Assembly (NCBI RefSeq): GCF_004762035.2
Contig: NZ_SIJK02000020.1
Span: 16,266 to 80,265, forward strand
Length of the DNA stretch: 64,000 nt
DNA from: Candidatus Chloroploca mongolica
GTDB lineage: Bacteria; Chloroflexota; Chloroflexia; Chloroflexales; Chloroflexaceae
Direction of reading: 5' to 3'
Made by a program: the position numbers and the translations under genes. Under the pieces are notes generated by a model that worked only from the letters and a program-made list of their open reading frames with translations, was not told the DNA's origin and searched no databases. This document shows, piece by piece, positions 1 to 64,000 of the stretch (positions are counted from its first letter, which is position 1; each line of letters begins with the position of its first letter).

Positions 1-375
1 ACTCTGACGTCTCAACCATGGCCTTCGCGCCGGATGGGCAAGTCATCGCAGTGGCCGGGGGAGCAGGCGTAAGGTTGTGGCGCATCGGTGATGGCACGCG
101 GCTGCACGCCCTAGACCACGACTCTGACGTCTCAACCATGGCCTTCGCGCCGGATGGGCAAGTCATCGCAGTGGCACGGGGACGACAAGTAACGTTGTGG
201 CGCATCGGTGATGGCACGCGGCTGCACGCCCTAGACCACGACTCTAACGTCTCTAATGTCTCAACCATGGCCTTCGCGCCGGATGGGCAAGTCATCGCAG
301 CGGCCGGGGGAGGATACGTAAGGTTGTGGCGCATCGGTGATGGCACGCGGCTGCACGACCTATACCACGGCTCTT
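1..375 (+). repeat. Tandem coding repeat, about 120-bp unit, three copies
   Basis: The unit starting ACTCTGACGTCTCAACCATG at position 1 recurs at 121 with only scattered changes, and again at 241 with a 9-bp duplication (AACGTCTCT-like) inside it. Each unit encodes one WD40 blade. Identity at DNA level, including synonymous sites, points to recent duplication or gene conversion. Confidence 0.85.
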
Positions 376-488
376 CCGTCTCAACCATGGCCTTCGCGCC
401 GGATGGAGAGTACTTGGCGATCGTATTGCCTGGAAACGTACAGGTACTACGCACAAGCGATTGGCAAACCCTCTACCGTTGGCGATAG
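1..488 (+). CDS. WD40-repeat protein, 5' end outside the window
   Basis: The open frame runs in from the window edge and stops at TAG 486-488, so only the C-terminal part is seen. It encodes four WD40-type units of about 40 residues, each with a segment like STMAFAPDGQVIA followed by VRLWRIGDGTRLHAL, which is the D-A strand pattern of a beta-propeller blade. The last unit is degenerate (VQVLRTSDWQTLYRWR) and probably closes the propeller. The first units are almost identical at DNA level, which suggests recent tandem expansion. The next gene starts 12 nt downstream on the same strand and carries the same type of repeat, so the two are probably co-transcribed. Partners and function are unknown; WD40 propellers are generally protein-binding scaffolds. 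Confidence 0.8.
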   Translation, partial: SDVSTMAFAPDGQVIAVAGGAGVRLWRIGDGTRLHALDHDSDVSTMAFAPDGQVIAVARGRQVTLWRIGDGTRLHALDHDSNVSNVSTMAFAPDGQVIAAAGGGYVRLWRIGDGTRLHDLYHGSSVSTMAFAPDGEYLAIVLPGNVQVLRTSDWQTLYRWR

Positions 489-499
489 GGCCGTTACCA

Positions 500-3181
500 A
501 TGAACACAGCTATTCAAGACAACCCTGTCTGCCCAGTCTGTGATCGCGCCTACAAACCTAATGAGGCGAGTTGCCCCGTATGTGGCTGGGAGCTACAGGG
601 TCGCTATGAACTTGTCCCCGACACGTCCGAGGTACAACTGCGCTACGAACGCGATCTGGCCCAGGCCCGGCTGGCCTACCGTGAACGGCAACTTCAGCAA
701 GCCCAGGCGCACCTTGTCACGCTAGAGGCTGAACTCAGCCGTGAACGCAAGGCAGTGCAAGCCCAGCGCACTGCAGCGCAAACCGATTTACAGCAGGCGC
801 TGGCCCGGCTGGAGCAGCGCGAACAGCAACTCCAGGAAGCGCAGAACCGGCTGGAGCAACTCCAAGATGCAAGTTATCAAGAGCGTCTACGGGCTCAGGC
901 CCGACTGGAAGAGTCAACGACCGCGTTGCGGCAGGTTCAGGCGCGCTTGGTGCAACTCGAAGAGGCTTCGTCGCTGGACAGTCTTCTGCTCTACTCCGGC
1001 TTTGAGCAGGCCCAGGCCCAACTGGAAGTGTCAAAAACCGCGTTGCAAAAAGCCCAGAGACAACTGAAGGAACTCAAAGATGCGAACCGTCATGCCCAGG
1101 ATCAGATCAGAGAATTAGATACAGAAAGGGATATCTATAGATTTGCGATATTGGTCGGACTCATCATCATGTTCTTGATGATGTTCGGGCTGATCGATAT
1201 CGATCTTAGTCGCGTAACGGGACTCTGGAGTAACGAGACTCCCACTCCGGTGAGGAACTCTGCCTCGACAAGAACCTCTACTCCGGCGATAACTCCCGAA
1301 TCCGATCGAGCGGTAATGCCTCCAGAGATTAGAGAAACAGTTCCCATATCTCTCCCTGTTGTCATCAGCACAAACAATGCGGCAGAGGTGGGGCAACTAG
1401 TGCGACTCGGCAATGGAATCGCAAATGATGTAGCCTGGGCACCTGATGGCACACAAGTGGCGGTCGCCACATCCATTGGCATCTTCCTCTACGATGCTAA
1501 CACCATGCAGGAGATCCGGTATATTCCAACCGATTGGCTTTACAGCGTGGCCTTCGCCCCCAATGGACAGACTCTCGCTTCAGTCTCCGCTTATAATACT
1601 GTGCAGCTATGGCGCGTGTCAGACGGATCATTGCTCCACACGCTACATGAGCATACTGATCGTGTCAATAGTGTTGCCTTTGCGCCGGATGGTCAGACCC
1701 TCGCCTCAGGATCACATGACCAGACAGTACGCCTCTGGCGCGTTGCCGATGGGACACAGCTGCATGTCCTGGAAGGCCACCCCAAAGCTGTTATAAGCGT
1801 GGTCTTCACCGCCGATGGACAAGCCGTTGCCTCTGCATCTGAAGACCAAAACGTGCGGCTCTGGCGCGTCGCTGATGCATCCCTGATCGGCACATTGGAA
1901 GGGAATATTGGTTTGCTCAGAAGCTTTGCCTTTGCGCCCAACGGCCAGACTTTCGCTTCCGCTGCGTGGGATGGCACAGTGAGGCTCTGGAGTATGACCG
2001 ATGGTAGACTTGTCCGTACACTGCGGGGGCATACGAGTGATGTTGATAATGTGGTTTATAGCATAGCCTTTGCACCGGATGGGCAAACCCTTGCCTCTGC
2101 CTTCCAGGATCAAACCGTGCGGATCTGGCGTATATCTGATGGCTCGCTTATGCGAACCCTGAAAGGGCATACCGATACAGTCTGGAGGGTGGCTTTTGCA
2201 CCAGATGGGCGAACCCTTGCCTCTGGCTCTGATGGCAGTATACGGTTCTGGCGAGTAGACAACGGACAACTGATACAAGTCCTGACAGGATTTACTAGTC
2301 CTGTCAGAGGACTAGCTTTCGCCCCTGATAGTCAAGCGCTCGCTTCCACTTCATTTGATCGGAAGATCCGATATTGGCACATCACCGACCGTATGCAGCC
2401 GTACATATTGAATGGGCATACTGATCAGGTTTCGAGTGTCGCGGTCGCACCGGATGGGCAGATCCTCGCCTCTGCTGCGTGGGATGACACGGTTCGGCTC
2501 TGGCGTGTTGCTGATGGCGCTCTGTTACGCACTCTGGGTGCGCATACACGAGATATTAATAGCGTGGCTTTTGCCCCGGACGGTCAGGTCCTTGCTTCCG
2601 CCTCTGATGATCAAACCGTGCGGCTCTGGCGCGTCGCCGATGGGACGCTGCTCGCCACGCTGGAAGAACATACTGGTTCGGTCAGAAGCGTGGCCTTTGC
2701 ACCGGATGGTCAGACCCTTGCTTCTGGCTCTGGTGATCGAAGTATACGGCTCTGGCGCGTCGCCGATGGATCGTTACTACACACGTTGGCAGAGCACTCG
2801 AGTGATGTTAACAGCGTGGCTTTCGCACCAGACGGCCAAACCCTTGCCTCGGCATCTGATGATCGAACCATACGGATCTGGCGTGTGTCAGATGGGGCGT
2901 TGCTCACCACGCTGGAAGAACATACTGGTTCGGTCAGAAGCGTGGCCTTTGCGCAAGATGGTCAGATCCTTGCCTCTGGCTCTGGTGATCGAAGTATACG
3001 GCTCTGGCGCGTTGCTGATGGGACGCTGCTCGCCACCTTGGAAGGGCATATGAATCCTGTCACTAGTGTCGCCTTTGCCCCAGATGGGCAACTCCTCGCC
3101 TCGGCCTCGTGGGATGGCACGATACGGTTTTGGGGGTTGCCGAATGCGCTCCAGCCTAGCGCTCCAGGAACACAACCATGA
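500..3181 (+). CDS. Zinc-ribbon, coiled-coil, membrane-anchored protein with 14 WD40 repeats
   Basis: 893 residues from ATG 500; a longer frame opens at 461 but overlaps the preceding gene. Residues 11-28 hold a C-x2-C-x10-C-x2-C zinc ribbon (CPVC and CPVCGWELQG), followed by a conserved box (YELVPDTSEVQLRYERDL). Residues 50-210 are a Gln/Glu/Leu-rich coiled coil, residues 213-233 a single membrane segment, and about 299-885 hold fourteen WD40 units, enough for two seven-bladed propellers. With an N-in topology the ribbon and coil would be cytoplasmic and the propellers outside, but this is inference. Its stop overlaps the next start (ATGA at 3178). Units 11 and 13 are nearly identical at DNA level. 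Probably a scaffold or sensor; no enzyme domain is visible. Confidence 0.88.
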   Translation: MNTAIQDNPVCPVCDRAYKPNEASCPVCGWELQGRYELVPDTSEVQLRYERDLAQARLAYRERQLQQAQAHLVTLEAELSRERKAVQAQRTAAQTDLQQALARLEQREQQLQEAQNRLEQLQDASYQERLRAQARLEESTTALRQVQARLVQLEEASSLDSLLLYSGFEQAQAQLEVSKTALQKAQRQLKELKDANRHAQDQIRELDTERDIYRFAILVGLIIMFLMMFGLIDIDLSRVTGLWSNETPTPVRNSASTRTSTPAITPESDRAVMPPEIRETVPISLPVVISTNNAAEVGQLVRLGNGIANDVAWAPDGTQVAVATSIGIFLYDANTMQEIRYIPTDWLYSVAFAPNGQTLASVSAYNTVQLWRVSDGSLLHTLHEHTDRVNSVAFAPDGQTLASGSHDQTVRLWRVADGTQLHVLEGHPKAVISVVFTADGQAVASASEDQNVRLWRVADASLIGTLEGNIGLLRSFAFAPNGQTFASAAWDGTVRLWSMTDGRLVRTLRGHTSDVDNVVYSIAFAPDGQTLASAFQDQTVRIWRISDGSLMRTLKGHTDTVWRVAFAPDGRTLASGSDGSIRFWRVDNGQLIQVLTGFTSPVRGLAFAPDSQALASTSFDRKIRYWHITDRMQPYILNGHTDQVSSVAVAPDGQILASAAWDDTVRLWRVADGALLRTLGAHTRDINSVAFAPDGQVLASASDDQTVRLWRVADGTLLATLEEHTGSVRSVAFAPDGQTLASGSGDRSIRLWRVADGSLLHTLAEHSSDVNSVAFAPDGQTLASASDDRTIRIWRVSDGALLTTLEEHTGSVRSVAFAQDGQILASGSGDRSIRLWRVADGTLLATLEGHMNPVTSVAFAPDGQLLASASWDGTIRFWGLPNALQPSAPGTQP

Positions 3182-3726
3182 GCACTCATTGCTCCTGTCC
3201 AGTCTGCACCCGGCTCTACAGCCCCAACGAAGCCATCTGCCCCGAGTGCGGATGGGAACTTCAGGGAGCCTACGAACTCGTACCCGACACCGCTGAAATC
3301 CAACTGCGCTACGAGCGTGATCTGGCCCATGCGCGGCTGGCCTATCGAGAACGGCAGCTCCAGCATGCCCAGAGCCAGCTTGCCGCCAACGCACAGCGTG
3401 ATCAGGCTCGGATCCAGGCGTTGGAGGTGAGGCTCGCTGCGTTGGAAACAAGGGTGAATGAGAGGCGAGATCTTGGATGGCGTACTCGTATAACGACAGC
3501 CCCTATTTCCCAGATGAACGCTGTTAATCTTGTTCAACTCGCTCGCCTGAGCAAAGAACAGGATCTGTTCAATCAGTTTGCTTGGTTCCCCGATGGTACG
3601 CGCCTGTCAGTAGCCTCCGCGACGGGTGTACTTCTGTATGATGTCATTACACTGCAAGAGATATGGTGTGTTACCTCATTCCAGGTGTCGGTTCACGGAA
3701 CTTTGACAAATTCCGCCATTTGCTGA
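3178..3726 (+). pseudogene. Truncated paralogue: zinc ribbon, coiled coil, one partial WD40 unit
   Basis: 182 residues starting at an ATG that overlaps the preceding stop. Residues 7-30 repeat the zinc ribbon (CPVC, CPECGWELQG), followed by the box YELVPDTAEIQLRYERDL and a short coiled coil. From about residue 120 it aligns with the first propeller blade of the upstream gene (FAWFPDGTRLSVASATGVLL), then leaves the WD40 pattern after LQEIW and stops. Unlike its neighbour it lacks both the membrane segment and the propeller. DNA after the stop (about 3753-3838) still reads as a decayed blade. I infer a gene truncated by deletion or frameshift, but a short soluble product could still be made. 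Confidence 0.65.
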
Positions 3727-3936
3727 TCGTCACCGTTGCGCTTGATGGGTAGTGTTTTGTTCGGGTGAACAATGAAAGCACAGAGTTATTACGGACAATT
3801 GATGGTGCATGTCTGTATAGATTAAGATTTGATAACAGATAGCCTTATAGTCTGAGGCGTATCAGGATTCGGTATCCGTCTTCAAGCTGTAAAGCATTCT
3901 GAGACCTTGACGAAGCATGACAGAAGGAGCATTTGG
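3727..3936 (+). other. Intergenic region with decayed WD40 blade
   Basis: No intact gene. The frame opening near 3753 reads FVRVNNESTELLRTIDG before a stop near 3838, which resembles the D-strand plus linker of a WD40 unit (compare VRLWRVADGTLLATLEG). It fits a remnant of the truncated paralogue upstream. AAGGAG at 3924-3929 is the ribosome binding site of the next gene. Confidence 0.45.
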
Positions 3937-5193
3937 ATGAACGAGAATCCCTGTTGTCCCGTCTGCACTTGTGTCTACAGCCCTACCGAGGTAAACTGCC
4001 CGGAGTGTAACTGGGAACTGCAGGCAGCTTATGTCCTGGTTCCTGACACTGCCGAGATGCAGCTACGTTACGAACGTGAATTGAACCAGGCACGGCTGGC
4101 TTATCTCTTAAGGCGGGTCACGTCGCTAGAGGACGTTGCACATGGTCTTCAAGACCATACGCGTCAAGCTGGAGCAGAGTTACGCCGCATTCAACAGCAG
4201 GCGGATCAACGAAGAGCGCAATTCCAGAATAACTTGAACCAGATCAAAGCGCAAATCGACACATGTACTACGGCTCTCGCACATCTGCCGTCACATCCAT
4301 CGGCACCAATCACGGTTTCACCGCATGAGAATCTTGCCCAGGCAGTTGCAGACGCACCGTCTGGAGCAGAGATCCACCTGTTGGCAGGGATCTATCACTT
4401 GGCCCAATCGTTGCGGATTGATAAGCCTCTGAGTCTACGTGGTGCAGGTATAGAGGCAACACGGATTGTGGGTACAAGTGAAGGAGCGGTGCTTCATGTT
4501 CAAGGGAAAGGGTTGTTTAGGTTAACGGAGTTGAGTGTCGTTTATCAGGGTACTGCTCCTGCCAGCGCAGTTGATGTGACTGATCGGCAGTTAGAAGTAC
4601 AACGGTGCTGTTTCACTGGAGGCGTGTCGGATCAAAGAGGATCGAAACGAGGAGGTGGTGGGTTGGTATTGCGCGGCCAGGCATACGGTACAGTTGCCGA
4701 TTGTGTTTGTCGTCTTAATCAGTGGGGTATTGCGGCAACAGATAACGTTCAGCCTGTGTTGATCGATAACCTCTGTTCTGCCAATAGAGAGGCTGGCATC
4801 TTCTATAAGGATAGAGCGAAAGGTATAGCAAAGCGCAATGTCTGTATTGGTAACAAGGTTTATGGTATGTATGTCTCAGCAGAAGCTTCGCCAGGGCTTG
4901 AAAATAACATGTGTCGTGAAAGTGATTATGGTATTGCCTATACAGATACAGCAGGCGGTTTCGCCATAGGCAATACCTGTATTGCTAATGCAAGGGACGC
5001 TATGCGGATCGAAAGGACTGCATCTCCAAGCCTAGTAGCTAATGTGTGTAACTACAATGGTTGGTTTGGGTTGTGGCGGTCATGGCAATGGATGTATAAT
5101 CGACCTTCATGGTATTCTGTTCAATTTTTGTTTATAAGAAGAGCTCTTTTCATAATTTTTTTCATAATTATTTTTATATTGTTGTTTTTTTGA
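3937..5193 (+). CDS. Zinc-ribbon protein with right-handed beta-helix domain
   Basis: 418 residues from ATG 3937, chosen because AAGGAG lies 7 nt upstream; a TTG at 3907 is in frame but less likely. The N-terminus repeats the ribbon and box of the two upstream genes (CPVC, CPECNWELQ, YVLVPDTAEMQLRYERELNQ). A coiled coil follows, then from about residue 120 a pectate-lyase/NosD-type beta-helix with ladder-like coils containing N-x-C (DNLCSAN, RNVCIGN, NNMCRES, GNTCIAN, ANVCNYN). Such helices bind or process polysaccharides or act as scaffolds; no catalytic residues can be assigned. The last 25 residues are almost pure Phe/Ile/Leu from AT-rich DNA, a possible C-terminal membrane anchor or the result of a frameshift or insertion. 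Confidence 0.82.
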   Translation: MNENPCCPVCTCVYSPTEVNCPECNWELQAAYVLVPDTAEMQLRYERELNQARLAYLLRRVTSLEDVAHGLQDHTRQAGAELRRIQQQADQRRAQFQNNLNQIKAQIDTCTTALAHLPSHPSAPITVSPHENLAQAVADAPSGAEIHLLAGIYHLAQSLRIDKPLSLRGAGIEATRIVGTSEGAVLHVQGKGLFRLTELSVVYQGTAPASAVDVTDRQLEVQRCCFTGGVSDQRGSKRGGGGLVLRGQAYGTVADCVCRLNQWGIAATDNVQPVLIDNLCSANREAGIFYKDRAKGIAKRNVCIGNKVYGMYVSAEASPGLENNMCRESDYGIAYTDTAGGFAIGNTCIANARDAMRIERTASPSLVANVCNYNGWFGLWRSWQWMYNRPSWYSVQFLFIRRALFIIFFIIIFILLFF

Positions 5194-5209
5194 TTTGGAT
5201 TTGTGTCGC

Positions 5210-5302
5210 TATAACAGTCCTAGACGATCTGTGTCTGAGGAGTTCCGGCTTTAGTCAGTTTTAGCCTGCACTCCTGTTTGCAACCCAGATAGGACTGCTA
5301 TA
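5210..5302. repeat. MITE-like element, short copy (family M1)
   Basis: A 93-bp element whose ends are imperfect inverted repeats: TATAACAGTCCTA at the left and TAGGACTGCTATA at the right, 12 of 13 bases complementary. The interior (TAGACGAT, AGGAGTTCCGGCTTTAGTC and AACCCAGATAGGA) matches the larger copy at 32096-32291. No coding capacity. Confidence 0.6.
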
Positions 5303-5390
5303 TATACATGGCCCGCCGACCATGTAGTACTCAGGGTGTGCTTCGCTATTTCCTCGTCTTCGCGTCTTTGCGCCTTTGCGTCAATCTTCC

Positions 5391-6218
5391 CTACACGCCC
5401 TGTGCCCATGCAGCAATCACTTCGGCGACGCCTTCGGGTTGTTCCATCGGTACCATGTGGCCGCCGGCGACTTCGGCGAGGTGGGCGTGCGGGGCGTAGC
5501 GTTGTAGTTCGACCCAGCTACGATCGATGATCAGATCTGATTCTGTGCCGCGAATGATGAGCAGCGGGACGTGAATATGCCGCAGGGCGTTCCAGGCGTC
5601 AATTGGGGCCAGCCCAAAGATGTGTGATTCCCATGCACGCGGCCAGGCGAGTTCGAAGCCGCCGTCGGGGGCGGGGCGCAGGCCGCCTTCGAGGTAGCCG
5701 TCGAACGCCGCCGGGACGAAATTGGCAAAGGCGCCGCGCCCGGTGTAGCGCGTGCGGGCTTCGTCGTGACTGGCAAAACGATCCCGTCGCCGCGCTGCGC
5801 CCCGTGCCAGCGGGAAGTAGTGTTGCAAGCCGCGTTTGCGCATCAGCCAGAGCGCCGGCAAGAGCAGGTGCGGCAGCAAGACCGGGTCGATCAGGACGAG
5901 GCCTCGAAAGCGCTCGGGCTGACGGGCGGCACAGTAGAGGCTCAGAATGCCGCCGAGCGAGTGGCCGACGCCAATAATTCGTTCGTTGCCAAGGTAATCA
6001 AGATCGGTGGACAGATCGGCCGCCAGATCGTGCCACGAACTGATACTTGCGGGCGGGTGCGTACCTCGTAGCGGGCGCGGACGGTGGCCGATCACCCGGA
6101 AGTGCGGCGTCAAGGCCTCGGCAAACGGACGGTACGTTTCGGGTGGAAAGCCGTTGGCTGGGGCCAGATGCAGGATCGGCCCCTGGCCTCCAAAGGCAAG
6201 GTGATTGGTTGGATGCAT
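5391..6218 (-). CDS. Alpha/beta hydrolase
   Basis: 275 residues, the usual length for a single-domain alpha/beta-hydrolase-fold enzyme. The nucleophile elbow is GHSLGG (Ser87). A C-terminal GGHMVPMEQPE supplies the likely catalytic His254, with an acid in the IIRGTESD strand before it. An oxyanion-hole HxP-like segment lies near LHLAPANGFP. The substrate is unknown; candidates are esters, lactones or other acyl compounds. It begins 6 nt after the stop of the VWA gene on the same strand, so it is probably the last gene of that transcript. No signal peptide is seen, so a cytoplasmic enzyme is expected. Confidence 0.85.
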   Translation of the reverse strand: MHPTNHLAFGGQGPILHLAPANGFPPETYRPFAEALTPHFRVIGHRPRPLRGTHPPASISSWHDLAADLSTDLDYLGNERIIGVGHSLGGILSLYCAARQPERFRGLVLIDPVLLPHLLLPALWLMRKRGLQHYFPLARGAARRRDRFASHDEARTRYTGRGAFANFVPAAFDGYLEGGLRPAPDGGFELAWPRAWESHIFGLAPIDAWNALRHIHVPLLIIRGTESDLIIDRSWVELQRYAPHAHLAEVAGGHMVPMEQPEGVAEVIAAWAQGV

Positions 6219-6224
6219 AGGTTT

Positions 6225-8786
6225 TTAGCGTCGCAAGCGACCTCGGCGAAGGGCGATTTCAGTGACCCAGAGGGCCAGGGCAAGACTCAGGAACCAGGGC
6301 CAGAGGCCCGTGGTGCTCGTGGTGCGCTCCGCAGGAGTTTCGGTAAGTGCGGGCGTCAGTTCTTCACGTATGGTACCACCAGTTACGTCAGCGATTTGCG
6401 CGAGGAGTGCCTGCCCGTGCTCGGGGTTGGCGAGCAGCCGGTATTCGGCGGGCACAGGTTGCACATAGCCAATCTCGCGCACTTCGCGGGTGCCGTCGTA
6501 TTGCAGGGCCACCGAGAGCACATAGGCACCGGGGAGGCCGAGCGCCAGATCCTGGCTATAGCGCCCTGGTGCGCTCTGTCGGATGTCAAAGCTGCGCTGG
6601 CTGCCGTCGGGGAGGATCACGCGGGCATTGACGGTTGCCAGATCGAGTGGTTCGCCCCCTGGCAAGACCGCATCAACCACCAGGCGGCTCCCGCCGGGGC
6701 GTTGTTCAACTGCGACCTGAATCGGCCCGCTGTCGGGTTCGGGCAGGGTGTAGCGTACCATCTGCGCCCAGAAGCGTTCAAAGCCCTCCCAGGTACGCCA
6801 CTCGCTGGCCCACGGCGTGCCAACGGTGGGGGTCCAGGCGACCGCACGTCCCAGGCCATACTGCCAGACGGCGAGCAGCGGATCGGCTTCGGGGGCCTCC
6901 AGTACCACTTCGGCGGTCTCGCGGGCGGTCGTGGCGACGTAGCCATTGAGGTCGGGCAGTTCGGCGGGCGCAAAATCGCGGAGCATCGGGTGCGGTTGGC
7001 CCAGGTTGGCTCGCATCAGCCCTTCAACCGCAGGATCGGCGCGGGCCAGTTCACTCTCGAGCAACGTTAGGCGCGGGATATCCTCGGGCCGATTGGCAAA
7101 ATAGTAACGCCCACCGCCAAGCCGGGCCAGTTGATTGAGCAGCATCGCATCGGCGTCGTCGCCAATGGCAATCGTCGACAGCGTGATATCGTTGGCGCGG
7201 GCGGTTTCCATCAGGCGCTGATAGTTGGCGGGATTGTTGGTGAAACTACGCCCATCGGTGAGCAGCACAGCATGGCGCACCCCTGTTGGTTGCACCGCCA
7301 GCGCGGGCAGGCCCGTAGCGAGCGAGAGTTCGATATCGGTTCCCCCGCCAATGGGCAGATTCAGGATTGCTTGCTGGATCTGCGCACGATTGGCCGCCTC
7401 GCCGACCGTCTGAAAATCAACGACCCAGAACGTACCGGTATCAAAGGATAGAATGCCAATGCGATCGTCTGGCCCGAGGCTCTCGGTCGCGAGGATTGCG
7501 GCTTCTTTGGCCATATCAAACTTGCTCACCCCGAAGGCCGAGGACATGCTGGCCGAACGATCGACAATCAAGAGCAGGGCGATCTCGCCGCGCTGCGGGC
7601 GTGGGGGCGGGTCCATCTGCACGGGCAAAACCTCTTCGAGCGGGGTGCCTTTGTATTCGCCGAGGGTGAAGGAGGTTCGCCCGCCGACAGCGACGAGGCC
7701 TTTGCCCTCGCTGCGCACAAACTCGCGGATATTGGCCATCTGTTCGAGCGAGAGCGCCGCCGCCGGTACGTCGATGAGAATCATGCCATCAAAGGCCGCC
7801 AGATCGGCCAGGCGGGTTGGCAGTTCAATTGGGCTGATCCGCTGGGTGACAAGCGCCTGCCGTTCGAGGGCGTCGGTGAGCAAGAGGGCGTCGTCGGCAC
7901 TGTTGGCAATGACCAGTACGGCGGGCGGCTCGTTGACCACAGCGATGGTGCTCCCGCTATTGTTGGCGGCAAAACTATCGCCTTCGCCCAGATCAAGCTC
8001 GGCACGTAGGCGCATCACCCCGGGGTTGGTTGCCTCGTGGCGGAAGGTGAAGCTCTCGTCGCCCGCAAAGAGGGTCACGGTCTCATCACCAAGCAGGATC
8101 TCATCTTGCCACAGCCGCAACTGGCCGGTCACCGAAGCGGTCGGGCCAGCGGTACCGGGATGGTAGCGGGTATTGATGGTAATCGGGAACTCTTCGCCGA
8201 CACGGAGACGCACCGGCGCACTGAGGTCAATGATCGCGGCATCAGGCTGGCGGAGTGGGGCAAGCGGTACGACATCAATGCTCACGCCATTTTCGGCGGC
8301 CATCCGTGCTTCGCGCAGCGGATCAGCGCCGGTTGCCAAGCCATCCGAGAGCACAAGCACCTTGCCGCCACCGGGCAGCAAGGCCCGTGCGGCCTGTAAT
8401 CCGGCGGCCAGATCGCTACCCGATGGATCGGGAAGCACCGGCTCGTCCTGGGCGCTGCTCGGCCCACTCACGACATTTGCCCCGATATAGAGCACCCGCG
8501 CCTGGTCGCCTCCCTCCTCGGCCAGACTCGCGGCCTGGGCACGGAGCGCCGTTCGCAGGTCGGGGGGCAGGCTGTCTGACTGGTCAACGAGCACGACCAG
8601 TGGCCCTGGTGGGGCCGGGGGCGTGCCGAAGACCGGATCAGCGAGCGCGACGATCAGACTGGCAAAGATCGCCAGCCGTAGTACCAGGATCACCGGACGC
8701 ATCCGGCGCTGTTGCCGCCACCAGAAGAGGACGACAAGAGGAAGGAGCAAAAGCAACCAGAGTAACAGAGGGTTACGCAAAAACAT
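6225..8786 (-). CDS. Membrane protein with two VWA-type domains and a GATase1-like domain
   Basis: 853 residues. Two N-terminal hydrophobic segments (residues 5-24 and about 32-52) precede a first VWA-like domain with a DQSDS metal site. In the middle lies a GATase1/flavodoxin-like segment (AVLVIANSADDALLLTDAL to GLVAVGGRTSF). A full VWA domain follows with MIDAS motif DRSASMS and downstream acidic residues. A single C-terminal membrane segment (LWPWFLSLALALWVTE) ends it. The architecture matches large BatA/DUF-type VWA proteins that accompany DUF58 proteins. Its start overlaps the stop of the upstream VWA gene. Metal-dependent adhesion to a partner protein in the periplasm is inferred. Confidence 0.8.
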   Translation of the reverse strand: MFLRNPLLLWLLLLLPLVVLFWWRQQRRMRPVILVLRLAIFASLIVALADPVFGTPPAPPGPLVVLVDQSDSLPPDLRTALRAQAASLAEEGGDQARVLYIGANVVSGPSSAQDEPVLPDPSGSDLAAGLQAARALLPGGGKVLVLSDGLATGADPLREARMAAENGVSIDVVPLAPLRQPDAAIIDLSAPVRLRVGEEFPITINTRYHPGTAGPTASVTGQLRLWQDEILLGDETVTLFAGDESFTFRHEATNPGVMRLRAELDLGEGDSFAANNSGSTIAVVNEPPAVLVIANSADDALLLTDALERQALVTQRISPIELPTRLADLAAFDGMILIDVPAAALSLEQMANIREFVRSEGKGLVAVGGRTSFTLGEYKGTPLEEVLPVQMDPPPRPQRGEIALLLIVDRSASMSSAFGVSKFDMAKEAAILATESLGPDDRIGILSFDTGTFWVVDFQTVGEAANRAQIQQAILNLPIGGGTDIELSLATGLPALAVQPTGVRHAVLLTDGRSFTNNPANYQRLMETARANDITLSTIAIGDDADAMLLNQLARLGGGRYYFANRPEDIPRLTLLESELARADPAVEGLMRANLGQPHPMLRDFAPAELPDLNGYVATTARETAEVVLEAPEADPLLAVWQYGLGRAVAWTPTVGTPWASEWRTWEGFERFWAQMVRYTLPEPDSGPIQVAVEQRPGGSRLVVDAVLPGGEPLDLATVNARVILPDGSQRSFDIRQSAPGRYSQDLALGLPGAYVLSVALQYDGTREVREIGYVQPVPAEYRLLANPEHGQALLAQIADVTGGTIREELTPALTETPAERTTSTTGLWPWFLSLALALWVTEIALRRGRLRR

Positions 8787-10687
8787 TATGCCGTGCTTTC
8801 ACCCGGCGTGCGCCGCCGGTTGTGAACATAGATCCATTCAAACAGCAAGACAACCAGGACTAGCCCGAGCAGCCAGGGCCACAAGGGCTGCCCGGTCTCA
8901 TCTTCGATCAGCATCGGATCAAGGCCTGGTGCAACTGATGCCGGGAGGACACGCGGCGTCAGATCTGACTCGGCAGGCGCACCTGCATTGACGGCCAGTT
9001 GACCAGTATAAAGCAATTGTTGATTGGCGTATTCTTGCAAGGTGTAGACACCCGGCAGCGCGAGATCGAGCGCCTGCGTGGCCCCTGGCCCGACCATAAA
9101 CACCTCGGCGCTGCCATCCGGTCGCCCGAGTTCGATGCGGGTTGTCCGTGGATCGGGTGCGATCACCAGCGATTCGCCAGCCAATATCGCACCAGGCAGG
9201 GCCGGCGGGGTCAGATCGCGCACCGTGCGCGTCAACAGCAAGGGAAACGCAACGCGGCTCGTCAGATTGCCGCGTTCTAGATCAAAGGCCCAGACCGCGA
9301 TTTCGCTGGTTCCGGTACGACCGCGGAGCATCAGGGGTTGGTCGCCGCGCAGCAAGAGCGCTGTCGCCCACGCGTGGGGCTGGATCACCGCCACTGGCCC
9401 GAACTCGACACTATCGAGACTCACCCCTTCAAAGAGGGTCGGCTGCGCTGCGGTGACGCGCAGCGCGAGTTGCCCCGGCACGGGTTGGCGTTGCTGCGTG
9501 CTCACCTCCAGCAACGGTGTGCCAGCAGGCGGGTTGATCACCAGCACACCGCCGGCGGGCCAGGTCGCGGGAAGGAAGCCATCAAAGATCGTCAGATCAG
9601 GCTCGACCGTCGCCAAGGTACGCCCATAGCTCGTCGGGCTCACAGTGCTCACGGTAAGCCTTGGCACAGCACGCAGTGCACGTTGCAGGGTCTCGGGTTG
9701 CGCCGAGACAATGGTGACGGCGACTGGTCGCGTCTGGTTCAGGCTGAGCGTTGCCACATCGTCAATCGGCAGATCATCGTTGCCATCAAGCTCGGCACGC
9801 AAGATCGCCAGGCCACGCGGCACCGTCCAGGTCAATTCGGTCTCACCGCGTGGCCTGAGCGTGATGACCTGGGCATCAAGCAACTGGTCATCGCCAAAGA
9901 GGCGCAGGATCGTCCGCTCTGGCTCGTTGCCATAGTTGACGACGCGGGCATAGACTTGCACTGGCCCGTTGTTGCTGCGCGGGCGGGCGGTGAGCGTGAC
10001 GAGTGCTCGATTCTCGCGTGGGCCACCAACCGTAACCCAATCAACCGGCACGCTCGTCGCGTGGTCTGCAAGACTGGCCGCCTGGGTTTCAGCGAGGGCC
10101 GCATCGGTCAGGACGACCACCCGAGCCTCGGGGAAACCCTGGAGCGCTGCCTCGGCGAGGGTCAGTGCCCCCGCGAGATCGGTGCCGGTTCCGCCGGCCT
10201 GCAACTCATCGAGCGCCATCATCAGGCGTGGCATGCTCTCGGGATCAGCCGTATCGAGCAGGCGCGCCTGTGGGCCAGCCTCAATCAAGGTGATCCGCGT
10301 GGGTGCGGTTGGGCTACTGATCAAGCGTCGGGCCTCCTCGCGCGCCGCATCGAGGCGCGAACCGCCGAAGTTCGACGCAGGTGCGGCCATGCTGGTTGAC
10401 GTATCAAGCACAATCGCCAGATGCCCAGCCTGTCCAAAGAGCGCAAAGCGCCAATGTGGTTGGGCGAGGGCGAGTGCCATCAGCAGGGCGGCCAGCAGAT
10501 GGAGCAGCAGCAAGAGCGTCAAGGGCAACCGGCGGCGCCGTTGCGCCTCTTGCGGCTGGGGCAACCCCTGCCAGAGCAACAGTGAGGGAACGACAACACG
10601 GCGGCGTCGTTCGCGCAGCATATGCAGCAAGAGAATAACCGGAAGCGACAGCAGGGCAAGTAGGCCAAGCGGCGCGAGCAACGACAT
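8786..10687 (-). CDS. BatA-like membrane protein with VWA domain
   Basis: 633 residues. The N-terminus (LGLLALLSLPVILLLHMLRERRRR) is the BatA/Aerotolerance-regulator N-terminal membrane hairpin, and a second hydrophobic segment lies near residues 55-75. The VWA domain has an intact MIDAS motif, LDTSTSM. A long beta-rich region follows, then a single C-terminal helix (WPWLLGLVLVVLLFEW) with a basic tail. It overlaps the next gene by the TAATG junction at 8784-8788 and follows the DUF58 gene by 19 nt, so the three are translationally linked. In known systems such proteins work with a MoxR-type AAA ATPase; none is encoded nearby. Confidence 0.8.
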   Translation of the reverse strand: MSLLAPLGLLALLSLPVILLLHMLRERRRRVVVPSLLLWQGLPQPQEAQRRRRLPLTLLLLLHLLAALLMALALAQPHWRFALFGQAGHLAIVLDTSTSMAAPASNFGGSRLDAAREEARRLISSPTAPTRITLIEAGPQARLLDTADPESMPRLMMALDELQAGGTGTDLAGALTLAEAALQGFPEARVVVLTDAALAETQAASLADHATSVPVDWVTVGGPRENRALVTLTARPRSNNGPVQVYARVVNYGNEPERTILRLFGDDQLLDAQVITLRPRGETELTWTVPRGLAILRAELDGNDDLPIDDVATLSLNQTRPVAVTIVSAQPETLQRALRAVPRLTVSTVSPTSYGRTLATVEPDLTIFDGFLPATWPAGGVLVINPPAGTPLLEVSTQQRQPVPGQLALRVTAAQPTLFEGVSLDSVEFGPVAVIQPHAWATALLLRGDQPLMLRGRTGTSEIAVWAFDLERGNLTSRVAFPLLLTRTVRDLTPPALPGAILAGESLVIAPDPRTTRIELGRPDGSAEVFMVGPGATQALDLALPGVYTLQEYANQQLLYTGQLAVNAGAPAESDLTPRVLPASVAPGLDPMLIEDETGQPLWPWLLGLVLVVLLFEWIYVHNRRRTPGESTA

Positions 10688-10706
10688 GACAGCCTTCTTT
10701 ACCGAT

Positions 10707-11672
10707 CTAGTGCAATAACCGACGGGTACGCAGGTAGGGTATCACCATCTTTTCAATCGGCCAGTGGCTCATCACCGGGGCATAGGTTGCGCCGCGCCGT
10801 CCGCAGATCCGGGCCACCTCTTCACGCCAGGCGGCCACCCGCCGTTTGTAGTGGCCCAGCACCTCGTCATTCAGCGTCAACTCGATCCGTTCGCCCGTTT
10901 CGCTATCCTGCAATTCGAGCGGCCCATCGAGATCGGGTTGCAGATCGCGCTGATCAAGCAGGTGCAAGACAACCGTTTGCCAGCGCGGCGGCGCAACCGA
11001 GTGCAACGCCTCTTCTAAATTATCAGGTGATAAGAGATCTGAACAGATGACAAGAATGCCACCAAAGGGCCGACTACGGGTATACTGATTGACCACATCG
11101 GCCAGATGGGTTTCGTCCTGGGGCGTAATCTGCTCGATAAACTTGAACATCCGCAGCATATTTGCCTTGCCCTGCACCGGCCCGAACGGGCGCTGGGGCG
11201 TTGGGCCAAAGGGCACGATATGCAGGCGATCACTATGAGTAAGCGCAAGGTAGCCGAGCGCACCCACAATCTGTTGTGCCAACCGCAGGCGAGACGGCTG
11301 ACCGAGCATCATGCTGCGTGACGCATCGAGCAGCAGGTGGATATGCACATCCTGTTCGGCATCGCCGAGTTTGACCAGCACATGCGACTGACGCGCATAG
11401 GCGTTCCAGTCAACATACCGCAAGTCATCGCCGCTACTATAAGGACGATGGTCACTAAAAACGGTCGCCGGCAACCGATGGCGACTGGGGTGTTCACCAC
11501 TCGCCGGGTTGCCACGGAGTGTCCGCTGGGCCTGGAGGCTCATCCGTTGCATGCGGCGCAGGAAGGCTTCATCAAAGAGTGGCCCATGGTTGGTCTGGCC
11601 CTGCCCTTGGCTTGATCGCGCCGGAGCATCGGCAGTTCGCCGCTTACGGCGAAAAATAGTCTTGAACCACAT
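10707..11672 (-). CDS. DUF58 domain protein
   Basis: 321 residues from ATG 11672; the longer frame would start at 11711 inside the preceding gene. The DUF58 signature DHRPYSSGDDLRYVDWNAYAR lies near residues 70-90, followed by a VWA-related core with LLLDASRSMM. DUF58 proteins are standard partners of MoxR ATPases and BatA-type VWA proteins and have been linked to envelope stress and protein complex assembly. The start lies 29 bp inside the 3' end of the upstream coiled-coil membrane gene, suggesting coupling. The N-terminal 30 residues are basic and Gln-rich without membrane segments, so a cytoplasmic protein is likely. Confidence 0.85.
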   Translation of the reverse strand: MWFKTIFRRKRRTADAPARSSQGQGQTNHGPLFDEAFLRRMQRMSLQAQRTLRGNPASGEHPSRHRLPATVFSDHRPYSSGDDLRYVDWNAYARQSHVLVKLGDAEQDVHIHLLLDASRSMMLGQPSRLRLAQQIVGALGYLALTHSDRLHIVPFGPTPQRPFGPVQGKANMLRMFKFIEQITPQDETHLADVVNQYTRSRPFGGILVICSDLLSPDNLEEALHSVAPPRWQTVVLHLLDQRDLQPDLDGPLELQDSETGERIELTLNDEVLGHYKRRVAAWREEVARICGRRGATYAPVMSHWPIEKMVIPYLRTRRLLH

Positions 11673-12927
11673 CTCGTAGATCCGCCGGGATACGCAACGG
11701 GTCGTCACCAATTTCTACCCGTTGACTGCTCTGACCGCCACGTTCAAACCCGCCACGCGGATTAGCCGTACCGGCCTCCGTTGCGGCTTCATTGCCACTG
11801 CCCTGGGCTGGCTGATTGCCTTCCCCCGCCCCATCGAGTTCGAGGGGCACGCCATCCACCCCAAGGCGGTCGCTACTGCGCTCGCGCTGGGCACCTGGCT
11901 GCGCCGTCTGCCCGGCACCGCCACCCGCACCGGCAGCGGCATTCTCCTCCTGGTCATTCGTTTCGCCCTGATTGCCCTGCCCCTGGCCGAGTTGTTCGAC
12001 CGTATCGGCCAGTTGTTCAAAGCCTGCTTCCGGGGCACTGCTTCCGGGCGCAAGTGCATCGGCACTTTCACGAATCTGCTCGGCCACCTCGGGATTGGTT
12101 GGCGCAAGCTGATCGGCGGCGGCGCGCAAATCCTGCGCCAGTTCGGCGCGGGTCTGACTGGTCAGACCGCTGGCCTGGGTGGCCAGATCGCGGAGTTGTT
12201 GAGCAGCCTGGGCCGGATTGCCCTGATCGATTGCGTCGGCGGCAGGGCGCGTAAGGCCCTGATCGCGCAACGCATTGGCGAGCGCTTCGAGCGCAGCGGC
12301 ATTCGCGAGATCATTCTGGCTGGCCTGATCGTTTTGCGGCTCGGCAGCCTCAGGAGGCTGCGGCTCGGGCGGGGCCGCCTCATCGGCAGGGCTACGCACA
12401 GGTGGGGTGACCAGACCGGGCAGAGGTTCCGCTCCAGGTTGGGGAAGGGTGGAGCCCACGCCAGCCATGATCATCATGCCCCCGAGCAGCAACGCCAGGG
12501 CCACAACAAGGCCCAGTTCAGCCCATGGAAAGGCTCGATGGGCCATCACGCGGCGCCTGATCTGGTTCATCGTACGGCGCGACTGCTCATTGAGATACGT
12601 CGCAACGCCTTCGCTTGCGGGATCGACTTCGAGCGCCGTCGCCAACTGTTCGTGCAACTGAAAGCGCCGGTCGAGGCGACGGGCCACCTCGTGGCTCGAC
12701 ATCCGTGGGCGCAAGACCAGCAAGGCCCCGACCGCCACGCAGATCAGCGTCAGCGTCGAGACCCACGTCCACATCAGCGACCAGCCGAGTAGCAACTGCA
12801 GCCCAAGGGCGAGACAGGCCACCGACAGGGCTAGCCCGGTTGCCCGCAGCAAAATCCGCACCCCACGGCGCGCCCAGCGGTCACTGGCGAGGCGTTCAAG
12901 TTGTGTCTGAAGGGAAAGGTTACTCAC
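11644..12927 (-). CDS. Membrane protein with two N-terminal helices and Ala/Gln-rich coiled-coil tail
   Basis: 427 residues. Two hydrophobic stretches (about residues 27-70) and a third (about 134-158) anchor the N-terminal third. The rest is Ala, Gln, Pro and Glu rich, with a helical section (residues 210-310, AALEALANALRDQGL and similar) and a Gly/Gln-rich low-complexity section before a C-terminal motif DPLRIPADLRDVVQDYF. This layout resembles the DUF4175-like membrane proteins found upstream of DUF58/VWA genes, but I cannot assign the family firmly. It is the first gene of the cluster and is preceded by AAGGTTACTCACC, a region without an obvious promoter. Confidence 0.7.
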   Translation of the reverse strand: MSNLSLQTQLERLASDRWARRGVRILLRATGLALSVACLALGLQLLLGWSLMWTWVSTLTLICVAVGALLVLRPRMSSHEVARRLDRRFQLHEQLATALEVDPASEGVATYLNEQSRRTMNQIRRRVMAHRAFPWAELGLVVALALLLGGMMIMAGVGSTLPQPGAEPLPGLVTPPVRSPADEAAPPEPQPPEAAEPQNDQASQNDLANAAALEALANALRDQGLTRPAADAIDQGNPAQAAQQLRDLATQASGLTSQTRAELAQDLRAAADQLAPTNPEVAEQIRESADALAPGSSAPEAGFEQLADTVEQLGQGQGNQGETNDQEENAAAGAGGGAGQTAQPGAQRERSSDRLGVDGVPLELDGAGEGNQPAQGSGNEAATEAGTANPRGGFERGGQSSQRVEIGDDPLRIPADLRDVVQDYFSP

Positions 12928-12977
12928 CGTAACAGTATACCTGTCCTGAGTAACTCACGTCAAAGCGAAAAATGCGG

Positions 12978-13805
12978 TCAAGTCACCAGACTAAAGAGCA
13001 CGACCCCATACTGCCACTGGGCACGCAGGCGCAACCCGGCTAGGGCAAAGAGGCGATTCACCTCGGCCAATGAGGGGAAGGCCACCCCACCGGCCCCGAG
13101 CAAGCCCTGGAGGGCGCGGGTGGGCAATTCTTCACCCTGGACGAGATTCATCAACACACAGCGGCCTGTGGGATCGAGGACACGGCGCAGTTCACGCAGG
13201 GCGGTCGGAATATCGCCGATCTCATTGAGCGAGCCCCCCATCGCCATTGTTGCGGCTGCACCAGGGGCAAAGGGCAACGCCTGGGCTTTGGCGCGCACAT
13301 AGGTAATGCGCAGCCCCTCGGCGAGCGCATACGTACGCGCCTGTTGCAACATCGCCAGCGAATGGTCAATGCCAATCACATGTCCGGGTGCCCCCTGGCG
13401 CGCCTGTTCAAGCGTGCGCGCATAGAGGCCATTCGAGCAAGCGACATCAACAATCAGGCCGCCGCGTTCAGGCATCGTCAACCCGACCAGCAGGGGCAAC
13501 TCGCGGCTATAATCGAACGGCTCACCGGCGAGCAACGACAACGACTGGGGCCGCCAGGTACGCTCATAGCCCCAGGCCGCGACCGGCAGCACATTCGCCA
13601 ATTGCGCAATGCTATCGGGCATCAGCGGGGTTCCAAGGAGATCGACAAGCCCCTCGCGGATAGTCGCACGCATCCCGCACGTCGGACAGCGCAACTCACC
13701 CGTGATCAACTCACCTTCGTCATCGTACTCGGCGCCTTCAATCAACTCAAGCAGCATCTCTGGATGCTGCGGACAGGCCAGGTATTCCAACGCCTCAACA
13801 TACAT
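12978..13805 (-). CDS. SAM-dependent methyltransferase with Trm112-like zinc-binding N-terminus
   Basis: 275 residues. The first 60 residues form a Trm112p-like unit with two Cys pairs, one degenerate (CPQH and CPTCG), typical of the N-terminal extension of some class I methyltransferases. Motif I is IVDVACSNGLYART, and the post-I acidic strand is VIGIDHS. A later segment (LRELRRVLDPTGRCVLMNLV) matches the Methyltransf_11 fold. The substrate is unknown; quinones, small metabolites and tRNA-associated substrates are all possible. It sits between the VWA cluster and the HD-GYP gene on the same strand, 30 nt after the latter's stop, so it is probably co-transcribed with the regulator. Confidence 0.78.
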   Translation of the reverse strand: MYVEALEYLACPQHPEMLLELIEGAEYDDEGELITGELRCPTCGMRATIREGLVDLLGTPLMPDSIAQLANVLPVAAWGYERTWRPQSLSLLAGEPFDYSRELPLLVGLTMPERGGLIVDVACSNGLYARTLEQARQGAPGHVIGIDHSLAMLQQARTYALAEGLRITYVRAKAQALPFAPGAAATMAMGGSLNEIGDIPTALRELRRVLDPTGRCVLMNLVQGEELPTRALQGLLGAGGVAFPSLAEVNRLFALAGLRLRAQWQYGVVLFSLVT

Positions 13806-13835
13806 ACAGCAACCAGTTTCCTCTCGCGTTTCACC

Positions 13836-14825
13836 CTAATCGTCCATCAGCAACACACCAACTTCCTTCGGTTCCATCAACTGGCCTTCTTCGACCAGGG
13901 CCAGGAAGAGATCGAGCAACTGCGGATCCCATTCACGACCTTGGCCCTCGCGAAGGCGGCGAAGCGTCTCGGGGAGGCCAAGGGCTTTCCGGTAGGGGCG
14001 GTCGGTCATCATCGCATCATAGGCATCCACAATGGCCACAATGCGTGCCCCAATCGGGATCGCCTCACTGGCCAGACCATTGGGATAGCCACTCCCGTCC
14101 CATCGTTCGTGGTGATGGCGAATAATCGGCCCTACCTCAGCGGCAAAGCGCATCGGCTGAATAATGCGTGCCCCATATTCGGGATGCTTCTTGATCTGCT
14201 CATACTCTTCGTTTGTCAACTTGCCTGGTTTCCGCAGGATTGCGTCATCAACCGAGATTTTACCAATATCGTGCAACAGACCGCCAAAACGGATCGCCTT
14301 GAGTTGCTCGGCGGGAATATGGGCAGCAACGGCGAGTTGTTCGCTATAACTCGACAGACGGCGCAGATGGCTTTCGGTATACGAGTCTTTGGCCTCGACG
14401 GCGAGCGCCAGCATAAAAATGACGTGCTCGGTGCGTTCAAGCTGGTCAGTCAGCCGTTTAACCCGTAATTGTGAACTGATGCGTGCGCGCAACAGGCTAT
14501 GGTCAAACGGCTTGGTGAGAAAGTCATCAGCCCCAACTTCGAGACCACGTTGGCGATGCTCGCGATCATCGAGGCCAGTCAGCATCGTGACGGGAATGAG
14601 GGCGGTCGCCTCATTATCTTTCAAGCGTTGACACACCGCGAAGCCATCCAGCATTGGCATCGTCACATCAAGCAAAATCAGGTCGGGAGCCTCGCGTTCC
14701 ACCATTTCGAGGGCTTCTAGTCCATTTGATGCGGTAATTGGTGTATAGTGATCGCGCTTGAGTGTACGTACCAGCAGGTTGACGATGGCTGGGTCATCAT
14801 CAACAACCAGGATCTTGGCTGACAC
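13836..14825 (-). CDS. Response regulator with HD-GYP domain (cyclic-di-GMP phosphodiesterase type)
   Basis: 329 residues from GTG 14825 with an AAGGGA-like ribosome site. Residues 1-125 are a receiver domain with acidic pocket DDD at 9-11, phospho-acceptor Asp53 in LILLDVTMP, and conserved Lys in TKPFD. Residues 145-320 are an HD-GYP domain with LLHDIGKI, HPEYGARI, HHHERWDGSGYP and DAYDAMMTDRPYR, so the metal and GYP residues are intact. The family degrades cyclic di-GMP and is named after RpfG. No sensor kinase is adjacent, so its input is unknown. Confidence 0.93.
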   Translation of the reverse strand: MSAKILVVDDDPAIVNLLVRTLKRDHYTPITASNGLEALEMVEREAPDLILLDVTMPMLDGFAVCQRLKDNEATALIPVTMLTGLDDREHRQRGLEVGADDFLTKPFDHSLLRARISSQLRVKRLTDQLERTEHVIFMLALAVEAKDSYTESHLRRLSSYSEQLAVAAHIPAEQLKAIRFGGLLHDIGKISVDDAILRKPGKLTNEEYEQIKKHPEYGARIIQPMRFAAEVGPIIRHHHERWDGSGYPNGLASEAIPIGARIVAIVDAYDAMMTDRPYRKALGLPETLRRLREGQGREWDPQLLDLFLALVEEGQLMEPKEVGVLLMDD

Positions 14826-15080
14826 GTCCGTCCCTTTCTCGAAGGTGGCATGGAAGCCGCCCTCTACTGCCTGATGAACTTCCCAAAGATGTAGGAGGTA
14901 TACGTGAGGCGTAAGAACATCGGCAACGATATGCTGTATTGTACCCTATCATAGCACGCTCATGGTACCACGCTGTAACCTGAAAGCTTCCGGGAAGCTG
15001 TTAATGCTCTATGCGGGGAAAGAGGCCAGCCTGGGAGCGCGGGCTTCCTGCTCTCGGGGAGCGTTCGAGGGCGAGGGTAG

Positions 15081-15282
15081 GGCGATTGCATCATACGAAA
15101 CCGGAGACAAATATACGCGCTCTTTGGCAGCATGTGTATGCAACCAGCGGCGCAAACGGCGGCCCCCGGCCCTGTACGGGCACCCGCAAGGGGTGCCCGT
15201 ACACCCGGCCCGATCCCCGACCCTGTAGGGGCACCCCTTGCGGGTGCCCTGGTGGGGTGCATACACGAAAGATGCAATCGCC
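15081..15282. repeat. MITE-like element with 12-bp terminal inverted repeats (family M2, copy A)
   Basis: Begins GGCGATTGCATC and ends GATGCAATCGCC, a perfect 12-bp terminal inverted repeat. The interior contains ATACGAAACCGGA, GGCAGCATG, CAACCAGCGGCGCAAACGG and the palindromic CACCCGCAAGGGGTG. All recur in the same order in the 153-bp copy at 48917-49069. Non-coding. Confidence 0.8.
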
Positions 15283-15343
15283 CTGGGAGCGAGGGCGTCT
15301 CGCCCTCGAACGCCCCCGAGGGCGAGACGCCCTCGCTCCCAGG
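15282..15343. repeat. Long perfect palindrome (family P3, copy A)
   Basis: Two 27-bp arms (15282-15308 and 15317-15343) are perfectly complementary around an 8-nt loop; the outer arm reads CCTGGGAGCGAGGGCG. It abuts the right end of the MITE-like element. A related, less perfect copy lies at 48004-48066. It could form a strong hairpin between convergent or tandem transcripts. Confidence 0.75.
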
Positions 15344-15368
15344 CATGTCGGAAAACTTCATTCACAGA

Positions 15369-15716
15369 TCACTGAACAACCATCAGCACAGGTGGGGCCT
15401 CCGATGCCCCGTCATCGAGTGCGTCCATCGCCTGACGGAGTTTGACGAGATCAAGACCCTGATAGTGACCTGGCAGGCTCAGCAGGCGCCGACGGCTCTT
15501 GGCCCAGTTCAGGGCGAGGCCGCGTCGGTTGCCCTGTTGCCATTTGACGAGGGCCGCTGCGGCCTGGATGATGGCTTTGTAAAACGTCGCCGTTTCGCCC
15601 TCAACCCGCAGCCAGCAATACTCCCACTGTTCGTGGGCATGCCAGTAATGGCCGGCATTGAAGAGCCTGATGCCCTCACGGTAAGCGACTTCAAGGCGTT
15701 CAGCGTCCTCACGCAT
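15369..15716 (-). CDS. DUF309 family protein
   Basis: 115 residues, all-helical. The family core is visible: FNAGHYWHAHEQWE followed by GETATFYKAIIQAAAALVKW, the conserved pattern of the DUF309/TTHA0068 family. The function of the family is not established. It lies alone between a repeat cluster and the IscA-type gene, on the same strand as the latter, 81 nt downstream of it. That gap includes a short inverted repeat (GGGGAAGGC and GCCTTCCCC) at about 15742-15762, a possible terminator. Confidence 0.85.
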   Translation of the reverse strand: MREDAERLEVAYREGIRLFNAGHYWHAHEQWEYCWLRVEGETATFYKAIIQAAAALVKWQQGNRRGLALNWAKSRRRLLSLPGHYQGLDLVKLRQAMDALDDGASEAPPVLMVVQ

Positions 15717-15741
15717 CGGGACGATCCTAGGAATCAGCCAG

Positions 15742-15762
15742 GGGAAGGCAAAAGCCTTCCCC
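15742..15762. terminator. Short hairpin between IscA-type gene and DUF309 gene
   Basis: GGGGAAGGC, AAA, GCCTTCCCC: a 9-bp perfect stem with a 3-nt loop. There is no clear T-tract on the minus strand, so it may be a weak terminator or pause site. Confidence 0.4.
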
Positions 15763-15797
15763 TGGTATCTGCGTACCCTGGCCGGTCAACTGCTCAC

Positions 15798-16223
15798 TTA
15801 GCCGCTGCAGCTGCCGCAACCACCCTCATTGCTCGCCTCGCCGCCGTCATTGGCCGTACGGAACGAATGTCCACAGCCACAGCTCGAAACGGCATTCGGG
15901 TTCTCAATCTTGAAGCCACCACCCATCAGACTATCAACATAGTCAATAGAAGCGCCCAGCAGATAGTTGGCGCTGATCGGATCGACCAGTACCCGCAGGC
16001 CACTGGCATCAAACTGACTATCGCCTTCACGTACTTCGTCGTCAAACGTCATCCCGTACTGCATCCCCGAGCAGCCACCCCCCGACACAAAAACGCGCAG
16101 GGAGTACCCCTCGAGTTGCTTCTCGTCCATCATTGCCAGCAGACGGCTTGATGCGGTCTCGCTCACCACGAGCATCGGAGCGGCCTCGGCCACCTCGGTT
16201 AGGGTGTGTTCCATCGTTGCCAT
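15798..16223 (-). CDS. HesB/IscA-type iron-sulfur cluster insertion protein
   Basis: 141 residues from ATG 16223, supported by GAGGAG 7 nt upstream; the in-frame extension to 16376 has no such site. The A-type carrier signature is complete: SGGGCSGMQYGM for the first Cys and SCGCGHSF for the C-terminal Cys pair. These proteins receive Fe-S clusters and pass them to apo-enzymes in the cytoplasm. An extra C-terminal tail ends GGCGSCSG, adding Cys residues not usual in the family. No isc/suf genes are adjacent, so it is a stand-alone carrier. The window holds several possible clients, such as NifJ and the radical SAM proteins. Confidence 0.92.
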   Translation of the reverse strand: MATMEHTLTEVAEAAPMLVVSETASSRLLAMMDEKQLEGYSLRVFVSGGGCSGMQYGMTFDDEVREGDSQFDASGLRVLVDPISANYLLGASIDYVDSLMGGGFKIENPNAVSSCGCGHSFRTANDGGEASNEGGCGSCSG

Positions 16224-16374
16224 GTGCAACTCCTCTTCAACCTGATATCTATAGCCACTACCATTGCTCACATGTTTGAGCAGGGAGGTTCGAAGGAAAG
16301 TATACCAGAGATCAGCCGCTATTGCTAGGGGTTTCTTGTGAAAGTCGCCGCATCTTTCCTCTTTATTGGTGTGC

Positions 16375-16440
16375 AACGTACGCTTTCTGCTCTGCTGCCG
16401 AAGGGAGTGCCGGCTTCAGCCGGCTTCAGCCGGCACTCCA
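16375..16440. repeat. Dispersed palindromic repeat (AGTGCCGG family), copy 1
   Basis: Shares a core of about 32 bp, GCTGCCGAAGGGAGTGCCGG plus CTTCAGCCGGCT, and the flank GTACG-TTTCTGC, with the region at 25263-25330. The palindrome GGAGTGCCGGCTTCAGCCGG / CCGGCACTCC folds into a hairpin. Non-coding. Confidence 0.7.
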
Positions 16441-16471
16441 GAATATCAAGGAAATGTGCGTTACAGACTAC

Positions 16472-16867
16472 TTACGGCGTGACGACGATGTAGATCCGGC
16501 CTCTGGTTGGCTGGGCTGCGTCCATCTGGGCGGTCAGGTTGGTAAAGGCCGCGCCATACTTCTGCTGTAGCGCAGCGATGGCCGATGCCTCCTCGTCTGG
16601 CTCTAGCACACGGGCGTGCCCCTGCAAGGCTGGCCCTTGGACATTGCCGACCTGGTCACTCGGCGCAACCAGCACCGATGGGTTGGCGCGCAGCCGTTTT
16701 GCTTTGCCCGCCTGTGCCCCAGTGGTGACGTAGAGTGTACCCCCAGCCTCGGCGAACCAGACGGTCGTCGGCACTGCGGCACCAGTGCGGCGGTAGGTCG
16801 TCAGAACGATAAATTCTGCCCCATCCAGGGGCGTAAAATAGTCGTGGGGCGCGGATGTCTCAGCCAT
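16472..16867 (-). CDS. PPOX-class flavin/F420-type oxidoreductase
   Basis: 131 residues, the size of a single split-barrel flavin-binding domain of the pyridoxamine-phosphate-oxidase-like superfamily. Typical segments are FIVLTTYRRTGAAVPTTVWF (first strands), GTLYVTTGAQAGKAKRLRANPSVLVAPSD (cofactor-facing strand and helix) and PALQGHARVL. The family includes F420-dependent reductases and heme or FMN binders; the cofactor cannot be decided from sequence. The neighbouring upstream gene is a deazaflavin-dependent-nitroreductase-like protein 21 nt away on the same strand, which favours F420 and suggests one operon. Confidence 0.82.
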   Translation of the reverse strand: MAETSAPHDYFTPLDGAEFIVLTTYRRTGAAVPTTVWFAEAGGTLYVTTGAQAGKAKRLRANPSVLVAPSDQVGNVQGPALQGHARVLEPDEEASAIAALQQKYGAAFTNLTAQMDAAQPTRGRIYIVVTP

Positions 16868-16888
16868 ACAGGCACTCCTTGATAAGCT

Positions 16889-17332
16889 TCACGGCATTGG
16901 TTGCGATGCGCCACGATGGTGCAGGCGAACGATAGGGATCGTGCGTGCCGTGCGACTGCGGTAGCGCTCATAGTTTGGATTCTCGGTCTTTAGCACTGTC
17001 CAGAGCCGCTCGTACTCGGTGCCTTCGACGACCGCAGCGATCACGGGCAGAGTCTGCCCACGATCGGTCACGAGGGCGTGCGCCCGCACCTGGAGGTTAT
17101 GATACCATGCCGGGTGGGCATCGGCCCCACCGTACGAGCCGATGACGACATAGGCGTCGCCGTCATGCACACTATAGAGCGGCACCGTGCGCATCTGCCC
17201 ACTCTTGCGACCAATCGTGGTAAGCAGAATAATGTGGTCGCCGACATTGAGCAGCCGACCGTGCGACAATCGGTAGATCAGCGTGTGGATGAACATCGCC
17301 AACTGCAGCAAACGCTTGCTGAAAGACGCCAT
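16889..17332 (-). CDS. Deazaflavin-dependent nitroreductase-like protein
   Basis: 147 residues from ATG 17332, with GGAGG just upstream; an upstream in-frame extension to 17506 runs over the start region of the next gene. The core matches the Ddn/DUF385 family: LLTTIGRKSGQMRTVPLYSV, VVIGSYGGADAHPAWYHNL, and VVEGTEYERLWTVL with ENPNYERYRSRTARTIPIVRL. Family members use F420H2 to reduce quinones or nitro compounds at the membrane. An N-terminal amphipathic helix (LLQLAMFIHTLIYRLS) could attach it to the membrane. It pairs with the PPOX-class gene downstream. Confidence 0.85.
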   Translation of the reverse strand: MASFSKRLLQLAMFIHTLIYRLSHGRLLNVGDHIILLTTIGRKSGQMRTVPLYSVHDGDAYVVIGSYGGADAHPAWYHNLQVRAHALVTDRGQTLPVIAAVVEGTEYERLWTVLKTENPNYERYRSRTARTIPIVRLHHRGASQPMP

Positions 17333-17411
17333 ACGGAAACCTCCAGGTATAGGGTGAACATCGGCGCGAGCGAGCGGCCTTGCGTGCGTGACGTCTTGCT
17401 TGTCGCGTGGT

Positions 17412-17852
17412 TTATGCTTGCGCTTGATTGCGCTGAAAGCGAGAAATACGCTGGGTAAGGTCAAGTATAATATCTTGAATGGCAGCCAAATCTTGGTTGC
17501 TGACAAATGGTGCTAGTTCAGCACGTATTTCTTGCATATCTGGACTATAATAAAACATGAGCGTCGCTACATCGTTTTCATATAAGCCAACTCGTGCAAA
17601 ATCACCTTGTCGATAGAGTGAGGGAAGGGCATATAACTTCAGAAGAAGCAGGCCTTTTACGGTCGCTGAGGTAATTGTTCGCTCAAAAAACGGCTGTGGG
17701 GTCGTATTTTTCTGATCGAGCAGACTGAACAAGTTATTGACTGATTGGAGCAGGTCTTCCATAGGTATTGGGCTGCCTTGCCACTGTTGGGCATGAAACA
17801 GACGCGCATGTTGGACAACCTTGCCAATATGGACACGTGTTTGTGTTGGCAT
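17412..17852 (-). CDS. Hypothetical helical protein
   Basis: 146 residues, not recognised. It is predicted mostly helical, without membrane segments or Cys motifs. Segments such as MEDLLQSVNNLFSLLDQ and the C-terminal LAAIQDIILDLTQRISRFQ have heptad-like Leu/Ile spacing. Base composition is visibly more AT-rich than that of its neighbours, which may indicate acquisition by transfer. ATG 17852 follows GGCGGGAACT-type sequence on the minus strand, a weak ribosome site. No conserved neighbour helps. Confidence 0.6.
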   Translation of the reverse strand: MPTQTRVHIGKVVQHARLFHAQQWQGSPIPMEDLLQSVNNLFSLLDQKNTTPQPFFERTITSATVKGLLLLKLYALPSLYRQGDFARVGLYENDVATLMFYYSPDMQEIRAELAPFVSNQDLAAIQDIILDLTQRISRFQRNQAQA

Positions 17853-18017
17853 AATAGTTCCCGCCCCGCTTGATGTGCCCGGTTTTTGCGTTTCGCAGAA
17901 CGTCTAGGGTAGCTTATTTTAGCGCATCTCAAGGCGTCATACAAGCGAACCACTGTGGATGCGGAATTCGGCTTTAGCCGTAAGCTGTTGCATAATCACC
18001 TCGCCTCGCGTGCGCTG

Positions 18018-18824
18018 TCAATCGTAGACTGTCCACGGATCTGCTCGGACACGTGCGTCGACCGCTTCAGCGTCTTGCCCAATGATTACGCGCCAGTCGC
18101 CGTTGCTAACTGCGTTGAGGATCACCTCCGCTGCCTGTTCGCTGGACACGGGCTGATAGTCGGCGAACAGCGCGTTGAGTGCACGGCGCCACGATCGTGG
18201 AGGCGATGGCATTCCGGTGCGCACATGTCCTGGCATGACCAGCACCGCAGAGATATGGGGAGCGTGGGCGCGGAAGTCAACGAGAAGCGACTCGGTAAAA
18301 CCCCGAACCGCGAACTTTGCCGATGAGTAGGCGGTATGTGGCGACTTCGCCCCCAAGCTGGCCCACATCCCGCTCACTGAAGAGGTGTTGACAACGACAC
18401 CCTGATCGGCTGCAATGAGCATCGGAAGAAATGCTCGCGTGCAATAGTACGTGCCGAACCAGGATACCGCAAATGTCCGCTCCCACTCGTCGCGCTGCCC
18501 GACAACAAACGAGCGACCACCCACCACGCCAGCGTTGTTGAAGAGCAAGTGGATCGCGTCACACGCGTGCTCACTAGCGACTTCCTTCACGAGCCGACCA
18601 ACCGCTTTCTCATCAGACACGTCATGCACATGTGTGGTCACCCGGACTTGAGGGTTACTGGCCCGAGCGTGCCGAGCTGCAGCCTCCAGTTTCTCGCGAT
18701 CGATGTCGCAGACTGCTACATGCGTGCCTCTGCGCACGAGCTGAACCAGAAGCTCATGGCCGATACCGGACGCGCCGCCTGTCAGCACTGCAATGCGGTT
18801 TGCGAACTTTGTGAACGCAGCCAT
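18018..18824 (-). CDS. Short-chain dehydrogenase/reductase
   Basis: 268 residues, classical SDR length. The nucleotide-binding motif is TGGASGIG (residues 15-22), followed by an acidic CDID that suggests NAD(H) preference, NNAG in strand 4, catalytic Ser in NTSSVSG, and the YSSAK pair (Tyr and Lys). PGHVRTGM follows, as in classical SDRs. The substrate is unknown; an alcohol or ketone oxidoreduction in the cytoplasm is expected. It stands alone: the upstream 70 nt separate it from a decayed Uma2 gene. Confidence 0.9.
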   Translation of the reverse strand: MAAFTKFANRIAVLTGGASGIGHELLVQLVRRGTHVAVCDIDREKLEAAARHARASNPQVRVTTHVHDVSDEKAVGRLVKEVASEHACDAIHLLFNNAGVVGGRSFVVGQRDEWERTFAVSWFGTYYCTRAFLPMLIAADQGVVVNTSSVSGMWASLGAKSPHTAYSSAKFAVRGFTESLLVDFRAHAPHISAVLVMPGHVRTGMPSPPRSWRRALNALFADYQPVSSEQAAEVILNAVSNGDWRVIIGQDAEAVDARVRADPWTVYD

Positions 18825-18892
18825 CTCAAACGTGCTCCTCTATTCGTTGCCCGACCCTGATGATCATATGGCGTCGCTCATAAGGATTGGCT

Positions 18893-19066
18893 TTAGGCCG
18901 GCAGGATAAAAGGATTCTTTGGGTCAGGAAAAAGATCGTTCACCGCCATACGCCAATGAGGGACAGCTGGTTCAGCCTCGGCAATTTCCCCATCAACCAA
19001 TTCAGCCTTTGCGTTCTCTGGCAGGTGATACAAATCTTCAATTGTTGCGGTGCTACGAGGACGCAT
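18893..19066 (-). pseudogene. Truncated Uma2-family (DUF820) gene remnant
   Basis: 57 codons from ATG 19066, which follows GAAAGGAGAAGGT, a strong ribosome site. The start RPRSTATIEDLYHLPENAKA plus ELVDGEI is the conserved N-terminus of Uma2-family PD-(D/E)XK nuclease-like proteins, which are about 190 residues long. After AEAEPAVPHWRMAV the sequence no longer fits, and it stops at 18893. I infer an internally deleted copy. Uma2 genes are commonly multicopy in Cyanobacteria and Chloroflexi. A promoter-like segment precedes it (19096-19124). Confidence 0.65.
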
Positions 19067-19095
19067 ACCTTCTCCTTTCGTATCACGTTGCCACC

Positions 19096-19124
19096 ATTGT
19101 ACGTAAAAGGCACGCCAAGAGCAA
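19096..19124 (-). promoter_or_regulatory. Promoter of the Uma2 remnant
   Basis: On the minus strand TTGCTC (19124-19119) and TACAAT (19101-19096) are separated by exactly 17 nt. The spacing and boxes fit a sigma-70-type promoter, and transcription would start about 20 nt before the ribosome site of the remnant. The segment is repeated upstream of bchG. Confidence 0.55.
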
Positions 19125-19404
19125 ACAAGGGTGCGCTGACATTCAGCCCTACGCTGATATTCTAGGAACGAGGCGCGGCTGCGCAATTGAAACGATCCAT
19201 CGTGATCCATGCGCTTAACGAAATCCAAATGTGTTCGGCCCGATAAGCGGGTATAGCCCAAATGTCACTTCCTGTACATTTATGCTATGAGGAATCACCG
19301 GAGCGTACAGCCTGGCCAATCCTGGCATGTGTGCCTTTGAGCGGAGCTTACGTCCGGCCCTTTTCGTAGCGCAACTCATCGTAATGCCGGGTAGTCCTAA
19401 TGGT

Positions 19405-19410
19405 TATAAT
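19405..19410 (+). promoter_or_regulatory. Possible -10 box for the 113-residue gene
   Basis: TATAAT 33 nt upstream of the ATG at 19443. The -35 position (about 19382-19387, TAATGC) is poor. GGAGGT at 19431-19436 is a clear ribosome site. Confidence 0.35.
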
Positions 19411-19442
19411 CATCTCATAGTCACAGTTCTGGAGGTAATCGT

Positions 19443-19784
19443 ATGGCAGATGCACAAAGCATAGATACCGCAGCACGGAAGAACGATGATCTGGTTGATG
19501 TGACGGAAGCCTTTAGCAAAGGTCTGGCGCAGATGGGGGTGTTGGCAGTGTCGTGGCCGTTTTACTTTCTCCCTGCGAAGGAACGGGATGACGCGATCGC
19601 CACCACAACCCGGCTCTTCACCTCCGTTGGCGAATTGCACCTGAATCTCGTTCGTAACGCACTCCGTAGCCTTGGTGATGTGGTGCGCGAGGTGAGCAAG
19701 CCAGTTGATGCGCCAATGGCTACGACACCCCATCGAACCACGACCAAAGTACCGATCGAGACGGCACCGTCTGCAAAGCGCTAA
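19443..19784 (+). CDS. Small hypothetical protein
   Basis: 113 residues from an ATG preceded by GGAGGT, so translation is well supported. The sequence begins MADAQSIDTAARKNDDLVDV, has a central hydrophobic segment (MGVLAVSWPFYFLPAKERDDA), a helical part (LFTSVGELHLNLVRNALRSLGDVV) and a Thr/Pro-rich basic tail. It has a phasin-like feel (helix, then low-complexity tail), but I do not recognise the family. It is followed by a terminator-like hairpin and stands alone, between a decayed Uma2 gene and the phytochrome operon. Confidence 0.65.
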   Translation: MADAQSIDTAARKNDDLVDVTEAFSKGLAQMGVLAVSWPFYFLPAKERDDAIATTTRLFTSVGELHLNLVRNALRSLGDVVREVSKPVDAPMATTPHRTTTKVPIETAPSAKR

Positions 19785-19833
19785 CGGTGCCAATACGGCG
19801 GTTGAGGAACGGGCTTCGCCACCAGATCAACAG

Positions 19834-19864
19834 ACGGCGCGGGTTCCTCTGGATCCCGCGCCGT
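19834..19864 (+). terminator. Hairpin after the 113-residue gene
   Basis: ACGGCGCGGG (19834-19843) and CCCGCGCCGT (19855-19864) form a perfect 10-bp GC stem with an 11-nt loop, followed by TCTTGACT. The T-run is weak. Confidence 0.55.
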
Positions 19865-20194
19865 TCTTGACTGCCTTGCCTGAGCAGATAGCCCCGCACG
19901 TTATCTTGCGCCGATTCTACAACAGGGTCGCCGGTGTGATACGCTGCGTGAAAAGGACACTCCTCTGCTTTTGGCGCTCACCACTAGGGGTATAATGGCC
20001 TATCAACCGTCCGTGGAATTCGCCCCACTGCCGAATGAAGCCACGCCCACGCAAGACCAGTCAGGTCTGTCCCGCCCGTTACGGTTTGCGGCCACCTCGG
20101 TTAAACAGTTTGCGCCAGGGATGCGAGCGACCATCAGCGTAGCGGGCCACGCCAGCAACCGCTTGACGGGCTCGCAGGAGGTCATCATCGTATT
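19865..20194 (+). other. Upstream region of the phytochrome operon
   Basis: No supported gene. TATAAT at 19991-19996, with TTGGCG 14 nt upstream at 19971-19976, is a possible promoter whose transcript would begin near 20003, about 190 nt before the first start codon. A 60-codon open frame inside this leader begins within the -10 box and is not annotated. GGAGGTCATC at 20177-20186 is the ribosome site of the response regulator. Confidence 0.45.
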
Positions 20195-20890
20195 ATGAGT
20201 GCCCGGCTGCTCCTGGCTGACGATGAACTGCAGATCGGTCGCCTGCTGAAGAGCGTGCTCAGTGCAGAGGGCTACCTCTTGCAGGTTGCCACCGATGGGC
20301 AGACCGCCCTTGACCTCGCGGCAAAGTGGCGGCCCGACCTCATCCTGCTCGAGTTGCGCTTGCCGGTCATCGAAGGACGTGACGTGTGCCGCCGGATTCG
20401 CGACTGGTCCCAGGTGCCGATCATCGTGCTGACCGCGTGTGACGACGAGGATGAAAAAGTTGCGCTGCTCGACCTCGGTGCCGACGACTACATCACGAAG
20501 CCGTTCAGCGTGCGTGAGCTCCTGGCTCGGATTCGCGTCGCGCTCCGCCATGGGACGCAGATGCAGCGCGACGGGGGCTCGGTGGTGACCTTTGGCAGCT
20601 TGCAGATCGACCGTTCACGCCGCCTGGTGACCTACGAGGGGCAGGAAATCCGCTTGACCCCCACTGAGTACAACCTGCTTGTGCTGCTCAGCGGTCATGC
20701 CGGCAAAGTATTGACCCACCGCATGATCCTGCGCAGCATCTGGGGGCCGCACTCTGACCATGACTTGAACACGCTGCGCGTCTTCGTCACGCAGCTTCGC
20801 CGCAAGATCGAGGCGGACCCCGCTCACCCACTGTTGATCACCACTGAGCCAGGCGTAGGCTACCGGTTCCGCCCACCTGATCGGCAGTAA
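20195..20890 (+). CDS. OmpR/PhoB-type response regulator with Glu at the phospho-acceptor site
   Basis: 231 residues. The receiver domain (1-120) has the acidic pocket ADDE (8-11), Thr in LTA and Lys in TKPF, but the phospho-acceptor strand reads LILLELRLP: Glu53 (GAG at 20351-20353) stands where the family has Asp. Glu can mimic phosphorylation, so constitutive activity is possible. The C-terminal winged helix (from about residue 130, LTPTEYNLLVLLSGHAGKV, TLRVFVTQLRRKIE) is a normal DNA-binding domain closest to KdpE-like regulators. It opens the heme oxygenase/phytochrome operon and may regulate it or photosynthesis genes. Confidence 0.92.
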   Translation: MSARLLLADDELQIGRLLKSVLSAEGYLLQVATDGQTALDLAAKWRPDLILLELRLPVIEGRDVCRRIRDWSQVPIIVLTACDDEDEKVALLDLGADDYITKPFSVRELLARIRVALRHGTQMQRDGGSVVTFGSLQIDRSRRLVTYEGQEIRLTPTEYNLLVLLSGHAGKVLTHRMILRSIWGPHSDHDLNTLRVFVTQLRRKIEADPAHPLLITTEPGVGYRFRPPDRQ

Positions 20891-20896
20891 TTTTTC

Positions 20897-20935
20897 ACCT
20901 GTGTTATACTTCACAGGTAAGGTACTGGCCTTACC
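20897..20935 (+). promoter_or_regulatory. Two mutually exclusive hairpins between regulator and heme oxygenase genes
   Basis: ACCTGTG (20897-20903) pairs with CACAGGT (20912-20918). GGTAAGG (20916-20922) pairs with CCTTACC (20929-20935). The stems share three bases, so only one can form at a time, as in attenuators. This may simply be chance in a 62-nt spacer. Confidence 0.3.
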
Positions 20936-20952
20936 GTTTCGCATGAGGCTGT

Positions 20953-21519
20953 ATGATCCTGCAACGGTTGAAGCACGAAACCCAGAGCTATCATGACCAG
21001 ATGGAAGTGATTGTCGATCTGCCAGCCAGGCTTCGCTCCCGCGAGGCGTACTGCGCAGTATTGGTGCGCTTCTACGGTTTCTACGCTCCTGTCGAGGCAG
21101 CCCTGGATCGGCTCGATGGCCTCGCGCACGTCCTGCCCGACATCACGGTGCGCCGGAAGACGCCGCTCATCGCGTGCGACCTGGCCGCCCTCGGACTCTC
21201 AACGCACGACCTCCCATGGTGTGCTGAACTTCCTGCGCTGCCTGACGTGGCGCATGCCCTCGGGTGCCTCTATGTGCTTGAAGGGGCGACCCTGGGAGGG
21301 CAACTGATCGCACGCCAACTCGCAGCCGGGCCAGGTGTGACGTCAGACCGGGGTGGGGCGTTCTTCCACAGCTACGGCAAGGAAACGGGATCAATGTGGC
21401 GTAGCTTCGGCGCAGGTCTCGCCGAGTACGCGACGACGCCCGAGTGCGAAGCTACCATCATCGGCGCAGCCCAGCAGACGTTCCGCGCACTTGAGCATTG
21501 GCTTGCTGGGAAGGGGTAA
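20953..21519 (+). CDS. bphO: Heme oxygenase (biliverdin-producing)
   Basis: 188 residues. The N-terminal LKHETQSYHDQMEV carries the proximal His of the HemO/BphO family, and the segment ALGCLYVLEGATLGGQLIA is the distal-helix Gly-rich motif (GATLGG). The enzyme opens heme to biliverdin with release of CO and iron. It is encoded one nucleotide before the bacteriophytochrome start, the standard arrangement for supplying biliverdin chromophore. No other bilin reductase is nearby, so biliverdin is the likely end product. Confidence 0.93.
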   Translation: MILQRLKHETQSYHDQMEVIVDLPARLRSREAYCAVLVRFYGFYAPVEAALDRLDGLAHVLPDITVRRKTPLIACDLAALGLSTHDLPWCAELPALPDVAHALGCLYVLEGATLGGQLIARQLAAGPGVTSDRGGAFFHSYGKETGSMWRSFGAGLAEYATTPECEATIIGAAQQTFRALEHWLAGKG

Positions 21520-21520
21520 C

Positions 21521-23833
21521 ATGTCCCAAGAGTCCGATTTCAGCATCGACCTGACTAGCTGTGATCGCGAGCCGATCCATATCCCCGGCTCCATCCAGCC
21601 CCATGGGGTGCTCTTTGCGCTCACTGAACCCGACCTGACGGTCGTTCAGTCCAGCGCCAATACGTTTGCGTTTCTGGGTCGTCACCCGCACGAGTTGCTC
21701 GGTCAGCCGGTGAGCACGTTGCTTGGGGACGAGCAGACCGCTTACCTCCGCAAGACTCTGGCAAGCGAGCAGGTCGAAGAGAACCCGCTCTACACTTTCA
21801 CCCTGACGCTCAGCGGCGTCGAGCAGCACTTCGACGTGATCAGCCACCGCACAGGCGGCATGCTCATCCTAGAGCTTGAGCCCTCGACGCAGGGCGACCA
21901 GTCGGCGGCCCTACGCGTGTACCGCATGGTCAAGGGCATCGTGGCCGCGTGCCAGCGAACCGCCACGGTGCGCGCGTTTGCCCAGACCCTGGCCGGGTCG
22001 GTTCGCAAGCTGACCGGGTTCGACCGGGTGATGGTCTATCAGTTCCAGAGCGACGGAACTGGCATCGTCATCGCCGAGGAGAAGCGTGACGACTTTGAGA
22101 CGTACCTCGATCTTCGTTACCCCGCCTCAGATATTCCGCGACAGGCGCGGGCGCTCTACCTGCGCAACTGGCTCCGCCTCATCCCCGATGTTGCGTACCA
22201 GCCCGTCCCGATGCTGGCAGCCGCCCCCGGCCATCCGAGCGTCCCGCTCGATATGAGTTTCGCTGCGCTGCGGAGCGTCTCGCCTATTCATATCGAATAT
22301 CTTATGAATATGGAGGTGCAGGCGTCGATGTCGATCTCGCTGATCAAGAACGATCAGCTCTGGGGTCTCATTGCGTGTCACCATCACACTGGGCCGCATT
22401 ACCTGCCCTATGATATCCGCGCCGCGTGCGAGTTCCTGGGCCACATGGTGTCGCTACAGATTGGCGAGAAGGAGGCTGCCGAAGACGCAGCCTATACGAT
22501 TGCGCTGCAGGGCGTCCAGGCCGAACTGGTGCAACACATGAGCATGGCCAACGATGTCGTGGCCGGTCTGACGAGCTTCAAGCCCAACTTGATGCAGTTC
22601 GTCGAGGCCGACGGGGTCGCCGTCTGTCTGGAGGGTCAGTGCGTGCTGCTCGGTGAAACCCCGCCCGAGTCGGCGGTGCGGCAGCTCACCAACTGGCTCG
22701 CCGAGGAGATCGCTGACAGCGTTTTTGCGACCGAAGCCCTGCCCGAACATTATCCGCCTATCACGCCATTTGCGGCGACGGCGAGCGGCCTGCTCGCGGT
22801 GCGCCTGGCCCGCTCGCGGCCCAACTACCTGCTCTGGTTCCGCCCAGAGGTGATCCGCTCGGTCAGATGGGGAGGCAATCCCGAGAAGCCGGTAGAGGTG
22901 ACTGAGGGTGTAACCCGGCTGAGTCCGCGCAAGTCGTTCGAGGTCTGGAAGGAGACGGTGACCAGGACCGCCCTGCCGTGGCGCACGTGCGAAGTCACGG
23001 CCGCCCGCGACCTGCGGCGCGCCATCATTGACCTGGTGCTGTATAAGACTGAGGAGCTCTCTCGTCTCAACGATGAGCTTACCCGTAGCAACGTCGAGCT
23101 CGACTCGTTCGCCTATGTGGCCTCCCACGACCTCAAGGAGCCTCTGCGCGGCCTGCACAACTATGCGCACTTCCTGATCGAGGACTATGGTGAGCAACTC
23201 GATGATGAGGGCAAAGACAAGCTCACAACCCTGATTCGCCTGACCCAGCGCATGGAGACGCTGATCGACTCGCTGCTCCACTACTCGCGGGTTGGCCGAC
23301 TTGAGCTGACCTGGGTCGATGTGGATCTCAATGCTGAACTAGCCGACGTGGTGGCCCTGCTAGAGCCGCGCCTTCATGAGAGCGATGTCGAGTTGCGCAT
23401 TCCGCAATCCCTACCCCAGGTACACGCTGACCAGGCCCGTGTCCGCGAGGTTTTTAGCAATCTGATCACGAACGCGATCAAGTACAACGACAACCCAGAG
23501 AAGTGGGTCGAGATCGGTTACCAGCCGCTCCGGGGTGACGATGGCGCAGAGCAGTATATGTTTTTTGTGCGCGACAACGGCATCGGGATCCCAGAGGAGC
23601 ACCAGGAGGCGATCTTTCGTATCTTCAAGCGCCTGCACGGGCGTGACGAGTACGGAGGTGGGGTCGGGGCAGGGTTGACGATTGTCAAGAAGATTATCGA
23701 GCGCCACGGTGGCACCATCTGGCTTACCTCGCAGCCCGACAAGGGCAGCACGTTCTGGTTCACGCTGGGCAAAGTTGACACAGATCTACAGCAGATGCGG
23801 CGATCTGCTCCAAAGGCGGAGACGCGGGAATGA
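21521..23833 (+). CDS. bphP: Bacteriophytochrome histidine kinase
   Basis: 770 residues from ATG 21521. The N-terminal segment contains Cys14 (LTSCDREPIHIPGSIQPHG), the biliverdin-attachment Cys of bacteriophytochromes, followed by PAS, GAF (PASDIP at 201-206, HHHTGPHYLPYD at 287-298) and PHY domains, with the tongue motif PRKSFEVW near 469-476. The histidine kinase core has H-box ASHDLKEPLRG (His536), then the ATPase with N-box NLITNAIKYN and G-boxes DNGIGIP and GGGVGAGLTIVKK. It senses red/far-red light. Its stop overlaps the start of a single-domain response regulator (ATGA), its likely phosphotransfer partner. Confidence 0.97.
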   Translation: MSQESDFSIDLTSCDREPIHIPGSIQPHGVLFALTEPDLTVVQSSANTFAFLGRHPHELLGQPVSTLLGDEQTAYLRKTLASEQVEENPLYTFTLTLSGVEQHFDVISHRTGGMLILELEPSTQGDQSAALRVYRMVKGIVAACQRTATVRAFAQTLAGSVRKLTGFDRVMVYQFQSDGTGIVIAEEKRDDFETYLDLRYPASDIPRQARALYLRNWLRLIPDVAYQPVPMLAAAPGHPSVPLDMSFAALRSVSPIHIEYLMNMEVQASMSISLIKNDQLWGLIACHHHTGPHYLPYDIRAACEFLGHMVSLQIGEKEAAEDAAYTIALQGVQAELVQHMSMANDVVAGLTSFKPNLMQFVEADGVAVCLEGQCVLLGETPPESAVRQLTNWLAEEIADSVFATEALPEHYPPITPFAATASGLLAVRLARSRPNYLLWFRPEVIRSVRWGGNPEKPVEVTEGVTRLSPRKSFEVWKETVTRTALPWRTCEVTAARDLRRAIIDLVLYKTEELSRLNDELTRSNVELDSFAYVASHDLKEPLRGLHNYAHFLIEDYGEQLDDEGKDKLTTLIRLTQRMETLIDSLLHYSRVGRLELTWVDVDLNAELADVVALLEPRLHESDVELRIPQSLPQVHADQARVREVFSNLITNAIKYNDNPEKWVEIGYQPLRGDDGAEQYMFFVRDNGIGIPEEHQEAIFRIFKRLHGRDEYGGGVGAGLTIVKKIIERHGGTIWLTSQPDKGSTFWFTLGKVDTDLQQMRRSAPKAETRE

Positions 23834-24267
23834 GTGATTGGCACGTCTTGTTCATCGAAGATAGCGACGAAGATGTGGCAGCAACCGTGCGGGGACTCAG
23901 GCGCGAGGGTCTCCAGCTTGTCTTTCACCGCTGCCCTACCGGGGATGAGGCGCTCGACTACCTTTATCAGCGCGGGCGGTACGCCGATAGCGCCAAAGCG
24001 CCTCGCCCCAACCTGATCCTGCTCGACCTGAACCTGCCAGGCACGGATGGACGGGCGCTGCTCGCCGTGATCAAGGACGACGAGGATCTGAAGTCGATCC
24101 CGGTCGTCGTTCTGACAACGTCGAGCAACCCGAAGGACATCGCTGCCTGTTACCGGCGCGGTGCCAACAGTTACCAGGTCAAGCCAGTGGATTATGGGCA
24201 CTTCAAGCAGGCGTTGCAGACCACGGTTGACTACTGGTTTCAAACGGCGATCTTGCCAAACGCGTAG
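23830..24267 (+). CDS. Single-domain response regulator (Rcp1-like)
   Basis: 145 residues consisting only of a receiver domain. It has acidic residues EDSDED near 10-15, phospho-acceptor Asp in LILLDLNLPGTDG, Thr/Ser in LTTSSNPKD, and Lys in VKPVDY. The long insertion between helix 2 and strand 3 (YLYQRGRYADSAKAPRPN) is typical of phytochrome-associated CheY-like regulators such as Rcp1. Overlap with bphP argues for a cognate pair. It lacks an output domain, so the signal must pass to another protein. Confidence 0.93.
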   Translation: MSDWHVLFIEDSDEDVAATVRGLRREGLQLVFHRCPTGDEALDYLYQRGRYADSAKAPRPNLILLDLNLPGTDGRALLAVIKDDEDLKSIPVVVLTTSSNPKDIAACYRRGANSYQVKPVDYGHFKQALQTTVDYWFQTAILPNA

Positions 24268-24731
24268 GCGCGAACACTCGCCCCTGCTGCTTGCCGAGGC
24301 TGCACCGTGCTCGCGGGGCGGCTTCGCGTCTAGCCGCGCCTTGTGCGCTGTAGCCACAGGGCGCGAGGCGCGGCTTGGCCATGCCGATCGCTGGCGTTTG
24401 CGACTCGCCTGTTAACGAAACCCAAACGGCACAGGCTCTCCGTCATTACTCCGCCCAAATGTCAGCGGTGATACATTGCTATTGTCACCGGACTGCGCGC
24501 AGCAAGCCTGCCTTGAGTCCCCGACGCTCGAACCGCTGACCACCGCAAGCCCGTCCCTTCCCACGAGGTGTGCGCACTCGCCGTAACCGAAGGGGCCACA
24601 CGACCTGGCGATCAGCAGCCCGCGCAGTCGCAAGTAGTCGGGACAACGGTGCGTGCGATCCTGCTTCACTGACCTCGTAAGCGATCCGCGCCACAGCGTC
24701 TACACCAGTATTGGCATGGAAGGAGTGAGTC
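24268..24731. other. Intergenic region, no gene found
   Basis: About 460 nt of GC-rich sequence with no coding signal in any frame that starts with a ribosome site. It contains loosely palindromic GC blocks (GCGCCTTGTGCG, GCGCGAGGCGCGGC, 24330-24390) and a weak inverted repeat GGTGA/TCACC near 24467-24490. AAGGAG at 24719-24724 belongs to the next gene. Transcription of the phytochrome operon probably ends in the first 120 nt. Confidence 0.5.
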
Positions 24732-25238
24732 GTGACCACAGAGGCTAACTATCGTCGCGACGAGTGGGATCTGATCCTTGGGGCACCGGGCCTGATCGCC
24801 CTGGTCATCGTCCACTCGGAACAGTGTAGTCCCGGAGAGGTTCATCGGAAGCTACGGGCCGTGATTGCAGCTATTGACGAAACGAGGGAGCAGGGATCGC
24901 AGAGCGAGTTGATTCAGACGGTGATGGACGCAATGCGGCGGGGACAGTCCCCTCTTTGGCCCGTAGAGTGTCCGTATGATCTCGAGGCGGTTCACGAGTG
25001 GGCTCTGGAAGGCTGCCATCAGGTTGCCATCTTGCTTGCCCAGAAAACACCAGAGGCCGAAGGTCAGGCATACGCAAACTGGCTTCTCGACATTGCACAG
25101 CGTGTTGTGGCGGTTCCCCGAGACAAGGGGCTGCAAGATTCCATCTCTGAGGCACGTGGTGATCTGCCGCACATTGTGCTGGAGGTGCTTGCTGACGCGC
25201 TAGACGTGGGTTACAAAGCCGAGGCACGCGAGGGCTGA
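24732..25238 (+). CDS. Hypothetical helical protein, paralogue of the gene next to bchG
   Basis: 168 residues from GTG 24732, which is preceded by AAGGAG. It aligns along its whole length with the 160-residue protein encoded at 27614-28096: TEANYRRDEWDLILGAP against TEADFTPDEWNLLLSAP, and later EGCHQVAILLAQKTPEAEGQ followed by AYANWLLDIAQRVVAVP. It is predicted all-helical, without membrane segments or metal sites. The function is unknown. It sits between the phytochrome operon and the bacteriochlorophyll operon, on the opposite strand from the latter. Confidence 0.75.
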   Translation: MTTEANYRRDEWDLILGAPGLIALVIVHSEQCSPGEVHRKLRAVIAAIDETREQGSQSELIQTVMDAMRRGQSPLWPVECPYDLEAVHEWALEGCHQVAILLAQKTPEAEGQAYANWLLDIAQRVVAVPRDKGLQDSISEARGDLPHIVLEVLADALDVGYKAEAREG

Positions 25239-25262
25239 GCGCGATCACCAGAGGGCTGTGCT

Positions 25263-25475
25263 GTACGTTTTCTGCGTTGCTGCCGAAGGGAGTGCCGGCT
25301 TCAGCCGGCTAAAGCCGGCACTCCCCCGCTGGGCTTATGCATATTCAGTCTTACATCGGGCCTATGGTAGTGCCGACTTCAGTCGGCTTCTTACTCAGCC
25401 GACTGAAGTCGGCACTACCTGCTGTAAGATGTAAGAACCATCAGCCGGCTAAAGCCGGCACTCCCCCGCTGGTAG
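25263..25475. repeat. Cluster of AGTGCCGG-family palindromic repeats
   Basis: Three hairpins in tandem: GGAGTGCCGGCTTCAGCCGG with CCGGCACTCC at 25288-25325; AGTGCCGACTTCAGTCGGC with its complement at 25369-25417; and a half copy, GCCGGCTAAAGCCGGC, at 25443-25458. The middle part (25343-25438) matches the interior of the element at 32155-32252 in inverted orientation. It lies between convergent genes and may also act as a terminator. Confidence 0.75.
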
Positions 25476-25478
25476 CCG

Positions 25479-26135
25479 TCATAGCCGGACAAACTGCAGG
25501 TGCCTGACCAGTTCCATCTCAGAGCACTCGCCTTCGATGATCAGGTGCTCGTTGATAACCGTTGTAGGTGTCTCTTTCACCGCGTAATGCTCGGCCAACT
25601 GGGGAAAGGCTCGTACTTCGATCGCCTCGGCGCTAATGAGCGGGCTTGTTCGCGCCAGCCTGTAGGCAAGCAGCATCGCTGCAGGAGAGGCGTGGTCGGC
25701 GGCTGTGACGAAGACCTGGATATGTAACGGTTGGTATATTCGATCGAGAAAAGCGTGCGTTTTCAGCTGAACGCTGAGTGGGGCTGCCTTGCCGGTGATA
25801 AGCACCGTCTCTAGCAGAGCGCTGAAGATATAACCGCTCGGCAGGCCAAAAAAGCGTAAGCGAAAATCGGCGCTTTCACTATCACATACGATAATTGCCG
25901 GTGCTTTGCCGATTCCAACGCCCAAGGCGAAGGCAGCATCAGTCGCCAGGTCGTGAACCTCAAGGTTGAGGCGAGGGTGCAGGCTGACCAGTTCGTGCAG
26001 TAACTCAGCAACAAGCGAGCTATACTGATCAAAAGGAGAGTGGGTAAAGAGCAAGAGATGCACATCATGCCGCAAGGGTTCCAGGAGCAAGCGCACTGAT
26101 CGGCGGTCTTTTTCGCGGAGGAATGTTAGGCTCAT
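25479..26135 (-). CDS. Protein-disulfide-oxidoreductase-like protein lacking both CxxC sites
   Basis: 218 residues with two thioredoxin folds, as in archaeal/bacterial PDO and glutaredoxin-like domain proteins. Conserved fold markers are FRLRFFGLPSGYIFSALLE between the domains and cis-Pro loops KAPAIIV and ETPTTVI. The first active site, usually C-x-Y-C, is D-Q-Y-S (residues 36-39). The second, usually CPYC, is D-H-A-S (147-150). The only Cys residues lie elsewhere (VCDS, GECS). It cannot do thiol exchange in the usual way and may be a chaperone or binding subunit. It is the last gene of the bchG operon, 51 nt after the radical SAM gene. Confidence 0.88.
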   Translation of the reverse strand: MSLTFLREKDRRSVRLLLEPLRHDVHLLLFTHSPFDQYSSLVAELLHELVSLHPRLNLEVHDLATDAAFALGVGIGKAPAIIVCDSESADFRLRFFGLPSGYIFSALLETVLITGKAAPLSVQLKTHAFLDRIYQPLHIQVFVTAADHASPAAMLLAYRLARTSPLISAEAIEVRAFPQLAEHYAVKETPTTVINEHLIIEGECSEMELVRHLQFVRL

Positions 26136-26186
26136 ACATCTTGACCTGGCTCAACCGACCGACTCGTGCGCTTCCTGGCGACGATC

Positions 26187-27572
26187 CTATAGAAAGGTTT
26201 CTGGCGTGAGGCGCTGCGTGAAGTGGTGCATGGCGATATTGACGAGCCAGACCCAGTCGGGCCTTCGCCCGGCCATGCGTTTCCAGATATTGGGCCACGA
26301 GTAGACGGCACGCTGAAGCTTGATGAAGTTGCGCAGGAACTCATCACGGCCCATCCCGGCTGGCTCGTACATGTAGTGGAAGGTGTCGTACTTGTCCCAG
26401 TCGTGCTGCACAACCCGCGGACGCATCTCTTCGTACCACGGCGTGCCAGGGAAGGGCGTGGCGATCGTGAAGACGGGAAACTCAATGCGATTCTGCACAA
26501 TGAAGTCGTAGGTATGCTGGAAGCTCGCCGCAGTGTCTGTATCGAAACCGAAGATGAAGTAGCCCTGAAGGGCAATGCCCTGTTTATGGACGTTCTTCAC
26601 AATCTCTTCGTAGTTACTTACTCGGTTCGAGCCCTTGTGGACATACTTGATCGTCTCTGGGGAAACAGACTCGAAGCCAACGTTGAGCATTTCGCAGCCG
26701 GCCTTCTTCGCCAACTCGGCGACGGCTGGCCGCTCTAGGAAGTTCATCGAGATATTGGCGTTCCACCCCACACCCATACCCACCATAGCGTGGAAGAGCT
26801 CGTCGGCGAAGGCTGGCTTAAAGCTGATATTGTCGTCCATGAAGGAGAGATGGATGTTGGCCTTGCCTACCTCGTGCTGGCGATGTTTGATCTCGTCGAT
26901 CACCCGGTCAGACTCTCGCACGCGAAAGCTTTTGCCGTAGATACGAGGGGTGCAGCAAAAATTGCAGCCTACCGGGCAGCCTTTTGTTGCCAGGAGCGGA
27001 AGGCGAAAAGAGTAGCGTTTGCTGTTCGGCGAACGGCGAGCAAAGGAGAACTCTGTCCGCCCCATCGTGCTCATCGGCTTCCATCCAGCCTCTGCCGACG
27101 GCCGGTAGAGCGGCTTCAGGTCACCGTCGTAGATGTCACGTGCGAGTTCCTCGTAGACTGACTCCAACTCGCCAAAGACTACGGCGTCGCAGTACTGGCT
27201 TGCCTCCTCGATCATCATCGTCGGGTGGACCCCGCCGAGGATGACCTGCTTGCCCTGGGCGCGCGCACGAGCGGCGATCGCATAGACCCGCCGGGCGTTC
27301 AGCGTGCGCGACGTCATCGCCACGACGTCATAGCGTGAAAAATCCTCGGGCACCGCATCATCAATGCGCTCATCAACAAAGTCGACGTCGAAGTGCTGCT
27401 GGACCAGCGTAGCGACCATCAAGAGGTTGAGTGGCATGCTCACTTTGCCTGAGTCGACCATCAGCGGTGTACTACTCTTGGGCTGGATCAGCAGCCAGCG
27501 CTTCCGTTGCGCCTGGGGAATCAGCAGAGGCGGGGTGGTCTCACTCAGTTCGGGCGTGATCAACTCGGTCAT
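26187..27572 (-). CDS. BchE-like radical SAM protein with B12-binding-type N-terminal domain
   Basis: 461 residues. Residues 25-155 form a B12-binding-fold domain (GGVHPTMM, VFGELESVYEELA) that lacks the DxHxxG cobalamin ligand motif. The radical SAM site is C-x3-C-x2-C (Cys199, 203, 206 in GCPVGCNFC), followed by FMDDNISF and GFESVSPETIKYV. The family includes BchE cyclase, the BchQ/BchR methylases and hopanoid HpnP. It is shorter than typical BchE, so I do not call it that. Its position two genes downstream of bchG suggests a step in bacteriochlorophyll modification, such as methylation or oxidation. Reaction inferred only from context. Confidence 0.85.
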   Translation of the reverse strand: MTELITPELSETTPPLLIPQAQRKRWLLIQPKSSTPLMVDSGKVSMPLNLLMVATLVQQHFDVDFVDERIDDAVPEDFSRYDVVAMTSRTLNARRVYAIAARARAQGKQVILGGVHPTMMIEEASQYCDAVVFGELESVYEELARDIYDGDLKPLYRPSAEAGWKPMSTMGRTEFSFARRSPNSKRYSFRLPLLATKGCPVGCNFCCTPRIYGKSFRVRESDRVIDEIKHRQHEVGKANIHLSFMDDNISFKPAFADELFHAMVGMGVGWNANISMNFLERPAVAELAKKAGCEMLNVGFESVSPETIKYVHKGSNRVSNYEEIVKNVHKQGIALQGYFIFGFDTDTAASFQHTYDFIVQNRIEFPVFTIATPFPGTPWYEEMRPRVVQHDWDKYDTFHYMYEPAGMGRDEFLRNFIKLQRAVYSWPNIWKRMAGRRPDWVWLVNIAMHHFTQRLTPETFL

Positions 27573-27613
27573 AGGTCGCTGCTCCTCATTTCATTCAGGT
27601 AAACAGGAGAGTG

Positions 27614-28096
27614 TCAGCAAATGCTTAGCGTGATGGCCAGATCCTCAAGGGCCATTCTGGCGTGTTCTGCGGTCTGTGTCATGCGCTGTCCCGAGGGAAA
27701 AGCCTCATCGGGCACCGCCGCCACGGCCTCTCCGATGGCGAGGAGCCAGCTCGCGTAGGCGACAGCCTCGCTGTTGGGCGCCCGCCGAGAGAGAATCGCG
27801 GCAGCCTGACGGCACTGTTCCAGCGAGAGGCGACAAATCGCCATACGATCCTCGGGGAAATGCTCTGGGTAGCGCGGTCGCTGACCGGCGTGTAGCGCCG
27901 CACGTATCGCGACTATCAGCTTGCTCGAAGTGTCCGGCATCGCCGTCTCTAGAATGGCCCAGATCCCGGCCATCATCTTTTGGTATGCCACCAGGCGGCT
28001 GTAACGATCGGACTCGACGATATAGAGCGCGGCGAAGGCAGGGGCCGACAAGAGGAGGTTCCACTCATCAGGGGTGAAATCGGCCTCGGTGCTCAC
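27614..28096 (-). CDS. Hypothetical helical protein encoded directly after bchG
   Basis: 160 residues from GTG 28096. I chose this start because AGAGGA lies just upstream and because it aligns exactly with the start of the paralogue at 24732; an in-frame TTG at 28120 would overlap the bchG stop. Conserved features shared with the paralogue are TxDEWxLLxxAP, IVxS(E/D), EQCRQAAAILSRR and AYASWLLAIGEAVAAVP. It is all-helical, with no cofactor motif. Tight linkage to bchG (17 nt) implies a role in pigment synthesis, membrane insertion or its regulation, but no function is known to me. Confidence 0.75.
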   Translation of the reverse strand: MSTEADFTPDEWNLLLSAPAFAALYIVESDRYSRLVAYQKMMAGIWAILETAMPDTSSKLIVAIRAALHAGQRPRYPEHFPEDRMAICRLSLEQCRQAAAILSRRAPNSEAVAYASWLLAIGEAVAAVPDEAFPSGQRMTQTAEHARMALEDLAITLSIC

Positions 28097-28112
28097 CGCA
28101 TTCCTCTCTTGC

Positions 28113-29057
28113 TTAGCCAAAGTAGCCGCCGACGATTAAGGCCGAGACGAACTGGATTAGGAGAATGAAGGGGTTGCTTGCCACAATGTAGCGCAGGAAA
28201 TTCTTGTGCGTGGGCTCCCGATAGAGCCGAACCTGGCTGTTCAGGGGGACAATCAGAGCCAGCGCGGCAATGGCCGCCGCCCACAGATGCCCGCTCATCA
28301 GGGCCAGGGCCAGGAGCATAAGCTCGCAGATGCCGATGATCGCGTAGGACACCAGCAGGGTGCGCCGCGCACCAAAGGCCACCGTCATTGATTGCAGACC
28401 GTGCTTGCGATCACCCTCGATGCTCTTGATGTCGTTGAGAAAGAGCAACCCCGCGGCCAGCGCACTGTTGATGATGGCCAGGGTGAAACTTGGCCAGGTC
28501 AGTGGGGCGAAGATCATATGGCCTGCCATCCAGCTCAAGAAAACATAGCCAAAGCCCACGGCAGGGGGGCCGAGCCAGTAATGCTGCTTGAGCTTGACTG
28601 GAGGGACACTGTACGCCGCCGCGAGGATGAGGCTCATGGCTGCCAGCACGGGCATCCAGAGACTCTCCATTGCCAGGAACAGTGATACTGCTGCCGTCGC
28701 CAGGCCCAGGCCTATCCAGTTGCCACGGGCTGCACGCAGGGTAATGCGCTGCGAGGGAATGGGCCGGGAGGGGTCGTTGATCGCATCCAGCTCGCGGTCG
28801 AAATAGTCGTTGATGCTCTGGCTGAAGCCCGTACCGAAAGGGCCACACATCAGCGCCGTCAATACCACCAGGAGAATATCCCGCGCATCATTCACATGAA
28901 AACCGGGGTCGCCTTGACCGGCAGCAAGGGCGCCGCAGATGACCATAGTGATCGGGGTAATCCATGTCACCGGATCGGCAAGCTCAAGGTGGGCGCGAAG
29001 GCGCTGACGAAAAGGTGCTCTTTCTGCGGGGATCGGTCGTGCCCAATGTTCGGCCAT
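28113..29057 (-). CDS. bchG: (Bacterio)chlorophyll synthase
   Basis: 314 residues from ATG 29057 (GAAGG upstream). It is a UbiA-superfamily prenyltransferase with the first Asp-rich motif NDYFDRELDAINDPSRPIPS and a second, LNDIKSIEGDRKHG, both matching the BchG/ChlG subgroup rather than quinone or heme O synthases. Eight or nine hydrophobic helices span the protein. It esterifies (bacterio)chlorophyllide with geranylgeranyl or phytyl diphosphate at the membrane. It leads a four-gene operon with a hypothetical protein, a BchE-like radical SAM protein and a redox-dead PDO homologue. Whether it serves BChl a or a chlorosome BChl (the BchK role) cannot be settled here; the N-terminal motifs favour bchG. 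Confidence 0.9.
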   Translation of the reverse strand: MAEHWARPIPAERAPFRQRLRAHLELADPVTWITPITMVICGALAAGQGDPGFHVNDARDILLVVLTALMCGPFGTGFSQSINDYFDRELDAINDPSRPIPSQRITLRAARGNWIGLGLATAAVSLFLAMESLWMPVLAAMSLILAAAYSVPPVKLKQHYWLGPPAVGFGYVFLSWMAGHMIFAPLTWPSFTLAIINSALAAGLLFLNDIKSIEGDRKHGLQSMTVAFGARRTLLVSYAIIGICELMLLALALMSGHLWAAAIAALALIVPLNSQVRLYREPTHKNFLRYIVASNPFILLIQFVSALIVGGYFG

Positions 29058-29179
29058 ACTCGTGCCTTCGTAAACCCGTGCTGCTGCTGACGGCAGTCCC
29101 GGAAGCACTGTTACTGTAGCACTGACCGCATGTGGGAAACATTAAGCGCGGGCCGAAACCCATAAGACTACCATGAAGG

Positions 29180-29210
29180 AACCCTTGGGGTACAGCGCCG
29201 CCAAGGGTTA
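29180..29210 (-). promoter_or_regulatory. Hairpin in the bchG leader
   Basis: AACCCTTGG (29182-29190) and CCAAGGGTT (29202-29210) form a 9-bp stem about 125 nt upstream of the bchG start, within the predicted leader from the 29239-29267 promoter. It could be a regulatory stem, but no known riboswitch was recognised. Confidence 0.35.
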
Positions 29211-29238
29211 GCGCACCTACGCTAAAAACGTTGCGCCT

Positions 29239-29267
29239 TTTGTACGTAAGAAGCACGCCAGGAGCAA
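29239..29267 (-). promoter_or_regulatory. Probable promoter of the bchG operon
   Basis: On the minus strand TTGCTC (29267-29262) and TACAAA (29244-29239) are 17 nt apart. The 29-bp segment matches the promoter of the Uma2 remnant (19096-19124) at 25 of 29 positions, and the similarity extends a few bases on both sides. Transcription would start near 29232 and give a leader of about 175 nt. Confidence 0.5.
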
Positions 29268-29273
29268 ACAATT

Positions 29274-29320
29274 AAAAATCCGCTCGACCAGACCGGTAAG
29301 GTCTGGTTGAGCGGATTTTT
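29274..29320 (-). terminator. Rho-independent terminator after the CtaA-CtaB fusion gene
   Basis: Arms AAAAATCCGCTCGACCAGACC (29274-29294) and its complement at 29300-29320 form a 21-bp stem with one G-U pair and a 5-nt loop. On the minus strand the stem ends in a T-tract. It isolates the heme A gene from the bchG promoter. Confidence 0.85.
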
Positions 29321-29340
29321 TAAGGCAACCATCGGTGAAA

Positions 29341-31083
29341 CTACCAGGCCATCACCCGGTCAATGACCATGACGACAAACAAAAGGGCGAGATAGAGCAG
29401 GCTGTACTTGTAGAGGCCCCAGATGCTGGCTTGATCGCCGCGCTTCCAGACGTGCCAGGCTGACTGCAGAAAGAGTGCGCCGAGCAGCGCGGCCCCGCCA
29501 AAGTAGATCCACCCCATCGCTCCGATTGCCGTGAGCAAGAGGCTGAGGGCCACCAGGATGACTGAATAGACTAGGATCTGCCAGCGAGTCTCGCCTTCAC
29601 CGGCGACGACGGGCAGCATCGGCACCCCTGCCCGCGCATAGTCCTTTTGCTTGACCAGCGCCAGCGCCCAGAAATGGGGCGGCGTCCAGTAAAAGACAAT
29701 CGCAAAGAGCAGCAGGGCGGCCACGCTCAACTCACCTGTGACGGCAGTCCAGCCAACCAGGGGTGGCAGCGCACCGGCACCGCCACCGATCACAATATTT
29801 TGCCAGGTGCTCCGCTTGAGCCACTGGGTATAGAACCAGGCATAGTAGAAGATGCCGAGGGTCGAGACCAGCGCTGCCAGCGGGGTGGTAAAGACGAGCA
29901 TCACCACAACCGAGAGCGCACTCAAGACGAACCCGAAGATCATCGCATTGCGCCGCGAGATCCGTCCTGAAGGGACTGGACGCCGACTGGTACGTCCCAT
30001 ATTGATATCGATATCGCTATCGAACGCGCAGTTGATGGCCCCGGCCCCGCCTGCCGCCAGATAGCCGCCGATCATCGTCCAGAAGACTAACCAGAGCGAT
30101 GGTGAGCCTGCCTCGGTGAGATACATTGCCCCTGCCGTGGTCACCAGCAGCAACGAGATGACTTTGGGTTTGGTGAGGCTGAGATAATCTTTCCAGAGTG
30201 GCGGTGCTTCATCCGTAGCTGGCCGTGCGGCAACCACCGGCATCGTTGCGGGCAACGGGCGGCGCAGCGCGAGCACAGCCAGGGCGAGCGTGGCCCCCCA
30301 GACAAGTGCGGCGAGGCCCACGCCCATGCCAGCGGCGGCTGGGGGCAACAGGATCAGCGGTATCTCAATGAGGATCAAGAGCAGCACCGCCGCAGCGACG
30401 CCAATAAGCAGGGAGTCGCCTCGTCGCGAACGCCACGTCTGCCAGAACGTCCCGCTGGCAAGCATTCCGGCCATCGCCAGGGCACCCCCGGCATTGATGG
30501 GCAATGCTGAAGCGGCACTGGCGGCTGGGTCACCAAGAATACGCGCACTCAGCGCCAGGGCAAGCACCCCCGTCGCGCCTGCCGTCCACCAGGCGAGGCC
30601 GCTCAAGCGCCGCGCCTCACGCGTAGCCCGACCACCCGCACGCATTGCAGGCAGAGGCTGGAGCAGTGCCGCCGTCCCGATGGCTTGCGCGCCAAGCATC
30701 AGCAGCGCGAGCCCCAGGTGAGCTAGATTGATTGCCTCATAGAGCCCCAGGGCGACCATGATGCCACCGGCAGCGACCTCGACCAGCCCGAAGAGCGGCG
30801 CGATCAGCAGGGGAAGCCGCACCCAACGCTCAAGGTCGGGACGTCGCCAGACCATTGCGGCAATAAACAGCGCCACAACCATCGCGAATGCAACAAGGAT
30901 GCGGTGCCCAAACGCGACCCAGAGGGCCGGCGTAGCCGGGCCAGTGAACAACTCGGCACAGAGCGGCCAGCCGGTACAGACGGCGGCACTTTCGGTGGCA
31001 CTAACCAGGCCACCCGACACGATTGCTACCAACGTCAACAATGAACCGATGACCGTGCTTCGACGTAACAACTTATCTGGCAT
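29341..31083 (-). CDS. Fused heme A synthase (CtaA/Cox15) and protoheme IX farnesyltransferase (CtaB)
   Basis: 580 residues. Residues 1-285 are a CtaA-type domain with a Cys pair (VCTGWPLC) and heme-ligand His candidates in FGHRILVAF and NLAHLGLALL. Residues 295-580 are a complete CtaB domain: LTKPKVISLLLVTT, Asp-rich NCAFDSDIDINMGRTSRRP, and YWTPPHFWALALVKQKDYARAG. Together they convert protoheme to heme O and then heme A in the membrane for cytochrome oxidase. The fusion guarantees equal amounts and possibly channelling. The gene is followed by a terminator and preceded by a small membrane protein gene. In Chloroflexi such fusions are expected in species that respire aerobically in the dark. 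Confidence 0.93.
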   Translation of the reverse strand: MPDKLLRRSTVIGSLLTLVAIVSGGLVSATESAAVCTGWPLCAELFTGPATPALWVAFGHRILVAFAMVVALFIAAMVWRRPDLERWVRLPLLIAPLFGLVEVAAGGIMVALGLYEAINLAHLGLALLMLGAQAIGTAALLQPLPAMRAGGRATREARRLSGLAWWTAGATGVLALALSARILGDPAASAASALPINAGGALAMAGMLASGTFWQTWRSRRGDSLLIGVAAAVLLLILIEIPLILLPPAAAGMGVGLAALVWGATLALAVLALRRPLPATMPVVAARPATDEAPPLWKDYLSLTKPKVISLLLVTTAGAMYLTEAGSPSLWLVFWTMIGGYLAAGGAGAINCAFDSDIDINMGRTSRRPVPSGRISRRNAMIFGFVLSALSVVVMLVFTTPLAALVSTLGIFYYAWFYTQWLKRSTWQNIVIGGGAGALPPLVGWTAVTGELSVAALLLFAIVFYWTPPHFWALALVKQKDYARAGVPMLPVVAGEGETRWQILVYSVILVALSLLLTAIGAMGWIYFGGAALLGALFLQSAWHVWKRGDQASIWGLYKYSLLYLALLFVVMVIDRVMAW

Positions 31084-31100
31084 ATTGTCACCGTAGAGAA

Positions 31101-31313
31101 TTACGCGCTGAGCGCAAGAAATGAGCCGTACAACAGCACCCCGGTCAACACTGCCGTCGCCACTGTCCAGGCCAGATCACTGGCCCCGTGGCTTTGTGGG
31201 ACACCGACGGGCAGCTCAGTGGTTTGCCGACGTAGCCGCCAGGCGGCGTGGATCAGCAAGGCCTGTCCAACGCAACAAACGGCCACGATGGCCCAGAAGA
31301 GAAGAGATTGCAT
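31101..31313 (-). CDS. Small two-helix membrane protein
   Basis: 70 residues if translation starts at ATG 31313 (MQSLLFWAIVAVCCVGQALL); an in-frame extension to 31370 is basic and less likely. Two hydrophobic helices (residues 3-20 and about 48-65) flank a short polar loop. It lies 17 nt upstream of the CtaA-CtaB fusion on the same strand, so it is probably co-translated and may be an accessory protein of heme A synthesis or oxidase assembly. I do not recognise the family. Confidence 0.6.
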   Translation of the reverse strand: MQSLLFWAIVAVCCVGQALLIHAAWRLRRQTTELPVGVPQSHGASDLAWTVATAVLTGVLLYGSFLALSA

Positions 31314-31427
31314 CAGGCTCGCTCGCTTTCTTGTTGTGCGCAATGCGCTGCGGCGACACAGCCCTACCAAGGGAAGGGGGGCAAGTTTGTGGAGTTATTC
31401 ACAAATTACAACTTTGTTGCGATTATA

Positions 31428-31478
31428 CCACATCTCAGCAAAAATGCCAGCATTGCTGGCATTTTTGCTGAGATGTGG
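31428..31478 (-). terminator. Terminator after the HdeD-like gene
   Basis: A perfect 25-bp inverted repeat, CCACATCTCAGCAAAAATGC (arm 31428-31452) with its complement at 31454-31478, around a single base. The internal run of five T/A gives a weak poly-U. It lies between the HdeD-like gene and the small membrane protein gene. Confidence 0.75.
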
Positions 31479-31497
31479 GCTTGGTTTGCGTACCGAC

Positions 31498-32031
31498 CTA
31501 CTTTCTCCCGATGAAGGCCCCAACAATCGTTATAATCCCCCCGACAAGCGCCGTGATGCCGAACACGAAGGGCAGCACCACCACGCCGGCCAGCGGTGAT
31601 GAGAGGATCAAGAAGCTCAACACGATCGTGAGCACGCCCCAGATGCCGACCCCGATGCCCCCGCCCTGGAAGGCCTGTACCACGCGGACGCCGCCCATAA
31701 AAATGCCCGTAATGCCCAGCATAATGATGTAAAAGGTCGCCACAATGACCCCACCGAGCAGCGGCTGGCTCAAGACGGCCAGGCCTGCCCAGATGCCAAT
31801 CACCCCACTGAGCAGCGTTAAGAACCAGCGTTCGCGACTACGAAACAGGCTGATCACATCCGCGATGCCCGAAATCAACCACGAGGCTCCAATGTAGAGC
31901 ACAATGAAGAGCGTTGTCAGCAGGGGTTGAAAAAGGAGCAGCAGCCCCAGGATGACATAACTAATACCGAGTACCAACACGAGCCAGAACGGAACCTTGT
32001 TTTGTTCTGCAACCGACGGCATCTTCAACAT
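31498..32031 (-). CDS. HdeD/DUF308 family membrane protein
   Basis: 177 residues with six hydrophobic helices arranged as three repeated hairpins, the HdeD/DUF308 layout. Typical segments are VLGISYVILGLLLLFQPL, GASWLISGIADVISLF and SGVIGIWAGLAVLSQPLLGG. HdeD of E. coli is linked to acid resistance at high density, but the family is broad and its molecular role unclear. It is a single gene with its own terminator downstream. Upstream DNA contains ATGCTATAGCAT, a small palindrome 11 nt before the start, which may be an operator. Confidence 0.88.
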   Translation of the reverse strand: MLKMPSVAEQNKVPFWLVLVLGISYVILGLLLLFQPLLTTLFIVLYIGASWLISGIADVISLFRSRERWFLTLLSGVIGIWAGLAVLSQPLLGGVIVATFYIIMLGITGIFMGGVRVVQAFQGGGIGVGIWGVLTIVLSFLILSSPLAGVVVLPFVFGITALVGGIITIVGAFIGRK

Positions 32032-32095
32032 CGATTTCTCCTATGCTATAGCATATACACGCTCTCGCACCTTGCTGCTCCGCTGGAAACACGCC

Positions 32096-32291
32096 TATAG
32101 CAATCCTAGACGATGGGCGTCTCAGGAGTGCCGGCTTTAGTCGGCTAATGGTTTTTAAGCATGACATCAGGGAGTGCCGACTTCAGTCGGCTGCAAGAAG
32201 CCGACTGAAGTCGGCACTCCCATAGACCCGATGTAAGCCTGAATCTTCATCAGTCAGGACTGTTGGATACAACCCAGATAGGAGTGCTCTA
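32096..32291. repeat. MITE-like element, long copy (family M1) with nested palindrome
   Basis: Ends TATAGCAATCCTA and TAGGAGTGCTCTA are inverted repeats, 11 of 13 bases complementary. Both ends match the 93-bp copy at 5210-5302. The interior carries a 20-bp-arm hairpin (GGGAGTGCCGACTTCAGTCG at 32170) of the AGTGCCGG family, as if one repeat had inserted into another. Non-coding. Confidence 0.65.
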
Positions 32292-32423
32292 GCTATGCTA
32301 GCCTTGTTTCCTGCGAAGCAAAGACTATGTCAGGCTGACTATGCTTCTATTGTAGAACCAGGGTGATTCAGTTGCACCTATGTTTAAGGATAGTTTTTCA
32401 ATTGCAATGAGGACAGGTGCTGA

Positions 32424-32816
32424 TCATTCGGGGGCGTAGCGATTCATCATGGCGTTGGCGGCCTGTTCAAAGTAGGTGCGCATGACTGAACGGGCCGGTT
32501 CGTCAATGCCCACCTCATCAATTGATGCAAGCATATGCTCAAGCCAGGCATCACGTTCAACCGGGCCAATTGGGTAGGGCGCATGCCGCATGCGCAAACG
32601 CGGATGGCCGCGGCGTTGCCCATATTCACCAGGCCCACCAAAATATTGCATCAGAAAGAGGAACTGATGCTCTTTGCCGGGTTCGAGGTCGTCTGGAAAC
32701 ATCGGACGCAACCGCGGATCGTGTTCTACGCGGGTATAGAATGCCTCAACGAGTTGACGTAAGACCTCGGCCCCGCCAAGCTGCTCGTAGATGGTTGGTG
32801 CGTTTTTTTCATTCAT
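32424..32816 (-). CDS. Truncated haemoglobin, group II type
   Basis: 130 residues, the length of 2-on-2 globins. IYEQLGGAEVLRQLVEAFY is the N-terminal A/B helix signature. The proximal His is His78 in RLRMRHAPYPIG, and Trp91 in ERDAWLEHM is the G8 Trp typical of groups II and III; together with the short E-F region this fits group II (trHbO/GlbO). Such globins bind O2 or NO and may protect against nitrosative stress or support peroxidase chemistry in the cytoplasm. It is transcribed divergently from the lipoprotein cytochrome c, with GC-rich palindromes between them. Confidence 0.93.
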   Translation of the reverse strand: MNEKNAPTIYEQLGGAEVLRQLVEAFYTRVEHDPRLRPMFPDDLEPGKEHQFLFLMQYFGGPGEYGQRRGHPRLRMRHAPYPIGPVERDAWLEHMLASIDEVGIDEPARSVMRTYFEQAANAMMNRYAPE

Positions 32817-32845
32817 ATGATCTATTATAATAGAAATCTCTGGTG

Positions 32846-32944
32846 TGGGGGCACGGGCCAGCCGTGCCCGTACGGGGGCACGGCGGCTGTAGGGGCACGG
32901 CTGGCCCGTGCCCGTCCGGGGGGCACGGCGCCGCCGTGCCCCTC
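32846..32944. repeat. GC-rich inverted repeats between globin and cytochrome c genes
   Basis: GGGCACGGGCCAGCCGTGCC (arm 32849-32869) is perfectly complementary to 32893-32913. A third palindrome, GGGCACGGCG-C-CGCCGTGCCC, follows at 32921-32941. Such blocks are frequent intergenic repeats in GC-rich Chloroflexi. Here they fill the divergent promoter region. Confidence 0.7.
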
Positions 32945-32960
32945 CTGGAAATGGTCTTGT

Positions 32961-33332
32961 ATGTCATTAGGTCGTGGGATGGTCTGGCTCGTTTTTCTCG
33001 TGAGCCTGGTTGCGTGTGGGGCTGCACAACCTCCATCGGTTGATCCGGTTCTAGAGGGTGAGCGTCTCTTTCGGGTCTGGTGCATCGGGTGTCATAGCCT
33101 TGACCCTGATGGCCCAACGGCGCTGGGGCCGAGTTTGGCGGGGGTCGCTACGCGTGCGGCGAACAATGACGAGGGTCTGACGGCAGCCGAATGGCTCTAC
33201 CGTGAAACAGTCAATCCTAATGCCGTCGTTACGCCGGGCTATAGCCCGGGGCTTATGCCGTCTGATTATGAACGAGCGCTGCGACCTGATCAGCTTGAGG
33301 CGCTTGTGGCCTATATGCTGACCCTCGAATAG
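32961..33332 (+). CDS. Lipoprotein c-type cytochrome
   Basis: 123 residues from ATG 32961; a second ATG at 32979 is also possible. A hydrophobic signal ends in lipobox LVAC (Cys19), so the protein should be lipid-anchored on the outer face of the membrane. The heme site is CIGCH (Cys41, Cys44, His45), and PGLMPSDYE provides the likely Met axial ligand. It is a class I mono-heme cytochrome with the C-terminal helix ALRPDQLEALVAYMLTL. It probably carries electrons to a terminal oxidase or between photosynthetic complexes; the nearby heme A genes fit respiration. Upstream in-frame codons come from repeat DNA and are not included. Confidence 0.88.
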   Translation: MSLGRGMVWLVFLVSLVACGAAQPPSVDPVLEGERLFRVWCIGCHSLDPDGPTALGPSLAGVATRAANNDEGLTAAEWLYRETVNPNAVVTPGYSPGLMPSDYERALRPDQLEALVAYMLTLE

Positions 33333-33346
33333 GAGGTTGCCGTGGT

Positions 33347-33385
33347 CATGCCAAGAGGCGCGGCATTGCCGCGCCTCTTGGCATG
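33347..33385. terminator. Bidirectional terminator between cytochrome c and DHOD-like genes
   Basis: Arms CATGCCAAGAGGCGCGGCA (33347-33365) and the complement 33367-33385 form a perfect 19-bp stem around one base, followed on the plus strand by a T-rich stretch (ATTGTTTTTC). It lies between two convergent genes. Confidence 0.85.
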
Positions 33386-33403
33386 TCCACATTGTTTTTC
33401 GCT

Positions 33404-34480
33404 TTAGTCGTTTTCGATGCCGACACCGAGGAAGGGATAGAGCATGTCGCCAGTCAGGGCTGCGTGGGCCGATGAGCCACTGCTAAAGCGGTACGCGCCG
33501 AGCACCTTCATATAGTTGGCCCGTTCGAAGGCGGCTGGTTCGGCGACGGCTTTCTGGCTCATACTGCCCTGCATCATGGCAATTGATTCGTATTCGTGCT
33601 CTTCCATCCAGGCCTGCAGGTCGTGCAGCATATCGCGTACATGTGCTGTCGCATTGCCCACTAGCAGCGCTGACGCCATCATCGCGACCCGTGCCCCCGC
33701 CATCATTGCTTTGAGCACTTCTGACGCCGAATGGATGCCACTCGTGATCGCAAAATCAACGGGTACGCGCCCGTAGAGGATAGCGACTTCACGCAGCGGC
33801 AGCCGCACTTCGTCAGGCGTGCTGAGGGTTAGCGATGGGACGACATTGAGATTCTCGAGATCAAAGTCGGCCTGATAGAACCGATTGAAAAGGACAAGGC
33901 CATTCGCTCCCGCTTCAGCCAGCCGCATCGCGAGATTGGGCAGGGCGGTGAATTGGGGGCTTAACTTGACGGCAAGCGGGATCGTAATTTCGGCCCGCAC
34001 GGCGCGTACCAGGTCAACATACGTCTGCTCAAGATCGGCACTGGTAATCGCGGGATCAGTGGGAATATAGTAAATATTCAGTTCAACCGCATCAGCGCCA
34101 GCCTCTTGCATCAACTGGGCATAGTGAACCCAGCCGCCTGGCGAAACACCGTTGAGGCTGCCGATGACGGGAATATCAACCGACTTTTTCAACTTGTGTA
34201 GTTGATCGATGTACCGTTCTGGGCCGATACTGTAGCGCCCGGTATCAGGCAGATACGAGAGCGCCTCGGCAAAGCTATCGGCACCGTGACTCAACAGGTA
34301 GTCGATTTCGAGGCTTTGATGGATGATCTGCTCTTCAAAGAGCGAGTACATCACAATCGCTGCGAGGCCCGCCTCTTCCAGCCGCTTTACCTTATCAACC
34401 CGCTGGGAAATAGGCGAGGCCGACGCCACCAGTGGCGTGCGTAGCGGGAGGCCGAGATAGCTAGTGGTCAGGTCGACCAT
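33404..34480 (-). CDS. Dihydroorotate-dehydrogenase-like flavoprotein
   Basis: 358 residues from ATG 34480 (GGAG 7 nt upstream); an upstream in-frame stretch to 34552 enters the palindrome region and is excluded. The TIM-barrel fold starts [24 protein letters not shown], and FMN-phosphate-site motifs lie near the end ([17 protein letters not shown]). This DHOD-like subgroup is commonly encoded next to pyruvate:ferredoxin oxidoreductase and differs from true PyrD, so a pyrimidine role should not be assumed. It follows nifJ on the same strand after a 52-bp palindrome, so its expression is probably a reduced read-through level. Confidence 0.85.
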
Positions 34481-34546
34481 GGGGTGCTCCTGGTTCAGAG
34501 GTTTGTAGACACTGCTTGTTATATCATACACAATCTGGTTACACAT

Positions 34547-34598
34547 AAACAACGATGCTGCGTGGCGACGGTACCGTCGCCACGCAGCATCGTTGTTT
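34547..34598 (-). terminator. 52-bp perfect palindrome between nifJ and the DHOD-like gene
   Basis: AAACAACGATGCTGCGTGGC begins a 26-bp arm (34547-34572) perfectly complementary to 34573-34598, with no spacer. It lies 2 nt after the nifJ stop. It can form a very stable hairpin that would terminate or partly block read-through into the DHOD-like gene and protect the nifJ mRNA 3' end. Confidence 0.8.
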
Positions 34599-34600
34599 TA

Positions 34601-37600
34601 TCAGCTTTCTTCCTTGGACATCATCTGAAGCAGGCGATGGTAATGCTCGGCATTCGTCCGTTGGGCTTCGCCGATCAGATAATCGGCGCGCTCTTGATCG
34701 CTGCGTACCAGGATCTGGAAGCGTCCCTCGCCGGCGATGTATTTCTCGGGGCTGATCGAGGGGGGCTTCGAGTCGATAATTAACGGATTCTTGCCTTCCA
34801 TCGCCAGCATCGGATTGTAGCGGTAGAGGGTCCACATCCCTGATTGTACCGCCAGTTTTTGTTGTTCGAGACCACGGCGCATATCAATGCCGTGCGCAAT
34901 GCAGTGGCTGTAGGCGATGACGAGCGATGGTCCGTCATACGCTTCGGCTTCTTGGATGGCCCGAAGGGTCTGAACATCGTCATAGCCCATCGCGATCCGG
35001 GCGACGTAGACATTGCCATAGGCCATCGCAATCAAACCAAGATCCTTCTTGGGGGTGGCTTTGCCGCTGGCCGCGAACTTGGCGACCGCGCCGAGTGGCG
35101 TTGACTTGCTTGCCTGTCCACCTGTGTTGGAATAGACCTCGGTATCGAGCACGAGGATGTTGATGTTGCGTCCCGAGGCGAGCACATGGTCAACCCCGCC
35201 ATAGCCAATATCGTAGGCCCATCCGTCACCACCGATGATCCAGACACTGCGGCGGGCCAGGAGATCCGAGAGTGACCGCAGATCCTTGAGCAGCGATGCA
35301 TCGCTGCCGACATTGCCTGCCAGGGCTGCATCGATCTGTTGATTGAGAACCACGATGCGTTCGCGCTGCTCGTTGATGCCGGCATCGGTATGCTGATCTG
35401 CTGCGAGCAGATCTTTGATCAGATCTGGATTGATGTAGTCGGCAAGCCTGGGTAACAATTCACGGGCATACTCAGCCTGCTTGTCAATCGTCAGCCGCAT
35501 CCCGAGCCCGAATTCGGCGTTATCCTCAAACAGCGAGTTGGACCAGGCCGGTCCTCGCCCCTGTTTGTTTGCCGTCCAGGGTGTCGTGGGCAGGTTGCCG
35601 CCATAGATTGAGGAACACCCGGTGGCATTGGCAATGACCGAGCGATCGCCATAGAGCTGGCTCACCAGTTTGATATAGGGTGTCTCGCCACAGCCACCAC
35701 AGGCCCCCGAGAACTCAAAGAGCGGCTCGAGCAGCTGTGAATTCTTGATGCTATTGAGTTGGATCAGCGTCCGATCAACTTCAGGCAGGTTCAAGAAGAA
35801 GTCCCAGTTGGCTGCTTCACTGTCGCGCAGCGGTGGCTGTAAGGTCATATTGATCGCCTTGCGGCCCGTCTGGCGTTTATCCTTGACTGGACATGCTTCG
35901 ACACAGAGGCCACAGCCGGTGCAGTCTTCGGGCGCGACCTGGAGGGTAAAGAGTTGTCCTGGCAATTCCTTAAAGCGCGCCGTCGTACTCTTGAAGGTCT
36001 CGGGCGCACCCTCGAGGGCGGCAGGCTCATAGACCTTGGGCCGGATCACGGCGTGGGGGCAGACAAAAGCGCACTTGGCGCACTGGATGCAGAGATCTGG
36101 CTCCCAGACGGGGATTTCCAGCGCAATATTGCGCTTCTCCCATTTGGTCGTCCCGGTTGGATAGGTGCCATCAACCGGCATAGCGCTGACCGGCAGTTCA
36201 TCGCCGCGCTGGGCAATCATCGGGCCAAGCACCTCGCGGACAAACGCGGGGGCGTTAGCGGGCACCGGGGACTTGAGATGCAGCCCATTGGCAGTGTCAT
36301 CAGTTGCGGGGATCGTCACCTCATGGAGATTTTCGAGGGTGCGATCAACCGCCATATAGTTCTGCTTGATGACGGCATCGCCGCGTTTGCCATAGGTCTT
36401 CTTGATGCTCCGTTTGATCTCGGCGATGGCCTCATCGCGGGGCAACACCCCACTGATCGCAAAGAAGCAGGTCTGCATGACGGTATTGATCCGCCCGCGC
36501 ATACCAGTTGCAGTCGCAACGGCAATCGCATCAATCACCCAGAGGTGCAGGTTCTTCTGGCGAATCGCATTGTGTACCTCGGTGGGCAGATGCGCCCAGA
36601 TCTCATCAGGCGCATACGGGCTGTTGAGGAGCAACACGCCATCGGGGCTGGCATAACGCAGCATATCAATGCGTTCAAGGAAATTGAACTGGTGACACGC
36701 GACAAACTGGGCCTGCCCATCGCCAATCAGATAGGGGGCACGGATCGGCTCGGGGCCAAAACGCAAGTGTGACGTGGTGATCGAGCCCGACTTCTTCGAG
36801 TCATAGACAAAATAGCCCTGCGCATCATTCGGGGTCTCTTCCCCGATGATCTTGATGCTATTCTTATTCGCCCCGACGGTACCATCGGCCCCGAGGCCAA
36901 AGAAGAGACAGCGCACCGTACCTGAAGGCTCAACATTGAACGATGGATCATAGGTCAGACTGGTGCCACCGACATCGTCGTTGATCCCGACCGTGATCCG
37001 CGGACGAGGCTGCGCCTGGCTCAGTTCATCAAAGACGGCCTTGACCATCCCGGGGGTAAATTCTTTCGAGGAAAGCCCGTAGCGCCCGCCAATAATCTTG
37101 GGCAACTCACGCTGTTCGGTGGCCCCGCTCGTCCGTGCATCAAGGAAATGGCTGCCACCAAAGGCATAGACCGCCGAGACGACATCAAGGAAGAGTGGCT
37201 CACCGGTGCTGCCTGGCTCTTTGGTACGATCGAGCACCGCAATGGCGCGGGTCGAAGCGGGCAACGCATGCACAAACGCATCGGCGGTAAATGGCCGATA
37301 GAGGCGTACGCGCAGCACGCCAACCTTCTCGCCCTGGGCCGCCAGATAGCGTGCCGTCTCTTCAGCGGTCTCACCGCCGGACCCCATAATAATAATGACG
37401 CGCTCGGCGTCGGGGGCACCGGCATAATCAAAAAGATTGTAGCGACGGCCAGTCAACGCATAGAACTGATCCATCGCGTCCTGAACAATGCTAGGACAAA
37501 CATCATAAAACGGATTGACACTCTCACGAGCCTGGAAATAGACATCAGGATTCTGGGCGGTACCACGCAACACCGGATGTTCAGGCGAAAGCCCGCGCAT

Positions 37601-38254
37601 ACGGTGAGCGCGCACCAGATCATCGTCAATCATGGCCCGAATGATCATCTCATCAACCGGGGTGATCTTATTCACCTCGTGCGAAGTACGGAACCCATCG
37701 AAGAAGTGCATAAAGGGTACCCGCGCCTTGAGGGTGGCTGCATGGGCCACGAGCGCGAGATCCTGTGCTTCCTGAACCGAACCCGACGAGAGCAGCGCCC
37801 AGCCAGTGGCCCGGGTTGCCATCACATCGGCGTGGTCGCCATAGATCGAAAGGCCTTGGGCGGCCAGCGAACGGGCGGCCACATGAAAGACCGTGGCGGT
37901 CAACTCGCCGGCGATCTTATACATATTGGGGATCATCAACAGCAGCCCCTGCGAGGCTGTAAACGTCGTGGTCAGCGCACCGGTCTGCATTGCCCCGTGG
38001 AGGGCCCCGGCGGCCCCGCCCTCGGACTGCATCTCATAGACGGTCGGGACTGTCCCCCAGAGATTCGGTCGCTTCACGGCTGCAAACGCATCAGCTGACT
38101 CACCCATCGGGGTGGATGGCGTGATCGGATAGATTGCGATCACCTCACTGAGCGTATAGGCAACATTTGCGACAGCCTCGTTGCCATCAATCGTCACCTG
38201 TGGGATCGGCTCTATAAGGCCGGTCGCACTATCACGTGCTTGGCGTTCATCCAT
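34601..38254 (-). CDS. nifJ: Pyruvate:ferredoxin (flavodoxin) oxidoreductase
   Basis: 1217 residues, the normal length of the single-chain enzyme. Domain order: pyrimidine-binding N-terminal domain I (PITPSTPMGESADAF, TTFTASQGLLLMIPNMYKIAGE), transketolase-C and gamma domains (FGLGADGTVGANKNSIKII), two [4Fe-4S] ferredoxin clusters (CIQCAKCAFVCPHA and CTGCGLCVEACPVKD), and the C-terminal TPP-binding domain (CSGACGGCGETPY, GGDGWAYDIGYGGVDHVL). It converts pyruvate and CoA to acetyl-CoA and CO2 with reduced ferredoxin, or the reverse in carbon fixation. GAGAGGAG precedes the ATG. In a phototrophic Chloroflexales it could serve both anaerobic fermentation and pyruvate synthesis. Confidence 0.97.
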   Translation of the reverse strand: MDERQARDSATGLIEPIPQVTIDGNEAVANVAYTLSEVIAIYPITPSTPMGESADAFAAVKRPNLWGTVPTVYEMQSEGGAAGALHGAMQTGALTTTFTASQGLLLMIPNMYKIAGELTATVFHVAARSLAAQGLSIYGDHADVMATRATGWALLSSGSVQEAQDLALVAHAATLKARVPFMHFFDGFRTSHEVNKITPVDEMIIRAMIDDDLVRAHRMRGLSPEHPVLRGTAQNPDVYFQARESVNPFYDVCPSIVQDAMDQFYALTGRRYNLFDYAGAPDAERVIIIMGSGGETAEETARYLAAQGEKVGVLRVRLYRPFTADAFVHALPASTRAIAVLDRTKEPGSTGEPLFLDVVSAVYAFGGSHFLDARTSGATEQRELPKIIGGRYGLSSKEFTPGMVKAVFDELSQAQPRPRITVGINDDVGGTSLTYDPSFNVEPSGTVRCLFFGLGADGTVGANKNSIKIIGEETPNDAQGYFVYDSKKSGSITTSHLRFGPEPIRAPYLIGDGQAQFVACHQFNFLERIDMLRYASPDGVLLLNSPYAPDEIWAHLPTEVHNAIRQKNLHLWVIDAIAVATATGMRGRINTVMQTCFFAISGVLPRDEAIAEIKRSIKKTYGKRGDAVIKQNYMAVDRTLENLHEVTIPATDDTANGLHLKSPVPANAPAFVREVLGPMIAQRGDELPVSAMPVDGTYPTGTTKWEKRNIALEIPVWEPDLCIQCAKCAFVCPHAVIRPKVYEPAALEGAPETFKSTTARFKELPGQLFTLQVAPEDCTGCGLCVEACPVKDKRQTGRKAINMTLQPPLRDSEAANWDFFLNLPEVDRTLIQLNSIKNSQLLEPLFEFSGACGGCGETPYIKLVSQLYGDRSVIANATGCSSIYGGNLPTTPWTANKQGRGPAWSNSLFEDNAEFGLGMRLTIDKQAEYARELLPRLADYINPDLIKDLLAADQHTDAGINEQRERIVVLNQQIDAALAGNVGSDASLLKDLRSLSDLLARRSVWIIGGDGWAYDIGYGGVDHVLASGRNINILVLDTEVYSNTGGQASKSTPLGAVAKFAASGKATPKKDLGLIAMAYGNVYVARIAMGYDDVQTLRAIQEAEAYDGPSLVIAYSHCIAHGIDMRRGLEQQKLAVQSGMWTLYRYNPMLAMEGKNPLIIDSKPPSISPEKYIAGEGRFQILVRSDQERADYLIGEAQRTNAEHYHRLLQMMSKEES

Positions 38255-38715
38255 AACTCGAACGGCTCCTCTCTGAATTTCTCATGTCACATGCTGATAG
38301 ACTCAGTATATATTGCGCCTGCCGTCACTAGGTAAAAGCAGAACAACCTTTGGTAGCGATTTCTTTTCTTGCGCAACTATTATGAGGGCAAAGCAGCGAG
38401 GGGGAGCGTCTGTGGCTATGGTTCTATGCCAAGAAGACGGTTTGTTTGACGCAAAGGCGCAGAGGCGCGAAGCTGCGCATAGCGACGCATCAAACCTTGC
38501 TATGTCGTTCCCGCGCAGGCGGAAACCCAGGGGCATGGCGTATGCGGCGCTGCACATGACGTGGTCCGCAGGGCGCGGGGTGCCGGCGTTTGCTGGGTGC
38601 CGGCGTTTGCTGGGTGCCCGCGTGCGCGGGCATGACATGGCGGATCCTGCGTCAACGAAGGCGGGGGTTCGTAGGGCGCGATGCCCGTCCGTTCCGGATT
38701 GCTGGTGGGCGAACT
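38255..38715. other. Intergenic region with nifJ upstream sequence and degenerate repeats
   Basis: No gene supported. The minus strand has TATACT (38310-38305) about 50 nt before the nifJ start, a possible -10 box, without a good -35. GACGCAAAGGCGCAGAGGCG near 38450 matches, in reverse, CGCCTTTGCG-type sequence near 5370. A 17-bp unit, TGCCGGCGTTTGCTGGG, is repeated twice at 38581-38614. A 111-codon minus-strand frame here (38303-38638) is repeat-derived. Confidence 0.5.
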
Positions 38716-39306
38716 TTAGAGCTGCCGAACGACGCGGGCTGGCATCCCGGCGGCGAGCGAGCGCGGCGGGATGTCACGCGTCACAACACTGCCTGCCCCG
38801 ATCACACTGCCTGCCCCGATCCTTACACCGCGTAGGATCACGGCACGCACGCCAATCCAGACATTTTCTTCGAGAATGATCGGTGCTGAAGGGGGCATTT
38901 CTTCACGGCGTTCAGGTTCCAAACGGTGAAAATCATTATCCATGATAATCACATGTGAACCAATGCTGCAGTTTGCGCCGATATGCACGAGCTGACTTGC
39001 CGCAATCGAGCAGCCATAATTGACAAAGCTGCCCTCGCCAATTTCCAGGTGCCCATGGTGCCCGATAAACAATTCCAGAGGGACAATGGTTGAAACGAGG
39101 CGGACACGGTTCTGCACAATGAGTGTACCACTATTGTTGATCGCAGGCTTGCCCCAGAGGCGTACCCGTCGCCCGACAAACGTCGCGTGGCGCAAATACC
39201 AGGAGGCGCGCAGCAGCGCCCTCGCGTTCGACCAGATCTCTCTGAGTTTGTATCGTTGAGGTTGGATTGATCCCGGTAAGAAAGCTTCCTCTTCAGAGGT
39301 GTCCAT
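38716..39306 (-). CDS. Hexapeptide-repeat acyltransferase
   Basis: 196 residues with left-handed beta-helix hexapeptide repeats from about residue 90 on (LEIGEGSFVNYGCSIAAS, VHIGANCSIGSHVIIMDND, IGVRAVILRGVRIGAGS, VIGAGSVV) and the closing motif RDIPPRSLAAGMPARVV of the maltose/galactoside O-acetyltransferase group. It probably acetylates a sugar in the glycan made by this cluster, using acetyl-CoA in the cytoplasm. It is the last gene of the minus-strand glycan cluster, 30 nt after the second FemAB-like gene. Confidence 0.88.
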   Translation of the reverse strand: MDTSEEEAFLPGSIQPQRYKLREIWSNARALLRASWYLRHATFVGRRVRLWGKPAINNSGTLIVQNRVRLVSTIVPLELFIGHHGHLEIGEGSFVNYGCSIAASQLVHIGANCSIGSHVIIMDNDFHRLEPERREEMPPSAPIILEENVWIGVRAVILRGVRIGAGSVIGAGSVVTRDIPPRSLAAGMPARVVRQL

Positions 39307-39336
39307 AGATTTCTTTCAATTCCAGGCAATAGATGC

Positions 39337-40329
39337 TTAGCCAGGCACAATCTGCCGTATCGTTGTGACTCCCCGTCTGGCTTGTTGCACGAAAGCGTTT
39401 TCATATTGCCAACTCGTCACCGGATAGATGGTAGAGCCAAGGCGCTTTTTATAATCGTCAATGCCGGGGTTGAGCTCTCCAGTCGGATTGAAGTCGTAGT
39501 AGGCATAGCCGCGAGCCAGCGCATCACGAATGATTTCGGTATCGAGAACCACAGTTGTCTTATACTTCAGATAGGCGGTTGCCGTGCAGCCGTGCCAGGC
39601 AACGACATGACGCTGCCAGTAGAAGCCAATTGTGCCACCAACAATCTCTCCGTCGATCCGGGCAACCCAGAGCTTGATCATTTCGGGGTGTTGTTGTGCG
39701 TACTCAAAGATTGTAGCAAACAGATCCCACCCATAACCATAGGTGGACGGGTCTTCTCCCCAGCGCAGGATCGTATCCTGATAGACGCCATAGTAGGCAC
39801 GGTAATCATCGAGTGTCTCGGCGAGACCGATCGTTACCCCCTCTTTGAGTCCTTTACGGTAGGCGTTACGCTGACTTTTGGCAAAGCGCCCAAACACCGT
39901 GTCAAAGTCTGCATCCAGCTTGACAATGTATGTATGATACTCTGCATCTTGAAACTGTGCTGATAGATCAAGGCGTGGTGCAATTGGATTCTCGAGAAAA
40001 CGCATTCCAGTAACATTCCAATCACATGTCAGTTGATACATCGTTGTTATGTCTTCATCGCTCAGTTCGCCATCAGCAATAATGCCCCCATAGCAATATT
40101 CAAAGGTCGAAAGCAGACTCTGGAGTGGGCCTAGGCGTCTGGTGGCGAGAAGGGGCAGCACGGCATGGATGCCGTGTGGGGTGATAAAGCCAACCGAGGC
40201 GTCTGCAAACTCGGGGTGCATGCGTAGCGCAAGTTCTTGCCAGAGCGGCGTATGAAAAAACGTCGCATAATCGCAATGACGGGCAACATACCACCAGAAT
40301 TCACGGTCAATTGTCTTTAGCATGTCCAA
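39337..40329 (-). CDS. FemAB/GNAT-type peptidyltransferase-like protein, copy 2
   Basis: 330 residues from TTG 40329, placed 9 nt after AGGAGG; the in-frame ATG two codons later is an alternative. The double GNAT fold of FemAB-like proteins is visible: FATFFHTPLWQELAL-type N-terminus (ATFFHTPLWQELAL), YCYGGIIADG, FGRFAKSQRNAYRKGLKEGV, and WHGCTATAYLKYKTTVVLDTE. Then YYDFNPTGELNPGIDDYKKRLG occurs near the end, as in lipid-II-finger transferases and exopolysaccharide FemAB proteins. It is about as long as, and clearly related to, the gene immediately upstream. Likely substrates are aminoacyl-tRNA and an amino sugar. Confidence 0.8.
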   Translation of the reverse strand: MDMLKTIDREFWWYVARHCDYATFFHTPLWQELALRMHPEFADASVGFITPHGIHAVLPLLATRRLGPLQSLLSTFEYCYGGIIADGELSDEDITTMYQLTCDWNVTGMRFLENPIAPRLDLSAQFQDAEYHTYIVKLDADFDTVFGRFAKSQRNAYRKGLKEGVTIGLAETLDDYRAYYGVYQDTILRWGEDPSTYGYGWDLFATIFEYAQQHPEMIKLWVARIDGEIVGGTIGFYWQRHVVAWHGCTATAYLKYKTTVVLDTEIIRDALARGYAYYDFNPTGELNPGIDDYKKRLGSTIYPVTSWQYENAFVQQARRGVTTIRQIVPG

Positions 40330-40353
40330 AAGCCATAACCTCCTGTTCTGCCC

Positions 40354-41352
40354 TTAGCGCTTACCCGTCGCTTTCCAGTAGATTTGTTGCATTGGTTGTA
40401 AGAGCGGGGTAGCAAAGCGCCACATCGTGACCGGTCGGGTCTCGGTACCAAAGCGTTCTTTGTAGGTCATCACACCTTCTTTGTTGCCACTGGTATTGAA
40501 ATCAAAGTAGCGATAGCCGTGATCCAGCGCATCACGAATGATCTCAGTGTCGCCGACGGGCATGACATCATATTCGAGAAAGTCACGATGTGAGGCTCCA
40601 TGCCAGAGTGAGGCCACCTTGTTCCAATAAAAGATCATGCGCCCACCAGCAATCTGATTATTCACGATCATCACCCAGATTTTGATCTGCTCAGGATATG
40701 CTTGACTCAAATAGTAAATCTGCTCAAACATATGCCACGGATACCCGTACCCTGTTGCTTCACCCCAACGTTCGATGGCATCACGGTAGCTTTCGTAATA
40801 GATGACCATCTCATCAAGTGAACGCATCTGACGTACTTCCACGCCCTTCTTCAAACCACGTCGATAGGCGGTACGCCGCGCCCGGCTGAAACGGGCCATA
40901 ATCGCATCAAAATCAGCATCGAGGTGTACGAGATAGGTTGGTTCGGTATAGACTTCTTGTAACCTGCTCTGAACTAGCTCAGGCAAGGGGGCATTAAATG
41001 GATTGTCAATCGCATATAACGTATAGGTTGAGATTTGACATGCATGCTGATAAAGCACCGCCGCTTCATCGTCGTTTACGGGGCCATCGGCGATGAATCC
41101 ACCGTAACAATTCTCGAAGGTCGAATGAAGCCAGCGGAAAGGTCCAATTGTTCTGGTCGCAATGATCGGGAAGACTACTCGAGTTCCATTTGCGAGGATG
41201 GCTCCGAAGGTCGCATCTTGATATTTTACGGGGAAGCTGTGTAGGGCAATATCTCGCCAGAGGGGGGTATGATAAAACGTTGCATACGCACATTGACGGG
41301 CCACATTCCACCAAAAATCTTCGGGTACCGGTTGCATGATTCGCAATGACAA
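40354..41352 (-). CDS. FemAB/GNAT-type peptidyltransferase-like protein, copy 1
   Basis: 332 residues from TTG 41352, 6 nt after AAGGAG; an ATG lies five codons later. It shares the whole length with its downstream paralogue: EDFWWNVARQCAYATFYHTP, NCYGGFIADG, FSRARRTAYRRGLKKGV, ERWGEATGYGYPW, SLWHGASHRDFLEY and YRYFDFNTSGNKEGVMTYKERFG. The pair arose by tandem duplication. FemAB-like enzymes move amino acids from tRNA to cell-wall or polysaccharide amino groups. In this cluster, which makes an amino-uronic sugar and has a deacetylase, decoration of free amino groups is a reasonable inference. Confidence 0.8.
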   Translation of the reverse strand: MSLRIMQPVPEDFWWNVARQCAYATFYHTPLWRDIALHSFPVKYQDATFGAILANGTRVVFPIIATRTIGPFRWLHSTFENCYGGFIADGPVNDDEAAVLYQHACQISTYTLYAIDNPFNAPLPELVQSRLQEVYTEPTYLVHLDADFDAIMARFSRARRTAYRRGLKKGVEVRQMRSLDEMVIYYESYRDAIERWGEATGYGYPWHMFEQIYYLSQAYPEQIKIWVMIVNNQIAGGRMIFYWNKVASLWHGASHRDFLEYDVMPVGDTEIIRDALDHGYRYFDFNTSGNKEGVMTYKERFGTETRPVTMWRFATPLLQPMQQIYWKATGKR

Positions 41353-41387
41353 TAGGTTCTCCTTGTATTAATCAATGTTCGTGGTAT

Positions 41388-42110
41388 TTATCGATAGGCT
41401 GGCATCTTCAATAACTCGGCGACGGTCACAAACTCATAGCCCTGATCGCGCAGCATGGGCACGAGGGTGCGCACTGCCCGGGTTGTCTCGCGTTTCTCCC
41501 AGATCTTTTCCCAGGGCTTGGCATCGTGAAAGCAGAAGATCGAGCCTGGCTGGGTAGCGTGATACGCATCATGTGCGAGTGTCATTCCGTCAACTTCGGG
41601 GATTACCCAGTCGAGCGTGTAGACATCCCACCCGATAATAGTATACCCTGCTTTTGTGAGGCGTTTGCCTTCCCAAGGGGTGAGCCAGCCCCATGGGGGC
41701 CGATAGAAACGAGGCCGCACACCGATCACTTCGCGGATCGCTTCTTCGCCAGCGGTAATATGGCTGATATTCGAACCGGGCATCAGGCCGGTTTTGCGGC
41801 TATGCCATCCCGAATGATTGCCGATCACATGGCCCGCCTGGTACATCTGGAGCAGCAAATCAGGGTGGTAGCGCACATTCATCCCGAGACAAAAGAACGT
41901 CCCTTTGACCTCCAGCGCATCCATTGCTTCGATCAACTGCTCGGTACAGGGGCGACTCGGGCCATCATCAAAGGTCAAGGCCACTTTGCGCTGGTCGCGC
42001 GGGCCATGGTTCACAAAGTACCCAAACCCCGTTGCCGGCGGGCTGAGTAGTTTGGTGCCTGCGGTGTCAAATAGTTTTACGGCGGCCTGTTTTGGATTTA
42101 AACTTGACAT
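41388..42110 (-). CDS. NodB-type polysaccharide deacetylase
   Basis: 240 residues from ATG 42110; an in-frame ATG at 42131 is possible. The NodB signature is TFDDGPS (catalytic Asp and metal Asp). The second motif, NHSGWHSR, supplies the metal-binding His pair, and motif 3 is RPPWGW. Further motifs are GWDVYTLDW and FHDAKPWEK. There is no signal peptide, which is unusual for cell-wall deacetylases and points to action on a lipid-linked precursor or to an unrecognised export. It removes acetyl groups from N-acetylated sugars, giving amines that the FemAB-like genes next door could acylate. Confidence 0.88.
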   Translation of the reverse strand: MSSLNPKQAAVKLFDTAGTKLLSPPATGFGYFVNHGPRDQRKVALTFDDGPSRPCTEQLIEAMDALEVKGTFFCLGMNVRYHPDLLLQMYQAGHVIGNHSGWHSRKTGLMPGSNISHITAGEEAIREVIGVRPRFYRPPWGWLTPWEGKRLTKAGYTIIGWDVYTLDWVIPEVDGMTLAHDAYHATQPGSIFCFHDAKPWEKIWEKRETTRAVRTLVPMLRDQGYEFVTVAELLKMPAYR

Positions 42111-42167
42111 AAGGCTTTCTTGCTGATCCATGTGTTGGGCAAGTCGCTTGTGGCCTGCTGTGGTTCC

Positions 42168-43406
42168 TCAACGCTCCTTGTTTTGCGCATACAATGCACC
42201 GAGTACCTCTGCGACGCGTTGGGACGAGAAAGACGTTTCAACCCGTTGGCGTGCCGCGTCGCTCAATTGCTGTTGGAGGGCAGGGTTCTGGAGAATCTGG
42301 ATCACAAAATGGGCAATCGAGGCAGGATTGCACGGTTCGGCACAGAAGCCACTTTCGCCATGGATAACGGCTTCACCCTTGCCCCCAAACGTGATCACCA
42401 CGGCACGGCGCATCGCCATGGCTTCGAGGAGACCGATCGACATTGAACCAACTGGCACCGGCAAGACAAAGACATCCATCAACCCGAGGAAGGGCTGTGG
42501 ATTCGGTTGGAAACCGGTGAAACGCACATAATCGGCCACGCCAAGCTCGCGGGCCTGCTGTTCCAACGCTTCACGCAGCGAGCCGTCCCCAACCATCAAC
42601 AGATAGGCATCGGGACATGCCTCGCGGATGGTCGGGAACGCCGCCAGCAGGTCTTGTAAGCCTTTTTCTGGCTCAAAACGCACGACTGTCCCGATGATCT
42701 GGGCCTGATCGGGCAGATCATACTCTCTACGCAGATCCTGCAAAACCTCTTCGGGCACCGGAGTGAATTTGTCAACATCAACCCCATTGACCACCACGGT
42801 CGTTCGTTCGTGGGGCGTATAGAGGTGCATCCCCCGCGCACGATAATTTTTTTCCGACACACAGACAATGCCATCAACCTGGAGGCTGAAGAGATCGCGC
42901 AAGAGGCGCATCGGGAGGGGCAGTGGCTCGTCGGGGGCGAGGTGTTCGGTGAGATAGATCTGTTGCACCCCAGCGAGGCGTGCCAGGATTAGCGCCAGCA
43001 ACTGACCCTTGTAGCCGGTCGAGTGCATGTGCATCACGTCGATTGACCACGTGCGCAGTTGCTTGAACATCCGCCACCCTTCAGACACCTGTGTCCAGCA
43101 CCCATAGCGTCGATCAGGTGAGATCTCACTGACATGATCTGCGGCCAGATGCAGCCTGGCGGTGAGATCTTTCGTCTTTGACCAGTCAGGGCAGATCGCA
43201 AAGACCTCAAAGCGGGTACGATCAAGCTGATGGGCCAGCAAGACGACGTGTTCTTCCATACCACCCATTGCCACGCTATTGGTAAAGAGCAGGACGCGCT
43301 TGCGGGGTGAGGGCGTGGCCTGGACAGTGGGCGTGGACGAAGCAATCATTTCCTGCGGTTCCTCTTTTTTCTCGCTCACCGTTGAAGGTTTGTCTTTGGG
43401 CTGCAT
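42168..43406 (-). CDS. Group 1 (GT4-type) glycosyltransferase
   Basis: 412 residues from ATG 43406; a GTG start at 43433 is also open. A polar N-terminal tail of about 30 residues precedes the GT-B fold. The N-domain has FTNSVAMGGMEEHVVLLAHQL. The C-domain has VVRFEPEKGLQDLLAAFP, LMVGDGSLREALEQQA, and the EX7E-type region PVPVGSMSIGLLEAMAMRRAVVI with nucleotide-sugar contacts. The retaining transfer of one sugar to a lipid-linked or membrane acceptor is expected. The gene is in the middle of the glycan cluster, 57 nt after the stop of the aminotransferase gene. Confidence 0.92.
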   Translation of the reverse strand: MQPKDKPSTVSEKKEEPQEMIASSTPTVQATPSPRKRVLLFTNSVAMGGMEEHVVLLAHQLDRTRFEVFAICPDWSKTKDLTARLHLAADHVSEISPDRRYGCWTQVSEGWRMFKQLRTWSIDVMHMHSTGYKGQLLALILARLAGVQQIYLTEHLAPDEPLPLPMRLLRDLFSLQVDGIVCVSEKNYRARGMHLYTPHERTTVVVNGVDVDKFTPVPEEVLQDLRREYDLPDQAQIIGTVVRFEPEKGLQDLLAAFPTIREACPDAYLLMVGDGSLREALEQQARELGVADYVRFTGFQPNPQPFLGLMDVFVLPVPVGSMSIGLLEAMAMRRAVVITFGGKGEAVIHGESGFCAEPCNPASIAHFVIQILQNPALQQQLSDAARQRVETSFSSQRVAEVLGALYAQNKER

Positions 43407-43465
43407 AGATGCCTGCTTCTCCGGTCTTAACACTCGTTATCCAAAGATCTTCCGAGAAGGTGTTG

Positions 43466-44623
43466 TTACGTACACACCTCGCTCAGCATCGCGACAACAT
43501 ACTCCTGTTCCTCATCCGTCATCTGTGGATACATGGGCAAGATGATGTTGCGATCCTGGGCCCGCTCAGACTCGGGCAGATGATAGGCTTCCGTGCGTTG
43601 ATAGGGCTTTTCGCGGTGGGCGCACATAATGCCGCGGCGTGTCGCCACCCCACGGTCGAGCATGCCCTGCATCACTTCGCGCTGGTCGAGGTGATCGGGC
43701 AGGCGTACCCAGAAACTCTGCCAATTAGTGCGTGCCCATGATGGTTCGTGGGGTAGCGTCAGGCCGGGAATAGCCGTGAGCAACTGCTGATAGCGTTCAC
43801 CGAGACGGCGGCGGGCGAGCACAATCGTGGGCAAGCGCTTGAGTTGTTCGCGCCCAATGGCGGCCTGGACATCGGTCATGCGGTAATTGTAGCCGATCAC
43901 TGCGTGTTCTTCAAAGATGACCTGGTTGGCACTGTGGCGGACGCGGTCGTTGACGCTCATCCCGTGCTGTCGGAGCAAACGAAACTGCGCGTTATACTCA
44001 GGGTTATTGGTTGTAATCATGCCACCATCGCCGGTAGTGATCACCTTCCGCGGGTGAAATGAAAAGCATGCAATGTCAGCGTGGGCCTTGCCAATCTTTT
44101 GCCATTCACCCTGCCACAGGATCTCGCTGCCACTGGCGCAGGCGGCATCTTCGATCACGGGCACCCCGTGTTCCTGGGCGATCGTGAGGATCGCCGCCAG
44201 ATCGCAGGGCATTCCCATCTGGTGAACGCAGAGGATCGCCCTGGTCTGCGGGGTGATGGCTGCCGCGATCTTCGTCGGATCGAGATTGCTCGTGGCTGGT
44301 TCGATATCGACAAAGACCGGGGTCGCGTGGCAATAGCGCACCACATTGGCCGTCGCCACATACGAGTGGCTCACCGTAATGACCTCGTCACCGGGGGCAA
44401 CGCCAAGGGTCAGTAACGCCAGATGCAGGGCGGTTGTACAATTCGAGACAGCGGTTGCATAGGCGGCCCCAGTATAGGCCGCAAACTCTTGTTCAAACGC
44501 CGCCACCTCGGGCCCCTGGGTGAGCCATCCCGACATAATCGGACGGCGCGACGCCTCGGCTTCGGCCTCCCCGACGAGTGGGCGGGTGAGCGGGATGGTC
44601 ATGTGCTTCGATGCGGTCGTCAT
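43466..44623 (-). CDS. DegT/DnrJ/EryC1 sugar aminotransferase, copy A
   Basis: 385 residues from ATG 44623, which overlaps the upstream epimerase stop (ATGA). This is a PLP-dependent nucleotide-sugar aminotransferase: IPLTRPLVGEAEAEASRRPI with GWLTQGPEVAAFE, cofactor loop SNCTTALHLALL, IEDAACASGS, and the Schiff-base Lys in SFHPRKVITTGDGG. It has the PseC/ArnB-type layout and transfers an amino group from glutamate to a keto-sugar nucleotide. It is the second aminotransferase of the cluster and distinct from the WbpE-like gene, so two amino sugars, or two positions, are probably made. Confidence 0.92.
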   Translation of the reverse strand: MTTASKHMTIPLTRPLVGEAEAEASRRPIMSGWLTQGPEVAAFEQEFAAYTGAAYATAVSNCTTALHLALLTLGVAPGDEVITVSHSYVATANVVRYCHATPVFVDIEPATSNLDPTKIAAAITPQTRAILCVHQMGMPCDLAAILTIAQEHGVPVIEDAACASGSEILWQGEWQKIGKAHADIACFSFHPRKVITTGDGGMITTNNPEYNAQFRLLRQHGMSVNDRVRHSANQVIFEEHAVIGYNYRMTDVQAAIGREQLKRLPTIVLARRRLGERYQQLLTAIPGLTLPHEPSWARTNWQSFWVRLPDHLDQREVMQGMLDRGVATRRGIMCAHREKPYQRTEAYHLPESERAQDRNIILPMYPQMTDEEQEYVVAMLSEVCT

Positions 44624-45606
44624 GCGATCGCTCCGCTCTTTTGGCTTTTCCACCAGGCGACCAGATCGCGCAGCCCTTCTTCAAGCCCGACCTGAGCCAC
44701 AAAACCCAGTTTATCGCGGGCGGCGCTGATATCGGCGAGGCGGCGAGGCACCGGATTGACCTTGCGCTCGGGGCCATACTCAATCGGCAGATCGACGCCC
44801 ATCGTACGCATCAGGGTCTCGGCAAGTTCCTGCAAACTTGTCTCGACCCCAGAGGCCACATTGAAGACCTCATCAGAGACATCGGCCTCGGCGGCAAGCA
44901 TGTTTGCGCGGGCAATATCAGGTGCATAGACAAAATCCATCGTCTGCGTGCCATCGCCAAAAATCACGGGCGGCTTGCCCTCGATCAGGCGATCCATCCA
45001 GCGGATCAGCACTTCGGTATAGGCCCCATAGATATCCATCCGCGGCCCATAGACATTGAAGTAGCGCAGGGCAACATACTGCAAGCCATACATCTCGTTG
45101 AAACTGCGCAGCAGCGCCTCGTTATAGACCTTGATGGCCCCATAAATGGTACGATTATTGTAGGAATGGTGGCGTTCGGTCGTCGGAAAGATCTCAGCGA
45201 GACCATACACCGAGGCTGACGACGAAGCAACGACCTTTTGTACCCCGGCCTGGACAGCGGCTTCAAGCACATTGAACGTCCCGGTCGCAAGCACATCGTG
45301 GGCCAGGCGTGGATCTTCGGCACACTGCGTAATGCGAATAGCGGCGAGGTGAAAGACGAGATCAACGCCTTGCATTACCTGGTGCATCAAATCACGATCA
45401 CAGATATCGCCTTCAACGAGCGTGACCTCGCCACGGGCGCGGGCCTCGGCCAGATTCTCGAGGCGACCACGGACAAAGTTGTCAACGACAATGATCTCGC
45501 CGTACTTGCCTTGGTCGTGGCCATCCATTAACTGGTCAACAATATGCGAACCAATCAGACCGGCACCGCCGGTCACCAGTACGCGCTGTGGTTGGGGGTT
45601 GCTCAT
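44620..45606 (-). CDS. NAD-dependent nucleotide-sugar epimerase/dehydratase
   Basis: 328 residues, extended SDR. TGGAGLIGSHIVD binds NAD, followed by the acidic VDNFVRG, LAAIRI, catalytic Ser (ASSSASVYG) and the Tyr/Lys pair in TIYGAIKVYNE, then RYFNVYGPRMD. It resembles UDP-glucose 4-epimerase-like and dTDP-sugar dehydratase-like members of the WcaG group; the exact sugar cannot be read. GGAGAC precedes the start. It is part of the glycan operon, following the WbpE-like gene by 27 nt. Confidence 0.9.
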   Translation of the reverse strand: MSNPQPQRVLVTGGAGLIGSHIVDQLMDGHDQGKYGEIIVVDNFVRGRLENLAEARARGEVTLVEGDICDRDLMHQVMQGVDLVFHLAAIRITQCAEDPRLAHDVLATGTFNVLEAAVQAGVQKVVASSSASVYGLAEIFPTTERHHSYNNRTIYGAIKVYNEALLRSFNEMYGLQYVALRYFNVYGPRMDIYGAYTEVLIRWMDRLIEGKPPVIFGDGTQTMDFVYAPDIARANMLAAEADVSDEVFNVASGVETSLQELAETLMRTMGVDLPIEYGPERKVNPVPRRLADISAARDKLGFVAQVGLEEGLRDLVAWWKSQKSGAIA

Positions 45607-45633
45607 ACGTAATCTTGTCTCCTTACACGCTAA

Positions 45634-46737
45634 CTATGCCTGATCGGCCCACATATGCAAGCCTGTCACCACGACATCCTGCTGGGCGTGGGTCAATTCG
45701 GGATACATTGGCAGCGAGAGCACCTCGCGGGCGGCTGCTTCCGCGTGAGGGAAGGCTCCCTCGGGGTAGCCCAGTTCCGCGAAGGCGCGCTGGCGATGGA
45801 CGGGAATAGGGTAATGGATGCCGGTGCTCACACCGTGGTCATGCAAAAAAGCCTGGAGTTGATCGCGTTTCGGCTCACGGATCGCATAGACATGGTAGAC
45901 ATGGCGTCGATCCGGCAGCGTAGCGGGGGTAGCGATGCCGCGTGGGGTTAACTGCGCATCATAGCGTGCGGCCACCGCCCGGCGCGCTTCCGTCCAGGCC
46001 TCGATATACTGCATCTTGACCTTGAGCACGGCCCCTTGCACGCCTTCGAGGCGATAGTTATAGCCCTTGAGATCGTGGTAATACTTGCGTTCGGCCCCCC
46101 AATCCCGGAGCATACGCAGGGTACGGGCAAACTCGGGATTATTCGTGGTAACTGCGCCGCCCTCGCCATAGGCCCCGAGGTTTTTGCCAGGATAGAAGCT
46201 AAAGCAGCCCATATCGCCAATCGATCCAACGCGTTGCCCCTTATACTCGGCCCCGTGGGCCTGGGCGGCATCCTCGATCACCAGCAGGCCATGTTTCCGG
46301 GCGATCGCCATGATCGGATCCATATCGGCGGGTTGCCCATAGAGGTGGACGGGCAGCAAGGCTTTCGTCCGCGGCGTAATGGCAGCCTCGAGCAAAGCGG
46401 GATCAAGCGTAAAACTGACCGGATCGATATCAACAAAAACAGGCGTCGCACGCGCATAGTCAATCGCCGATACCGTAGCAATAAAGGTGTGTGGCGTGGT
46501 AATCACCTCATCACCAGCACCGATACCACCGGCGAGCAGGGCGAGGTGCAGCGCACTGGTGCCGCTATTCACGCCAATCGTATGGCTCGTCTGCGTATAG
46601 GCACTGAAGAGCTCCTCGAAGGCGGCGACCTCTTTGCCCAGCACAAACTGCGTGCTTGCCAGCACCCCCAGCACAGCCTGATCAACCTCTTCTTTTATCG
46701 AAAGATATTGCGCCTTCAGATCAACAAACGGTATCAT
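45634..46737 (-). CDS. DegT/DnrJ/EryC1 aminotransferase, WbpE/WlbC-like
   Basis: 367 residues from ATG with AAGGAG 9 nt upstream. The start [20 protein letters not shown] is typical of WbpE/WlbC. PLP-site features are [29 protein letters not shown], and the Lys in [17 protein letters not shown]. WbpE aminates UDP-3-keto-GlcNAcA at C3 using glutamate. The gene lies 44 nt downstream of a WbpB-like oxidoreductase, the enzyme that makes that ketone, which strongly supports the assignment. Confidence 0.88.
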
Positions 46738-46781
46738 AAAACGAGCTCCTTCTGATCCTCAGGGACAACGCATGGTTGTTG

Positions 46782-47789
46782 CTACAACTTGATTGGCTGA
46801 CCGTGCTGGGCCATCGAGCGTGAAGCGGCCTCAAGAATACGCACCACACGCAGACCAGACTCGCCGCCCGACAGCGGACGCTGCCCGGTGGCAATGCACT
46901 CGACAAAATGATTCGCCTCGATCTGCAACGCCTCGACATTATCAATCCGGGGGGCCCACATATCGCCGGTACGATAGCCAACATGGCGCTGATAGATCTC
47001 GGCCTCATCTTCGCTGACGATGATGCCCTTGTCATAGACCTTGATCTTCTCACTGAGCTCCATATCATCGAACACAATCATCTTTTCCGAGCCACCGATC
47101 AGCGTCTGACGAACCTTCACCGGGGCCATCCAATTGACGTGGAAGTGGGCGATCAAGTTGTCGTCAAAGAAACAGGTCAGATACGCCATATTCTCGGGAC
47201 GCCCTGGCACGTGGGCCATGCCTGTTGCGGCGACCATCACGGGTTCCTTTGCCACCAGATATTCCATAATCGAAAGATCGTGAACGGCCAGATCCCACAG
47301 CACATTGACATCGCTCTGGAAAAGGCCGAGATTCACGCGCACAGAATCATAATAGTAGAGGGTGCCCAGTGAGCCATTGGTAAGCAACTCTTTGATCTTG
47401 CGCACAGCACTCGTGTATATGAACGTATGATCAACCATGAGCGTCAACCCACGTCGTTCGGCCTCTTCCAACAATTGCTCGGCCTCGGCCACGGTTGACG
47501 TGAGTGGCTTCTCGACAAACGCATGCTTGCCAGCCTGAAGAATCTTGAGGGTCAGCGGGAAATGGGTATGAACGGGTGTGGCGACGGCGACTGCATCAAC
47601 TGCAGGGTCACGCAACATCTCGTCGACGTCGGCATAGGTCTTGATCGTTGGATAGACGCGTTCAACTTTGGCGCGTTGTTCGGCCCGTTGATCGCACACC
47701 GCGACGACCCGTGCCCCTTGGGCTTGTGAAAAGTTCCGTACGAGATTTGGCCCCCAGTAACCATAGCCGATGACACCAATACCTAGCAC
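46782..47789 (-). CDS. Gfo/Idh/MocA oxidoreductase, WbpB/WlbA-like
   Basis: 335 residues from GTG 47789, with AAGGAGG 6 nt upstream. The Rossmann start is IGVIGYGYWGPNLVRNF, the catalytic EKP motif is HAFVEKPLTSTVAEA, and the dimer-domain motif DLAVHDLSIMEYL follows. WbpB/WlbA oxidise the 3-hydroxyl of UDP-GlcNAcA to a ketone with NAD recycling. Together with the WbpE-like gene downstream and the acetyltransferase upstream it forms the UDP-2,3-diacetamido-glucuronate branch. The UDP-GlcNAc dehydrogenase (WbpA) and 2-epimerase (WbpI) are not in the window. Confidence 0.87.
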   Translation of the reverse strand: MLGIGVIGYGYWGPNLVRNFSQAQGARVVAVCDQRAEQRAKVERVYPTIKTYADVDEMLRDPAVDAVAVATPVHTHFPLTLKILQAGKHAFVEKPLTSTVAEAEQLLEEAERRGLTLMVDHTFIYTSAVRKIKELLTNGSLGTLYYYDSVRVNLGLFQSDVNVLWDLAVHDLSIMEYLVAKEPVMVAATGMAHVPGRPENMAYLTCFFDDNLIAHFHVNWMAPVKVRQTLIGGSEKMIVFDDMELSEKIKVYDKGIIVSEDEAEIYQRHVGYRTGDMWAPRIDNVEALQIEANHFVECIATGQRPLSGGESGLRVVRILEAASRSMAQHGQPIKL

Positions 47790-48175
47790 AACATACCTCC
47801 TTGACTGTGTGTGGTAAGCGAGAGCAGTGGATTGCGTGTAGATTTGTTTTGAGGTTTGCGACCAGCAGCGTTTGATATACGCATACGTGTGCCCTGTTGC
47901 ATCTTTGTAACTATCCTATCAGGTGCATACAAAGATCAATATGACAAATCGGTGACATTCTGATCTGTGAACTGTCAACTTCTTGGTATGTGCTCAGACT
48001 TCCCCTGGAAGCGAGGGTGTCCCGCCTTCGAATGCATTCCAAGGGCGGGATGCCCTCGCTTCCAGGCTCGCCCGTTACCCCAAAGGTCAAAAGTTACACT
48101 GCTTGAACAGGGCAGGCTCCTCGCCAGGCTGTTTGAAGCTGAGCCGTGCTTTGTGATCAAAAGGGGGGTTTTGAG
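47790..48175. other. Intergenic region with probable promoter and palindrome
   Basis: No gene. The left part, 47800-47990, is more AT-rich than its surroundings (TTTGTTTTGAGG, TTGCATCTTTG) and is the probable promoter region for the Wbp-like genes; no box pair stands out with the right spacing. The right part carries a family P3 palindrome (48004-48066, listed separately). Confidence 0.5.
48004..48066. repeat. Long palindrome (family P3, copy B)
   Basis: CCTGGAAGCGAGGGTGTCCC (from 48004) pairs with its near-complement ending at 48066. The outer arms CCTGGAAGCGAGGG and CCCTCGCTTCCAGG are perfect; the inner part has small bulges. It is the same structure as the perfect palindrome at 15282-15343. 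Confidence 0.7.
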
Positions 48176-48733
48176 CTAACCTGCGGTCATCTCTTGCTCA
48201 GTCAGGGCCTGGGCTTCGGCTTGGGTTGCGCAGCGTACGCCACTGGCGCTCACCCAGCCAATGATGCGGCCAGGGTTGCCTACGACCAGGGCGTGATCAG
48301 GCACATCCTTCGTGACGGTGGTGCCTGAGCCAATCATGGCCCAGCGCCCAATGGTGACGCCGGTGACGACCACACTATGCGCCCCAAGCGCGGCCCCATA
48401 ACAGAGGCGCGTCTGCCCAACCTGCCAGTCGGCTGCACTCTTGAGGCTGCCATCAGCATTGATCGCTCGCGGCAATTTATCATTGGTAAAGACGACGTGC
48501 GGCCCGATGAAGACACCATCTTCGACCGTGAGCCCATGATAGAGCGATGCATTATTCTGGATCTTGACGTTATCGCCGATGTGAACATGAGAGTCGACAT
48601 AACTGTTGCGACCAATGATACAGTTCGCGCCAATCCGTGCCCCTTCACGGATCTGCACATGGGCCCAGATCCGTGTTTTTTCACCAATGATCGCTGCTGA
48701 TGATACATCAGCAGTCGGATGAATAGTTGTCAT
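48176..48733 (-). CDS. Hexapeptide N-acetyltransferase, WbpD/WlbB-like
   Basis: 185 residues, nearly all left-handed beta-helix: IGEKTRIWAHVQIREGARI, IGANCIIGRNSYVDSHVHIG, VKIQNNASLYHGLTVEDGV. FIGPHVVFTND is the His/Asn region of the WbpD-type active site. The C-terminal IGSGTTVTKDVPDHALVVGNPGRIIGWV matches WbpD/WlbB. It acetylates the C3 amino group of UDP-GlcNAc3NA with acetyl-CoA, the step after WbpE. It leads the cluster; 386 nt separate it from the WbpB-like gene, so it may have its own transcript. Confidence 0.85.
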   Translation of the reverse strand: MTTIHPTADVSSAAIIGEKTRIWAHVQIREGARIGANCIIGRNSYVDSHVHIGDNVKIQNNASLYHGLTVEDGVFIGPHVVFTNDKLPRAINADGSLKSAADWQVGQTRLCYGAALGAHSVVVTGVTIGRWAMIGSGTTVTKDVPDHALVVGNPGRIIGWVSASGVRCATQAEAQALTEQEMTAG

Positions 48734-48742
48734 AATGCTCTA

Positions 48743-48764
48743 TTTTAGGGCGTCCGCCCTAAAA
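48743..48764. terminator. Hairpin upstream of the WbpD-like gene
   Basis: TTTTAGGGCG and CGCCCTAAAA form a perfect 10-bp stem with a 2-nt loop, 9 nt upstream of the minus-strand start at 48733. It could be an operator or the end of a transcript arriving from the other side. Confidence 0.4.
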
Positions 48765-48916
48765 ATCTATGCACGTGCTGGCCGTTTCCGTCAGCACTCG
48801 CAAAATTCTTGGAGGCTGTAGGCCCCCAACCCCCAACTGAAGTCTTACGTTACATATGTGTACGAGTATACCCTTTTTTTGTCGTTTTTGCTAGCCTTGC
48901 TGCAGGGTCCTTCAGG

Positions 48917-49069
48917 GGCGATTGCATCATACGAAACCGGATAAAAATACGCTCTCTGTGGCAGCATGGGCATGCAACCAGCGGCGCAAACGGCGGCACC
49001 CGGCAACAACGAGGCACCCGCAAGGGGTGCCCTGGTGGGGTGCGTGCATGCACGGAAGATGCAATCGCC
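48917..49069. repeat. MITE-like element with 12-bp terminal inverted repeats (family M2, copy B)
   Basis: Same ends as copy A at 15081: GGCGATTGCATC and GATGCAATCGCC. Shared interior blocks are ATACGAAACCGGA, GGCAGCATG, CAACCAGCGGCGCAAACGG and CACCCGCAAGGGGTG. Direct repeats TGCAGGGTCCT flank it (48901-48911 and 49071-49081). The left one is separated from the element by 5 nt, so they are not a clean target-site duplication. Confidence 0.8.
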
Positions 49070-49095
49070 CTGCAGGGTCCTGGGTGGGAACGTAG

Positions 49096-49101
49096 TACAA
49101 T
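49096..49101 (+). promoter_or_regulatory. Possible -10 box of arsS
   Basis: TACAAT followed by AGATC, 36 nt before the start codon. The same TACAATAGATC string precedes uvrC. No convincing -35 box is present. AGGAGG at 49123-49128 is the ribosome site. Confidence 0.35.
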
Positions 49102-49136
49102 AGATCCATCAATCAGACAATGAGGAGGCACCGCCT

Positions 49137-50183
49137 ATGCTTGAGAAAATCAGCCTGATCCCAACTTTGCAGCGACGCAAGCATACGCTCGCATCACCTG
49201 AGGCTCAGCGTCGGATACTGGCCGAAGTCCCCGTCCCACGGTTTAATATGACGCTTGCCGAGGCGGGCCTGCCAACCTTGCGTGCAGCACCGCAGGTCGA
49301 GGTTCTGCAGATTAATGTTGGACGCCGCTGCAACCAGACCTGTCATCATTGCCACGTTGATGCCGGCCCTGATCGCACCGAGGTGATGCCTCCTGAGGTT
49401 GTTGAGGCATGTCTTGCGTTTTTGGAGCGGGCCGCGATCCCGACGCTTGATATTACCGGTGGGGCTCCTGAATTGCATCCGGCTTTTGATGAGGTGGTGC
49501 GGCGGGCGCGGGCGATGGGGCGGCATGTTATTGATCGTTGCAATTTGACGATCACACGCTTGCCGAATTATGCCTATCTGCCGGCCTTTCTCGCCGAACA
49601 CCAGGTGGAGGTGATCGCGTCGTTGCCTCACTATGCGATCGAGGGCACCGATGCGCAGCGTGGCAACGGGGTCTTTGCGCAGTCAATCGCAGCCTTGCAA
49701 GAGTTCAATGCGCGTGGCTATGGCCGTGATCCTGCCTTGCAACTCAATTTGATTGTCAATCCGCTTGGTCCCGAGTTGCCGCTTCCTCAGGCGTCGATTG
49801 AGGATGAGTGGCGGCGTGAGTTGTTACAACGCTATGACATCCAGTTTACCCGGCTCTATACCCTCACCAATATGCCCATCAGCCGCTATCTTGAGCATCT
49901 GCTCGCCACAGGTGAGTTGCACACGTACATGGAATTGTTGGTCAATAACTTTAATCCGAGCACAGTTGAAGGGCTGATGTGCAAGACGATCCTGTCAGTC
50001 GGGTGGGATGGACGCCTCTACGATTGTGACTTCAACCAGATGCTCGACATGGCCCTGCCCCAGACGATTTTGGAGCTCACGCCTGCGAATCTTGCCGGAC
50101 GGGTGATCCGTACCGGGGCACATTGCTATGCCTGTACTGCCGCAGCGGGCTCTACCTGAAGTGGTGCGGTTGTCTCGCCGTGA
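49137..50183 (+). CDS. arsS: Arsenosugar biosynthesis radical SAM protein ArsS, candidate selenoprotein
   Basis: 348 residues if the TGA at 50157-50159 is read as selenocysteine; 340 if it stops there. AGGAGG precedes the ATG. The radical SAM site is CNQTCHHC, followed by DITGGAPELHP. The C-terminal DUF3641-type domain has GLMCKTILSVGWDGRLYDCDFNQ and HCYACTAAAGST. ArsS relatives end GxGSSC-G-A(L/V); here TGA takes the Cys place and the frame continues SGAVVSP to TGA 50181-50183. A stem-loop, CTCGC-CGTGA-GCGAG, starts 14 nt after the TGA. The family is known to include selenoproteins. It acts on arsenosugar intermediates; no arsM is nearby. The selenocysteine is inferred. Confidence 0.85.
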
Positions 50184-50197
50184 GCGAGCTTTTCACC
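50163..50197 (+). promoter_or_regulatory. Candidate bacterial SECIS element in arsS
   Basis: Downstream of the in-frame TGA, CTCGC (50174-50178) pairs with GCGAG (50184-50188) around loop CGTGA, with G in its second position, 19 nt from the TGA. GGTG (50163-50166) can pair with CACC (50194-50197) as a lower stem with an internal loop. Spacing and loop agree with the bacterial SECIS model. Confidence 0.5.
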
Positions 50198-53100
50198 ATT
50201 GATCACATTCATCGGCGGCAGCGGCAGTTGCAATGAGTAATTCAGCCCCCCCCAGGCGTGCCAGGGCGGGGGCAACTACTTCGAGGGTGCGCAGGATGGC
50301 CTCGCGCCCATAGGCTGATGTACGCAGGATGCTGGCGAGGATGGATCGTGCGAGCCTGGGATGTTCGTCTGCGAGTGCATAGATCAGCGCGGCGGACGCA
50401 CGGGCGCGCTCGGCTGGTCGCCGGATTGAGGCGATGACCGTTGCTGCGGCTATCGTGTGTCCCTGTTCGGCCTCGGCTGTCCCAATGGCGGCCAGGTAGC
50501 GGGCGCGGTCCTCGCCAGGTGCAAGTACTGCGGGGTCATTGGCAAGGGCGAGTGCCTCGTGGTCGGCTCCGGCGGCGATCAGGTGGGGTGCCATCAAGAT
50601 TAGGGCACGGGTACGTTCGGCTGCCCAGGTGATGGTCAGCGCTTTTTGCACGGCCAGGCGCGGGTTGTCATTTCGGGCTTGTTCGATGCTCAGGTTGGCA
50701 ATGGCATGGGCCTGCTGGGCTGGGCCGGGGATGCGCTGGCACAGGGCCATGGCTTCGTCCCAGTGCCCTGCAAGCCCCAGATGACGAGCCCATTCAGTGT
50801 AGACCCAGGCCTGCTCATCTGTGTCCTCGACCTTTTCCATGAGGCGATAGGCAGCTTCATACGCGCCGGTCTGGGCCATCGCAACGGCGACTTTTGCCAT
50901 TGCCCGATGGCGTTCTTCGCCTGGGGGCAAGGTGTCGGCAAGCGCGATCGCTCGTTCGGTACGCCCCAGGATGGCGAGGGCCGCGGCAAGCGCTACGAGC
51001 AGTGGGGCACGTTCGGCCTCATTCACCGCATCGATCGCACGGGTTGCCTGTTCCAGGGCGAGCATAGCGACCAGGCCGTTGAGGGTGAGGCGCAGTTCGA
51101 TGAGGGCCGCAATCCGTGTCTCGACGCCGACGATGCTTTCGGCGGCACTGAGCGCAGCCCCATCATTGCCAAGCGCGGCCAGGGTGCGAGCCAGCGCCGC
51201 TAGCCCGCGGTCGCGCTGGCTCTGCGTGGCGAGCCGGGCGATCCGTTGACGGGCGGTTGCCTCATCGTGCTGGGCTTCGCTGCATGCGAGTTCGATTTCG
51301 GCCCAGGCAACAACCGTTGCGAGGGTGCTCGTGTCGATCAAACGTTGCCCATCGGGGTAACCAGCACGCACCAGGGCGACCCCGACTTCGGCGCGCGCCC
51401 ATGCGCCCATCGTTTCGTGCATCATGCCACAGGCCAGATGGCGTGCCTCTTCCCAGGCTCCCAGGGTCACCAGATGGCGCACTACCTCGGTCTCGACCAT
51501 GGCCCGGCGCTCGAGGTGTTCAATCCGCTCGGTAATTGCCAGCGTCGCTTCCACGTCACCGCGCCGCAGGGCTGCCTGGGCAAGGGCCATATGCAGCGTT
51601 TCGCGGCTCTCGTGCCAGGCTCGTGAAAAGGGATTGGCTTCGAGATCGAGGGCCCGCGAGAGCAAGCGCATCGCGGTTGGACGCATCCGGTTGGTGTAAC
51701 AGATCTCGCCTAGACGCCGCAAGATGACGGCTTTTTGGATTCCATCGGGGAGACGTTCGACGTGTTCCATGACCTGTTTGAGCGCCACCTCACGCCCGCT
51801 GTGCTCTATCGCCTGCACAAACGCTTCAGCGGCCATCGCTGGGTCTAGCGTGCGTACGCGGCTCGCTAAGGTTCCCGTACGCAACGCCGTGCGGATCAAG
51901 TCGCCTGGCGATACCAATGCGTCTGTCTGGTGGGTACTCGTTTCGACCAGCATCCGCAAGCACCAGCGCATTTCATCATACGCATACCAGAGGGTGCCGT
52001 TCCGTTCGTGGGTGCGTACCCAGGCCTGGTCTGGCTCAAGCCTGAACTCATGCTGGCTTGCCGCTGGTGGAGTGAAGCTGGCTGGTCTGGGGCTCACGGT
52101 GGGAACTGGTCTTTGCCCGGGGGGGATGGTTGATAATGCCAGGGCGGCATGCCGTGCATACGCCTGGCGCAGATATGGCCCGGTTGGTTCATCGTGACGG
52201 ACGGGCTGGTGCCCTGACTGATTGTGGCGGGGAACCGTGACGTTGCGTTGTACGGCAAACTCAGCCAGGCTCTGATGCATACGGGCTACTTCGGTCGGGG
52301 CGATCTGGGCAATCAGGGTAGGGATGGCTCGATGGACAAAACGGACAGCGCGCACCGGTGGCAGGGGGCTTCCATCGACATCAAACCCGGCCCGCGCCTC
52401 GCATGAAAGCGTAAGCAGCTTGCCTTGTTGCCATCTGGCAAGCAGCGGGATGGGATTGTGTTTGATCACGAGCGCCGCGAGGCCGGGTGGCACCGGTGCA
52501 TCGGCGGCGGCCAGCAACAGCGCCAACTGACGCTCGGCTGGGGCAAGCCTGGCCCACCAGTGCCGCAACAGAGCCTCAAGGCCCTGCGGCAAGGCCTGAA
52601 GCGCGAGCTGTTTTGCTTGGAGCATGGCAACGGCCAGCCGAAGATAGAGGAAATTGCCCTGGGCGGCGAGCAGCAAAGGGCCGATCCAGCTTGAAGGGCA
52701 GCCTGTGGCCCGCAGGGTCTGGGCCTGCACCAGGGTCGAGTCAGGATCATCGCCAGGCAGGCACAACCGTGCGACGGGTCGCCAGGGCGTGACAGTCCCC
52801 GGGCTACAGCCAAGCAGGATGGTCACGCCCGGGGGCAGATCGACGAGCAAGGGTAACGGGCCAGGATAGCGTGGTTGACCGGGCGGCGAAAGCTCATCGA
52901 GGGCCAGCACCACCGGGTGGTGAGGGTTGCACCGCACGATATCAGCGACCAGGCGTTCGAACGCAGCAGGATCGGTTGTGACGCTTGGATCAACGAGCGG
53001 CAAGGTTGGGCGATAGCACGCCACCAACTGCGCGTAGAGCAGCTGTAGACTATGCGCACCGGCCACATCGGCCTGCCAGAGGGGCAGGGGGCGGCGCACC

Positions 53101-53336
53101 GCGAGTTGGGCCAAGAGGGTACTCACGCCACTGCCAGGTGGGCCTTCAACGAGGATCAGGCCACCTGGCGAACCATCGAGATACTGTTCAAGTCGCGTGC
53201 GCAGCCTTCCCCGCTCGTGGGTATGGGCGAGCGTTGTCTTGAGGGCCTCTTTGTGCCGATGTAGCTCATGCTGGAGGGGGGCTGCCAGCATTGGCAACCC
53301 CTCGATTGCGACAAGTGCCGGAGCGACTGGAGCCAC
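50193..53336 (-). CDS. STAND-type ATPase with helical repeats
   Basis: 1047 residues from GTG 53336. An N-terminal P-loop NTPase has Walker A VEGPPGSGVST (near residue 64) and Walker B VVLALDELS (near 142). A winged-helix-like segment and a long C-terminal region (about 480-1040) of Ala/Leu-rich helical hairpins of the TPR type follow (ALAAALAILGRTERAIALAD, AMAKVAVAMAQTGAYEAAYR). This is the layout of STAND signalling ATPases, which assemble on ligand binding; no effector (toxin, nuclease, DNA-binding) domain is obvious. It lies upstream of nothing on its strand, converges on arsS, and is 40 nt downstream of the HU gene. Confidence 0.8.
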   Translation of the reverse strand: MAPVAPALVAIEGLPMLAAPLQHELHRHKEALKTTLAHTHERGRLRTRLEQYLDGSPGGLILVEGPPGSGVSTLLAQLAVRRPLPLWQADVAGAHSLQLLYAQLVACYRPTLPLVDPSVTTDPAAFERLVADIVRCNPHHPVVLALDELSPPGQPRYPGPLPLLVDLPPGVTILLGCSPGTVTPWRPVARLCLPGDDPDSTLVQAQTLRATGCPSSWIGPLLLAAQGNFLYLRLAVAMLQAKQLALQALPQGLEALLRHWWARLAPAERQLALLLAAADAPVPPGLAALVIKHNPIPLLARWQQGKLLTLSCEARAGFDVDGSPLPPVRAVRFVHRAIPTLIAQIAPTEVARMHQSLAEFAVQRNVTVPRHNQSGHQPVRHDEPTGPYLRQAYARHAALALSTIPPGQRPVPTVSPRPASFTPPAASQHEFRLEPDQAWVRTHERNGTLWYAYDEMRWCLRMLVETSTHQTDALVSPGDLIRTALRTGTLASRVRTLDPAMAAEAFVQAIEHSGREVALKQVMEHVERLPDGIQKAVILRRLGEICYTNRMRPTAMRLLSRALDLEANPFSRAWHESRETLHMALAQAALRRGDVEATLAITERIEHLERRAMVETEVVRHLVTLGAWEEARHLACGMMHETMGAWARAEVGVALVRAGYPDGQRLIDTSTLATVVAWAEIELACSEAQHDEATARQRIARLATQSQRDRGLAALARTLAALGNDGAALSAAESIVGVETRIAALIELRLTLNGLVAMLALEQATRAIDAVNEAERAPLLVALAAALAILGRTERAIALADTLPPGEERHRAMAKVAVAMAQTGAYEAAYRLMEKVEDTDEQAWVYTEWARHLGLAGHWDEAMALCQRIPGPAQQAHAIANLSIEQARNDNPRLAVQKALTITWAAERTRALILMAPHLIAAGADHEALALANDPAVLAPGEDRARYLAAIGTAEAEQGHTIAAATVIASIRRPAERARASAALIYALADEHPRLARSILASILRTSAYGREAILRTLEVVAPALARLGGAELLIATAAAADECDQW

Positions 53337-53376
53337 AACGCGACCTCACTGCGATGCCTGGAAGAGGCGTGCCGCC

Positions 53377-53661
53377 CTATGCTGTTTCGCCCTTGACGGC
53401 CTCTTTCAGCGTACTGCTGGCGCTAAAGCCGGGCGTTTTGGTTTCAGGGATCGTGATCTTCTCACGCGTCTGTGGATTGACACCTTCACGCTGCTGACGG
53501 TGACGAACTTCAAAGGTACCGAACCCCGTCAAGGTTACCTTTTCGCCTTTGGCGAGTTGCTCGGTGATCACATCGAGCGCCGAGTCAATGACCAGCTTCG
53601 TCTCCTTCTGCGACACCCCGGCTTTTTCGGCGACGGCCTTGATAAAATCAGTCTTCTGCAT
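53377..53661 (-). CDS. hup: HU-family DNA-binding protein
   Basis: 94 residues from ATG 53661 with AAGGAGG upstream; the extension to 53688 is not needed. The whole HU/IHF fold is present: MQKTDFIKAVAEKAGVSQKE, ALDVITEQLAKGEKVTLTGFG, FEVRHRQQREGVNPQT (the DNA-binding arm with REGVNPQT), and IPETKTPGFSASSTLKEAV. It bends and compacts DNA as a dimer. A 40-nt gap separates it from the STAND gene, and 460 nt of AT-richer sequence lies upstream, the probable promoter region. Confidence 0.96.
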   Translation of the reverse strand: MQKTDFIKAVAEKAGVSQKETKLVIDSALDVITEQLAKGEKVTLTGFGTFEVRHRQQREGVNPQTREKITIPETKTPGFSASSTLKEAVKGETA

Positions 53662-54127
53662 CGGTGCAGTCCTCCTTAGGTCTAGCAATGATAGTTTCCG
53701 CGTATTCTACGAACGTGCGATTTTTGCCCTTCGGGACGCAGTATACCGCACTTGTCAAGCCCCATGTCGCATTGTAATGCCTTGAACCCCTTTTTCAACT
53801 GCACTATAACCGTTCTAGCGCTTTCTAATGCTGAAAAAGTGTCGCGGTAAGCATCTGAAAAACAAGAAACCCTTAACAAAGAAGCACAGCCCATCGTATT
53901 CTGATACGACAGACTGCGCTTGCGGTGTCAATCTTATTGGCTAGGGAATGAAAGGCGGCCCCTGACGCCTGGTGCGGCACCTTCCCCACTCCCAGACCTA
54001 TCTCTATACCGCATAGCTATTGTACGCTACGATAGGCCCTGCTGTGAATAGCCCACAAGGAGGGGAACGGCTTAGTACCAGGAGTGCGTGCGACTAGCGC
54101 AATCGGGCTATTGGGCCGTCTCACCCC
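53662..54127. other. Intergenic region upstream of the HU gene
   Basis: No gene recognised. On the minus strand TTGACA (53757-53752) and TATACT (53744-53739) lie close, but only 7 nt apart, so they are not one promoter; TATACT alone could be a -10 box about 78 nt before the HU start. The interval 53760-53900 is AT-rich. The part next to purB (53930-54127) contains no clear hairpin. Confidence 0.4.
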
Positions 54128-55522
54128 TCACCAGCCACCGAAGGTCTGTTCATCGCGGAGCAGGGCGAGGCGACTGGACAGGCCGGTATAGCGCTCGGGA
54201 CTAAGGGCCAATAGTTCGGCTTTGACCTCTTCGCGCACCGTCAAGCTGGCCACAAACTCGCGGAGCAGTTCCAGGCTGAGGGGCCGCCCGCGGGTCAGGG
54301 TTTTGAGGGCTTCGTACGGTTCGGGATAGTTCTCGCGGCGGAGAATCGTCTGGACAGCCTCGGCGAGCACCTCGGGGTGGGCCATCAGGTCAGCCTGCAG
54401 GGTCTCGTGGCGCACAGCGATCTTGTGAAGGCCACGGAGGGTGCGCTGATAGCCGAGCAGGCTATAGCCAAACGCAACCCCGAGGTTACGCAACACCGTA
54501 CTGTCTGAAAGATCGCGTTGCAGGCGCGAGATGGGCAGTTTCCGGCTAAAATGTTCGAGGAGGGCATTGGCAATACCAAAGTTACCTTCGGCATTTTCAA
54601 AATCGATGGGATTGACCTTATGTGGCATGGTTGATGACCCGACCTCACCGGCTTGTAGGGCCTGGGTGAGGTAGCCATCACTGATATAGCGCCACAGATC
54701 CTGACACAGATCGAGCAGAATGACATTGGTGTGTTTGAGCGCATCGCAGAGCATCGCAAGCGTATCGTGCGGTTCGATCTGGGTGGTCAAGAGCACCGGT
54801 TCAAGGTCAAGCGAACGTACAAAGGCCTTGGAAAACTTGAGCCAATCGACCTCAGGCAAGGCGGCAACCTGGGCCGCAAAGGTGCCGGTCGCACCATTGA
54901 GCTTGCCGGTCAGTTTGATCTCTTTGCATGCATTGCTCGCACGACGTAGACGCATAAAAAAGACATTGATCTCTTTCCCGAACGTCGTTGGCGTTGCCGC
55001 CTGCCCGTGGGTACGGGCGAGCATTGCGGTCGTTGCCTCGGTATCAGCCAGATGGCGCAGGCGCTCGATGATCCGCCCCACCGCTGGCCCCATCACCATA
55101 TCACGGGCATCCCGCACCAGCAGGCTATAGGCCAGATTATTGACATCCTCAGACGTCAGGGCAAAGTGGACAGCCTCCTGGACATGCGTCAACCCGAAGC
55201 CTTCAAGCTGTTCACGCAGCCAGTACTCGACGGCTTTGACATCGTGGTTGACCTTGCGATCCCATGCGGCAATGGCTTCGGCATACTCATCGGTGAACTC
55301 ACGATAGAGGGAACGTAAGCGTGCCTGCTGGTGCGAGTCGAGCGCGGGGACAAAGGCGATCCCCTGGGCTCGGGAAAGAAAGATCAGATACTCAACTTCA
55401 ACGCGTACCCGATAGCGAAAGAGCGCCGCCTCACTGAAATACCCAGCCAATTCGGCCAGATCACGACGATAACGCCCATCGAGGGGCGAAAGAGCGGTCA
55501 TAGGAGCGAAAGTTGTGGTCAT
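54128..55522 (-). CDS. purB: Adenylosuccinate lyase
   Basis: 464 residues from ATG 55522; a further ATG lies seven codons later, before the family start TALSPLDGRYRRD. Fumarase/aspartase superfamily motifs: LTSEDVNNLAYSLLVRDA, the general-acid His in RTHGQAATPTTFGKE, and the flexible signature loop SSTMPHKVNPIDFENAEGN. It is the E. coli PurB subtype rather than the shorter type. It splits adenylosuccinate to AMP and SAICAR to AICAR in purine synthesis. It is the last gene after the metallophosphoesterase and GAF-STAS genes, with a 22-nt gap. Confidence 0.96.
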   Translation of the reverse strand: MTTTFAPMTALSPLDGRYRRDLAELAGYFSEAALFRYRVRVEVEYLIFLSRAQGIAFVPALDSHQQARLRSLYREFTDEYAEAIAAWDRKVNHDVKAVEYWLREQLEGFGLTHVQEAVHFALTSEDVNNLAYSLLVRDARDMVMGPAVGRIIERLRHLADTEATTAMLARTHGQAATPTTFGKEINVFFMRLRRASNACKEIKLTGKLNGATGTFAAQVAALPEVDWLKFSKAFVRSLDLEPVLLTTQIEPHDTLAMLCDALKHTNVILLDLCQDLWRYISDGYLTQALQAGEVGSSTMPHKVNPIDFENAEGNFGIANALLEHFSRKLPISRLQRDLSDSTVLRNLGVAFGYSLLGYQRTLRGLHKIAVRHETLQADLMAHPEVLAEAVQTILRRENYPEPYEALKTLTRGRPLSLELLREFVASLTVREEVKAELLALSPERYTGLSSRLALLRDEQTFGGW

Positions 55523-55544
55523 TCTTGCTGGCTTTCTTGTGACA

Positions 55545-56528
55545 TTAGCCCTTCTGCATGGTTTGCAGCGCGGCGGCAATGCCGCTCTTCAAGCTGCCCT
55601 GCATATCGATGTCACTTAGATCAACATCAAGATGCACCAGGGTCTGGGCAATCTGTGGTTTAATACCGGTGAGCATGACGCGCGCCCCGAGGAGTTTCAC
55701 GGCTCGCGCTGCCTGGATCAGAGTCTGTGCGACCTGGGTGTCGACCATGGCGACCCCGGTGATGTCAACAATGACCAGGGTGGCCTGGTATTGCGCTACC
55801 CCTTCGAGCAGGGTCTCCATGACCTGGGCGGCACGCTGACGGTCAATGGTGCCGATCAGTGGCAGAACCATAATTTCGTCGGCAATCGGGAGCAACGGGG
55901 TTGAGAGTTCACGCAGCATTTCGTGCTGGCTGTTGAGGATCTGTTGCTGGATCTGCTGGTTGTGCAGGGCGACGCCAAACATGACTGCGAGGCTCCGCAA
56001 GGTTTCTGCTTCGACTGGTTCCCAGATATGGCTGGTTGTGCAATCATCGAAGCCCATAAAGCCCCACCAGGTGTCGTGGACAAAGATCGGGGCCACGATC
56101 AATGATTGAATATCCTGATTGACCAAGAGCTCGTGTTCATCAACGGGAAAATCGGCCACAATGCCGTACAAGAGTTGATTCTGGCTCAACAGGGTTTCCC
56201 ATCGACTATACCCAGCAGCTTCGTAAGGCAGGTCTTGCAGATCGGGGTTGTCAATCTGGGGGGGGAAACCTGGGGCTGACCACTCGGCGCACTGGCTTAT
56301 GGTGCGTTCGCCAGCCTCGTTTTCACCGTTGACAAAGATATAGGCACGGCTCACTTCGAGGGCGCGCCCAATCAATTCTAGCATCCGAGGGGCCTCTTCA
56401 AGCGGATCAAGGTGAAGTGAGAGCAGGCGTGATACTTCGGCCATCGCCGAGAGAACGGCGTCCCGTCGGTCGACAAGATGCTGGAGGCGGTTCAGTTCGT
56501 TCTGAAGCTCGTCTGAAGATGATAGCAT
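55545..56528 (-). CDS. GAF-STAS regulator
   Basis: 327 residues. A short N-terminal coiled coil (DELQNELNRLQHLVDRRDAV) is followed by a GAF domain (about 40-190, ELIGRALEVSRAYIFVNGEN and IVAPIFVHDTWWGFMGFDDC). A C-terminal STAS domain follows (about 205-320, VLPLIGTIDRQRAAQVMETLLEG, LVIVDITGVAMVDTQVAQTLIQAARA), like RsbR-type stressosome subunits. The STAS Ser/Thr site is replaced by DITGVAMVDT, with Thr residues available. It probably senses a small molecule and acts in a partner-switching or stressosome pathway. Anti-sigma kinases are not encoded here. Confidence 0.9.
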   Translation of the reverse strand: MLSSSDELQNELNRLQHLVDRRDAVLSAMAEVSRLLSLHLDPLEEAPRMLELIGRALEVSRAYIFVNGENEAGERTISQCAEWSAPGFPPQIDNPDLQDLPYEAAGYSRWETLLSQNQLLYGIVADFPVDEHELLVNQDIQSLIVAPIFVHDTWWGFMGFDDCTTSHIWEPVEAETLRSLAVMFGVALHNQQIQQQILNSQHEMLRELSTPLLPIADEIMVLPLIGTIDRQRAAQVMETLLEGVAQYQATLVIVDITGVAMVDTQVAQTLIQAARAVKLLGARVMLTGIKPQIAQTLVHLDVDLSDIDMQGSLKSGIAAALQTMQKG

Positions 56529-56552
56529 AGCTTGGTTCCTCGGATGATGCGT

Positions 56553-57503
56553 TTATGCGCTCCCCCGTTGGAGCGTGAAGATCGTGGCCTCGGGCGGGCA
56601 ACCGAGCCGTAAAGGGAGCCCGCCTAGCCCGCGACTGACATAGAGTTGCGTCTCGTTGACGTGAAAATGGCCGCTTGCATAGTGCCAGCCAAAGCGGGGC
56701 AGGCAGAATGAGCCTAAGCCTGGCAGGCGCATATGCCCCCCATGCGTGTGCCCCGAAAGCTGGACATCGATCCGTTGCCCCCTGATGATGTAATCAAGTG
56801 CGTCGGGACAGTGGGCCAGGAGGAGCCGGACGCTCTGTGGAGGGGCGTGCTGCAGGGTGACCTCGATATCGGGCACGCCGTCCCACATATCATCAAGCCC
56901 GGCCACGACCAGGGTCTCTTTCCCGATTGTAACCGGACGATGCTCGTTGATCAACATCTCGATGTCGAGATCGGTCAGGGTCTGCTTGATCTCGGGCACG
57001 CCTTCCCAGTAGTCATGGTTGCCAGGCACCGCGAAACGGCCCAGGGGTGCCCTGGGCAAGCCCTCGAGCACAAAAGGGAGTTCGGCAATGGCGTGTTCGT
57101 AGCTTACGAAATCACCAGTAAAGACGAGCATATCGGGCTCTTCGGCGGCCATCTGGTGGACGGCCCAGCGGCTATTTTCGGTCGTATACCGTAGGCCCAG
57201 GTGCATGTCGCTGATTTGGCCGATCCGGAGGCCGTCAAGCGCCAGGGGAAGTCTGGGCAGGTTCAGGGTGATGCGTTCAAGCCGCGGGCTGCGTGGCTCG
57301 TACAAGGTAGCATACGCCAGACTGGTTGCGCCGATGCTTCCCAGCAAGGCGGTGGTTTTCAGGCGACCGGTTGCTAGCGCGGCGGTGGTTAGTACGCCAC
57401 CTGCGACTGTTGCGCCGATCCAGCGACGGGAATAGCGGATCTTGCCCGGGCTTGGGTCAAAGCGTCGCCCCTTATGGCGGGGTTTTTGTGCAGTATGTGT
57501 CAT
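56553..57503 (-). CDS. Membrane-anchored metallophosphoesterase
   Basis: 316 residues. The N-terminus has a basic start, YSRRWIGATVAGGVLTTAALATG and a second hydrophobic stretch (TTALLGSIGATSLAYATLY), a membrane anchor with a Tat-like RR. The calcineurin-type metal motifs are all present: DMHLG, GDFVSYEH, GNHDYW, and GHTHGG near the end, with LAHCPD between. The closest known group is YkuE/LpxG-type phosphoesterases acting on lipid or nucleotide phosphates. It leads the three-gene unit with the GAF-STAS gene and purB (24- and 22-nt gaps). Confidence 0.9.
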   Translation of the reverse strand: MTHTAQKPRHKGRRFDPSPGKIRYSRRWIGATVAGGVLTTAALATGRLKTTALLGSIGATSLAYATLYEPRSPRLERITLNLPRLPLALDGLRIGQISDMHLGLRYTTENSRWAVHQMAAEEPDMLVFTGDFVSYEHAIAELPFVLEGLPRAPLGRFAVPGNHDYWEGVPEIKQTLTDLDIEMLINEHRPVTIGKETLVVAGLDDMWDGVPDIEVTLQHAPPQSVRLLLAHCPDALDYIIRGQRIDVQLSGHTHGGHMRLPGLGSFCLPRFGWHYASGHFHVNETQLYVSRGLGGLPLRLGCPPEATIFTLQRGSA

Positions 57504-57566
57504 CGTTTTCCTGGGGCCTGCGGCCCCATGTGCTGTATATTCAGGGCTGAGGCCCTACAACCTATG

Positions 57567-57655
57567 TTTGTGCTGGCGAAAACGGCCTGCTTCGCTGGCC
57601 GTTTTCGTCAGCACAAACGAGATTCCTGGGGGGTCTGTAGCCCCCAATCCCCATA
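57567..57655. repeat. Dispersed repeat with hairpin (family R5)
   Basis: TTTGTGCTGGCGAAAACGGC begins a 21-bp arm (57567-57587) that pairs with 57597-57617 with one mismatch. It continues with GATTCCTGGGGGGTCTGTAG and CCCCCAATCCCCAT. A shorter copy with the same order (GTGCTGGCCGTTTCCGTCAGCAC, ATTCTTGGAGGCTGTAGGCCC, then CCAACCCCCAACTGA) lies at 48775-48840. It occupies the divergent space between the phosphoesterase and uvrC genes. Confidence 0.65.
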
Positions 57656-57686
57656 AAAGGCTCTGTTGTAAGTATACTCGAAATAG

Positions 57687-57717
57687 ATGACAACTCGGTG
57701 AAAAGCTGCGGTACAAT
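57687..57717 (+). promoter_or_regulatory. Possible promoter of uvrC
   Basis: ATGACA (57687-57692) and TACAAT (57712-57717) are 19 nt apart; the spacing is slightly long. Transcription would start within the first codons' leader, giving almost no 5' untranslated region. No Shine-Dalgarno sequence is visible before ATG 57725, consistent with a leaderless or very short leader mRNA. Confidence 0.35.
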
Positions 57718-57724
57718 AGATCAT

Positions 57725-59752
57725 ATGCCAGACTTTTCATCTACTGCCGTTGCCGATCCGGTTGCCTTCGATGAGCGCCTGCGCCTGGTGCCCGACGCCC
57801 CCGGGGTCTATCTCTGGAAGGATGCCCAGGGCCAGTTGATCTATGTCGGCAAAAGCAAACGGCTCCGTGATCGGATGCGATCCTATTTTGGGGCACCCCG
57901 TGGGTTGAGTGCCAAAACACGGCGGATGGTGAGCCATATCGCCGATTTCGAGATCATTGTGACGCAGAGTGAGCTTGAGGCGTTGCTCCTTGAAATGAAT
58001 CTGATCAAGCAGCATCGCCCGCGTTACAATATTTTGCTCAAGGACGATAAGTCCTATCCCTATATCAAGGTGACGTTGCAAGATACCTGGCCGCGGGTCT
58101 TTTCGACGCGTCGGGTGCTTGATGATGGGGCGCGCTATTTTGGCCCCTATGCAAGCGCTGGCTCGGTGCGCAAGACGCTCGATCTGCTCAATCGGCTCTT
58201 TGCCTTTCGCCCTTCCTTCGAGTGCAAGGATGATAAGTTCAAGCACTATCGCAAGTTGGGCCGCCCCTGTCTCTACCACCAGATGAAACGCTGCCTCGGC
58301 CCATGTGTGCCGGGTCTGGTCACTGAGGCCGAATATCGCGCTACGATCGAGGCGGTCTGCCGTTTTCTTGAAGGCAAGACTGATCAGGTTGTGCGCGATC
58401 TACGTCGCCAGATGGAGCAGGCGAGCGATGCGTTGGAGTTTGAGCGGGCCGCCTATCTGCGCGATCGGTTGCAGGCGATTGAGAAGATTTCAGAGCGCCA
58501 GCAGGTGCTGCGTACGGTTGATGAAGACCAGGATGTCATTGCCTTTGCCCGCGAAGATGGCAGCGCCGTTGTGCAGGTGCTCTTTATTCGTGGGGGCAAA
58601 CTGGTCAATGCCGAGCCCTTCACGCTGCAGGGTACCGACGACGAGACTGATGCGGATCTTCTTGCGTCGTTTATTACGCAGTTTTACGATCACGCGCCCA
58701 ACGTTCCGCCGACTCTGCTGCTTGCCGATCATATTGAAGAGCCGATGATCATTGCGTCGTGGCTCGAGCAGAAGGCCGGTCATCGGGTCGAGTTGAGTGT
58801 GCCGCGTCGTGGTGAAAAGAAGCAGTTGATGGAACTGGCGGCCAAAAATGCCCACCAGAAGCTCGAAGAGGTGCGTCAGCAGTGGCTTAATAGCGAACAG
58901 CGGGCGGTGGCTGGCCTCAGTGCGCTACGTGATCTGCTCGATCTCGCCACGCTTCCGCAGCGCATCGAGTGCTACGATGTCTCGCATACGCAGGGCCAGA
59001 ACTCGGTTGCCAGCATGGTTGTCTTTGAACGCGGCGAGCCGCGCCCGTCGGCCTATCGGCGTTTCAAGATCAAGACGGTGGTCGGGGCGAATGATGTCGC
59101 TTCGCTGCACGAGGTGCTGGTGCGTCGCTTCAAGCGTGCCGCTGAAGCGCTCTCCAGCGAAGAGTCCGCGCCCAACGACGAAGTTCAGCTTGTCCAGGCT
59201 GATCTTTTTGGGGGAGCGAGCACCGGCGCAGGCGACCCCGATGATGCTGCGGACAGTGTGGCTGCACCCGGGGCCAGCGATGCCGAGCGCGACGAAGCAT
59301 TGGCGAAATGGGCTGACCTTCCCGACCTGCTGCTGGTTGATGGCGGGCGCGGCCAGGTCAATGCGGCCCTTGATGCGCTCAAGGGGCTTGGCTTTGAACG
59401 CATCCCGATTGTCGGCATCGCCAAAGGTCCTGACCGCAATCGGTTTGATCTGGTGCTTCCCCATCAGCCCGAGGTCATTGTGCTTGAGCGCAATAGCCCT
59501 GTGCTTGGCCTGGTGCAGCGCATTGATGAAGAGGCGCACCGGTTTGCAATTACGTACCATCGCAAAGTGCGGAGCAAAGCAAGCCTCAGTTCATCGCTCG
59601 ATACGATCCCCGGCATTGGCCCAAAACGCAAAAAAGCCCTGATCAAAGCGTTTGGCTCGCTGGACGGCATCCGCAAGGCTAGCGTCGAAGAACTGGCGGC
59701 TGTGCCGGGGATGAACCGCAAAGCCGCTGAAGAGTTGAAGGGGATGTTGTAG
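57725..59752 (+). CDS. uvrC: Excinuclease ABC subunit C
   Basis: 675 residues from ATG 57725. An N-terminal GIY-YIG nuclease domain (APGVYLWKDAQGQLIYVGKS with KRLRDRMRSYF) makes the 3' incision. A Cys-containing region (RPCLYHQMKRCLGPCVPG) and a UVR domain (LRRQMEQASDALEFERAAYL) that binds UvrB follow. The RNase H-like endonuclease core has RIECYDVSHTQGQNSVASMVVFE and DLLLVDGGRGQVNAAL. C-terminal helix-hairpin-helix motifs (IPGIGPKRKKALIKAFGSL) end it. An acidic, low-complexity insertion near residues 485-520 lengthens the middle. It is a nucleotide excision repair nuclease. Confidence 0.97.
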   Translation: MPDFSSTAVADPVAFDERLRLVPDAPGVYLWKDAQGQLIYVGKSKRLRDRMRSYFGAPRGLSAKTRRMVSHIADFEIIVTQSELEALLLEMNLIKQHRPRYNILLKDDKSYPYIKVTLQDTWPRVFSTRRVLDDGARYFGPYASAGSVRKTLDLLNRLFAFRPSFECKDDKFKHYRKLGRPCLYHQMKRCLGPCVPGLVTEAEYRATIEAVCRFLEGKTDQVVRDLRRQMEQASDALEFERAAYLRDRLQAIEKISERQQVLRTVDEDQDVIAFAREDGSAVVQVLFIRGGKLVNAEPFTLQGTDDETDADLLASFITQFYDHAPNVPPTLLLADHIEEPMIIASWLEQKAGHRVELSVPRRGEKKQLMELAAKNAHQKLEEVRQQWLNSEQRAVAGLSALRDLLDLATLPQRIECYDVSHTQGQNSVASMVVFERGEPRPSAYRRFKIKTVVGANDVASLHEVLVRRFKRAAEALSSEESAPNDEVQLVQADLFGGASTGAGDPDDAADSVAAPGASDAERDEALAKWADLPDLLLVDGGRGQVNAALDALKGLGFERIPIVGIAKGPDRNRFDLVLPHQPEVIVLERNSPVLGLVQRIDEEAHRFAITYHRKVRSKASLSSSLDTIPGIGPKRKKALIKAFGSLDGIRKASVEELAAVPGMNRKAAEELKGML

Positions 59753-60046
59753 CCTTTGGGGATTCTGCGGCTGCCCCGCCTCAGCGGGGCGTGTTACGCC
59801 CACGACGACCGGATGGCCGAAGCACCGCGCTCATGGCCGTGCCATGCACGGCTATGGGCGCGGTGCTTCGGCCTTACGAGGGGCCGGTGACGCCATCGAG
59901 CGGCGGAGCAGCACCAGGGCAGGGAGGCGATGGCGGTCGCGGGTATCCAGGCCGTTCCGGCTGGACGTGGGGGTGAAAGCCTTGAGTGGTGCGGGCCATA
60001 CTGTGTTGGGCGCAGGCTGGCCCAGTGGCCCTGGGTGCCCAACACG
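59753..60046. other. Intergenic region with long hairpin
   Basis: No gene. A small GC hairpin, CCCCGCCTCAGCGGGG, lies at 59774-59789. The arms GGCCGAAGCACCGCGC (59815-59842) and the complement at 59846-59873 form a 28-bp stem with two mismatches. The remainder (59880-60046) is GC-rich and featureless. The hairpins lie between convergent uvrC and the threonine dehydratase gene and probably terminate both. Confidence 0.6.
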
Positions 60047-61000
60047 CTAGCTGAGGCCCGCCAAAAGGGCAGGATCGACGTTGCCGCCGCTGATGATGAC
60101 GCCGATGCGCTGACATGTCGGGGGCAGCAAGCCCGTCATGACTGCGGCGAGACCGACGGCGCCCGTTGGTTCAACGACCAGCTTCATCCGCATCAGCAAA
60201 AAGAGCATTGTTTCCAGCACGGCTGTATCAGGTACAACCAGAATTTGTTCGACATAATGCCGAATGATCGGAAACGTGAGTTGCCCAGGAGCGGTCGTGC
60301 GGATGCCATCAGCAATGGTCGTCGGTGGGTCAATCGTCACCCGTTCACCGCACGCGAGCGAGCGCCGCACATCGTCGGCCCCTTCGGTCTCGACGCCAAA
60401 GATCCTGATTGTCGCATTGTGGGCTTTGGCGGCGATGGTGCAGCCACTGATCAGACCGCCGCCACCAACGGGCATCACCAGTGTGTCAAGGTCGGGTATC
60501 TGGGCGAGTAATTCGCGTGCAGCGGTACCTTGACCGGCCATAATATGCGGATGGTCATAAGGTGGGATCAGGGTGAGGCCACGCTGCTCGGCAAGGGTAC
60601 GTGCAAAAGCCTCGCGGTCGGTTGTCGCTCGTTGATAGATCACCACCTCGGCCCCATATTCACGAGTGGCTGCGAGTTTGACGGGTGGCGCATCGTCGGG
60701 CATACAGATGACGGCGGGCACACCGGCGAGTCTGGCGGCGAGCGCGACACCCTGCGCATGATTGCCGCTGCTAAACGCGATCACGCCCCGTTGCCGTTCG
60801 TGCGCGCTCAACCGACTAATGGCATTGTAGGCACCGCGAAACTTGAACGCCCCACCACGCTGAAATTGTTCGCACTTGAGAAAGACGGAGTGGCCTGTCA
60901 ACGCATCAAGCGTACGACTCGTCATAACAGGGGTCATGTGGGCCACCCCGTGCAGCTGTATGGCGGCCTGTTCTATATCAGCGAGGGTGATGGCAAACAT
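60047..61000 (-). CDS. Threonine dehydratase/serine-threonine PLP enzyme
   Basis: 317 residues, a single catalytic PLP fold-type II domain without an ACT regulatory domain. The Schiff-base Lys is in GGAFKFRGAYNAIS, the PLP phosphate-binding loop is PVGGGGLISG, and SSGNHAQGVALAA is the Asn-loop. It matches catabolic threonine deaminase (TdcB), biosynthetic IlvA cores and serine racemases; the lack of ACT favours the catabolic or racemase type. Its start overlaps the rodA stop (TGATG), so it is translated with cell-elongation and aromatic-synthesis genes. Confidence 0.9.
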   Translation of the reverse strand: MFAITLADIEQAAIQLHGVAHMTPVMTSRTLDALTGHSVFLKCEQFQRGGAFKFRGAYNAISRLSAHERQRGVIAFSSGNHAQGVALAARLAGVPAVICMPDDAPPVKLAATREYGAEVVIYQRATTDREAFARTLAEQRGLTLIPPYDHPHIMAGQGTAARELLAQIPDLDTLVMPVGGGGLISGCTIAAKAHNATIRIFGVETEGADDVRRSLACGERVTIDPPTTIADGIRTTAPGQLTFPIIRHYVEQILVVPDTAVLETMLFLLMRMKLVVEPTGAVGLAAVMTGLLPPTCQRIGVIISGGNVDPALLAGLS

Positions 61001-62130
61001 CAGAAAACCAGTCGCTTACTGCGGAGTGCAATGCTCTGCAGCAGGCCAATCGAGATGAGCGTAATGATCATAAAACTACCGCCGTGCGAGACGAGGGGCA
61101 AGGGCAGACCGGTGACGGGCAAAAGACTCATATTCATGCCAAGATTGATCACCAGATGACAAAAGAGCATACCAAAGATCCCAAGGGCCATCAGGCGACC
61201 GAAGGTATCACGGGCCTGGTTGGCGATCGCGAGCGCCTGCCAGAGCAGGATAGCCTGGAACGTAATCAGCACGACTCCACCGAAAAAGCCCATCTCTTCA
61301 CCAATGACAGCAAAGATGAAATCGGTATGTTGTACGGGAACATAATTACCTTGACTGAAGAGTCCATTCGTCAAACCGGCCCCAAACAAGCCCCCCTGCG
61401 TGAGCGCATTCATTGCCTGCACAACATTATAGCTATCATTGAAATCAACTTGTGACGGATCGTTCAGCAGATAATAAAAGGTGAGCAGGCGACGTTTCTG
61501 ATAGTCATCAAGGAACGCATCAGATTGCCAACCGATGTAGACAAGGGGCAGCGTAATCAGCGTGAGCGTCAGGATCTGTTGCCAGCGGATACCTGATCCC
61601 CAGGCTATCATGACCCAGATCGAGGCGAGCACAATTGCCCCCCCGAGATCAGGTTGCACGAGTACCAACAACCCGAGCAGCCCTGCAAGCACCAACCCCC
61701 CGAGCTGCACAAGCCATCGGTCATTGATCTGTTCAAAGCGTTGCCAATAGGCGGCAAGCACAATGATCAGCGCGAGTTTGGCGAGTTCAGTTGGCTGAAA
61801 CGTACGGGCACCAACTTCAATCCAACTGCGTGCACCTTCACTGGTACGACCAATAAAGAGAACCAGGATCAGCAAGAAGACTCCGATCAGATAGATCGGA
61901 CGTGCCAGACTCGAGAGCAACTGATAATCAAAGAACGTAAACGCGACCATCAAGGCGAGCCCAAGGCCCATATTGATCAAATGATCGGGATAGATGATAT
62001 GCAACGGCACCCCTGTGCCGGTAACCGCCGTGAGGGTAGCGCTATAGACCGCCAGTGCGCCGAGCACCAGCAAAACAATCACACAGACCAGCAACGGCCA
62101 GTTATACTGACGCCAACGACGTATTTCCAT
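61000..62130 (-). CDS. rodA: RodA/FtsW-type glycan polymerase
   Basis: 376 residues, ten hydrophobic helices. SEDS-family motifs: GARSWIEVGARTFQPTELAKLAL, the conserved Gln/Pro/Asp QPDLGGAIV, NDSYNVVQAMNALTQGGLFGAGL, and HTDFIFAVIGEEMGFFGG with GMNMSLLPVTGLPLPLVSHGGSF near the end. It polymerises lipid II into peptidoglycan during elongation, working with a class B penicillin-binding protein that is not in the window. The N-terminal loop and lack of the FtsW extra residues favour RodA over FtsW. It follows the DAHP synthase gene by 29 nt. Confidence 0.93.
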   Translation of the reverse strand: MEIRRWRQYNWPLLVCVIVLLVLGALAVYSATLTAVTGTGVPLHIIYPDHLINMGLGLALMVAFTFFDYQLLSSLARPIYLIGVFLLILVLFIGRTSEGARSWIEVGARTFQPTELAKLALIIVLAAYWQRFEQINDRWLVQLGGLVLAGLLGLLVLVQPDLGGAIVLASIWVMIAWGSGIRWQQILTLTLITLPLVYIGWQSDAFLDDYQKRRLLTFYYLLNDPSQVDFNDSYNVVQAMNALTQGGLFGAGLTNGLFSQGNYVPVQHTDFIFAVIGEEMGFFGGVVLITFQAILLWQALAIANQARDTFGRLMALGIFGMLFCHLVINLGMNMSLLPVTGLPLPLVSHGGSFMIITLISIGLLQSIALRSKRLVF

Positions 62131-62159
62131 ACACTCACAACGTAACGATGCAAGCCATC

Positions 62160-63182
62160 TCAGGAGGCCATTGGGCGCTCCATCGCGTCAGCGATGCGGG
62201 CGACCTGTTCCATCATGGCGACAAAACGATCAGGTACCAGCGACTGTTGCCCATCACAGAGGGCAAAGGCTGGATTATGATGCACTTCAACAATCAACCC
62301 ATCGGCCCCGGCGGCAATGGCCGCCCGCGCCATTGGCAGCACCTGATCCCAGCGTCCACTCGCGTGGGAAGGATCAACAATGACCGGCAAATGCGAGAGT
62401 TGCTTGATCATCGGCACTGCACCAAGGTCGAGGGTAAACCGGAGCGTATCATCAAAGGTACGGATCCCGCGCTCACAGAGCACGACATCGGCATTGCCTT
62501 CATGGAGCACATACTCGGCGGCGAGCAACAGATCTTTCACGGTTGCGGCAAAGCCTCGTTTGAGCAACACCGGGCGACCCGAGCGTCCGACGGCGCGGAG
62601 CAGCGGATAATTCTGCATATTGCGTGCCCCGATCTGCAGCATATCGGCATACTCACAGACCATAGGGAGCGTCTCGACATCCATCACCTCGGTAACGACG
62701 GGCATTCCGGTCGCCTCACGTGCCTCAGCGAGAATACGCAACCCCTCTTCGCCGAGCCCGTGGAAGGCATAGGGTGACGTACGTGGCTTGAAGGCACCGC
62801 CGCGGAGCATGGTTGCGCCGGCCTCACGGACAGCGTGGGCAATGGTCAGCGTCTGTTCACGGGTCTCGACGGTACAGGGGCCAGCGATGACGGTCACAGC
62901 GGGGCCGCCAAAAACAACCGGGCCGACCTGGACAAGGGTATCGCCTTCGTGAAACTCACGACTGACCAGTTTATAGGGTGATGTTACGCGAATAAGCTGA
63001 GCGACCCCGGGCATACGCTGGAGTCGGGTTGCCTGTTCAACCGGGCCACGATTGCCGGTGATGCCGATAGCGGTACGGGTTGGACCGGGCATTGGATGGG
63101 GGACATAGCCCATTGCCCGAATTTCAGCACAGACCGCCTCGATCTTGGTTGCATCGGCATGGGCTTCCATAACCACGAGCAT
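62160..63182 (-). CDS. aroF: 3-deoxy-7-phosphoheptulonate synthase (DAHP synthase)
   Basis: 340 residues. An N-terminal ferredoxin-like regulatory domain (about 1-70) precedes the TIM barrel of the Bacillus/Thermotoga type: IAGPCTVETREQTL, LRGGAFKPRTSPYAFHG, EVMDVE, LQIGARNMQNYPLL, GRPVLLKRGFAATV, PVIVDPSHASGRW and VEVHHNP. It condenses phosphoenolpyruvate and erythrose-4-phosphate, the first step of the shikimate pathway. It is probably feedback-regulated through the N-terminal domain. It lies between ndk and rodA on the same strand. Confidence 0.95.
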   Translation of the reverse strand: MLVVMEAHADATKIEAVCAEIRAMGYVPHPMPGPTRTAIGITGNRGPVEQATRLQRMPGVAQLIRVTSPYKLVSREFHEGDTLVQVGPVVFGGPAVTVIAGPCTVETREQTLTIAHAVREAGATMLRGGAFKPRTSPYAFHGLGEEGLRILAEAREATGMPVVTEVMDVETLPMVCEYADMLQIGARNMQNYPLLRAVGRSGRPVLLKRGFAATVKDLLLAAEYVLHEGNADVVLCERGIRTFDDTLRFTLDLGAVPMIKQLSHLPVIVDPSHASGRWDQVLPMARAAIAAGADGLIVEVHHNPAFALCDGQQSLVPDRFVAMMEQVARIADAMERPMAS

Positions 63183-63290
63183 ACGATTTCTCTTTTGCAG
63201 CAGCGCGGTTTGCGCGAGAACTACCTCCGCAAACCACGCTTCTTGACGGGCAAAAAAGCCAGGGCAGTTCGCTTTTTGGCCCGCCCAAGC

Positions 63291-63746
63291 TTATTCGTGA
63301 ATCCAGATATGGATGGCGCGCTCCCATTGACCTATGAGTTCTTCAGATTTGAAGAAGATCTCTGTTTCGCGCTCACCGTTTTCGGGCGAGTCAGAGGCGT
63401 GGATAAGGTTACGCCCGATTTCGAGGCCAAAATCACCGCGGATCGTACCCGGGGCCGCTTTGGCCGGATTGGTTGCGCCGACCATGGCCCGCACCAGTTC
63501 GACGGTACCGGCTTTGCCTGTGACGACGAGCACCAGGACTGGTGCTGAGGTGATATAGCTGATGAGGCCGCTAAAAAAGCTTTTGCCTTCGTGCTCAGCA
63601 TAGTGCTGGTAAGCCATATCTTTCGTCATCTGAATCAGCTTGAGCCCCTGAAAGCGCAGCCCACGTTGCTCGAGGCGTGAAAGGATTGGCCCGATCAACC
63701 CACGTTGGACTGCATCAGGCTTGAGAATAATTAATGCACGTTCCAT
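63291..63746 (-). CDS. ndk: Nucleoside diphosphate kinase
   Basis: 151 residues from ATG 63746, with GAGGAG 7 nt upstream; the longer frame starts in repeat DNA. Signature residues are ERALIILKPDAVQRGLIG, KDMAYQHYAEHEGKSFF, and GATNPAKAAPGTIRGDFG. The catalytic His is in NLIHASDSPENGERE. It transfers the gamma-phosphate from ATP to other nucleoside diphosphates. It heads a minus-strand group with DAHP synthase, rodA and the threonine dehydratase-like gene. The inverted repeat at 63794-63834 sits over its probable promoter. Confidence 0.97.
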   Translation of the reverse strand: MERALIILKPDAVQRGLIGPILSRLEQRGLRFQGLKLIQMTKDMAYQHYAEHEGKSFFSGLISYITSAPVLVLVVTGKAGTVELVRAMVGATNPAKAAPGTIRGDFGLEIGRNLIHASDSPENGERETEIFFKSEELIGQWERAIHIWIHE

Positions 63747-63793
63747 AAGCTCCTCATTCTGTGTAGCAAGAATAACCGAGACCAGTATACCAC

Positions 63794-63834
63794 ACCCACA
63801 ACAGGCGGGATAAATCTCCCTGCCTGTTGTGGGT
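63794..63834. promoter_or_regulatory. Inverted repeat in the ndk upstream region
   Basis: ACCCACAACAGGC (63794-63806) and GCCTGTTGTGGGT (63822-63834) are perfectly complementary, 15 nt apart. On the minus strand TATACT (63789-63784) lies just downstream, with TTATCC 18 nt before it, so the repeat overlaps the -35 region and could be an operator. Confidence 0.45.
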
Positions 63835-63847
63835 ATAATATCACGTC

Positions 63848-63892
63848 GCGGTGCGCCCAAAAGCCAGCTATGCTGGCTTTTGGGCGCACCGC
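63848..63892. terminator. Hairpin after the window-end gene
   Basis: GCGGTGCGCCCAAAAGCCAG (arm 63848-63868) and its complement 63872-63892 form a perfect 21-bp stem with a 3-nt loop. It lies 26 nt after the stop of the minus-strand partial gene, as expected for a transcription terminator, though without a long T-run. Confidence 0.7.
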
Positions 63893-63918
63893 AGGATTGC
63901 ATTGGAGGGCGATAGCTT

Positions 63919-64000
63919 TTAGATCGGCACTGCTTCGCTGATGCGCTTGGCTGCCCGGCGCATCTCCATTTTCACGAGGCCGAGATTGACGGTACGCTGG
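63919..64000 (-). CDS. C-terminal end of a Roadblock/LC7-like protein, cut by the window
   Basis: The last 26 codons of a gene that starts beyond the window: RTVNLGLVKMEMRRAAKRIS followed by EAVPI and a TAA. The NLGLV-x-ME-x-RRA pattern resembles the last helix of Roadblock/LC7 (MglB-like) proteins, which regulate small Ras-like GTPases. With so little sequence this is a tentative match. The terminator hairpin at 63848-63892 follows. Confidence 0.45.
   Translation of the reverse strand, partial: QRTVNLGLVKMEMRRAAKRISEAVPI

Follow-up and report, generated by a model that had tools for sequence, protein, structure and literature searches.

A double-thioredoxin protein without CxxC sites in a phytochrome-bchG island of Candidatus Chloroploca mongolica, and the order of cysteine loss among its relatives

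What becomes of a protein disulfide oxidoreductase (PDO) once neither of its thioredoxin folds carries a CxxC site? The question is raised by a gene in a 64,000-nt stretch of Candidatus Chloroploca mongolica (NZ_SIJK02000020.1, positions 16,266-80,265 of the forward strand; hereafter the window, to which all coordinates refer), for which literature searches found no description. We favor, at a probability of about 0.5, the view that it encodes a PDO paralogue whose thiol chemistry was lost stepwise and which was kept for a thiol-independent job, likeliest binding.

A PDO fold without site cysteines

The open reading frame starts with ATG, encodes 218 residues, and is single-copy in its genome (E <= 0.001). 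Its product matches TIGR02187 (protein disulfide oxidoreductase) at 153.7 bits (E 4e-45), below the equivalog cut-off of 185, its second half matches Pfam Thioredoxin_3, and its profile match to the archaeal PDO 1a8l has an E of 1.8e-69. An AlphaFold2 model based on a 56-row alignment was confident (mean pLDDT 92.1, pTM 0.89) and superposed on 1a8l with a Z of 30.8 (1.8 A over 214 residues); together with the two profile matches, this places homology beyond chance. The best structural matches were the PDO 1a8l, 2ayt (Z 30.7), 2ywm and 1j08, with AhpF domains next. A KaiB-like role was considered and dropped, the N-half matching KaiB at Z 8.2, a level that the search tool rates as common. A sequence-only reading of this DNA had proposed a PDO-type fold with its cis-Pro loops retained, and model and alignment bore this out: the modeled protein has the tandem double thioredoxin fold of PDOs, and at both cis-Pro positions (P79 and P190) every row of the alignment has the same residue.

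As that reading had also stated, CxxC is absent from both halves, which read exactly DQYS (D36-S39, the N-site) and DHAS (D147-S150, the C-site). The protein departs from its family at 12 of 41 otherwise invariant positions, five of them within the C-site stretch 145-150, and V189, just before the cis-Pro, is also among those changed. Only two cysteines remain, C84 and C204; the nearest homologue, L233 (47% identity), has cysteines at window positions 61, 150 and 158, such that the two proteins have no cysteine position in common. In the model, helix 37-50 starts directly after D36, for which helix capping may account; capping is not simply applicable to D147, since this residue lies three residues ahead of the start of helix 150-163.

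The window protein thus shares with PDOs (TIGR02187; 1a8l, 2ayt) both thioredoxin folds, both cis-Pro residues and its length, and differs from them in having neither CxxC pair and in its lower family score. The same double fold occurs in the N-terminal domain of AhpF (5h29 and 1zyn; Z 28.3 and 26.4), which uses only its second CxxC and in this respect resembles 19 relatives described below that have a CxxC in the second half alone; the window protein, in contrast, stands alone and has lost the C-site pair as well. Calsequestrin, ERp29/windbeutel and HupG/HyaE act by binding. None of these has specific sequence kinship to the window protein, and the structural match of calsequestrin reached a TM of only 0.31-0.33. 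They are counted, without CxxC, within the thioredoxin fold class in one published account (PMC2757866).

Order of cysteine loss

A profile search of 82 genomes of the order recovered PDO relatives at 28 places in 26 genomes: 19 lack the N-site and have CPxC, six have both pairs, two have neither pair complete, and one is a fragment (G006). The two with neither pair complete are the window gene and G030:C1399 (labeled L056, L126 or L233), and they are the only known intact members of what we term the D-type. Further relatives came from a GTDB scan (the best 80 of 414 relatives taken) and a class-level search of 158 genomes (E <= 1e-42). The C-site reads C..C in 82 of the 84 distinct alignment rows having both columns (seven gapped rows were set aside, and the second copy of the window's own gene was counted once with the first), the two exceptions being the window gene (D..S) and L233 (D..C, as DSAC). 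The N-site has been lost elsewhere too, reading N..L in two Limnochordales copies and V..G in one row.

Maximum likelihood on 83 alignment rows groups the window protein with L233 in one clade (100/99), and this clade in turn groups with the 19 N-site-less relatives (99/94); that the 19 are monophyletic to the exclusion of the pair is weakly supported (96/52). The stem of the pair measures 1.1 and its end branches 1.14 and 0.98, the median end branch being 0.13. Because these 19 relatives lack the N-site yet retain CPxC, the N-site was lost before the C-site. The proposal that both sites had changed in parallel from Cys to Asp/Ser is therefore refuted by the tree and the site table: the ancestor shared with these relatives no longer had its N-site cysteines. 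The window protein and L233 share 21 residues absent from the 19 (including D36, A145, D147, A149 and T189); in both proteins, each of the two sites hence begins with Asp. The conservation of D-x-x-S that the sequence-only reading proposed to survey holds for this first position only; a conserved D-x-x-S site is rejected, L233 differing at the last position of each site (D..G at the N-site, and D..C at the C-site, where the second Cys is kept). As a separate observation, four loci (L191:4084, L192:5636, L196:8442 and L197:4520; 4/4 checked) have an in-frame TGA at the position of the first C-site Cys followed by xxC, probably encoding selenocysteine; in L195 the interruption is a TAG at another place.

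The gene neighborhood differs as well. An ECF sigma-70 gene adjoins all 19 N-site-less Chloroflexaceae relatives (L206-L217, L219-L221, L224, L227, L229 and L232; one cut by a contig end), followed in 18 by a zinc-finger (zf-HC2) anti-sigma gene, which suggests that these PDOs belong to a thiol-stress regulon. The same pair lies beside five CxxC-type loci (L148, L160, L189, L205 and L228, among 87 loci with flanks of unequal length), and was found neither beside the window gene (3.6 kb searched) nor beside L233 (2.7 kb). The window genome still has the ECF gene, as do nine further checked genomes besides its source; inspection of eight such loci showed no PDO frame next to it.

An accessory pigment operon in a phytochrome island

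The gene lies in an island (Table 1) that combines a phytochrome, a heme oxygenase, two regulators and two orf168 genes with the PDO-like gene, a radical SAM gene and a second bchG. Congener G002 retains pieces of the island's left part, and the island may have been either gained in the window lineage or lost in G001 and G002. The GC profile shows no sharp edge at the island. Integration at a tRNA gene was considered and dropped, none being found in window 14000-34000, as was a plasmid origin, for which only two distant records matched (25.7% and 27.7% identity). A hairpin-rich dispersed repeat of about 130 bases (window 25288-25472 and 32125-32255) is present many times over in the window genome and its congeners, and a short repeat (window 15078-15290) likewise recurs at many sites in this genome and in both congeners.

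Table 1. The island and its features, in window coordinates
Feature	Position	Strand	Remarks
Island absent from congeners G001 and G002, roughly 11.8 kb	17474..29245		Edges uncertain; the left one lies at 17360 to about 19130 by congener
Response regulator with DNA-binding domain	20195..20890	+	Response_reg and Trans_reg_C
Heme oxygenase	20953..21519	+	PF01126
Putative bacteriophytochrome histidine kinase	21353..23833	+	Named from sequence; true start later than listed
Putative single-domain response regulator	23830..24267	+	Named from sequence
orf168a, convergent with PDO-like gene	24732..25238	+	Paralogue of orf168b
PDO-like gene; putatively redox-dead double-thioredoxin protein, 218 aa	25479..26135	-	D36QYS39, D147HAS150, cis-Pro P79 and P190
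B12-binding radical SAM protein, 461 aa	26187..27572	-	95.4 bits against BchE (TIGR02026), cut-off 481.35; not BchE by this model
orf168b, 168 aa, paralogue of orf168a	27614..28120	-	Nothing matched in Pfam or NCBIfam (E <= 1)
Second (accessory) bacteriochlorophyll synthase BchG	28113..29108	-	TIGR01476 322 bits, cut-off 212.3

The PDO-like gene does follow bchG and the radical SAM gene, as had been read from the sequence: bchG comes first, then orf168b, the radical SAM gene and the PDO-like gene, the successive junctions being an 8-base overlap and gaps of 41 and 51 bases. The other BchG of the genome (G000:C94:93470-94366) is 56% identical to the island copy. For the "BchE-like" radical SAM gene, the adjacency stands and the BchE identity falls, its TIGR02026 score being far below the cut-off. 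Relatives of this radical SAM protein (70-80% identical) elsewhere adjoin a second radical SAM gene, and the two 168-aa paralogues, neither of which matches Pfam or NCBIfam, have relatives in 20 of 61 genomes; some of these relatives lie next to bchG or radical SAM genes. Promoter and terminator scans stayed near shuffled expectation (2 vs 1.4; 5 vs 3.0).

G013, G021, G023, G024, G030 and G035 have similar stretches that combine a regulator and bchG with a phytochrome or heme oxygenase; the six phytochrome/bchG stretches (L106-L110 and L117) gave no PDO match (E <= 1) and no radical SAM match. No orthologue with CxxC was found in the operon that houses the window gene. A clear D-type remnant lies next to a phytochrome in G006 (L057 9373-9567, E 1.8e-8), and a tentative one just before bchG in G030:C763 (L113 3318-3485, E 0.012; G030 is a MAG with 7% contamination); the latter carries the D-type residues A145 and A149, and with the window protein as query it reached an E of 0.097 while an unrelated locus reached 0.10. 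L233 has no bchG alongside within its 6-kb contig, and the two intact D-type genes have different neighbors. With two intact members, one clear remnant and one tentative one, the D-type gene has evidently been lost often. The link to pigment synthesis drawn from gene position thus fares unevenly: the position itself is that of a single genome set against six stretches without a PDO, and the two remnants speak for it. Operon spacing and these remnants make a tie to pigment synthesis plausible, its recurrence being thin.

Constraint after loss and possible function

We fitted a codon model (our own implementation; three site classes, 13 sequences, 218 codons) to ask whether the D-type genes evolve neutrally. 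Neutrality was rejected on the end branches of both the window gene (2dlnL 38.1) and L233 (23.8); the stem of the pair was indistinguishable from neutrality (0.7) and faster than the background rate (14.0). When the window branch was made neutral in simulations, none of the 12 data sets gave a statistic above 2.87, and 10 of the 12 values were negative (lowest -8.82), so the free fit sometimes stops short of its optimum. Synonymous sites are saturated (the window branch comes close to 10 neutral substitutions per codon, with the multiplier of the stem stuck at its upper bound of 60), which makes branch lengths unreliable; pairwise NG86 estimates gave a dN of 0.48 and a dS of 1.34. As neutrality is rejected on both end branches and not on the stem, simple decay is unlikely, and the expectation of selection rather than drift was upheld on the window's own branch. 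The sequences favor a changed yet maintained protein over long neutral decay, and a recent end of constraint is compatible with them.

Such a recent end, with a passenger gene in slow decay whose open frame survives by chance, is a possible if doubtful alternative. It would accommodate the remnants in G006 and probably G030, the gene's absence from G001 and G002, the long terminal branches, and a GC at third codon positions of 0.62, compared with 0.72-0.76 in four neighboring genes; short neutral spells, moreover, leave a frame open (at 0.1 substitutions per codon, the chance of no stop is 0.57). Over the end branch as a whole, neutrality is nonetheless rejected, at 0.69 neutral substitutions per codon (a length fitted under neutrality) only 1.9% of simulations had no stop, indels not counted, and the model and core residues are intact. 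That the protein is redox-active through a thiol pair at a new location, or through one active Cys, is highly improbable: C84 and C204 remain and L233 keeps C150, but the two intact members have no cysteine position in common.

The operon spacing, the phytochrome, heme oxygenase and regulators in the same island, and the remnants beside a phytochrome and, tentatively, bchG could also point to a dedicated assembly factor of the pigment operon that binds BchG, the radical SAM protein or the phytochrome module. We consider this unlikely, given the six comparable stretches without a PDO or radical SAM gene and the wide occurrence of radical SAM relatives without a PDO-like gene. Quite speculative, too, is a more elaborate scenario in which a dismantled PDO was recruited from an ECF-sigma redox operon to a mobile phytochrome-bchG island as a thiol-free adaptor coupling light sensing to BchG or a radical SAM partner.

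Most likely, we infer, the window protein is a redox-dead binding or adaptor protein. A PDO paralogue first lost its N-site cysteines, then, in the lineage of the window gene and L233, its C-site nucleophile, and lastly, in the window lineage, the remaining C-site Cys. The two thioredoxin-fold grooves, framed by cis-Pro, could then serve as a surface for docking or holding another protein, a client that is plausibly either another product of this accessory pigment operon or under the control of the neighboring phytochrome. The family has living representatives of each step, from the two-site enzyme, through loss of the N-site and of the C-site nucleophile, to loss of all site cysteines, in a dated series accompanied by a change of gene neighborhood. 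Through this series one can test the route by which a redox enzyme becomes thiol-free, as well as the capacity of a thiol-free protein to serve in pigment synthesis.
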